DNA of 33,303 nucleotides. Source: Pirellulales bacterium (lineage in GTDB: Bacteria > Planctomycetota > Planctomycetia > Pirellulales > S012-138). Location: the NCBI GenBank assembly GCA_028066245.1, contig JALCBR010000054.1, positions 1 through 33,303 of the forward strand, in the 5' to 3' direction. The notes under the pieces are model-generated. The model did not search any database. It saw only the letters and a program-made list of their open reading frames with translations, and was not told where the DNA came from. The first letter of the stretch is position 1. Each line of letters begins with the position of its first letter. The translations under genes and the position numbers were made by a program. Shown here piece after piece: positions 1 to 33,303 of this stretch.

Positions 1-144
1 GAGAGCGTGGGTGTGGGCCACCAGCTCAGGATGACTTGACCGCGTCCGTCTGGGCCAGCGGAAGAGCAATCAGACAGGTACTCTGGCCATTGGTTTGTGG
101 GCGCGGAGGCTTATCGTGCAATGGTCGAAGCTGAACAAGATTGG

Positions 145-1047
145 TCAACGCCGATGCGCCACAATCAGGTCGGCCAGTAGACCTAGAACAAAGATCAGCA
201 TCGCTGAGATCACCAGCATGATGTCGGCGTCGTGCAGCCCGGTTTCTGAAACGATGATGTTTCGCGTTCCCAACGCGATGGCGAAGACAAACATCAGCAA
301 ACTAACCGGCAGAAATGCTCGCAACGGCCGGAAATAAAGCGAGAGACGGATGACGGTTAAGATATACTTGGCCGTGTCACGGACGGGATGGAACTTGGAT
401 TTGCCCACACGAGGGCGGTATTCCACAGGCATATACTTGACCGCGTGGTCATTGCAAAGGAAGGCCATGGTCATGGACGAGACGCAGGAAAAGCCGTCAG
501 GCATCACCCACAGATAGCGCAGCATGAGGTCACGTTTAAAGACCTTCATACCGGTGTTCAAGTCGGGAATTTTCCGCCGGCAAATCCATTGCGCCAACTG
601 GCGAATGACCCACTTGGCGGGAATGCGCAGCAGCTTGAGAGTCCCTTCTTCCGTTGTCCGGGCTCCGTTCACTTGATCAAATTCCGGCAGGTCTTTGAGC
701 AGTTCCGGCAGTGCTTGCGGATCATAGGACCCATCCGCATCCAGCATGGCGATGAACTCACCCTGCGCGGCGCGGATGCCCGTCTTTCGTGCAGCGCCTG
801 AACCGCCATTGTGCTTGCGGCGGATCACGCGCACGCCCGTGGCTTCGGCTCTCTCGGCGGTTTGATCTGATGAATGGTCGTCAACAACCAGAATCTCCCA
901 CGCCGTGCCTGTCTCCGTCCGCCAACGCTCCATCACTTCGCGAATTTCAACGATGACCTGTGTGATCGCCTGCTCTTCATTGAAGGCAGGCAGAAGAACT
1001 GTCACCAGTGGACCTTGCGGCTCGGCGGAATTGGGCTCCCCAGACAT
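145..1047 (-). CDS. Family 2 glycosyltransferase, membrane-anchored
   Basis: This is a GT-A fold family 2 glycosyltransferase of 300 aa, likely moving a sugar from a nucleotide sugar to a lipid or polysaccharide acceptor at the inner membrane. The N-terminus has the usual VLLPAFNEE start, then a VVDDHSSD acidic motif, NGGSGAARKTG and a MLDADGSYDP (DXD-like) metal site. The last ~75 residues hold two hydrophobic segments (FLPVSLLMFVFAIALG and IMLVISAMLIFVLGLLADLIV), so the C-terminus is probably membrane-embedded, as in dolichol-phosphate-mannose-synthase-like and polyprenyl-phosphate transferases. I chose the ATG at 1047 because conserved sequence starts soon after it; an in-frame start at 1107 would add 20 residues with no family character. 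A TATAAT box lies only 7 nt upstream of this ATG, so the mRNA may be almost leaderless. The substrate cannot be told from sequence. Confidence 0.9.
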   Translation of the reverse strand: MSGEPNSAEPQGPLVTVLLPAFNEEQAITQVIVEIREVMERWRTETGTAWEILVVDDHSSDQTAERAEATGVRVIRRKHNGGSGAARKTGIRAAQGEFIAMLDADGSYDPQALPELLKDLPEFDQVNGARTTEEGTLKLLRIPAKWVIRQLAQWICRRKIPDLNTGMKVFKRDLMLRYLWVMPDGFSCVSSMTMAFLCNDHAVKYMPVEYRPRVGKSKFHPVRDTAKYILTVIRLSLYFRPLRAFLPVSLLMFVFAIALGTRNIIVSETGLHDADIMLVISAMLIFVLGLLADLIVAHRR

Positions 1048-1054
1048 GGCAAAG

Positions 1055-1060
1055 ATTATA
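1055..1060 (-). promoter_or_regulatory. Candidate -10 box of the glycosyltransferase gene
   Basis: The minus strand reads CCTATAATCTTTGCC just before the ATG at 1047, a perfect TATAAT hexamer. No good -35 hexamer is seen 16-18 bp upstream. A very similar CCTATAATC string precedes the giant secreted protein at 26434. The placement implies a start of transcription at or within a few bases of the start codon. Confidence 0.45.
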
Positions 1061-1240
1061 GGCAGCCCTCCGTAGCGATTCCTACCCCCGTAGCGCATCT
1101 CGAACACTACGACACCGCGCAGGGTGATTTGCTTCGTTCAGACTGACCACGGCGTCCACTGATCGCTCCTCTCTTTTCTCTGGCGAGCAACATCGCGGAC
1201 GCCAATTGTAGAGGCTGTTTCGGCTTTGTGTTACTCTGCG

Positions 1241-2656
1241 ATGATGGACGAAAGCTTGACCGGCATGAATTCGCAAACTCCGCCTGATGGGTCAATGGAT
1301 CAAGCTGGCCTGGCTTCCCTCAATCGACAAGGCAGTGACTCTACTGCGCGCAATCCTGGCGCCGGTATTGATTACAACCTTTTTTTGGATTGCGTCCATT
1401 GCGGATTATGTACGGCCAGTTGTCCAACGTACGCGGAGTTGGGCGATGAGAACGACAGCCCGCGCGGCCGTATCTACCTGATGCGCGCGGTCACGGACGG
1501 GCGGTTACAGCTTACGCCGGAAGTCCGCCGGCACTTGGACCTTTGTCTGGATTGCCGTGCGTGTGAGTCCGCATGTCCGTCTGGCGTTCAGTACGGGCGG
1601 TTGATTGAGCCGTTTCGCATTGCAATGGAAGCAAGTGGAGCTGACAAAAACGCCGGCTACTCTGATGGCAAGACGGATGATTGGTTTCATCGCCGCGTTC
1701 TGTTGGGGATGTTTCCCTTCCCGGAACGTCTCCGGAAAGCGCTTCGTCCTGCCCGGCTGGCGCAGCGATTGGGCTTCATGAAGCTTGCCCGCGCCACGCG
1801 GTTAACGAGATTGCTGCCACCGCGCTTGCGACAACTGGTGGAGATGCTCCCTCCACCTGAGCGCAAACTCCAGCCGTTGCCGGAAGTGTTGCCTGCGATT
1901 GGTCGGCGACGAGCTCGCGTGGCGATGTTCACGGGCTGTGTCGCGGATGTGTTCTTTCGTCGCACGCATTGGGCGACGGTACGCGTATTGCAGGAAAACG
2001 GCTGCGACGTCGTCATCCCTCGCAATCAGGTTTGTTGTGGAGCGATCCATTTCCACACGGGACATAGTGAGCCGGCTCAAGAACTCTCTGATCAGAATAT
2101 CCAGGCTTTTGACCGGGAAGATTTGGACGCCATCATCGTCAATGTAGCTGGCTGCGGATCGATGCTGAAGGACTACGGGCATCATTGGAACGATGAATCC
2201 TCTCCCGCCCGGCAGCGGTTCGCCGCGCGCACCCGCGACATCAACGAGTTTCTGGACGAGTTGGGTATGATTCCGCCGACGGGTGAACTGCCGATTAAGG
2301 CGACCTATCACGATGCCTGCCACCTGGCGCATGCGCAGCAAGTTCGGGAAGCGCCGCGGCGACTGTTGCGGGCGATTCCCGGTCTGACGTTGACGGAACT
2401 TGCCGAAAGCGAACTATGCTGCGGCGCGGCCGGCACTTACAACCTGACGGAGCCCCAGATGGCCGCGCGGCTGGCTCAGCGCAAGATGAACAATATCTTG
2501 ACCACGGAGGCGGATGTAGTTGCCACAGCCAATGCTGGCTGCATCCTGCAGATCGCCCGCGAAGCCCGCAGTCATGGACACAGTTTGGAGATTGTGCATC
2601 CCGTTGAGCTGCTCGATCGCAGTTACCAAGCAGCAAAAGCGCCGCAACCGCGTTAG
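1241..2656 (+). CDS. glcF: Glycolate oxidase iron-sulfur subunit GlcF-like
   Basis: This encodes the iron-sulfur subunit of a glycolate/lactate-type oxidase complex, passing electrons from the flavin subunits to the membrane chain. Two ferredoxin-type 4Fe-4S motifs are visible: CVHCGLCTASCP at about residues 51-62 and CLDCRACESACP near 105. They are followed by two CCG (cysteine-rich) domains with TGCVADVFFRRTHWATV ... VCCGAIHFHTG and YHDACHLAHAQQVREAPRRL ... LCCGAAGTYNL. This order is that of GlcF and the related LldE/GlpC families. The N-terminal ~45 residues are a low-complexity extension, so the true start (1241, 1244 or 1265) is uncertain; none has a clear ribosome binding site. No glcD or glcE gene is adjacent in this window. 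The family call is firm; glycolate as the substrate is inferred from the best-known family member. Confidence 0.88.
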   Translation: MMDESLTGMNSQTPPDGSMDQAGLASLNRQGSDSTARNPGAGIDYNLFLDCVHCGLCTASCPTYAELGDENDSPRGRIYLMRAVTDGRLQLTPEVRRHLDLCLDCRACESACPSGVQYGRLIEPFRIAMEASGADKNAGYSDGKTDDWFHRRVLLGMFPFPERLRKALRPARLAQRLGFMKLARATRLTRLLPPRLRQLVEMLPPPERKLQPLPEVLPAIGRRRARVAMFTGCVADVFFRRTHWATVRVLQENGCDVVIPRNQVCCGAIHFHTGHSEPAQELSDQNIQAFDREDLDAIIVNVAGCGSMLKDYGHHWNDESSPARQRFAARTRDINEFLDELGMIPPTGELPIKATYHDACHLAHAQQVREAPRRLLRAIPGLTLTELAESELCCGAAGTYNLTEPQMAARLAQRKMNNILTTEADVVATANAGCILQIAREARSHGHSLEIVHPVELLDRSYQAAKAPQPR

Positions 2657-2936
2657 TTAAGTACCCTTTATCGTCACCTGTATGGAATCTCTGTAGAATT
2701 CGTCAATGTTGACGACGGACCGTCGACAAGAAAGAAGCTCTAGAGATGCCTGGGCTGATCCTGCAAGAGTCACCAAGAGCCCTTAGTCTGGCTTTGCGTC
2801 AATCCAGGTGCGACCATAGCGCGAATTGGCAACTCGTGCGATTGTGAACGCCGTTCTTTGACCGGCTTGCTTGTGGACCAATGCGCAATCAGAATACAGC
2901 ACTATCCATCGATAATGGTTTGCGCGTTCCGCCGTC

Positions 2937-3167
2937 ATGCTTGCCAAGCTCACGACGTTCTCCCTTCTGGGGATTGATGCCTTGCCCGTTGAGGTCGAGG
3001 TTGATGTCTCCGCCGGCGCTTTGCCTAAGACGGTTTTAGTGGGGTTACCCGAGGCGGCCGTTCGCGAAAGCACACATCGCGTCGAGCGAGCGATTGTCAA
3101 CACAGGCTTTCAGCGTCCCCAAGCTCGCGTGGTAATCAATCTTGCTCCGGCGCGGTGCCCCGGTTGA
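2937..3167 (+). pseudogene. comM: comM/yifB 5' fragment, cut by the island
   Basis: This is the start of a ComM/YifB family protein (Mg-chelatase-like AAA+ ATPase; in competent bacteria ComM is a helicase aiding branch migration during transformation). The N-terminal S5-like fold is recognisable: MLAKLTTFSLLGIDALPVEV, then KTVLVGLPEAAVRESTHRV and the family signature VVINLAPA. After that the frame enters island DNA, reads four foreign residues (RCPG) and stops. The remaining ~440 codons lie 15.1 kb away at 18262-19588. The fragment lacks the Walker A and B motifs and cannot be functional alone. No clear ribosome binding site precedes the ATG. Precise excision would restore the gene. Confidence 0.93.
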
Positions 3168-3173
3168 AACAGA
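3122..3173. other. attL junction
   Basis: The left junction joins host comM (up to about 3148) to island DNA. The predicted 2-bp crossover is CC at 3147-3148. The island-side arm (3149-3173) contains CCCC and GTTGAA, which pair as an inverted repeat with TTCAAC and GGG in the arm at the right end (18235-18259). The integrase stop codon (3136-3138, minus strand) lies on the host side of the crossover. Confidence 0.75.
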
Positions 3174-5136
3174 CAGATTCGTCGCCGGACGCGGGGAAAA
3201 TCTCGACCCTATCGAGGATGCTGTCAGGTCGATTCGCCGCCTTCGTCGGCTTGTGGATGAAGTGGCACTCGATACGGTCGATAACCGCTCTCAGTGCCGC
3301 CGCCTTCGCCTTCCCCGCGGCGTCTTGGTCAATGACCAGCTCGGCGGCTTCGAGAGCCTTGGCACGGCGGAGAAGCAGCGAGCCGAGTTCGTCTACTTTT
3401 TCGGACAGGTTTTCCAACTGTCCTTCACACTGCTCGATAAGCTCTTCGAGCTCCTCGATTTTGTTCAGCACCTTGGCGCGAGCACGCTTCGGGAGTTCCA
3501 AGAGCTCCTCGGTCAGTCGGCTGTGTTGCGACTCGAAGTTCGCGAGAGCAGCCTCGTAAACCGGTTTGCGTTCCTCATAGACTTGCGCCCATAAACGAGG
3601 GTCTGGCATCGAGTGGTCCGTGCCGTCAATGCAGTCAATGCAGGTCATCATCGGCGGATCCTCGAAGTAATCGCCTACTTCCTTGCCCATGCGGGTGAAC
3701 AGCTTGCCGCGTTCTTCATGAAGATCCTCTAACTCACGAGCGCACCGGCTCACGGAATCTGAGTTACCAGAGTACGGCTTCTCGATTGCTTCCAGAATCT
3801 CGGCATGCTGGTCGTGAACGTAGGTCATCACGATTTCTTCGAGCACTTCTGCCTTGACCCGATGGCACCGGCAACCGGATTCGTTCTTGTTGCCGTGCTT
3901 GTTGTATTGGGAGCAGAAGTACGAAGGTATGTTTCCGCTTTTCGTCGATGCGTTCGCGTGCATTCCTTTCCCGCAACGAGCACAGACGAGGAATTCCTTC
4001 AACCACATTCGGGCGGTCTGCGGCGGTTTTCGATCTTTGCGACTGTGCAATTCGCTGCTTTCACGAATCTTGTCCTGGACGCGGTTGAAAAGATCGACTG
4101 GAACTAAGGGGTCGAAGATTGGTTCGTCTGGTTGCCACCAGTCCGATTGCTCTCGTCGCCGTCCCATCTTGACCGGTCCTGAGTCACGGTCAACTTCTCG
4201 AACTTCTCCGTCCTTGTATTCTGCGAAGCGACTTCCCGCGCGCTTGTTGCCTGCTGGCAATCCGATGTAGGCGGGGTTTTTAAGCAGCTCCTGAATGCGC
4301 GTTTTGTACCAACTCTTTCCGCCTGCGGTCTCAACTTCGAGATCAGTAAACCGTTCTGCGATCTTCCGTGCGGACAATCCTTCCTCATCGTACCACTGGA
4401 ACATTTTCCGAACCCATTTGATACGTTCCAAGCGAATCGAGGGACGCAGCACGAGATAGTCGCCTTTGTCTCGACCTGGGACGTTACCAGGACCGTCGTA
4501 ACGTTGATGTTCCACCCAACCATCACCATCTGGCAGATACATCACGCGTTGGTCGCGATTGTCTTCCTGGACCAGCCGCCACTTGATGTTGCCTGCGGAG
4601 TCGAAGCAAACCTTGTCGAGACCGAACGGGGGAACTCCACCTTGCCAGCGCCCCTCACGTTCCTTGCCAATACGTCCGGTAATCGAGCGGTGCCCCTTCT
4701 CTCGCTGCTCCCGGCTGCTCGTCAGTGCGCCGACGGTCGCCTGAAGAACGGTCGCGTCATCGCTTCGCGAAAGGCAACCTTGTGATACGCTCCACAACCG
4801 AACTCCGTACCCGCGAAGCTGATTGATGAAATGCCCGAACTCGTAAACGTCGCGAGTACCGAAACGGTCCTGCGAGTCAACTACGATGGCATCGACTTCG
4901 CCACTCTCGGCGACTCCCAACATGCGTTGGAAGTTCACTCGCTTGTCGGCTTTGTCGCGAGGGTTCCGACCTTTGGTGTCGTCGAACCAGTTCACGATCT
5001 CGATGCCGTGTTTCTCCGCCCATTCTTCGATCTGGGTGCGTTGGCGAGTTGCGTCTTGCCGGTCAGAAGATACGCGGAGATAGGCGACCACTCGCTTATC
5101 TTGTAGAGATGAGGGCGCATGCGTTAACGTTGTCAT
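3136..5136 (-). CDS. Large serine recombinase (integrase of the island)
   Basis: This 666-aa protein is a large serine recombinase that would integrate and excise the island. The resolvase catalytic domain covers about residues 14-150: AYLRVSSDRQ contains the probable nucleophile Ser23, and SQDRFGTRDVYEF the conserved arginine region. The recombinase domain follows (about 165-350, with SARKIAERF and LLKNPAYIG). A zinc ribbon comes next (CARCGKGMH at 385, then C408 and CRC at 422-424). A coiled-coil segment of about residues 560-620 (EELEELIEQCEGQLENLSEK) precedes the tail. The ATG at 5136 has a clear AGGTGG ribosome binding site 6 nt upstream; an in-frame start at 5190 has none. The gene lies at the island's left edge and its last four codons run through attL into comM DNA, so the C-terminus differs between the integrated and circular forms. 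Confidence 0.95.
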   Translation of the reverse strand: MTTLTHAPSSLQDKRVVAYLRVSSDRQDATRQRTQIEEWAEKHGIEIVNWFDDTKGRNPRDKADKRVNFQRMLGVAESGEVDAIVVDSQDRFGTRDVYEFGHFINQLRGYGVRLWSVSQGCLSRSDDATVLQATVGALTSSREQREKGHRSITGRIGKEREGRWQGGVPPFGLDKVCFDSAGNIKWRLVQEDNRDQRVMYLPDGDGWVEHQRYDGPGNVPGRDKGDYLVLRPSIRLERIKWVRKMFQWYDEEGLSARKIAERFTDLEVETAGGKSWYKTRIQELLKNPAYIGLPAGNKRAGSRFAEYKDGEVREVDRDSGPVKMGRRREQSDWWQPDEPIFDPLVPVDLFNRVQDKIRESSELHSRKDRKPPQTARMWLKEFLVCARCGKGMHANASTKSGNIPSYFCSQYNKHGNKNESGCRCHRVKAEVLEEIVMTYVHDQHAEILEAIEKPYSGNSDSVSRCARELEDLHEERGKLFTRMGKEVGDYFEDPPMMTCIDCIDGTDHSMPDPRLWAQVYEERKPVYEAALANFESQHSRLTEELLELPKRARAKVLNKIEELEELIEQCEGQLENLSEKVDELGSLLLRRAKALEAAELVIDQDAAGKAKAAALRAVIDRIECHFIHKPTKAANRPDSILDRVEIFPASGDESVCFNRGTAPEQD

Positions 5137-5262
5137 TGTTCCACCTGCTCTTTGTGTTTGTGGGACCACGCCCCCGGATGTTCGCAGCATCGCGGGGGCA
5201 CCTTTTTGAAACGACGCATCCTACCGTATGCGTCCGCGATCTGGAACTGTGACGATGGTCCG

Positions 5263-5298
5263 ATAAAAACGGCGACTGGGACGGGTCCAGTCGCCGTT
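5263..5298 (-). terminator. Intrinsic terminator after the 90-aa gene
   Basis: On the minus strand a 12-bp perfect stem (AACGGCGACTGG pairing with CCAGTCGCCGTT, arms 5268-5279 and 5287-5298) with a 7-nt loop is followed by TTTTTAT. It sits 26 bp downstream of the small gene ending at 5324 and about 130 bp upstream of the integrase start. It would separate the two transcripts. Confidence 0.88.
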
Positions 5299-5323
5299 CT
5301 CTCTTCCGACCCGTAAAGGTTTG

Positions 5324-5596
5324 CTAGTTGGCCGGTATCCCAAGGATGTTGCAGTGCACCTCGTGGATGCTGTCGCCGCCGTAGATTTCGCGAAGCTCGT
5401 TAGAGATCTCTTGATACTCTTCGAGAACTTCGCCGTCGATGACGATCAACTCTTGATCTCGGCTGTGCGCAGTGACCGAAACGGCACGCAGAAACTCATC
5501 GCAGGGCATTTGCACAAATTCGGCGTCGAGCAACATCAACGGTCTGATGAGATCTAGGTGCTCAGCCTGCTCATTGATCAGTTGTCTTGTTCTCAT
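5324..5596 (-). CDS. Small acidic hypothetical protein, 90 aa
   Basis: The product is not recognised. It is a 90-residue acidic, probably helical protein with repeated leucine- and glutamate-rich stretches (QLINEQAEHLDLIRPLMLLD, VLEEYQEISNELREIYGGD) and no signal peptide or membrane segment. Support for a real gene comes from a good ribosome binding site (GGGAG, 8 nt before the ATG) and an intrinsic terminator just after the stop. It stands alone between the zincin/nuclease pair and the integrase, pointing the same way as both. A small regulator or excision-factor role is possible from its place next to the integrase, but it shows no helix-turn-helix that I can see. Confidence 0.6.
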   Translation of the reverse strand: MRTRQLINEQAEHLDLIRPLMLLDAEFVQMPCDEFLRAVSVTAHSRDQELIVIDGEVLEEYQEISNELREIYGGDSIHEVHCNILGIPAN

Positions 5597-6222
5597 ACTT
5601 GTTCTCCCGTTTTGAAGTAAGTGTTTGCCCCATACTTAATAGATACCGATTTGCCCCCCTCCCAGCACTTGAGATGAAAAGTATTTCTCGGATTCGATCA
5701 ATCTCGTTCGTAGTTCAGCGGAATTACGAACGAGACCGGTTTAATTGCAGAAGACCTTCTTGAAAACGGCTTCGTTCCAGAAGACGTTCTTAGATCTTGA
5801 ATCCATGCCGGAGGGGTCAAAATCTGGTAGCGGCGTATGGCCGATTACGCGGAAGCGTTTTCGGTTTTCAACTGGGGAGAAAAGTGTTGAACTTCATCGT
5901 TCCAGCCGAGTTCAGGTTCTAACGATTGTTCTATTCCCTGATAGGGGCGGCTGGCTGGTGGTGGTATCAGCAGGGCATGGTTGAGCATCTCGCATTCCAC
6001 GCCCCCGCATTTGCGCTGGTGCCCTTCTCGCGCTGTTCTGCGCTGTTGACCTCGATAGAAACGGGTCGATGATGCTGGTGGATTCGTTCCGATGTGGAAC
6101 GATATGAAACGGTAACCGGGTCGAGTACCAGTCGATCCCGGTTACCTAGAAACCGATCTACATAGGAGATCGACATCATTGCTGGAACGAAGGTTTTTGA
6201 CGCTCGATTTCGTTAATACTTA
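5597..6222. other. Non-coding gap with several inverted repeats
   Basis: No convincing gene is seen in this 626-bp stretch. It holds a 10-bp perfect inverted repeat (CTCGTTCGTA, 5703-5712, with TACGAACGAG, 5725-5734). It also has a 14-bp motif CAGAAGAC(C/G)TTCTT occurring twice about 33 bp apart near 5747 and 5780, and a row of three hairpins at 6084-6168 (listed separately). A poly-G/C tract lies near 5654-5663. It probably contains the promoter of the 90-aa gene, but no clear hexamers stand out. Confidence 0.5.
6084..6168. repeat. Row of three perfect hairpins
   Basis: Three inverted repeats follow each other. The first is CGTTCC/GGAACG with a 5-nt loop. The second is GGTAACCGGG (6111-6120) with CCCGGTTACC (6137-6146), extended inside by TCGA/TCGA. 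The third is CGATCT/AGATCG near 6149-6168. None is followed by a T-run on either strand, so they are not simple terminators. Confidence 0.6.
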
Positions 6223-7062
6223 CTAGGAGTCGGAAGCATGCCTGCTTCGCAATTCCTCGAACGCCTCCTTGTAGCCATTCGATGCAAGCTCTAGGAGAAT
6301 CGCCCGCGCGCTTTCGTTCCGAAATTCAACGTTCGGAATGACACCAGGATTAGTCGGTGAGGATGGTCGCTGTATTTCGAGGGAGAAATCAAACAGCGTA
6401 ACTTTGCTACCGTTCGAATCTTTGGCGAATACGCTGTACTCCATCGTCTTCAGGAGTTTCTGGTCAACCTTATCACAGCACGAAACCGTATTTACGTATA
6501 GGTCGTAGCCGCTCTTCCCAAGTTCATTTTGCAATCGTCGGATAAGCTCTTCGATGCCCCGGTTTTGAATCTTCCGATTAACATCTCTGTGTGCGAGAAG
6601 AATCCCGTATGGCGCTTCAACACCGAATCCAGCACCAACTTGATGGCACCATTCGTGATTCGGATGCCCCCAGTCCGATCCTTTGGTAGTAAAGTTCTGA
6701 AAATTCTGAGGTCCAGCAGGACTGCCAAGCTTCACCTCAATCGCTGTGATTCCCGGCTCTGGTCGGCGCACCAAACCGTCTCGGTGAAACTGGAGCCTCT
6801 CTCCGGTTCTTGGTAGATCAGGAAACTCGGACCAGTGAGAGGCAATATGACCTGTTTCGTTAAACCCATCATGCGTTGTTGAATGCGCGACCTCATCCGC
6901 TGATGGTGCCTCCGCATAATTGCCATCGGCGAGTGGGACTGGCATGTCCAAGAAGGACTTACCGGGCTCCATCTCGTTTTGGACAAAGGAACGCTCCACG
7001 TCAGTGAGCGAGCGAATTTCTCGTACCTCAACTTTGTGCGACTCACCGAAGCAGCCTGTCAT
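6223..7062 (-). CDS. Candidate PD-(D/E)XK nuclease, partner of the zincin protein
   Basis: This 279-aa protein is not recognised as a named family. A possible PD-(D/E)XK nuclease core is visible: D95 (QFHRDGLVRR), then E109-V-K111 on a hydrophobic strand (GITAIEVKLG). This is the D-x(13)-E-x-K spacing typical of that superfamily. After it comes an unusual His/Trp/Cys-rich patch (GHPNHEWCHQVGAGFGVEAP) that could complete an active site or bind metal. The C-terminal third is mixed alpha/beta with no membrane segment. The start at 7062 overlaps the stop of the upstream gene as ATGA and has an AAGGGGAA ribosome binding site, so the two genes are translationally coupled and probably act together. 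An ATG at 7131 would add 23 unsupported residues. The nuclease reading is a motif-level inference only. Confidence 0.72.
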   Translation of the reverse strand: MTGCFGESHKVEVREIRSLTDVERSFVQNEMEPGKSFLDMPVPLADGNYAEAPSADEVAHSTTHDGFNETGHIASHWSEFPDLPRTGERLQFHRDGLVRRPEPGITAIEVKLGSPAGPQNFQNFTTKGSDWGHPNHEWCHQVGAGFGVEAPYGILLAHRDVNRKIQNRGIEELIRRLQNELGKSGYDLYVNTVSCCDKVDQKLLKTMEYSVFAKDSNGSKVTLFDFSLEIQRPSSPTNPGVIPNVEFRNESARAILLELASNGYKEAFEELRSRHASDS

Positions 7063-8990
7063 GACACTTCCCCTTCGCCTAAGTGTGCTCGAAATTCTCT
7101 GATCCAATCGGCAGCACGAGATTCTGGCCAAACAATGCGATCAAACTCCTCTACGAGCTTTGATTGCAACTCAGGTATCAAGAAGTACAACATACCTAGG
7201 TTTGCTGGCATTGGCTTTAACTGATCCGTGAGCAACGGCAGTTCACTTTCGAAAACGGTCATAACATTGATCAAACCGAGAATCTCCAAGTTTGCAAACC
7301 CTCCCGTCGTTTGCAAGTCTTCGTCATTGCATACATCAGCTCCCACGTTTGCAATCGCACTGCGCACCCAATCCAGCAAAATGAACTGCTGGTGGCATTC
7401 TTTAGCAAACCCAAATGAACCGGACAAACCTTGGGAAATACCCGGTGTCACGATACGCCGGTAGAATCTACTCAGCTTTGCTTCAATTCTCTTAAAGTAT
7501 GAGTCGCAAAACTCAACAAAACTGGGTTTTACACTCCGTGAATGAAGCGTCATTACGGTAACCACGTAGGGAATGCGACCCAAGTCCCTAAACAATCCCT
7601 CAACCTCAATCTGCTCCGCTTCATTCAATGTAAGTTTGCTGAGGGCGGCGGTAACCGCGTCGCCATACTGAGCTTCCCAGCAACTCAGGAAGGATTCTGA
7701 AAGTTGTTGCCACAACCGCCAAAATCCCTGCGAGGTAAGCTGCCCGTGAATATGAGCTTCGAACAGCATATATTTGCAGAAACGTGGGCTCCCGGACTCG
7801 ATGAGTCTTGTTTGAAATATGTCGATAGCCAATTCCGAATAGTGCTTTGTCGCCAAAGTACTACCAGTGGTGCTTGAAAGCTCGGAGAGCCTTCGGGCGG
7901 CATAACCTTGAAACTCCACAGCTTGCGCTCTCATCGCAAGATTCGAATCGGATTGCATCGCTTGGGCAAGCGACATGAAACACTTCTCAAGTTCGTCTGA
8001 TGATGAAGCTCCGACATCGAGACGAAGTTTCATTCGAAACAGTTCCATTCGTCCGCACAAGTCAGACTTCGCAACACTCTCAAGCCTTGGTGCCGCGAAA
8101 CGCTCACGAAAAGGATTTACACCTTTGGGCTTCTCGGTGTGCGACAGGCAGGCGACGGCACTCTTCAATGCTTCGACCTCGTTTGCCGCATCGGCAAGAC
8201 TGCTTACCGAAAAATTCCCGAAATAGCACGGAAAGAGGTCTTGGCCTCTTAGTTCAAGAACGGGCACAAGTTGAATAAAAACATCAAAGGCCAAGGCAGC
8301 AAAGAGCCGCGCGTCGATCTCGTAAGGACTATCTGAGTGGTTGCACTCCTCATCCGTATGGACGCAGCGTGGAAGACTACGGCGAAAGCAATTGACCAGG
8401 AAATGCCGGAACTCATGGAGCGCGCCGACCTCAATTGTTCGCCTTAGCCAGCCTGCTGTGTGAGGAACTTCGTCTCCATCACTTTCCAAGATGACGCGAT
8501 TGGTTTCAAGTACGACTGAACATCTTATAGTGCTGTCTTTGTCTGTATATCGACTGGGAAAAACTTGCGCAATCTTGTCTCCAGTATCAATGCTGCGATG
8601 CACAAGCTTCATCTGGTACGACGACGACGGAATGTCCGAGGTAGATGCGAGGAAGTCCATTAATCTCAAAAACGCGATTCTTGCGCGATCGCACTGGCTG
8701 GCGTCCTTCGGGACTTCGAACTCCCTGTGTCCATGAGTAACCGCGTAGATGGCGCGAGCCGCCATCCATACTTCCAGGTAGAATCTTTCCGATTGCCACT
8801 CGCGAAAGAAGTAGTCGGCTGCCTCGCCCCAGTAGGCGAGGTAATCGTCCTCCGCTTCAAACGGGCGATCAGGTTCATTCCATTGAACATGATCAGCAAC
8901 AAAGTCGTCATCTGGATGACGATTCGCGTAGTGGTTGATCTGGCGAAACAGCGCCCGCCCCGGCGCGCTATCTAGGGTCAGAACACTCAA
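7059..8990 (-). CDS. Large zincin-like protein with HExxH motif
   Basis: This ~643-aa protein is not assigned to a named family. Residues near 190-235 read VGALHEFRHFLVN, then 28 residues on PYEIDARLFAALAF. The HExxH motif plus a downstream glutamate in an E-x-D-A-x-x-F-A-A context resembles the metal site of ImmA/IrrE-like (M78) zincins, which cleave regulators or act as sensors. The N-terminal ~180 residues and the long, largely helical C-terminal ~380 residues are unlike the small ImmA proteins, so this would be a multidomain relative if the match holds. I prefer the TTG at 8990, which has GGGGAG 6 nt upstream; the frame is open to another TTG at 9065 without a ribosome binding site. It is coupled (ATGA) to the candidate nuclease gene. 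No signal peptide or transmembrane segment is seen, so a cytoplasmic role is likely. Confidence 0.75.
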   Translation of the reverse strand: MSVLTLDSAPGRALFRQINHYANRHPDDDFVADHVQWNEPDRPFEAEDDYLAYWGEAADYFFREWQSERFYLEVWMAARAIYAVTHGHREFEVPKDASQCDRARIAFLRLMDFLASTSDIPSSSYQMKLVHRSIDTGDKIAQVFPSRYTDKDSTIRCSVVLETNRVILESDGDEVPHTAGWLRRTIEVGALHEFRHFLVNCFRRSLPRCVHTDEECNHSDSPYEIDARLFAALAFDVFIQLVPVLELRGQDLFPCYFGNFSVSSLADAANEVEALKSAVACLSHTEKPKGVNPFRERFAAPRLESVAKSDLCGRMELFRMKLRLDVGASSSDELEKCFMSLAQAMQSDSNLAMRAQAVEFQGYAARRLSELSSTTGSTLATKHYSELAIDIFQTRLIESGSPRFCKYMLFEAHIHGQLTSQGFWRLWQQLSESFLSCWEAQYGDAVTAALSKLTLNEAEQIEVEGLFRDLGRIPYVVTVMTLHSRSVKPSFVEFCDSYFKRIEAKLSRFYRRIVTPGISQGLSGSFGFAKECHQQFILLDWVRSAIANVGADVCNDEDLQTTGGFANLEILGLINVMTVFESELPLLTDQLKPMPANLGMLYFLIPELQSKLVEEFDRIVWPESRAADWIREFRAHLGEGEVS

Positions 8991-9185
8991 GTGGAACTCC
9001 CCGCAACACGAGGGGTCAGTGCGCAGCGGAGCGTTGGCTTGATCAGTAATTGTTGCCCGTCGCAAGGCAACGTTCTGATGGTTTCAGTTGAATCCATGAC
9101 CCCCCCTCAAAATCCTGGAATTACGTGTGGAGTATTGTCGCCGTCACGAATCTGCGTTTCCCCGGACTTGATTCTGCTCCGCTCT

Positions 9186-9773
9186 TCACCATTCCCGTTG
9201 CTTCATCCGTTCCAGTCGAGCCTTTGGATTGATCGACTGAACATACTTATCGGTCGTCGCGATACTGCTGTGACCGAGCTGCTCTTTGATGTCGAGCAAT
9301 GAGATCCCCTCATCAACCATCTCGCTTGCGCCGGTCCGCCGAAGACCGTGCGCATGAACTCGCTTCTCGATTCCTGCTTTCGCCGCCAGCTTCGGTAACT
9401 TCTCCCTGATTTGCGCGGTCGCAATCTTGCCGCCTCGGAGCGTACAGAAGACCGGCTGGCGACCATTGACACCGTCTAGGTGTGACCGTGCCTCCATCCA
9501 GACGGCGAGCACATCGAGGCACTTCTGATCAACCGCGACGGTGCGGTACTTCTTACCCTTGCCGATCTGGACGCGGACAGTGCCGTCTGGTTGGATGTCG
9601 GACGGCTTCAGGCGAAGTGCTTCCGAGATACGAAGCTGTGACCGCCAAAGGAAACAGATTAACGCCCGGTCTCGCTTGCCAGTCGGTGCTCGCTTCGAGC
9701 AAGCATCCATCAGCGAAGTGACCTCTTCGGCAGTCAGAACGGAGGTCTCGAACGTCTTCCCCTTATTACCCAT
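9186..9773 (-). CDS. Short tyrosine recombinase, catalytic domain only
   Basis: This 195-aa protein is a tyrosine recombinase/integrase. All six expected catalytic positions are visible: R48 (LRISEALRL), a lysine in the GKGKKYRTV beta-hairpin (about 74), H142 and R145 (HAHGLRRTG), H168 (EQLGHSSIA) and Y177 (TTDKYVQ). The N-terminal SAM-like core-binding domain of full-length integrases is missing; the protein starts only ~45 residues before the first catalytic arginine. The ATG at 9773 has GGAG about 9 nt upstream. The frame stays open to 9917, but that extension runs through the inverted CGTAAGTAT repeats and looks non-coding. The island already has a serine integrase at its end, so this one may resolve multimers, act on an internal site, or derive from a nested element. 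Confidence 0.88.
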   Translation of the reverse strand: MGNKGKTFETSVLTAEEVTSLMDACSKRAPTGKRDRALICFLWRSQLRISEALRLKPSDIQPDGTVRVQIGKGKKYRTVAVDQKCLDVLAVWMEARSHLDGVNGRQPVFCTLRGGKIATAQIREKLPKLAAKAGIEKRVHAHGLRRTGASEMVDEGISLLDIKEQLGHSSIATTDKYVQSINPKARLERMKQREW

Positions 9774-9795
9774 CGTTTTCAGCTCCGATTTCCTA

Positions 9796-9878
9796 ATACT
9801 TACGCTTTTTATTGTTATCGTAAGTATATCGGGGTTTAGAACGGGGTGAAGCGAAGATTTTGGCAAAAGCGTAAGTAT
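9796..9878. promoter_or_regulatory. Three CGTAAGTAT repeats upstream of the tyrosine recombinase gene
   Basis: A 9-bp sequence occurs as an inverted pair (ATACTTACG at 9796-9804; CGTAAGTAT at 9819-9827, 14-bp spacer) and again as CGTAAGTAT at 9870-9878. The pair lies 23-54 bp upstream of the ATG at 9773, the usual place for an operator or a recombinase binding site. A fourth exact copy lies at 18226-18234 beside attR. Confidence 0.6.
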
Positions 9879-9997
9879 TTCCGAAAACCGGCGCATGAAA
9901 AACCCGCCGCCATGCAAGATAAAGGAGCATGACGACGGGCACCGTCAACGGAAGCTCGGAACCGACTTCCGTCCATCGCCCACCGAGGGTGGTTCCG

Positions 9998-10807
9998 CTA
10001 GATGTTCGGAAATTCCGCTTTGATCTGTCGCATCTGCTTTTTGTAGGATTGCCAGCGCTGGAACGAAACGGGATCCTGCCCTCCGCTACTGTGATACTTC
10101 TTGGCTTCTCGTTCGCAGGCTCCAGAGAGTTGAGCAAACTTGGAGATCACGTCTGGAGGTGCGGTCTTCGGAATCGGTGCCGGACCTTGCCGGTCTCGTC
10201 GCCGCTGTTCTTTGATTTCTTCGATTCTCGCTTCCGTCGCCTTGAGTGCTTTGTTTGCGAAACTGAATTGACTGAGGACAACAGAGTCACCGCCGGATGG
10301 ACCGTACTGCGAGCGGAGCTTCTCGACGACCTTTCTCTGATTCTCGCGGGTGTCCATCAAGTCGGCGAGTTCATCACTTTCGAGTGCTCTACGAGTCTTC
10401 CGAAGACTGTTCGGCAACATTTCCGAAATCGTGTCGCGGTTGATCGGACGAGGGTTGCCGTTGTCATCCTTGACTTGGATCGTGCCGTTGTACTCGCACA
10501 AGCGGTCGGTGAAGAATTCTTCGGCACCCGCGATGCCCCCGACTTGCTCGACCGCCTCTTTCAACTTGCCCGATGCCTCGCGGCGAAGTTTGTTTGACTG
10601 GCGAGTGGAGGTGAACTTCGAGACGAGGTCCGCCAAGTCTTCGGGAATTTCGATTGGCTCTTCCTCACCAGCGTTACGTCTGGCGATGGCATCTTCTTGA
10701 AGCTCAGTCAATTGTGCGATTTCTGCGCTGTAGTCTTCGCCGCTATCTTCGGCATCGACCAGAGCGCTTGTAAGTTGGTCACACTGTTCTGAAAGTGGAT
10801 TGGACAT
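9998..10807 (-). CDS. Hypothetical charged helical protein, 269 aa
   Basis: The product is not recognised. It is 269 aa, highly charged and predicted mostly helical, with coiled-coil-like stretches at the N-terminus (EIAQLTELQEDAIARRNAGE) and in the middle (FANKALKATEARIEEIKEQR). There is no signal peptide, membrane segment or cysteine cluster. The ATG at 10807 has GGAG 9 nt upstream, followed by TTCCGAA touching the start codon, the same arrangement as in the next gene upstream (11094). It lies in a run of leftward genes (12271 to 9186) that probably forms one transcription unit. A structural or DNA-associated accessory role is possible but not shown. Confidence 0.65.
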   Translation of the reverse strand: MSNPLSEQCDQLTSALVDAEDSGEDYSAEIAQLTELQEDAIARRNAGEEEPIEIPEDLADLVSKFTSTRQSNKLRREASGKLKEAVEQVGGIAGAEEFFTDRLCEYNGTIQVKDDNGNPRPINRDTISEMLPNSLRKTRRALESDELADLMDTRENQRKVVEKLRSQYGPSGGDSVVLSQFSFANKALKATEARIEEIKEQRRRDRQGPAPIPKTAPPDVISKFAQLSGACEREAKKYHSSGGQDPVSFQRWQSYKKQMRQIKAEFPNI

Positions 10808-10857
10808 TTCGGAAGTCTCCGTTATTGATTGGGCAAAGGTTGGACGGTGTTTCGGAA

Positions 10858-11094
10858 CTAACGTTGAGTTGCGTTCTCGATGGTGGCTCCGCTGATTGCT
10901 TCATGCGGAATCACATTGAACCGTCTGGTGATCTTGATGGGAGACGCATCGGTAACGTTCTCCAGAACTACTTCCGGAGGTTCGTCACGACCGTCGATGC
11001 TTTGAATCATCGCGCCGCCGATGTACACGTTGATGCAGGTGCCACGATCTCGTTCCTCAGGCTTGTCTGTTTCGAACGTTAGTTTGACCTTCAT
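10858..11094 (-). CDS. Small hypothetical protein, 78 aa, probably beta-rich
   Basis: This 78-residue protein is not recognised. It alternates polar and hydrophobic residues (KVKLTFETDK, CINVYIGGAMIQSIDG, ITRRFNVIP), which suggests a small beta-sandwich or barrel. A ribosome binding site AAGGA lies about 8 nt before the ATG, and the bases directly before the ATG read TTTCCGAA, as they do at the 269-aa gene downstream. The 50-bp gap to that gene holds another TTCGGAA copy (10851). It is likely co-transcribed with its neighbours. No functional inference is justified. Confidence 0.55.
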   Translation of the reverse strand: MKVKLTFETDKPEERDRGTCINVYIGGAMIQSIDGRDEPPEVVLENVTDASPIKITRRFNVIPHEAISGATIENATQR

Positions 11095-11101
11095 TTCGGA
11101 A

Positions 11102-11394
11102 ATCCTTGGTGGGTTGTGGTTGAAGGAGAGACGACGAGTGAGTGAACGCCGTTTCCTCCGTTTTGGCTGTTGAATGCCGGTTTCCGCTTCCGCTCCGCTT
11201 TACGGCTGGAGGTTGAAGCTTCCTTCCTCTGGGATGTCCGGGGTGGAATCCCGCTGTGTTCCCGCATCGTCTTTGGTTCTTCCTGGAAGACGATCTTCTC
11301 TCTCTGATTACTGGTGAGATTCCTTCTACGCGGGATTCGGAAATTGTCGTTTTGGGATCTCTCGTAATTGGATTCGGGAATTCGGAAATCGGCT
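11102..11394. other. Gap without a convincing gene
   Basis: Two overlapping minus-strand frames are open here (11057-11398, 113 codons; 11091-11438, 115 codons). Both give low-complexity Arg/Ser/Pro/Asn-rich products, overlap neighbouring genes and lack good ribosome binding sites. Neither is accepted. The stretch contains TTCGGAA at 11336 and 11381, with a third at 11402 just outside, so it may be regulatory. Confidence 0.4.
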
Positions 11395-11742
11395 TCATCG
11401 GTTCGGAACCTTCCGTCCGGCGTATCGGTACATTGCAATTGCCAACCTTCGAGTTTCCGCCGCTTGTCCGCTTTCGCTTCCGGTGAGTTTCTCCAGAAGG
11501 TCTGCTTTAGCGTTCAAGGCGGCTGGCGATGTGAGGTCCGTTGCTCTGAGCAAGTGAACAGGTTCATCACCGTCGATCTCTCCGAGTTCAAGCATCCCGC
11601 GAAGTTGTCCGAGTTGATCTAAGAGTTCTCGAAGTTTCATTTTTTTGTTCGTAATCAAGGGCGGGTAACTTCTGAAATCAGACCGGTATTGCATCGAGTT
11701 AGAGCCGGTTTTTTCCGTTATAGGCGTTCCGGTATCCGGCAT
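11395..11742 (-). CDS. Small hypothetical protein, up to 115 aa
   Basis: The product is not recognised. The credible part begins at the internal ATG at 11640 (MKLRELLDQLGQLRGMLELG): an 81-residue helical protein with leucine spacing fit for dimerisation, then a Leu/Ala-rich segment (NAKADLLEKLTG) and a basic tail. The longer start at 11742 lies 10 bp after the stop of the upstream helix-turn-helix gene, which favours translational coupling. The extra 34 residues look less protein-like and neither start has a strong ribosome binding site. It belongs to the leftward gene run. It could be a partner of the upstream gene, but this is only position-based. Confidence 0.5.
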   Translation of the reverse strand: MPDTGTPITEKTGSNSMQYRSDFRSYPPLITNKKMKLRELLDQLGQLRGMLELGEIDGDEPVHLLRATDLTSPAALNAKADLLEKLTGSESGQAAETRRLAIAMYRYAGRKVPNR

Positions 11743-11752
11743 TGGTTATCCA

Positions 11753-12271
11753 CTAAGTATTCGTCAACGGACCCTCGTCAGCGGAGTCGATTGGTCGTTG
11801 TGTTAGCTTCTCAATCTTCGAAGCGATCTCAGGCGGCAGTTGCTTCCCCGTCACCGTTGTCGTCTTCTTTTCGTCTGGCACCTCTTTGTCGAATCGGTTC
11901 AGCAGTCTTTTCACGACTCGTGCAAGTTGCGTGATTGACTCTTTCAATTCTTCCGAAGGGTTCGCCCATGATTTTGGAAGAGACAGATTCGCGTGTTCCC
12001 GTTGGATTCGTTGGAGCGCGTCTTCGATCCACAACAGGTGATCGAGAGCTTCGGCGGTTGCGAACTCGTGGAAGAGCTTCTCTCGCTGCTTCCGGGTTGG
12101 CTCGCGCAGTCGTGTGTAAGTTCTCCGCGCAGCGATGCTCCGAGCGGTGCTGTCTGAAACACCGTATCGTCTGGCGAGCGTCATTCTCCGGACTTGTCCG
12201 TTCTCGGATTCGATGCGCAATCGTTGCACCATATCTGTCGGTAGTCGTTTCTGATTCTGAGGTGTGCTCAT
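11753..12271 (-). CDS. Helix-turn-helix protein, 172 aa
   Basis: This 172-aa protein has an N-terminal helix-turn-helix: LARRYGVSDSTARSIAARRTY at about residues 33-53 fits the resolvase/transposase-type HTH (helix, GVS turn, recognition helix). It is followed by a helical middle (RKQREKLFHEFATAEALDHL) and a charged C-terminus. The mix suggests a DNA-binding regulator or a small adaptor rather than an enzyme. It is divergent from the sigma-like gene (ATG at 12363), with 91 bp between the two start codons, a layout common for a regulator that controls its neighbour. It is first in the leftward run where TTCGGAA motifs are frequent, so it is one candidate for binding them. The start lacks a strong ribosome binding site. 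Confidence 0.68.
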   Translation of the reverse strand: MSTPQNQKRLPTDMVQRLRIESENGQVRRMTLARRYGVSDSTARSIAARRTYTRLREPTRKQREKLFHEFATAEALDHLLWIEDALQRIQREHANLSLPKSWANPSEELKESITQLARVVKRLLNRFDKEVPDEKKTTTVTGKQLPPEIASKIEKLTQRPIDSADEGPLTNT

Positions 12272-12362
12272 AAGTCGTTTTCGCTCGCGATCATTCGTCG
12301 GCGGGAATACTTCAAATGAAGGTTACGCGTCCAACAGAAAACCGATCCACGAGACACTATTC

Positions 12363-13610
12363 ATGAGCGAAGAATCTTTTGACGCATCACCCATTCCAGG
12401 ATTGACGGAGTGGGTGAAGGCTGGACCTGTGCCGGGTGAACCAGAATCAGACGCTCTCTTCCGCGATAACGTGGGTCTCGTCTTCTTCTTTGCAAAGCGT
12501 TGGTGCAACGCTCTTCGAGAGATGCGAGCTGTCACCAAGGAAGACATCCACAGTGCGGTGTACGCGGCGACTATTAAAGCTTGCCAGTCTTTTGACCCGT
12601 CCAAAGGCGAGGTGAGCACGTACGTCGGGACATGTGTCAATCGCGCGATGTCCGACTTCATAAACGAGTACGGACTTTTTCCGATGCCTTCCGGCGCACG
12701 CGGCAAGGTCGCTCATTGGCAGAGGTTTCTCGACGAGCATGGACGCCTGCCCGATCTGGAGGACGAATGCAACTACAGCGGCGACGATGAGGCACTTCAG
12801 AAGCTCGCCAAGCAACTAAGAGGTGGACGGGCGGTAATGAGTCAGAGATCGTATGAGACGACGCTTGATGCCCTCTGGCTGTCTAATTGTCAAGTGGGAG
12901 GTATCGGGGAAACGGCGGTCTCGATGACGGAGGATCTCCGGGTAGAGGCTTTTTCCCGGCATACCTACGACTGCAACTCACCAGACGCGGAGAAGTACCG
13001 GGAGGATCGAGTTTGCGTCTGGTGCGGAGAGACTTACCGCATGGAGCGAGACAACGGTGCCACTACGCAATACTGCTCGAAGGAATGCCGCGAAGCTCAC
13101 TTGGCGGTTCCAGCAAGGAAGTGCAGAGGCTGTTCAAAGAGGTTCCGACCGACACCGGATAAGCCGAGAGCTTCCTATTGTTCGGAAGAGTGCAAGAAAC
13201 AAACGGAATCCAAGAAGCGAAAAGAGAGCTACGAGAAGACAAGAAAACGGAAGCCGGTTAAGAAGATCTGTGCCGAGTGTGGCACTGAGTTCGAAACCAA
13301 TCATCCGAGAAAAACCTTTTGCTCCGTCGCATGTCGTGACAAGAACCAACTACGTCGGCTTCAAAAGGAGTCAGCGGAGAAACGAAAGGCGACAATCAAA
13401 ACCTGTCCGCAATGCGAAGAGCGGTTCACACCGGAGAAATCGCTTGCTCAGAAGTATTGCTCGGAAGAATGTACGCGGCTGGCGACCAACGAAGCCAAGA
13501 GGGAAAAACGACGACGACCGATCGTTCAGGTTGGGGTATGCTCTTCACCCCTTCAATCAACCTCCCTCCAGACGGCGACGATCTGTACGACGGTTTCTAC
13601 GGCGGTGTGA
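12363..13610 (+). CDS. Sigma-70-like protein with four C-terminal zinc knuckles
   Basis: The first ~175 residues of this 415-aa protein resemble sigma-70. Region 2 is FRDNVGLVFFFAKRW ... TKEDIHSAVYAATIKACQSF, then DPSKGEVSTYVGTCVNRAM (residues 33-100). A region-3-like segment follows, RFLDEHGRLPDLEDECN (121-137). No region 4 (the -35 binding HTH) is seen. Instead there are four treble-clef-like knuckles of the form C-x2-C-x(13-16)-C-x3-C: C218/C221/C238/C242, C254/C257/C273/C277, C303/C306/C320/C324 and C348/C351/C366/C370. They are separated by Lys/Arg-rich linkers. The protein may bind core RNA polymerase while the fingers bind DNA or RNA; this is an inference. ATG 12363 was chosen because the family-like sequence follows it and the 12264 frame start overlaps the divergent gene. 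It is the only rightward gene of the island. Confidence 0.8.
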   Translation: MSEESFDASPIPGLTEWVKAGPVPGEPESDALFRDNVGLVFFFAKRWCNALREMRAVTKEDIHSAVYAATIKACQSFDPSKGEVSTYVGTCVNRAMSDFINEYGLFPMPSGARGKVAHWQRFLDEHGRLPDLEDECNYSGDDEALQKLAKQLRGGRAVMSQRSYETTLDALWLSNCQVGGIGETAVSMTEDLRVEAFSRHTYDCNSPDAEKYREDRVCVWCGETYRMERDNGATTQYCSKECREAHLAVPARKCRGCSKRFRPTPDKPRASYCSEECKKQTESKKRKESYEKTRKRKPVKKICAECGTEFETNHPRKTFCSVACRDKNQLRRLQKESAEKRKATIKTCPQCEERFTPEKSLAQKYCSEECTRLATNEAKREKRRRPIVQVGVCSSPLQSTSLQTATICTTVSTAV

Positions 13611-13702
13611 GATTCACCGCGCGCGCGGTAGCTGACTGTCGAAGAGCAGATTCTCTTTATAACCACGGTTATAGTTTGAGTTGCCGCACGCGCGGCAACT
13701 GA
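13538..13702 (+). CDS. Possible small ORF overlapping the sigma-like gene end
   Basis: A 54-codon frame starts with ATG at 13538 inside the 3' end of the sigma-like gene, in another frame, and runs through two of the CG palindromes to a stop at 13702. The predicted peptide (MLFTPSINLPPDGDDLYDGF...) looks mildly protein-like at its start, but the rest is dictated by the palindromes. Upstream GGTTGGGG is only a weak ribosome binding site. It could equally be a chance frame; a frameshift fusion to the sigma-like protein is another possibility. Confidence 0.2.
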   Translation: MLFTPSINLPPDGDDLYDGFYGGVRFTARAVADCRRADSLYNHGYSLSCRTRGN

Positions 13703-13732
13703 TTGTCGCCGGTTTTATCGCGCGCGCGATAA
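13616..13732. repeat. Cluster of four palindromes with CG-alternating cores
   Basis: Four perfect dyads lie in 117 bp: ACCGCGCGCGCGGT (13616-13629), TATAACC/GGTTATA (13658-13673), AGTTGCCGC-ACGC-GCGGCAACT (13679-13700) and TTATCGCGCGCGCGATAA (13715-13732). The first and third are each followed by a related string (GCTGACTGTCG and ACTGATTGTCG), so they look like diverged copies of one unit. No T-run follows any of them. Confidence 0.75.
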
Positions 13733-14034
13733 CTCTCCCGGCTCACGTTGCTTGATCTTCTCAAGAAGAACTTCTCGAAAAACGCCGTCGCCCGAAAACC
13801 TCCAACTTCAGGCATGGACGACTGGCGGTGAACGGACCAGGGATGCAAAACCGGAGTGATTTAGTGGTTACAGAACGGTGCATTGCCGCTTTACGGCTCA
13901 CACCGGCATAGCAGACGGCTTTCAGCGGTTGTTCACAGTCGATTCCGCTGTTCCGAACAAACGCAGTATTTCAGAAACCGTAGTTTGCTGTTACTGAAAC
14001 CGGTTTCGATTTGGTTCACCCCTGCGGGGTTCAC

Positions 14035-14065
14035 CACAAATCACACGCTGCGCGTGTGATTTGTG
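14035..14065. repeat. Perfect 14-bp inverted repeat with TGC loop
   Basis: CACAAATCACACGC (14035-14048) pairs perfectly with GCGTGTGATTTGTG (14052-14065) around a TGC loop. It directly follows a smaller hairpin ACCCC-TGC-GGGGT (14018-14030) with the same loop. There is no T-run on either strand. Confidence 0.8.
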
Positions 14066-14213
14066 ATTGTTCAGAACAAACGTTTTGAGCTTATCCGTTG
14101 CCAGAGCTTCTATCCGGTGAACCCGTTTCAGTTTCCGTTTTCTATCACCAGCCGTAGAAACTGAAGAAACCGGGAGTCTTCTGGGGTTGACGGTCGGGCT
14201 GGGAAGGCAGACC

Positions 14214-14261
14214 GGGTCTTTGCCGTTTTTCCAGAAGCGGTTCTGGAAACAGCAAAGACCC
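14214..14261. repeat. Long hairpin of two stacked stems
   Basis: An outer 10-bp stem (GGGTCTTTGC, 14214-14223, with GCAAAGACCC, 14252-14261) encloses an inner 9-bp stem (TTTCCAGAA, 14228-14236, with TTCTGGAAA, 14241-14249) capped by a GCGG loop. The internal loop is asymmetric (4 nt against 2 nt). It could fold as RNA or as a single-stranded DNA cruciform. Confidence 0.75.
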
Positions 14262-14439
14262 CTGTGTTGTCTGTGACGTATAGGACCGGTCAGACGAGCC
14301 GAGCGAGTTCTGATTTTGATTATCCCAGTCGAACTCTTGAACTTTGCACTGGTCGCACCACCGTCTCCAAGAGACGACGACTCGAACGAATCGAGGAAGG
14401 GTATAAAAGACCCGGCTAAGAAACCCCTTGCGTGCTATC

Positions 14440-14870
14440 TTGGTGAGCCTCACCAACGGTCTGGGTAATCAGCCGTACCCGTTGCGCTCTCACCTCGGTT
14501 GATGCGTAAGGCGGGCATCCCGTCTCACGCTCTGTCTGGCACTCAACCGCTTGGGTGCCTTCCCCTTGCTTCCTGAACCACAAGGCTGGATCGCCGATGC
14601 TCTACTAGCAGTAGGCTAACGTCTCGGCACGGTCAGCAATGGACGTGTTTTCTGTGAGAAGCTGACCGTTGTTTTCACGACGTATGACCAATCACGTCCG
14701 CTCACTAAAGAAGCATACGTCGCGAGGTGGTTTTGCCCCAATAGAGATTCGTGCGCTATGCTTCAGATGCAAATTCGGTTGGCTTAGACGTTCGTACGTT
14801 CGCTCACAGAATCACGACGTTCAACCGAATCCGGGTGGCACCAGACTGACCGCTGGTGCCGCCTTTTTTT
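14440..14870 (+). ncRNA. Candidate large structured RNA ending in an intrinsic terminator
   Basis: About 430 nt without a credible gene form a chain of hairpins on the plus strand. These are TTGGTGAG/CTCACCAA (14440-14456), GGGTA/TACCC (14463-14480), a GCGT/CGGG two-part stem (14504-14530), GGCACTCAA/TTGGGTGCC (14538-14559), CCTTG/CAAGG (14564-14585) and GCCGA/TCGGC enclosing CTACT/AGTAG (14593-14628). Three perfect 9-bp stems with long loops follow: ACGGTCAGC/GCTGACCGT (14629-14669), CGACGTATG/CATACGTCG (14678-14722) and ATTCGGTTG/CAACCGAAT (14773-14830). The last element is the terminator at 14834-14870, whose loop (CTGACCG, 14846-14852) is complementary to CGGTCAG at 14630-14636 and could form a long-range contact. 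The 5' end is unknown; a TATAAA at 14403 might be a -10 box. I could not match it to a known class (tmRNA, group I/II intron, 6S were considered). Confidence 0.55.
14834..14870 (+). terminator. Strong plus-strand intrinsic terminator
   Basis: GGTGGCACCAG (14834-14844) pairs with CTGGTGCCGCC (14853-14863) over 11 bp with one G-T wobble, around an 8-nt loop, followed by seven T residues. No plus-strand protein gene lies between the sigma-like gene and this terminator, so a non-coding transcript is the likely client. It faces the end of the nuclease gene (14882, minus strand). Confidence 0.88.
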
Positions 14871-14881
14871 GTGCGATGCTA

Positions 14882-16027
14882 TTAGGTGTCAAACAGGCTT
14901 GGCTGCTCGTCGTGGTCGTCAGATCCTAGCAACGGGAACTCACTCGCGTCGATAAGAATTTCTTCGCCGAAACCGAGTGACTCTGGCTTAACCGAAATCG
15001 AGTCAACAGTTGTGCCCTGTGGTAGCTCCTCTAACGTCGCTATCACCTGATCTGCGAAATCAGTTAGGTTGTTTGCAATGCGCAGTTTTCCGCCTTGCTC
15101 GTCTAATTCATAAACTCGATAAAGGGAATAACTTGCTCCTCCATCGCGGATTTCAAGCAATTCCGCGAGCGAAATGTGCAGAGTTCTGCCGAAACTTCCC
15201 TTCGTCGATTTGACATCGAGTTTCGATACCTCAGCGTTCGAATGGGTGATTGTGAAATCGTAAGGGGCAATCGCGTTCTCAGCTGCGGTCCAGTCGAAAT
15301 CTGTCAATTCACCTGACTCTTTTTGGATCGCAAGATAACCGAATATCAACTCTTCGCCTTGCCGTCCAACGTCGTCGGCATTCTGCCGTGCGCGCTTAAG
15401 CTCTTCCCGCGAGATGCTGCCGCCAGACTTGCGCCGAAGCAATCGTTGCGTACCCGCAATTCCACCGACAGCAGCATCCTCCAAGTCTTGCTCAAGAAGC
15501 AATTCTCGTATTGGATGCTCGGACGAACAGTTCGATTGTTCGACAATGACTGATAAATCAGACGGGGTTATTGCCGCCATTGAACCGAATGAACCCGCAA
15601 CCAAAGCACTATGCAATGATGCATCTTCGCTTTCACCCGCTGCAATGAACACCACGCGAGCGCCGGTTGGGAAGATCTCGCCGCTAAACTCCATCACCGC
15701 ATAATCATGTCGTGCGAGTACATCAAAGCGTGGGTTTGTGATGAACTCCCCATTTAGTCGCCAGTTCTTATAGGAACCTTGCTTGATGATCTTTCGCTGG
15801 ATGTTCCACTCTGGACGCAATCCGGGACCAAATAGCGACAAATCAAGTGGGATTCGCCCGGTCTTTCCAATCTCTGTATCAGGTAACGACGGGTAGAGAC
15901 GGGACACAAATACATCGGCATTTAAGTTGATTGCCTTTTGGTTCCCTTTCTTAAGTGAGCGGAATTGCGTCTCGAATAATGTGAGGTCTGAGTAGCTCAG
16001 TTGCTTCACTGCCAACTTACGATCCAT
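14882..16027 (-). CDS. DUF3883-type nuclease, likely restriction endonuclease
   Basis: This 381-aa protein is the probable endonuclease of the restriction-modification unit. Its C-terminal half carries a DUF3883-like PD-(D/E)XK domain: GRQGEELIFGYL (221-232), YDFTITHS with D257, KLDVKSTKG with D271-V-K273, then HISLAELLEI and YSLYRVYEL, the end typical of that family. The N-terminal ~190 residues are unassigned and may recognise DNA. The ATG at 16027 lies inside the methyltransferase gene (11-bp overlap) with a GGAGG ribosome binding site, so the two are translationally coupled. The C-terminal DEQPSLFDT is a short disordered tail. The site cut is unknown. An alternative is a methylation-dependent nuclease, but the linkage to a methyltransferase and Vsr favours classical restriction. 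Confidence 0.82.
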   Translation of the reverse strand: MDRKLAVKQLSYSDLTLFETQFRSLKKGNQKAINLNADVFVSRLYPSLPDTEIGKTGRIPLDLSLFGPGLRPEWNIQRKIIKQGSYKNWRLNGEFITNPRFDVLARHDYAVMEFSGEIFPTGARVVFIAAGESEDASLHSALVAGSFGSMAAITPSDLSVIVEQSNCSSEHPIRELLLEQDLEDAAVGGIAGTQRLLRRKSGGSISREELKRARQNADDVGRQGEELIFGYLAIQKESGELTDFDWTAAENAIAPYDFTITHSNAEVSKLDVKSTKGSFGRTLHISLAELLEIRDGGASYSLYRVYELDEQGGKLRIANNLTDFADQVIATLEELPQGTTVDSISVKPESLGFGEEILIDASEFPLLGSDDHDEQPSLFDT

Positions 16028-17522
16028 CTTCGCCCTCCAGCACTTGTTTCATAACACCCCCAAGCGCCTTGGCCATTAGCGGTGGAACGGCATTCCCGAT
16101 CTGTCGGAGAGCGGCATTCATGGAGCCGGCGAAGCGAAAACCGTCAGGGAATGATTGCAGACGCGCAGCCTCTCGTACGGAGATTGTTCGGGCTTGTTCG
16201 CTGTCGTAGTGGATGTGCGAGTAGGTGTCTTTGCCGATGTGAGCCAGCAGTGTCCTCGATGGAAGAAACGATTCGAGCTTTCGCCACTTGTTTGGAAACT
16301 TGCTTGGGTCGTATGGCGGCACAATCGACTTCTTCAGCGCTTCATACTCGTCGGAACCTTCGAGAAGCTCTTCACCTTTACGTCGTCGTTTCGCCAATTC
16401 ATCGTGGAAAATCCGCATTGCCTTGTCGTGAGCTTGCGGATACTGGTCACCGGGCTCCATGACCCGAAATATCTGGTAATCGCGGGGAAGATACCTGATG
16501 ACGTGATCGTAGATGCCCTCATCGTTCTCGAATCCGCTCCAAGACCGCATCAGTCTTCCGTACGGCGTCAGCTTTCGGCGATTGTCATAGTTCGTAAGCT
16601 TGTCCAATCGCTGCGCGGCTTTCTTTAGCTTGCCGTCGAGATGCAATGTGATTGGAGGCAGATCTTGTATCGCCTGTTGGGTAGTGACAGCTGGTTCGAG
16701 ATTCTTGCATACCCTAGGCGGTTCTTGGTAACAAGTTTCTTCAAAACCAAATCGTTTCTGTCCATTATGGCTGTTTCGAAGTGCCTTTGTCGCTACGTCT
16801 CGACTTCCTTTGTAACCGGGTGGAAGGTCAACGTAGTGTGTCGGCTCCGGGAATCTGACCTGCACGTCAAGTTCCTCACGATAGGCGATTAGAAACATCC
16901 GTTCACGCATCTGAGGCACACCGAAGTACGCAGAGTTCAAGAGTGTGTAGCTCGCGACGTAGCCGTAACTCTTCAAGACTTCGCATACCTCTTCAGCGAT
17001 ATTGTGTCCGCCATAGTTCATTGCATCTGGAACATTCTCCATCAGCAGCGCGAGCGGGAGAAGTTCACTTACGTAGTGAAGGTATCGTAGGTACAGATTG
17101 CCGCGGGCATCGTTCAAGAACGCTTGGGGATGCTCGTCGATTTCACGCAACTTGGCTCTGCCAACCCGCGCGAATGCTTGACACGGTGGTCCGCCAACTA
17201 TGACATCAATGCTGTTTCCCAGCGACCTCCCTAAACGGCATTCGGCGACGAGGTCGCTTGGCTCAGTTGGAACAATGTCCCTGGCTTTGGAATGAACTTC
17301 CGTATCGCATTCGGGGAAGAAGTTGATTCCGTGCGTGCGTGCGGCGGTCTTATCGAACTCCACACTGGCAACGACATCAAACCCGCTCGCCTGCATTCCT
17401 AATGAGAGACCACCACAACCCGCGAACAAATCCAAAGTTCGGACCGAATTGCCGGAACGAATGCGTTTTATCTTCTCGCGAACTACTCGCTTTCCTTTTT
17501 TTAACTCTGTCGCCGTAATCAT
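16017..17522 (-). CDS. DNA (cytosine-5) methyltransferase
   Basis: This 501-aa protein is a C5-cytosine DNA methyltransferase that would protect the island's host sites from the linked nuclease. The motifs are complete and in order: I (DLFAGCGGLSLGMQASGF, 31-48), IV with the catalytic cysteine (GGPPCQAF, Cys114), VI (LLMENVPDAM, 159-168), VIII (FGVPQMRERMFLIA, 200-213), and IX/X near the C-terminus (ISVREAARLQSFPDGF ... QIGNAVPPLMAKAL). The long section between VIII and IX (about 220-440) is the target recognition domain. The start overlaps the vsr stop as ATGA. Its recognition sequence cannot be read from the protein. A nearby vsr suggests the modified cytosine, when deaminated, gives a T-G mismatch that needs repair. 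Confidence 0.95.
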   Translation of the reverse strand: MITATELKKGKRVVREKIKRIRSGNSVRTLDLFAGCGGLSLGMQASGFDVVASVEFDKTAARTHGINFFPECDTEVHSKARDIVPTEPSDLVAECRLGRSLGNSIDVIVGGPPCQAFARVGRAKLREIDEHPQAFLNDARGNLYLRYLHYVSELLPLALLMENVPDAMNYGGHNIAEEVCEVLKSYGYVASYTLLNSAYFGVPQMRERMFLIAYREELDVQVRFPEPTHYVDLPPGYKGSRDVATKALRNSHNGQKRFGFEETCYQEPPRVCKNLEPAVTTQQAIQDLPPITLHLDGKLKKAAQRLDKLTNYDNRRKLTPYGRLMRSWSGFENDEGIYDHVIRYLPRDYQIFRVMEPGDQYPQAHDKAMRIFHDELAKRRRKGEELLEGSDEYEALKKSIVPPYDPSKFPNKWRKLESFLPSRTLLAHIGKDTYSHIHYDSEQARTISVREAARLQSFPDGFRFAGSMNAALRQIGNAVPPLMAKALGGVMKQVLEGEDGS

Positions 17523-18001
17523 GGCTTGGGTAATCGCTTCCGGTGCTTGAGCGGTGGTAGTTCCTTCAGACGTTCGCTTATTGCCTGTTCATCAACAGGC
17601 TGACTCACGAATTCGGTGATCCTGTTAACGCAAGACAACACATTCTGTTCGATTTGGTGTTCCCAGATACGGATTACGCGCCAGCCTTTTCGCCGTAGTC
17701 TGGCGAAGTTCCTGCGGTCGCGCTTTCGAGTCGTTGCGATCTTGTCGCGCCAGAATGGCTGAAGCCTGTGACTCCAAGTGGGAAAGTACCAGCCATGCCA
17801 GAAGTCGCCGTCAATAAACACCGCGACGGAATCGGCTGGAAAGGAGAAGTCAGGCTTTCCCGGCAGATCCTTGTCGTGTTGCTCGAACGAGATGGTTCCA
17901 GCAGTGAGCAGTTCGCGAATGTACCGTTCCGGTGTCGTATCTTTAGCGCGAATCCGCCCCATCAGGGCACTTCGCTTCTCTGGCGACATGACATCGGGCA
18001 T
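17519..18001 (-). CDS. vsr: Very short patch repair endonuclease Vsr
   Basis: This 160-aa protein is a Vsr endonuclease, which nicks 5' of the T in T-G mismatches that arise when 5-methylcytosine deaminates. Family hallmarks are MSPEKRSALMGRIRAKDTTPE (start shown), LPGKPDFSFP, AVFIDGDFWHGW (the FWHG metal/catalytic segment) and WRDKIATTRKRDRRN followed by GWRVIRIWEHQI. The usual cysteines of the structural zinc site (typically FWHGC and WEC) are replaced here by Trp and His, so the zinc may be lost or bound differently. It is the first gene of the vsr-methyltransferase-nuclease operon; the start at 18001 has GGAGGT about 11 nt upstream. In Escherichia coli vsr instead follows dcm, so the order is reversed here. 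Confidence 0.95.
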   Translation of the reverse strand: MPDVMSPEKRSALMGRIRAKDTTPERYIRELLTAGTISFEQHDKDLPGKPDFSFPADSVAVFIDGDFWHGWYFPTWSHRLQPFWRDKIATTRKRDRRNFARLRRKGWRVIRIWEHQIEQNVLSCVNRITEFVSQPVDEQAISERLKELPPLKHRKRLPKP

Positions 18002-18063
18002 TTCGCAAGCTGACCTCCATGCGGGTGCGTTTTCTCGTTACTCCTGGATGGATCTGCAAAATG

Positions 18064-18092
18064 GTTATACCCTTTGCACTTTTAGTTATCAA
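18064..18092 (-). promoter_or_regulatory. Sigma-70-type promoter of the vsr operon
   Basis: On the minus strand TTGATA (18087-18092) is followed, after exactly 17 bp, by TATAAC (18064-18069). Transcription would start near 18057, giving a leader of about 55 nt before the vsr ATG at 18001. It is the clearest promoter in the island and lies only ~170 bp from the right border. Confidence 0.8.
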
Positions 18093-18225
18093 TGGTCCAA
18101 GACTTGCGGGGGAGTCGAGTTATTGCCCCTTCGCAGCGAATCTACCGCCGACTCTGACCGGTTCTGGCGACAACCGTTCTCGAATCGCGGCGACCTCCGC
18201 AGGCGCGAAAGATCTCCGAAAGTGC

Positions 18226-18234
18226 CGTAAGTAT
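18226..18234. repeat. Fourth CGTAAGTAT copy, next to the attachment site
   Basis: An exact CGTAAGTAT lies immediately outside the left arm of the reconstructed attP (18235-18259). The other exact copies lie upstream of the tyrosine recombinase gene. It may be an accessory binding site for a directionality factor or that recombinase. Confidence 0.45.
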
Positions 18235-18286
18235 CCTGCTTCAACTTGGGAATCTCGCCCCCGCTGAGCTTCCCAAGCAGGCGGCG
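18235..18286. other. attR junction
   Basis: Island DNA up to about 18259 meets host comM from 18262, with the predicted crossover CC at 18260-18261. The island arm (18235-18259) aligns with the reverse complement of the island arm at the left end (3149-3173) at 18 of 25 positions, including TTTCAAC-like and GGG blocks. The resemblance of AATCTCGCCCCCGC to AATCTTGCTCCGGC at attL shows that attP and attB share partial sequence around the crossover. Confidence 0.75.
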
Positions 18287-19588
18287 TCGTTCGATTTGCC
18301 CATCACTCTCGGAATTTTGGCTGCCAGCGGCCAGATCAGTGCCGAGATGTTTGATCGCTATGCCGTGGTAGGCGAGTTGGCATTGGAAGGAAGCACCAGG
18401 CCCGCTCGCGGAGCACTATCCATCGCCATGAGCGCTGCCCAACAGCGAGAACTGGATGGCTTGCTCGTCCCCAGCGCTAGCGCCGCGGAAGCGGCTGTTG
18501 TCGAAGGGATCGAAGTTATTCCAGTTGGCTCTTTGGCTGAAGCGATCGGCTTCCTCAATGGTGAGTTGGAAATCGCTCCTGCTCCAGCCCAACTTGAGCA
18601 ACTCTTTGAGTCGCTGGGGCAGTACGAAGTTGATTTTTCCGATGTGCGCGGACAGGAGATGGCCAAACGGGCAATCACTGTGGCCGCTGCTGGTTCACAT
18701 AATTTGTTGATGGTGGGTCCGCCCGGATCCGGAAAGACAATGCTTGCCAAGCGGATGCCCACCATCCTTCCCCAGCTCTCGTCGGCGGAGTCCATTGAAA
18801 CATCCCGCATCTATAGCGCTGTAGGTCTTTTACCCGCCGGACAGCCTCTGGTCGCCACGCGGCCGTTTCGCGCGCCGCATCACACCATCAGCAACGCTGG
18901 GCTTGTGGGTGGAGGCTCCGTACCTGCTCCGGGTGAGATTTCGTTCAGCCATCATGGTGTTCTCTTTCTTGACGAATTACCGGAGTTCAATCGCCAGACA
19001 TTGGAAGTTCTTCGGCAGCCGCTAGAAGACCGAACTGTGACCATCAGCCGGGCACTCACCAGTACGACATTTCCGGCCAACTTCATGCTGATCGCGGCAC
19101 TCAACCCTTGCCCTTGCGGATTTCGCAATGACCCACGACGAGAATGCCACTGCTCGATTCCGCAGGTTGAACGTTACATGGCCAAGATCAGCGGACCGCT
19201 CTTGGACAGGATTGATTTACAACTTGAAGTGCCTTCTGTGGCCTATCGCGAATTATCGTCAACGACGCCTGGCACATCCTCCACAGCAATGCGGGCACAG
19301 GTGGAATCCGCGCGGGCCAGGCAACATGCTCGGCTTTCCCGGGGCAAGCCGCGATTCAACGGTAACATGAGCCATCGCGAAATCCGTGAACACTGCCGCT
19401 TGGACAGCAAATGCCAAGACCTGCTCAAGGGGACGATGAATGAACTCGGCTTGTCCGCCCGTGCTCACGATAAGATCCTCCGCGTCGCCCGAACGATTGC
19501 CGACCTGGGGGAGGCGGAAAACATTACCACAGCACATCTCTCCGAGGCAATCAACTACCGGTTGCTGGATCGGAGTTTTTGGACGTAG
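18262..19588 (+). pseudogene. comM: comM/yifB 3' fragment with the AAA+ core
   Basis: This carries the rest of ComM/YifB. It resumes at AELPKQAASFDLPITLGIL and includes Walker A (VGPPGSGKTMLAKRMP), Walker B (GVLFLDELPEF), the zinc-binding loop (ALNPCPCGFRNDPRRECHCS), SGPLLDRIDLQLEVP, and the C-terminal Mg-chelatase lid ending at RLLDRSFWT. With the 5' fragment it makes a 512-codon frame, the usual ComM length. In the integrated state the frame is open upstream into the island but has no obvious start codon or ribosome binding site; TTG at 18296 and ATG at 18349 are the first candidates. The AAA+ part may be made at a low level or not at all. The sequence shows no decay, which fits a recent or reversible insertion. 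Confidence 0.93.
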
Positions 19589-19625
19589 TTGAACGCGTTA
19601 CCTTGTTGGCCAGCGGACAGGCGCT

Positions 19626-21446
19626 TTAAGACTTTTGATCCTGCCCTGTATCGAGCACGGCAAGAAATGCTTTCTGAGGAATGTCAACATTTCCGACGGA
19701 CTTCATCCTTTTCTTGCCTTCGCGTTGTTTTGCCCACAGCTTCCGTTTGCGCGAGATGTCTCCGCCGTAGCACTTGGCGGTCACGTTCTTGCGGATGGCA
19801 GAAATGGTTTCGCGGGCGATGATTCTTCCGCCGATTGCGGCTTGCAGCGCAACCTCGAACATGTGCCGGTCGATTTCGGTACGGAGTTTTTTGACCACGG
19901 CGCGACCGCGGCGTTCGGCATCTTCACGATGACAAATGATGCTTAACGCGTCGACTCGCTTTCCTCCGACCAGGATATCCATGCGAACGAGATCCGCAGG
20001 GAAATAACCTTTGAGTTCATAATCCATGGTTCCATAGCCGCGCGTGATGCTCTTGAGCCGGTCATGCATGTCATAAATGACTTCCGCCAAGGGCAGATCA
20101 AAAACCAACAGCGCACGGGTAGGTGAAAGGTACTCTGTGCGGAGATAAACTCCGCGGCGTTCGTGACACAATTGCATGACCGGGCCAATGCAATCGCTGG
20201 TGAGCACGAAACTGGTTTGCACAATCGGCTGACGAAACTCCTCGATGTCGCCTGTATCGGGAACATCTTGTGGGTTGGTGATGTAGAGAGTGCCGCCGTG
20301 ACGGGTGGCGATTTCGTACGTCACGTTGGGGGCGGTCTGCACCAAGTCCAAATCAGCTTCCCGCTCGAGCCGCTGCTGGATGATCTCCATGTGCAGCAGG
20401 CCCAGAAAGCCACAACGGAAGCCAAACCCTAGCGCATCGCTTGTTTCCGGTTGAAACTCAAAGCTGGGATCATTAATGCTGAGTTTGTGTAGGGCGTCAC
20501 GCAACTCCTCAAAGTTTTCGCCGTCAGCCGGGTACAGCCCGCAATACACCATACGCTTGGGTGGCTTGTAACCTTCCAGTGGCGTCCCATGATCTGGACC
20601 GGGTGTGCTAATGGTATCACCGATATGCACATCACTGATCGACTTGATGTTGCAGATCAGGTAGCCCACCTGGCCGGCGCGGAGTTCTTGGCAAGGGGTT
20701 CGCCCTGGCGAAAACTGCCCCAACTCCAACACATCCATCGTCATCCCTGTCTTGAGGAACTGGACCTTCTGGCCCTTATGAATCGTGCCGTTCATCAGTC
20801 GAACATACGTGATGGCTCCACGAAACTCATCGTAATGGGAGTCAAAGACCATCGCCTGCAGCGGAGCGTTGGCATCACCTGCAGGGGGCGGGATGCGCTC
20901 GATGATGGCTTCCAGGAGTTCGTCAGTCCCCACACCCGTCTTGGCGCTGCAGAGGATGGCATCTTCCGCAGCCAAGGCCAGGCTGCTCTCCATTTCTTCA
21001 AGAACTTCGTCAACGCGAGCGTGTGTGAGATCAATCTTGTTGACGACGGGGATCATCTCCAGATTGTTTTCCAATGCTGCATAGGCGTTAGCGACAGTTT
21101 GAGCCTCGACGCCTTGAAAAGCATCGACAAGTAGCAGTGCCCCTTCGCAGCAGGCCAAGCTGCGGGAAACCTCGTAGTGGAAATCGACGTGACCAGGCGT
21201 GTCGATCAGGTTCAGTTCATACTCTTGCCCGTTGTGGACATGTCGCAGTGCAACAGCCCTCGCCTTGATGGTGATTCCTCGTTCACGCTCAAGTTGCATG
21301 TCGTCCAAGAGTTGCTCGCGGCTCTCTCGCGCTGTGACAGCCCCTGTTCGCTCCAACAGCCGGTCCGCAAGCGTGCTTTTGCCGTGGTCGATGTGCGCAA
21401 CAATTGAGAAATTGCGGATGTAATGACAGTCAGATGGCTTAGGCAA
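19626..21446 (-). CDS. lepA: Elongation factor 4 (LepA)
   Basis: This 606-aa protein is the ribosome-bound GTPase LepA/EF4, which acts in translation and back-translocates stalled ribosomes. All GTPase motifs are present: AHIDHGKST (G1), ERGITIKA (G2), DTPGHVDFHYEVSRSLA (G3), VVNKIDL (G4) and CSAKTG (G5). The LepA-specific C-terminal domain follows, with CHREDAERRGRAVVKKLR and CYGGDISRKRKLWAKQREGK. The length is normal. The start appears to be TTG at 21446, ten codons before NFSIVAHID, since no ATG lies in frame nearby. It is convergent with comM (38 bp between stop codons) and has a 336-bp upstream region with a long hairpin. Confidence 0.97.
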   Translation of the reverse strand: MPKPSDCHYIRNFSIVAHIDHGKSTLADRLLERTGAVTARESREQLLDDMQLERERGITIKARAVALRHVHNGQEYELNLIDTPGHVDFHYEVSRSLACCEGALLLVDAFQGVEAQTVANAYAALENNLEMIPVVNKIDLTHARVDEVLEEMESSLALAAEDAILCSAKTGVGTDELLEAIIERIPPPAGDANAPLQAMVFDSHYDEFRGAITYVRLMNGTIHKGQKVQFLKTGMTMDVLELGQFSPGRTPCQELRAGQVGYLICNIKSISDVHIGDTISTPGPDHGTPLEGYKPPKRMVYCGLYPADGENFEELRDALHKLSINDPSFEFQPETSDALGFGFRCGFLGLLHMEIIQQRLEREADLDLVQTAPNVTYEIATRHGGTLYITNPQDVPDTGDIEEFRQPIVQTSFVLTSDCIGPVMQLCHERRGVYLRTEYLSPTRALLVFDLPLAEVIYDMHDRLKSITRGYGTMDYELKGYFPADLVRMDILVGGKRVDALSIICHREDAERRGRAVVKKLRTEIDRHMFEVALQAAIGGRIIARETISAIRKNVTAKCYGGDISRKRKLWAKQREGKKRMKSVGNVDIPQKAFLAVLDTGQDQKS

Positions 21447-21782
21447 GGACGCGATTCCGGCTAGGGAGGAATTACTTCTGAGTCAGCGATGCGTCGCGTC
21501 AAGAATTCCGTTCACGGTGACGGGGAATTCTTGTCGCGACCCTGAGCATATCCGCGCGGGGCCAAACCGTATATGCCGGCAATGCATGTCTGCGAATCCG
21601 TGCCGCTGATCATTCTTGATTCGGGAATTGCAATCATGCTTATTTGCGTTATCTTCACAAATACAGTGGAACGTGCATCATAACCACTGACTGTGTCCTG
21701 GGTTAGGGGGAAGTCGTCTCCGCTCCTCTCCGAAGCGAACGACGTATTTGTTGTGAGCCCTTAGTAAACTTGTTGCGGTGCA
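21447..21782. other. lepA / membrane-protein intergenic region with hairpin
   Basis: No gene is seen in these 336 bp between two divergent genes. A 17-bp stem with one mismatch lies at 21493-21509 and 21524-21540 (left arm ends CAAGAATTCC, right arm begins GGAATTCTTG). It is not followed by a T-run, so it may be an mRNA leader structure of lepA rather than a terminator. Promoters for both genes must lie here, but no clear hexamers were found. Confidence 0.5.
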
Positions 21783-23252
21783 ATGCAGCAGTTTCTCTAT
21801 CAATACGACGTCAATCCCACGACGTGGGTTTATCTCTCGTCGTTGTTGATTGTTGCCATCTACTTCAAGTTCAATCGGTTCTGGAGCATCCGCAACCTGG
21901 ATTTATTGGGGCTCCTGGCATTAGCGCCGGGCATTTTGATGCTGGCGTATCGTGGTGGCGAGACAGGCAATACGACGTCACCGATCGACGCCGCGCAGGA
22001 CAATCCAACACTCAAGGAACAGGGCAATTCCAGCGACGCAAACCCATCGTCAAGAAGAGATGGCAGCGACTCGCGCGGCAGCGCTGATAGTGGAACAAGT
22101 GTCAAGGACGTACAGCGGTGGGGGTTCCTCTTGCTGTTTGGGGTCGGCTTCCTGTTCTTAGTCCGGCTTCTCATCGACACCATGTTAGTCCGGCGGCCCC
22201 TGTTGGAACCGAATCTTGCGCCCGGCGGACTGGCTTTTTTGGGAATTGCCTTATTCGTATTCCTGATGACGAACGTGCTCAGCGCTCCTTTTCCAGAGAA
22301 GGATGACCAACAGGCTCTTGCAGCGAACCTTGGCAAATCAGAACCCGTCGTAAACGGTAGCAGTCTCGCCGCGGGGCATCTTGAACCACATCTTCAGGCC
22401 GTCGAAAGTCATCCCGTTCTCCGAAACCTGCCGTCGGTGCCCTCAAGAGCGTTTGACAACAGCACCATTTCCGGACACGGAAACTGGAGGATTCCCGCAC
22501 GCATCATGATCGTGCTTGCTCACCTGATTGTCGTTTTGGGGTTACTGGCCGTAGGACTGCGCCATTTTGGCAATCTAGGAACTGGCGTCGCCATGAGCTC
22601 GCTGTATCTCTTGTTGCCATACACGGCTCAGTTGGTCGGTCGTGTGGAACATGTTTTGCCACCGGCACTGTTCGTGCTTTCTGTAGTTGCCTACCGACGT
22701 CCAGCAATTGCCGGTTTCCTGCTCACAAGTTGCTTGGCGGTCATGCTCTGTCCGTTGCCGCTTTTCCTGTTTCCGCTTTGGGCCAGTTTTTATTGGCAAA
22801 GGGGGCTGGGGCGTTTCACCGCTGGCGTCGGCTGTGGAGTGATTTTTCTCGCCGTCGTTTTGTTAGCGCTGGAAGGCCTTGAGACCTTTTGGTCCGGCGC
22901 GGCGGTCCTGCTGGGGAGCGCTACGTTTGGGGTGGAAAATGCCAGCGGTTTTTGGACTCAGTCTTCCTGGATCTGGCGTATTCCTGTCGGTGCTCTCTTC
23001 CTGGTTGTTAGCTTGGCGATGGCAATTTGGCCAGCTCAGAAGAACTTGGGGACTTTGATCGCTTGCTCAGCGGTTGTCATGCTTGGTGCTCAATTTTGGT
23101 ACCCATTCAATGGCATGATGTACGTGCATTGGTACTTGCCGTTGGCGTTGCTGACGATCTTCCGGCCGAATCTTGAGAATCGCATCGCAATCGCCAGTTT
23201 GGGTCGTCCCAGATGGATGCGAAAGCAGGAGATGACGCCTCAGGCCGCTTAA
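21783..23252 (+). CDS. Polytopic membrane protein, unknown function
   Basis: This 489-aa integral membrane protein has about ten hydrophobic segments, for example YLSSLLIVAIYF, LLGLLALAPGILMLAY, FLLLFGVGFLFLVRLLI, GLAFLGIALFVFLM and several in the C-terminal half (IMIVLAHLIVVLGLLAVGL, VGCGVIFLAVVLLALEGL, IPVGALFLVVSLAMAIW). Between segments 2 and 3 lies a hydrophilic Ser/Asp/Asn-rich loop (about residues 62-105), and another soluble loop covers 175-235. No catalytic motif is recognised. The layout resembles conserved planctomycete membrane proteins without known function; that is from general familiarity, not a search. The ATG at 21783 lacks a Shine-Dalgarno sequence. It may be the start of a unit continuing to rpsO, 253 bp downstream. 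Confidence 0.8.
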   Translation: MQQFLYQYDVNPTTWVYLSSLLIVAIYFKFNRFWSIRNLDLLGLLALAPGILMLAYRGGETGNTTSPIDAAQDNPTLKEQGNSSDANPSSRRDGSDSRGSADSGTSVKDVQRWGFLLLFGVGFLFLVRLLIDTMLVRRPLLEPNLAPGGLAFLGIALFVFLMTNVLSAPFPEKDDQQALAANLGKSEPVVNGSSLAAGHLEPHLQAVESHPVLRNLPSVPSRAFDNSTISGHGNWRIPARIMIVLAHLIVVLGLLAVGLRHFGNLGTGVAMSSLYLLLPYTAQLVGRVEHVLPPALFVLSVVAYRRPAIAGFLLTSCLAVMLCPLPLFLFPLWASFYWQRGLGRFTAGVGCGVIFLAVVLLALEGLETFWSGAAVLLGSATFGVENASGFWTQSSWIWRIPVGALFLVVSLAMAIWPAQKNLGTLIACSAVVMLGAQFWYPFNGMMYVHWYLPLALLTIFRPNLENRIAIASLGRPRWMRKQEMTPQAA

Positions 23253-23505
23253 GCGGAGGCAGCCTGTTGCGTTTGCATCTGGATCAGGTGGCATTTCCGT
23301 CGTTTCGCGTTCAGATCCTCTCGGTTCTTAAGGCGAAGCTCCGTAAGTCTTTGCGAGCCCTTGTCAAAGAGCAAATGTTCCGTTTTAATAACGCAAAGAT
23401 TTCTTGAAGCAGATGGGTATTTCATAACTGTCAGGTGCTGCGGCTTTGATCGCACGTCAGCGATCGATATCCGGGGTTCCGTATGTGGAGGTGCGTTCCA
23501 GGCGA

Positions 23506-23772
23506 ATGATCACCAAAGAGCGAAAGCAAGAGCTAATCGGCGAATTCAAGACGTCGGACGGGGATACCGGTTCGGCGGAGGTCCAGATTGCGGTTCTCAC
23601 CGAACGCATCAACCGTTTGACTGAGCACATGCGAACACACGGCAAGGACTACGCAAGTCGTCGTGGTTTGTTGGGACTGGTCAGCCGGCGACGTCGGTTG
23701 CTGGACTATGTGAAGCGGGTCGACACAGAGAGTTACTTGCAAATGTTGCAGCGACTCAACCTACGCAAATAG
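23506..23772 (+). CDS. rpsO: 30S ribosomal protein S15
   Basis: This 88-aa protein is ribosomal protein S15, which binds the central domain of 16S rRNA early in 30S assembly. The sequence runs [60 protein letters not shown] and [20 protein letters not shown], colinear with the family and of standard length. The ATG at 23506 is the conserved start; a longer open frame from 23446 is non-homologous leader. GGAGG lies about 15 nt upstream. It is followed by pnp, the classic rpsO-pnp pair, with a 320-bp spacer. In other bacteria S15 represses its own mRNA through a leader structure; no such structure was confirmed here. Confidence 0.98.
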
Positions 23773-24092
23773 CCGGTTGGCGACCTTGAGCTGGCTATTG
23801 GCCGTTGGGCAGTCAGCACCAGTCGCCGAATTGAAGCATGGCCGTGTTGCTAGTTGATCGGGAATGGTTAGTTTGCTTGTTCTGCTCTGGCAAGGTGCCC
23901 TTCACAGTTACGGAGCAGGCATTCTGACAAAGCACAGACGCCACTTCGGAGTCGTACCGTCGGCCGTCCGGTAGTCTCGTCAGTGAGCCAGTAATCTGCT
24001 GAGTGAGCGGCGTCAGCGCTCAAGTGATGTTGATATACGAAGGCGTTGTTGTTGAACGAGAATTGTTGGATTCAGAAGTAGGAAGAAACGAA
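23773..24092. other. rpsO-pnp spacer
   Basis: No gene is supported in these 320 bp. A short stem (AATAGCC with GGCTATT, near 23768-23800) directly follows rpsO and could be a processing or stabilising hairpin. In Escherichia coli the rpsO-pnp spacer is cut by RNases, but the sequence here is not obviously related. The pnp frame is open through the last 90 bp, but that part does not resemble PNPase. Confidence 0.45.
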
Positions 24093-26246
24093 GTGATCGA
24101 AAACAGGATTCGAGTTGAGAAGAAAATCGGCGCACAGGTCTTGGCGATGGAGACCGGTGTCTTGGCAAAACAAGCTGCGGGCAGTTGCTTGATCAGCTAT
24201 GGCGAGACCGTTGTCATGGCAGCCGTTGCCACTGGCGCTCCTCGCCCGGGAATTGACTTCTTCCCGTTGACGTGCGACTACCGTGAACGCATGGCTGCGG
24301 CGGGGAAATTTCCCGGAGGGTTCCTCAAGCGAGAAGGCCGCCCCACAAACAAGGAAATTTTGACCAGCCGGCTAATGGACCGTCCCATTCGCCCGTTGTT
24401 TCCCAGTTGGTTTAAAGATGAAGTCCAAGTCCAGGCGTTCGTGTTAGCTAGTGATCGTCAGCACGATGGCGACATGCTGGCCATGAATGGCGCCGCGGCC
24501 GCACTTGCAGTTTCGCCGTTGCCATTTATGGGACCGATTGCGTCAGTCCGCTTAGCTTACGTCGACGGCGATTACATTCCTTTTCCGTCCAACGACGATC
24601 TGGAAGCCAGCGACCTGGACCTCATTATTTCCGGCTCACGGGACGCGGTGTTGATGATTGAGGGATTTGCGCGAGAGATGCCTGAGGATGAGATGGTCAA
24701 CGCCATCCTGGCGGCTCATGACGTGATCCGAGAGATCTGCGATTTGCAGGATGAATTGTGTGAGAAGGTCGGAGTGGTCAAGGCAGAATATGCTGAACCG
24801 GAACCGGATCAACTCTTGCCGCAGCTTCGCGAGACATATCACGGGAAGCTCAAAACCGCAAAGCAAACTGTGGGCAAACAGGAACGAGCAACTGCGGTTG
24901 CCGAGGTCAAGCAGGCCGCGAAGGCCGAGATCATTCCAGACCCGGATGCTCCCGACGCTATCGATCCGGCCAAATTTTCCAACGCATGGCATGATTTGGA
25001 GCAAATCGTCGTTCGTGAATTGATCTTGGACGGAACGCGTCCCGATGGTCGTGACGGCAAGACTCTGCGGCCCATCAGTTGCGATGTGGACATCCTGCCG
25101 CGCGTTCATGGTTCAGCCGTATTTCAACGCGGTGAAACCCAAGCTCTGGTTACTGTGACGCTCGGGACATCGCGCGATGAGCAGCGCGTGGATGGCCTAT
25201 TTGAAGAGTACAGCAAGAAGTTCATGCTGGACTATAACTTCCCGCCGTTCTCCGTGGGTGAATGCCGGCCGATCCGAGGTCCCGGACGACGGGAGATTGG
25301 CCATGGAGCTTTGGCAGAACGGAGCGTCAAGCCAGTCCTGCCGGATCCGATGGAATTCCCCTACACCGTGCGAGTGATCTCGGACATTCTCGAAAGCAAT
25401 GGCTCCAGCAGCATGGCCAGCGTTTGTGGTGCCACCTTGGGCCTCATGGCTGCCGGTGTTCCAATCAGCAATCCTGTCGCTGGAATCTCGATCGGTCTGG
25501 TCAAGGAAACAGACGACAACTGGATGCTGCTAACTGACATCATTGGCGACGAAGATCACTTTGGTGATATGGACTTTAAGGTCGCCGGAACGCAACGCGG
25601 CATTACCGGTATCCAGCTCGATCTCAAGATCATGGGAATCAGCGAGGAGATCGTTCGCGGAGCTTTGGCCCAAGCGAGGGATGCAAGAATCGAGATCTTG
25701 CGAACAATGCTGACAACGATTCCGCGCCCCAATGATGAAATCTCTCCGCATGCTCCGCGGTTGCTGCGGACCCATATCCATCCGGATAAAATCGGCATGC
25801 TGATTGGACCCGGTGGCAAGACCGTACGTGGTATTCAAGAATCCACCGGCGCCACGATCGATATTGAAGAAGATGGCACGGTTCTCGTCGCTGGCCCTTC
25901 GGGAGACATCGCCAAGGCGGCATTAGAGCTTGTCGAATCGATGACTGCGTCTGTTCAGGTTGGCAAGATCTACCAAGGTCGGGTAAGCAGTATCAAGGAT
26001 TTTGGTTGCTTCGTCGAAATCTTGCCCGGCAAGGATGGCCTGTGCCATATCAGTGAGTTGGCCGATGAGTATGTCAGTCAGGTCTCGGATATCTGCAATG
26101 TCGGCGATACCATCGCCGTCAAAGTGATCGCGGTTGATGAACAAGACCGAGTCAAACTCAGTCACAAAGCCGCGCTCAAAGAGACGGAGGCTCCTGCGGC
26201 GGTTGGAAGTGGTGACGGCGATGACGTAGGGGGGCATGATGACTAG
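24093..26246 (+). CDS. pnp: Polyribonucleotide nucleotidyltransferase
   Basis: This ~717-aa protein is PNPase, the phosphorolytic 3'-5' exoribonuclease of the RNA degradosome. The order is: first RNase PH domain (from RVEKKIGAQVLAMETG, with FFPLTCDYRERMAAAGKFPG and RPIRPLFP), the helical linker (about 245-320), second RNase PH domain (ELILDGTRPDGRDGKTLRPI, GDEDHFGDMDFKVAGTQRGI), the KH domain (IGMLIGPGGKTVRGIQESTG) and the S1 domain (YQGRVSSIKDFGCFVEILPG). I chose GTG 24093, which has GGAAG 7 nt upstream and starts three residues before the family consensus; an in-frame GTG at 24003 would add 30 unrelated residues. It lies downstream of rpsO and ends before a strong terminator. The second domain's DEDHFGDMDFKVAG catalytic stretch is intact. 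Confidence 0.97.
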   Translation: MIENRIRVEKKIGAQVLAMETGVLAKQAAGSCLISYGETVVMAAVATGAPRPGIDFFPLTCDYRERMAAAGKFPGGFLKREGRPTNKEILTSRLMDRPIRPLFPSWFKDEVQVQAFVLASDRQHDGDMLAMNGAAAALAVSPLPFMGPIASVRLAYVDGDYIPFPSNDDLEASDLDLIISGSRDAVLMIEGFAREMPEDEMVNAILAAHDVIREICDLQDELCEKVGVVKAEYAEPEPDQLLPQLRETYHGKLKTAKQTVGKQERATAVAEVKQAAKAEIIPDPDAPDAIDPAKFSNAWHDLEQIVVRELILDGTRPDGRDGKTLRPISCDVDILPRVHGSAVFQRGETQALVTVTLGTSRDEQRVDGLFEEYSKKFMLDYNFPPFSVGECRPIRGPGRREIGHGALAERSVKPVLPDPMEFPYTVRVISDILESNGSSSMASVCGATLGLMAAGVPISNPVAGISIGLVKETDDNWMLLTDIIGDEDHFGDMDFKVAGTQRGITGIQLDLKIMGISEEIVRGALAQARDARIEILRTMLTTIPRPNDEISPHAPRLLRTHIHPDKIGMLIGPGGKTVRGIQESTGATIDIEEDGTVLVAGPSGDIAKAALELVESMTASVQVGKIYQGRVSSIKDFGCFVEILPGKDGLCHISELADEYVSQVSDICNVGDTIAVKVIAVDEQDRVKLSHKAALKETEAPAAVGSGDGDDVGGHDD

Positions 26247-26319
26247 CGCCACCGTTACCGTCTTCGTCGGGATTGGTAGCAGAGATAGCGTTACTGAGGC
26301 TTGAAAACAGTTGCTACTC

Positions 26320-26346
26320 AAAAAACGCGGCTTCTGCCGCGTTTTT
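26320..26346 (+). terminator. Intrinsic terminator after pnp
   Basis: AAAAACGCGGC (26321-26331) pairs perfectly with GCCGCGTTTTT (26336-26346) around a TTCT loop, followed by CTTTTT. It is 74 bp after the pnp stop. The A-rich left arm could let it work in both directions. Confidence 0.93.
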
Positions 26347-26433
26347 CTTTTTGGTGGCAACGCTGACTAATGGCATGCGTGATCGATGTGCTGCTGCTTG
26401 CGCATCAGTCTAGGGCGGATTCCCGCAGTTCCC

Positions 26434-26439
26434 TATAAT
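26434..26439 (+). promoter_or_regulatory. Candidate -10 box of the giant secreted protein gene
   Basis: A perfect TATAAT sits in CCCTATAATCTTGCTCC, about 55 bp before the preferred start codon and ~90 bp after the pnp terminator. No clear -35 hexamer is seen. The surrounding string closely matches the one before the glycosyltransferase gene (1055-1060). Confidence 0.5.
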
Positions 26440-26494
26440 CTTGCTCCTTTTCCGATCGACCTCACTTCGCGCAGCAGGGATGCAGCATCGCGAC

Positions 26495-29400
26495 ATGTCG
26501 GTCTCAACGCCATTGCGCGCACGCCACGTGCGCCGATGGTCGGTGTCTGCGCTGATCGCCGCCCTGCTGATCTGCCTGCCATTCGCGTTATCGGATGAGC
26601 ATGCGAATTCGCAGACACCTGCCCAAGCTGAAGTATGGCCGGAAATCCAGCTTCGGATTGCTTGGGGCGGAGGTGAACCGCGCCGGTGGCGCGGACGGAT
26701 TTCCGTTTCACGTGGCCAGATCATTCAAAAGCGGCTGCTCGGGATCGAATCGGACGAACCGGGTGCCATTTGGCAACATGGAGCGGCTTTGGCAATTGAG
26801 CAGCCACGCCCCAGGACGTACGACGGTGTGGACGCCACCGTGCGTGCTCCATTGGATGCCACGCTGATGATCGACCTCAATGGATCACCCGGCGGAGGAG
26901 AGAACCGAACTCCGGTCGTCCAGATTCCTCTACGCGAGATGGTGGCCAACTACTACAACGGTCAACTCGACGAGCTTGGCAATCGACTACTCGTCCGCCG
27001 GGAAAGTGGAGATATCCTCCGCGTCGAGCTTGATCAGCCAGCGCAAATTTTCGAGTCGGGCAGCACCATTCGGGCTCGCCTCCAGCCGTATCTACTCCCC
27101 GCTGCGGCAGGTTCTCAAATCCAGGTGCGCATTTCCGTGACGCCGGCACGAGAAGGCGACGAGCTCTGGAGTGAGCGAAGAACAATCACGCTGGATGCCG
27201 CGGGAACTGCTGCGGCGTTTCCCGTAGAATTTGACGCGCCAGTTGAAGAAGGCGCATACGACCTCCACGTTGAAGCGCTGCAATCCGGGTTTGGGGCGAG
27301 ACTGGGGCTAAAGCAAACCATCGCGGAGCGCCGTTTACAGTTCCTCGTTCTTGGCCAGCAAGTTTCTCTCTCCAGCGCCAGGCCTGAAGTCGCCTGGACG
27401 GAGTTATCCTCCTTTGAACTGGCCAAGGAGGATTGGTGGTTCAACTTGGCGCGTTGGCCACTAGCTGGTGGTTCTTTGCAGCCTCAGTCCAGCGGGCACC
27501 GAACCACCGTGACCTTTCCCATGCAATCTGGCAACGAGACGTTGACTTCGCTGGAACTTTCGACAGAGGACTCCGTTTGTTGGGAGTCCGTACCACTAAA
27601 ACTGGACGACCCAGGCAAGCCCCATATTGTGGAAGTGGAGTATCCCGCAGATGCTCCGCAAATCCTGGGAATCAGCATTATGGAGCCCAACGCGGCCGGA
27701 CGGCTGGTACCCATAGGATTGGATTCCGGAGTCTACACGCCTCAATCCAATGTGTTGGCCCAGAGCGGAAAGATAGCCGTTCATCGGCTGGTGTTTTGGC
27801 CAAGAACTGAGCGTCCGTTGCTGCTTATCACAAATCAATCAACAAGGCACCCGTGTTACTTTGGAAAAATCCGCTTGTTGTCTGGACCAGACCACCTGCC
27901 TGCGGACCTTCTGCGAAGCGAATCACCGTTACAGGCCCGACGGCAGTGGTTAGCCTACTTCGAGAAGCCTCTGTTGTCAGAGAACTTTGGCGCGACAGAG
28001 TTCATTGACGAATGGAGTGGACGTAGCCTGGACGACTGGAAAACGTTTCATCAGGCAGTGACCAGGTTGGGCGAATATCTTAGTTACCGAGGCAATACAG
28101 GCGCCATCATCACCGTTGCCACCGATGGCAGCGCACTTTTTCCCAGCAAGACGCTCACACCCACACCGAGATTTGATACAGGCGCTTTCTTCGATGCGTC
28201 GCCTGATCCGCATCCCAAAGATGTGATGGAGTTACTGCTGCGCGAATTTGACCGCCGAGAACTCAAGATGATCCCGGCCCTCGATTTCGCCTCGCGCATT
28301 CCCGATCTTGAACAACTTGCTCGTGGAGGCGACCCCAGCACGGCGAGTCTGTTTTGGATTGGCGGGAAAGGTCGCTGGCTGCCAGATAGCCATCCGCCCG
28401 ATCGAGGACGTGCACCTTACTACAACATCCTTGATCCGCGCGTTCAGGAGGCGATGCTTTCGATCATTTTGGAGACGGCACGCCGCGCGGCACGTCACCC
28501 TTCGTTTGACGGGCTGGCGATACGGCTTGGAGCTGATGGTTATGCGCAGCTTCCGGGGGCGGATTGGGGTTTTGACGATCTGACTGTCGCACGGTTTGAA
28601 CGTGAGACAGGAATCGACCTGGCTGCGGGCACCGGACCGGATCGGTTCATCCGACGTAAGGAGGTTTTGTTGAGCCGCCATTTGTCGGTCTGGCTTGCCT
28701 GGCGGGCCGATCAGCTACGGAGCTTCTATAGGCGCGCCGCAGCACAACTGCGACAAATCCGTCCTGATGCAGTTCTGTATCTGTTGGGAACGGGAGTGCT
28801 CGCTAAGCCGTCAACACGTTCACGATTTCATCCCCTGAGTACCGAGCCACACGCCCTGGCCCGCACATTGCTTGAAGCAGGCATCGGTCCCGATTTGATC
28901 TCAGGCGGGCAAGGGGTTGAGTTTGTGGAGCCACGGCGAGTCCGTCCGGTGGATGCATTGGCATTTGATGAAATCTCCGCTGCGGATCAGTTTCTGGCCA
29001 CTTCATCCTTGCCAAAGTTTGACGAGGTGTTCCGTGGATCAAAAAGTTCCGTCTTCTTTCATCCGCCGCACGAATTCCGCTTGGCCTCCTTTGAACGCAC
29101 ACGCCCTTTTGAAGAGACCTCGGCTTGGATTGTCTCGCAGACAAGTCCATCCGGTGCTTGGAACCGACAACGCTTTGCTCATGCCCTTGCCGTTCGTGAC
29201 TTGCACACCTTCATCGACGGGGGGTGGATGTTGCCGATGGGGCAAGATCAAGAATTACGCAAGATGATGTCTGTCTATTTGCGGTTACCGGATGGACCGT
29301 TTGAAACGTTTGCCCCAGAGAGCACGCAGCCTGTCGTCATCCGAAAGATGAAGGTGGATGACCGCATCTGCTGCTATCTCGTCAATGATTCGCCGTGGCG

Positions 29401-30400
29401 CGCGGAGGTGCGGGTGCGCATCCGTTCGTCCTCGGACGTGCGTGCGCAAACGATCGGTGATGTGCCCCGTTCTCAGCCCATTGACTCTCAGGGTGACGAG
29501 CCTTGGATGGTCATGGAGTTGGCTCCGTACGAACTCAAAGGCGTCTGGTTGTGGGGAGCGGAACTACAGATCGACAGCGCTGAAGTGGAGCTTCCCGACG
29601 CAGCAGCACGGGTGGAACAACGGTTAGCCAAACTTCGCGAAGGTTTGAATCGGCTCGGCGGGCAACAGCCTGAGCAACTCCTACTGGACAACGGGGATTT
29701 TGAATCGTTCTATCCCAACGGCGTTCCGTTCGGTTGGTATTCATCTGCCGGATCTACCGTGACACAACTCCAAGGGTCTCAACTTGTTCGTGAGGGTGAG
29801 TCTGCAACTATCCTGCGTTCAAACTCTGGGCAGGCGTATCTCGCTAGCGAACCGTTTCCAGCGCCAAAGGCCGGACGTTTGGCAGTCTCTGCTTGGTTGA
29901 AGATTCCACACAAGGCAAGACCTCCATCGACGCGGATTGCCATCGTGGGAGAAATTGATGGACGCACCTACTATCGCTACGCTCCGGTTCAGGCAAGTGA
30001 GCATAGCGCCGCTCTGAGCAATCAGTGGCGCCAGTTCGTATTCCACGTACAAGACTTACCGACGACGGGATTGACCAATCTCCGGGTCCAATTTGACCTG
30101 ATGGAACCGGGCGAAGTCGCCATTGATGACGTAGAGGTTTATGACAATCTCTTCGACACTCGCGAGCTGATGCAGATTTCCGCACTACTGACGAGGGCGA
30201 AGATCAGCAAAGAAAAACGCGAATGGAATGATTGCTTGCAGATGCTCAACGGATACTGGCCGAGGTTTCTGGACAATCATGCCCCGCTTGGAACAGCGCA
30301 AGTCGCGGGTTTCGTGCAAAGCTCAGATGGAGAGGACGACGCGGACGAACGGTCCGGCATTTTGGACCAAGTCTTGCCGGAATGGATCAAATGGAGGTAA
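26495..30400 (+). CDS. Giant secreted glycosidase-like protein with C-terminal CBM-like domain
   Basis: This ~1301-aa protein has a Sec signal peptide (basic RARHVRRW, then SVSALIAALLICLPFALS), so it is exported. The first ~500 residues look beta-rich (repeated Ig-like or jelly-roll segments). Residues about 540-860 resemble a TIM-barrel glycoside hydrolase of the GHL10/GH10-like kind, with MIPALDFASRIPDLEQL, ARHPSFDGLAIRLGADGYAQ and WLAWRADQLRSFYRR, but I cannot name a family or confirm catalytic acids. Near residue 1080 a domain starting LLLDNGDFESFYPNGVPFGW resembles carbohydrate-binding modules (CBM4/9-like fold), ending at VAIDDVEVYDN. A helical tail follows. ATG 26495 was preferred because the signal peptide follows directly; 26480 is also possible. 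It has its own promoter candidate and is convergent with the S41 peptidase gene, 5 bp apart. A role in polysaccharide use or cell-surface work is inferred. Confidence 0.75.
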   Translation: MSVSTPLRARHVRRWSVSALIAALLICLPFALSDEHANSQTPAQAEVWPEIQLRIAWGGGEPRRWRGRISVSRGQIIQKRLLGIESDEPGAIWQHGAALAIEQPRPRTYDGVDATVRAPLDATLMIDLNGSPGGGENRTPVVQIPLREMVANYYNGQLDELGNRLLVRRESGDILRVELDQPAQIFESGSTIRARLQPYLLPAAAGSQIQVRISVTPAREGDELWSERRTITLDAAGTAAAFPVEFDAPVEEGAYDLHVEALQSGFGARLGLKQTIAERRLQFLVLGQQVSLSSARPEVAWTELSSFELAKEDWWFNLARWPLAGGSLQPQSSGHRTTVTFPMQSGNETLTSLELSTEDSVCWESVPLKLDDPGKPHIVEVEYPADAPQILGISIMEPNAAGRLVPIGLDSGVYTPQSNVLAQSGKIAVHRLVFWPRTERPLLLITNQSTRHPCYFGKIRLLSGPDHLPADLLRSESPLQARRQWLAYFEKPLLSENFGATEFIDEWSGRSLDDWKTFHQAVTRLGEYLSYRGNTGAIITVATDGSALFPSKTLTPTPRFDTGAFFDASPDPHPKDVMELLLREFDRRELKMIPALDFASRIPDLEQLARGGDPSTASLFWIGGKGRWLPDSHPPDRGRAPYYNILDPRVQEAMLSIILETARRAARHPSFDGLAIRLGADGYAQLPGADWGFDDLTVARFERETGIDLAAGTGPDRFIRRKEVLLSRHLSVWLAWRADQLRSFYRRAAAQLRQIRPDAVLYLLGTGVLAKPSTRSRFHPLSTEPHALARTLLEAGIGPDLISGGQGVEFVEPRRVRPVDALAFDEISAADQFLATSSLPKFDEVFRGSKSSVFFHPPHEFRLASFERTRPFEETSAWIVSQTSPSGAWNRQRFAHALAVRDLHTFIDGGWMLPMGQDQELRKMMSVYLRLPDGPFETFAPESTQPVVIRKMKVDDRICCYLVNDSPWRAEVRVRIRSSSDVRAQTIGDVPRSQPIDSQGDEPWMVMELAPYELKGVWLWGAELQIDSAEVELPDAAARVEQRLAKLREGLNRLGGQQPEQLLLDNGDFESFYPNGVPFGWYSSAGSTVTQLQGSQLVREGESATILRSNSGQAYLASEPFPAPKAGRLAVSAWLKIPHKARPPSTRIAIVGEIDGRTYYRYAPVQASEHSAALSNQWRQFVFHVQDLPTTGLTNLRVQFDLMEPGEVAIDDVEVYDNLFDTRELMQISALLTRAKISKEKREWNDCLQMLNGYWPRFLDNHAPLGTAQVAGFVQSSDGEDDADERSGILDQVLPEWIKWR

Positions 30401-30405
30401 CTGAT

Positions 30406-31752
30406 TTAATCTTCTCGCAGCCATTTGAGTGCTGCGTTGATGACCAAGTCCTGCTCCTCAAAATCCTCCACGGTGGTTTCGACAAGAATATCGGGTGTAA
30501 CACCAGTTCCTTCCAGTAACTGATCATCCGGCAAAAGCGCTTGCCAACTGGGAAGTTGCACCGTGATTCCCGCTCCAATGTCATGCGGCTGGGGATTGCC
30601 GGAACTTCCATAGGATGGCTGCCCGAACAGCCTTGCCTGCTTTATCGGTTTCATCATCAAGAGGAATGCTTCACAACTGCTCATGTTGGCAGGGCCCATC
30701 AGCACGGCAACCTTGCCGCCAAACGACGGACCGGAAGGGAGCGGCATCAGCACCCGCTCTCTAGCTTCGGAAAAACCATTCGGGCGTGATGTATCCCGCG
30801 TACGGACTTTCTCGTAGACAAATTCTTGGGCAACAAAGCGCCGGGCGAGCGCTTGGCAGAAGAGATCGTTGCCGCCGCCGTTTGGGCGGACATCCAGGAT
30901 TATTCCGGGAGCGTCTTTGACGCCGTCCAGGAACTTGCCCAAAGCAGACAAATCCGCAGCGCGGTCATTCGCCCACGATGTAATCAGCACATAAACGACA
31001 CCATCTTCGTACCTGCCTGCGTAGACAGTGTTGTTGAGCTTGTTGAGATTCTCGACCGCATGCCCCAACGCTTTGCTGGAAAAGTTGGGCGTGTACGTAC
31101 GCGCAAATGTGGCAAACTGCACGCCGCTCCGTTCTAGCGAAATATGCGGGTCTCTCGCCAGCGTCAACAGATCGGCGACGTGATATGTCAATTCATCGGC
31201 GGTCTTGCTGGAGATAAAACGCTCCTTGGCAACGTCGAATTGCCGAGTCCAGTTGACATCACGCAAGTTGCGATACGAGTACGAATCATCGAAAGCTTTT
31301 TTCAAGGCATTGAAGACAGCTCGGTTTTCAGGGCCGCCTCGAAAAGTAACGGGCGTCTCCCCATTCGGCACTTCTGTGCGAAACGACACCAGTTTTCTTT
31401 CGACAGGCACGCCAGATGTGTCTTGGAATCGGTTGGCCGTAAATCCGTTGACTCCAAAAGTGTACAAGTGGTTGGGGAGCAGATTCACCGTCAACACGCA
31501 CTTGCGCGGGGTTTCCCATTCTGGCGCTTTGATCACCTGTGGAAACAGTTCGCCCCCTTTCGTCCAAGAGTATGAGTCCGCCATGTCGTGGCTAAACTCA
31601 ACAACAAGTTTGGTTTCACCAGCGGCAACGTCGGCGGCACCATCAACAGGGAAGGTGCGCGTGACGGTTGGCTTCCCCTCTTGCGCAACCGCGATTGGGG
31701 AGAGCGTGATTAACACGAGCAGGGCAAGGCCAGGCCTTCGTCTGTGCAGCAT
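30406..31752 (-). CDS. Secreted S41-family peptidase with N-terminal Ig-like domain
   Basis: This ~448-aa protein starts with a typical signal peptide (MLHRRRPGLALLVLITLSPI, then AVAQ). A Big_5-like beta domain follows (about 25-125: TRTFPVDGAADVAAGETKLV, VVEFSHDMA). The S41 (tail-specific protease/tricorn core-like) domain occupies the C-terminal half, with PGIILDVRPNGGGNDL and the nucleophile segment VLMGPANMSSCEAF. The downstream GQPSYGSSGNPQ sits where CtpA-type enzymes have a catalytic lysine (usually GxxTxGK), and that lysine is absent here. It may use another catalytic arrangement, as tricorn-type members do, or be a non-peptidase. I placed the start at the ATG 31752 because it gives a clean signal peptide; upstream in-frame starts (31776 ATG, 31788 TTG) spoil the n-region. 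No ribosome binding site is seen. Confidence 0.82.
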   Translation of the reverse strand: MLHRRRPGLALLVLITLSPIAVAQEGKPTVTRTFPVDGAADVAAGETKLVVEFSHDMADSYSWTKGGELFPQVIKAPEWETPRKCVLTVNLLPNHLYTFGVNGFTANRFQDTSGVPVERKLVSFRTEVPNGETPVTFRGGPENRAVFNALKKAFDDSYSYRNLRDVNWTRQFDVAKERFISSKTADELTYHVADLLTLARDPHISLERSGVQFATFARTYTPNFSSKALGHAVENLNKLNNTVYAGRYEDGVVYVLITSWANDRAADLSALGKFLDGVKDAPGIILDVRPNGGGNDLFCQALARRFVAQEFVYEKVRTRDTSRPNGFSEARERVLMPLPSGPSFGGKVAVLMGPANMSSCEAFLLMMKPIKQARLFGQPSYGSSGNPQPHDIGAGITVQLPSWQALLPDDQLLEGTGVTPDILVETTVEDFEEQDLVINAALKWLRED

Positions 31753-32106
31753 GACGCAATTTGGGTCTGCGGACATTGGAAACGTCAAGTTTCAAGCCAC
31801 ATCTTGTGGAACTTCAAACAACAGCGGATCAACAAGGAAGCTTTCCCGTTGTTCAGCAAGATGATTCTCGCTCAAAACCCGCATCGCTGGCAAGCTACGC
31901 TGGCTGCCGTGTTCCGCGGATTCTTGCATCATGCTCGGCGAGGAACACGACCAGCGTCGTTGCCTGTTGCTGTTACTAGGGGCAGATTGGCGACAGTGCA
32001 CAGGAAGGGGATGTCATGCAGAGCTGATAGTCCAGACAGCGAGATCTGGTCCGCGTTGCCCCAACAGATGGGCACAACGTGTTCAAAAGATTGATCCAAG
32101 AAAATG
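31753..32106. other. Spacer between the S41 and PilZ-like genes
   Basis: No gene is accepted in these ~350 bp. Open frames on both strands have no family character. TTGACG occurs on the minus strand about 30 bp upstream of the S41 ATG, but no matching -10 box follows at the right distance. It probably contains the S41 promoter and the end of the PilZ-like transcript; no terminator hairpin was found. Confidence 0.4.
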
Positions 32107-32643
32107 TTAAGGCGTGACTTCAGGAGCCGTCACCAACTTGCTGAATCTCCCACCGCTCTCATACCACCCTTCACGCAAGAACCGGCACCACAGGAGCTGC
32201 AAAACGAAGGCGTAGCGCGTTCCATTCGCGACCTCCAACTCCACAATCACCCAACGATGCGGCAGAGGGCCGGGATGGAAAAATCCCAATCCGTGCTCGG
32301 AAAGCTGTTTTCCCACCACGGTGACCTCTGGCCCGATGGGATCACCACTAGCGGACGCGGGGATCAAACGGAGCAAGCGTGGAAAGGGGAAACGCTCTTC
32401 ACGTCTCCTGGCTGATGGAACGTTCAAGGGGTACATGCCGGCGAGCACCGCCCGGACCTGCCGGCAGATCGCGCGCTCCATCGGCTCTTGAACCGGCAAT
32501 TCCATTTGCCGAGCTGGGGAGGGATTAGCGATTTGAGAGTTGTTGGATTGGATCGTGTCGCCCGCTGATGGGCTAGAACGATGTAAGACTCCCATTTGTA
32601 GCGCACGATGGGCGCCACTTGCTTGGCTTGGAGCAAATGTCAT
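32107..32643 (-). CDS. PilZ-like domain protein
   Basis: This ~178-aa protein has a poorly conserved N-terminal ~75 residues and a C-terminal PilZ-like barrel. It begins SARRREERFPFPRLLRLIPA (the RxxxR motif that contacts c-di-GMP in PilZ proteins), continues with GKQLSEHGLGFFHPGPL (equivalent to the D/NxSxxG motif, here LSEHGLG) and ends with LLWCRFLREGWYESGGRFSK (strand-turn-strand with GxxF). The family usually binds cyclic di-GMP or is a degenerate adaptor; the second motif is only partly conserved, so ligand binding is uncertain. ATG 32643 has GGAG about 9 nt upstream and is preferred over an ATG at 32715. There is no signal peptide or membrane segment. Confidence 0.65.
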   Translation of the reverse strand: MTFAPSQASGAHRALQMGVLHRSSPSAGDTIQSNNSQIANPSPARQMELPVQEPMERAICRQVRAVLAGMYPLNVPSARRREERFPFPRLLRLIPASASGDPIGPEVTVVGKQLSEHGLGFFHPGPLPHRWVIVELEVANGTRYAFVLQLLWCRFLREGWYESGGRFSKLVTAPEVTP

Positions 32644-33088
32644 GCAGGAACTCCGGCGACGAGATTCAATTAGCTGGGAACGTCGAGATATGAAAAGCAG
32701 GCGTTCAGAACGCACCGGAGCAGCGCGGTCCTGCAGAAATCAACTCAGCTTACTTGTGATCCACAATGAAGTGGCATTTGCAACGATTGGCCCGAGAAAG
32801 ACCTAAAGGATATCTACGTCACAGAAACTCGCTCGTCAAACACCAAGCGGAGCTACGGACACAATCCGGGTGTAGTGCCAGTGATGACTGTTCGATAAAC
32901 TACGGAATCGTTTGCGCTTCCAGGAGAGGATGCCCACTGTTGACAAACGGCATCACATCGAGGAAACGGTTGAATTAACTGTACTGCCTCACCTCAAACT
33001 TTCTATCGTTAAGTAACGGCCAGGGGAACACGCCAGCGAGGCTCAAGACCATATTCAACTGGTCGAGAAGACGGCGATCAAGAACGGT
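32644..33088. other. Intergenic region before the DUF3311-like gene
   Basis: These 445 bp carry no supported gene. The PilZ-like gene starts leftward from it and the DUF3311-like gene starts rightward, so both promoters should lie here. TTGAAT near 32970 and several AT-rich strings are seen, but no hexamer pair with correct spacing was convincing. Confidence 0.4.
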
Positions 33089-33303
33089 ATGGCTCCGCCG
33101 AGTTTTCGAGACATCTCTTCATACATGCGATACCTCTTTGTCATTCTTGGAACCACCGGCTTGCTGATTCTGCACCAGAATTACTTTATCTGGGAGCGAG
33201 ATGACCTGATTGGGGGCTTCCTACCGTTTCAGCTGGCATACGATGGCGCGCTTTCCATTGTGACTTCGTTGGTTTGGCTGATTGCGGTGATGATGTGTTG
33301 GCC
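33089..33303 (+). CDS. DUF3311-like small membrane protein, cut by the window end
   Basis: The frame opens with ATG at 33089 and is still open after 71 codons at the window edge. It encodes two hydrophobic segments (YLFVILGTTGLLILHQ and ALSIVTSLVWLIAVMMCW) flanking WERDDLIGGFLPFQLAYDG. The LHQ-x-x-x-x-W and GFLP-x-x-L-x-Y arrangement is that of DUF3311, a family of ~60-90-aa inner-membrane proteins usually encoded beside sodium:solute symporters, for which it may be a subunit. The start lacks a strong ribosome binding site; the frame is open upstream to 33017 without another ATG. The likely symporter gene would lie just beyond the window. Confidence 0.65.
   Translation, partial: MAPPSFRDISSYMRYLFVILGTTGLLILHQNYFIWERDDLIGGFLPFQLAYDGALSIVTSLVWLIAVMMCW

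Follow-up and report, generated by a model that had tools for sequence, protein, structure and literature searches.

Does integration change the enzyme that carries it out? The question is raised by a genomic island in the window, which is the whole stretch of 33,303 nucleotides that was analysed. In this island, the gene of a large serine integrase reads leftward into the 5' part of the host gene comM and crosses attL. The initial annotation, made from the sequence alone, proposed that the integrated gene takes its last residues and its stop from comM, and that the joined circle would encode a longer enzyme. How serine integrases are held to one direction is a central question, and the usual answer is a separate directionality factor. 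Here, the C-terminus of the integrase seems to be tied to the state of the DNA.

The integrase gene and its junctions with comM

The features of the window are as follows.

2937..3151, plus strand: comM 5' part, residues 1-72 (tblastn and reconstruction)
3136..3138, minus strand: TGA stop of the integrated integrase, from antisense host comM (equivalent TGA in 8/8 comM islands)
3136..5190, minus strand: large serine integrase gene in the integrated state (ORF and Pfam domains)
3144..3151, no strand: attL core GCTCCGGC, inside the integrase gene (gapless alignment to attR)
3144..18256, no strand: island between both cores, 15,113 bp
18120..18251, minus strand: stranded tail codons and circle-form stop TAA 18120-18122 (the integrase frame continues there only in the joined circle)
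18257..18264, no strand: attR core GCCCCCGC (gapless alignment to attL)
18257..19588, plus strand: comM 3' part, residue 70 to stop (tblastn and reconstruction)

The integrase ORF encodes 684 amino acid residues from the ATG at 5190 or 666 residues from the ATG at 5136. The latter is more likely to be the start, judging from the integrases of relatives, which begin near that ATG. Within this one protein, Resolvase (PF00239), Recombinase (PF07508) and Zn_ribbon_recom (PF13408) were all matched above the Pfam cut-offs, and these three required domains place it among the large serine recombinases. It also resembles the SPbeta, phiC31 and Bxb1 integrases in profile and fold matches. After integration, the resolvase, recombinase and zinc-ribbon domains all remain in one ORF. 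As the initial annotation had it, the last residues (EQD) and the stop are encoded by comM, given that the terminal codons of the integrated gene and the TGA at 3136-3138 sit within comM. This stop is the antisense of the conserved Ile-Asn codons of comM. Thus, with comM as the target, a stop follows a few codons beyond the crossover.

The two junctions of the window form a gapless alignment (offset, 15,113). Their attL and attR cores are imperfect, with two mismatches in 8 bp, and in the related islands G088 and G129 (see below) the core GCCCCGGC is identical at both ends (exact cores of 8 and 11 bp). The rebuilt comM is an unbroken frame of 512 residues, and comM of the genome G070 is uninterrupted at the insertion site of the window. 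When the ends of the window island were joined, the stop was lost for each crossover tried from 3137 to 3155 and the long frame was unchanged. The frame of the circle is independent of the exact crossover base, because the codon spacing of comM fixes the offset. It stays open for 43 codons past the lost stop, to the TAA at 18120-18122, and a 46-residue tail replaces EQD. The circle-form integrase would have 727 residues (ATG 5190) or 709 residues (ATG 5136). Rejoining the ends thus reproduced the predicted tail and its independence of the crossover base. The predicted forms of 666 and 709 residues also agree with relatives that start close to the ATG at 5136.

In the window itself, an open run of 43 codons would arise by chance with a probability of 0.18 in shuffled sequence and 0.34 in real island sequence. 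By itself, this open frame is unremarkable and constitutes weak evidence, and the case therefore rests on the relatives of the island. The initial annotation had also called the tail protein-like and basic. Its basic character is found in most islands, but a protein-like composition is no evidence by itself.

Related islands and their stranded tails

Relatives were sought using the integrase, an alignment of relatives and a tail profile as queries. Eight planctomycete islands, that of the window included, were found at the identical comM codon. The seven further islands are G088, G129, CP036432.1 (Planctomycetes bacterium TBK1r, also G889), G534 (Pirellula sp. isolate PB1.3.31, record L027), G754, G777 and G530. 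Many of the genomes of relatives are draft assemblies, and the two ends of the G754 island are on separate contigs. The aligned integrases of relatives were ~31-41% identical to that of the window. All eight islands lie at one specific site, with a short shared core that is exact in G088 and G129 and imperfect in the window, in keeping with large serine integrases. In 8/8, the integrase crosses the junction and stops at the equivalent comM-derived TGA, including G530, whose integrase is reduced to a C-terminal remnant. The gene frame runs across attP in the seven circles that were rebuilt, and the product of the eight integrated copies is altered or shorter.

The rebuilt circles all stay open past the lost stop, for 27-67 codons (window, 43; G088, 53; G129, 67; TBK1r, 47; G534, 62; G754, 27; G777, 50), and the eighth island, G530, has a tail too. 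The chance product for seven such open frames in shuffled sequence is ~9e-7. Across the islands, the stranded tail codons lie ~9-19 kb from the integrase.

The far-end tails of five islands (G088, TBK1r, G534, G777 and G530) are clearly homologous. In leave-one-out searches, the top match was the predicted end for G088 (1.7e-15), TBK1r (9e-14), G534 (1.4e-7) and G777 (3e-6). No gaps are needed to align the tail of TBK1r with the G534 and G088 tails, e.g., LYRRFEWAEISPIYGQPWAES with LYRVYSWAEIEPIYRQPRKES. Moreover, a profile made before the right end of the G777 island was known had its best match in that stretch at that very end, beside comM residue 68. The G754 tail is short but significant (0/5000 shuffles were as good). 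It ranked second of 583 ORFs and the window tail first of 1147 ORFs, but with E ~0.6 (0.55 for the window; shuffle p ~0.006). The window tail has the FRRSFAPAEVAAI stretch and seems to lack the second half, which makes it the weakest of the homologous cases. A frameshift in the remainder of the window tail was considered and rejected, as the other frames hold nothing like the conserved second half. The G129 tail differs from the others and is a helix-turn-helix, matched by HTH_38 and HTH_7 above the Pfam cut-offs. At their ends, the tails carry varied, often basic residues. The structure proposed in the initial annotation is therefore seen in the relatives: a conserved in-frame tail is stranded at the far end of the island, and 8/8 integrated copies end at the comM stop. 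As read from the junctions of these eight islands, integration swaps a conserved C-terminal module for a few host-encoded residues.

The codon test covered ten tails and 28 codons starting beyond the likely attP arm, with fewer codons in the G777 pairs. About half of the ten tails are solo copies or remnants rather than comM islands. In the integrase frame, pS was 0.70 and pN was 0.40, with pN<pS in 44/45 pairs, which are not independent of each other, and zero stops. The other two frames had no pN<pS pattern and contained 4 and 9 stops. As far as codon comparisons go, this shows that the tails are under protein-level purifying selection in the integrase frame alone. In addition, the DNA motif AAAGCACTCTA recurs in the tails 20-30 bp past the core and looks like a putative attP half-site. 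The KALY residues may therefore be kept for DNA reasons.

The tail was modelled by AlphaFold on the tail alignment, with the remnant tail of G813 as the modelled sequence. The model has three helices (residues 2-8, 14-21 and 25-47; mean pLDDT 82, pTM 0.39), and its second part consists of a short helix, a turn and a long basic helix. No fold match was found with Foldseek and no significant sequence match in the PDB. Identification of the tail as a known domain also failed, since nothing exceeded the Pfam or NCBIfam cut-offs except the helix-turn-helix of G129. The tail is predicted to be a basic, helical module of ~45 residues, and a DNA-binding role is suggested. The model of the chromosomal form is poor as a whole (pTM 0.39) yet matches solved serine integrases. 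The end of this form, to which the tail would be joined, comes after the strands downstream of the coiled coil.

Several tail homologs were found away from comM (L109:1835-2065, L110:1796-1957, L111:1694-1867, L112:19625-19735, L114:464-616 and L115:153-308). Several of them lie beside a CCGGGGC core, and no integrase of the family was found in the DNA fetched around them. At the core, L109 and L110 have 17 identical bases in common. These solo homologs are possibly attR remnants or island ends at contig edges. A further strong tail homolog, L073:1648-2019 on the minus strand (E ~2e-11), lies beside an integrase fragment that is truncated at the contig end and whose N-terminal side adjoins unrelated sequence.

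Among integrases outside the comM site, those of G548, G632 and G880 (L057, L058 and L078) are related and have island DNA or sequence in common up to one att point, and their flanks differ. They stop 1-10 codons past att, with C-terminal residues that differ by site. The far ends were sought for the non-comM relatives G016, G061, G743, G097, G251, G548 and G632, and none was resolved. That the arrangement extends beyond comM is only suggested. A more distant integrase of G070 (L059), with 27% identity, ends in antisense comM at another site, which lies in the ATPase region. This ending suggests that comM has a second attachment site that may be used likewise. At the right end of the G129 island (L025), the helix-turn-helix tail is soon followed on the same strand by a second serine recombinase frame, which would directly follow the integrase in the G129 circle.

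Possible roles of the tail

The reading that we prefer, with a probability of about 0.6, is that attP lies within the 3' end of the serine integrase gene, that the tail aids establishment of the element and that its loss retunes the integrated enzyme. In the free circle, the attP-spanning gene would encode the full enzyme plus a C-terminal module of ~30-70 residues, basic and predicted to be helical in most islands and a helix-turn-helix in one. Recombination of attP with attB in comM would sever the module from the gene behind the zinc-ribbon/coiled-coil region. All catalytic and core DNA-binding domains are retained in the integrated copy, which gains a few host residues and the comM stop. 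The tail may help establishment through attP x attB synapsis or by binding beside attP, and its loss may yield a differently tuned enzyme that favours the integrated state until an excision factor acts.

Some observations count against this explanation. The window tail is weakly homologous, seemingly without the second half, and the tail is not one domain throughout, given that of G129 differs and that of G754 is short. Some tail homologs also stand by themselves, with no integrase in the DNA that was fetched. In addition, the initial annotation had named circular or plasmid-borne relatives as the place to look for integrases with the tail. Neither a full-length fused integrase nor a natural circle was found in the collections of viral contigs, plasmids and phages, of which only the viral contigs and plasmids were searched with the tail itself.

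How far the loss of the tail matters is the point on which the alternatives differ. By analogy with known systems, a switch between integration and excision, as proposed in the initial annotation, is plausible. In its strict form, the long enzyme would be dedicated to integration and the short one would be inactive or, with a directionality factor, biased towards excision. The conserved tail exists solely in the state in which integration happens, engineered fusions of integrases with directionality factors alter direction (PMC5737554), and the logic of mycobacteriophage BPs (PMC4557955) is similar. The truncated copy, however, retains all catalytic and core DNA-binding domains and may work normally, and no directionality factor was identified. 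We regard such a state-dependent switch as a tentative proposal with somewhat less than even odds. The same caution applies to the more specific idea that integration removes and excision restores a DNA-binding or synapsis module, so that the rearrangement itself would set the preferred direction.

Nearly even odds can be given to a passive overlap. In this case, attP would lie at the 3' end of the gene by chance, and the tail would be a native C-terminus that serves the circle and is lost without any regulatory role. Some C-terminal variation is evidently tolerated, since the integrases of G548, G632 and G880 end shortly past att, and G129 has exchanged its tail for another module. Purifying selection on the tail argues that at least the circle form needs it, and mere overlap is also countered by the comM site, where each island runs into a stop within a few codons.

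The stranded ORF might instead be a separate small gene, e.g., for a helix-turn-helix excision factor, or its conservation might reflect a DNA feature of attP. Arguments for these views are an internal ATG ahead of the helix-turn-helix in the G129 tail, an ATG of G088 in the frame of antisense comM and the occurrence of tails without a nearby integrase. For a DNA feature, the resemblance of AAAGCACTCTA to an attP half-site can be cited, but selection extends well past that half-site and is exerted at the amino acid level. In the integrated state, the sole start of the window tail ORF is a TTG at 18173, 17 codons from its end, and there is no ATG ahead of the motif in the window, TBK1r, G534, G777 and G530. 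A separate gene is therefore unlikely. Moreover, all rebuilt islands preserve the frame of the tail with respect to the integrase. Taken together, we consider a separate gene or a DNA feature improbable, and the simplest reading of the sequences is that the fused protein of the circle is what selection acts on.

Comparison with known systems and cargo of the island

The initial annotation had compared the locus with integration-dependent immunity in mycobacteriophages. In phage BPs, attP is inside the repressor gene and integration shortens the C-terminus of the repressor by 33 residues; the long repressor is inactivated by an ssrA-like degradation tag, and the integrase is a separate gene (PMC4557955). 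Similar to BPs, attP is in a gene here, the integrated product loses some tens of residues, and the state of the DNA sets the form of the protein. Different from BPs, the gene crossing attP is that of the serine integrase itself. The analogy holds as logic, but the BPs system works on a repressor, by way of a degradation tag.

In archaeal SSV-type 'suicidal' tyrosine integrases, the site is in the integrase gene and integration splits that gene; self-disrupting recombinases are termed exclusively archaeal in a review (PMC8371274). Similar to these, the recombination site is within the integrase gene and part of the gene is moved to the other end of the element. However, the archaeal enzymes are tyrosine recombinases left as two inactive parts, whereas the bacterial serine recombinase described here keeps an intact core and loses a tail. 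That a module attached to a serine integrase can set the reaction direction has been demonstrated with engineered directionality-factor fusions (PMC5737554). Those fusions are man-made and permanent, whereas here recombination itself would add or remove the module.

The comM gene is known to be targeted frequently by large serine recombinases, and in another study 12.4% of predicted site-specific integrases were in this gene family (magnesium chelatase/ATP-dependent protease; PMC10083194). The enzyme class and the kind of target gene are the same as here, and the available text of that study describes no integrase gene spanning attP and no stranded conserved tail. In the open-licence literature, no serine integrase with attP inside its own gene and a conserved stranded tail was found.

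Should direction or stability prove to be different between the long and the short form, they would constitute a self-contained one-way device, ready for use in genome engineering. Sequenced genomes show such elements in the integrated state. The enzymes in databases are therefore mainly the shortened ones, and cloned versions may be without the tail of the circle form. In Acinetobacter, comM is interrupted by AbaR islands, whose removal raises natural transformability according to the available text of the report (PMC7508600). Thus, the comM islands of planctomycetes may also affect DNA uptake.

The window island also carries a C5 cytosine methylase, a Vsr endonuclease and a protein with a NOV_C/TmtA-like C-terminal region (14882-18001), which are probably a restriction-type defence set. 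A second integrase gene, of the tyrosine type (Pfam Phage_integrase), is found at 9186-9917. Moreover, the ORF at 6223-7131 has a match to Pfam Ntox4 (bacterial toxin 4) over 56 residues, and it overlaps a 668-residue ORF that has no Pfam match.
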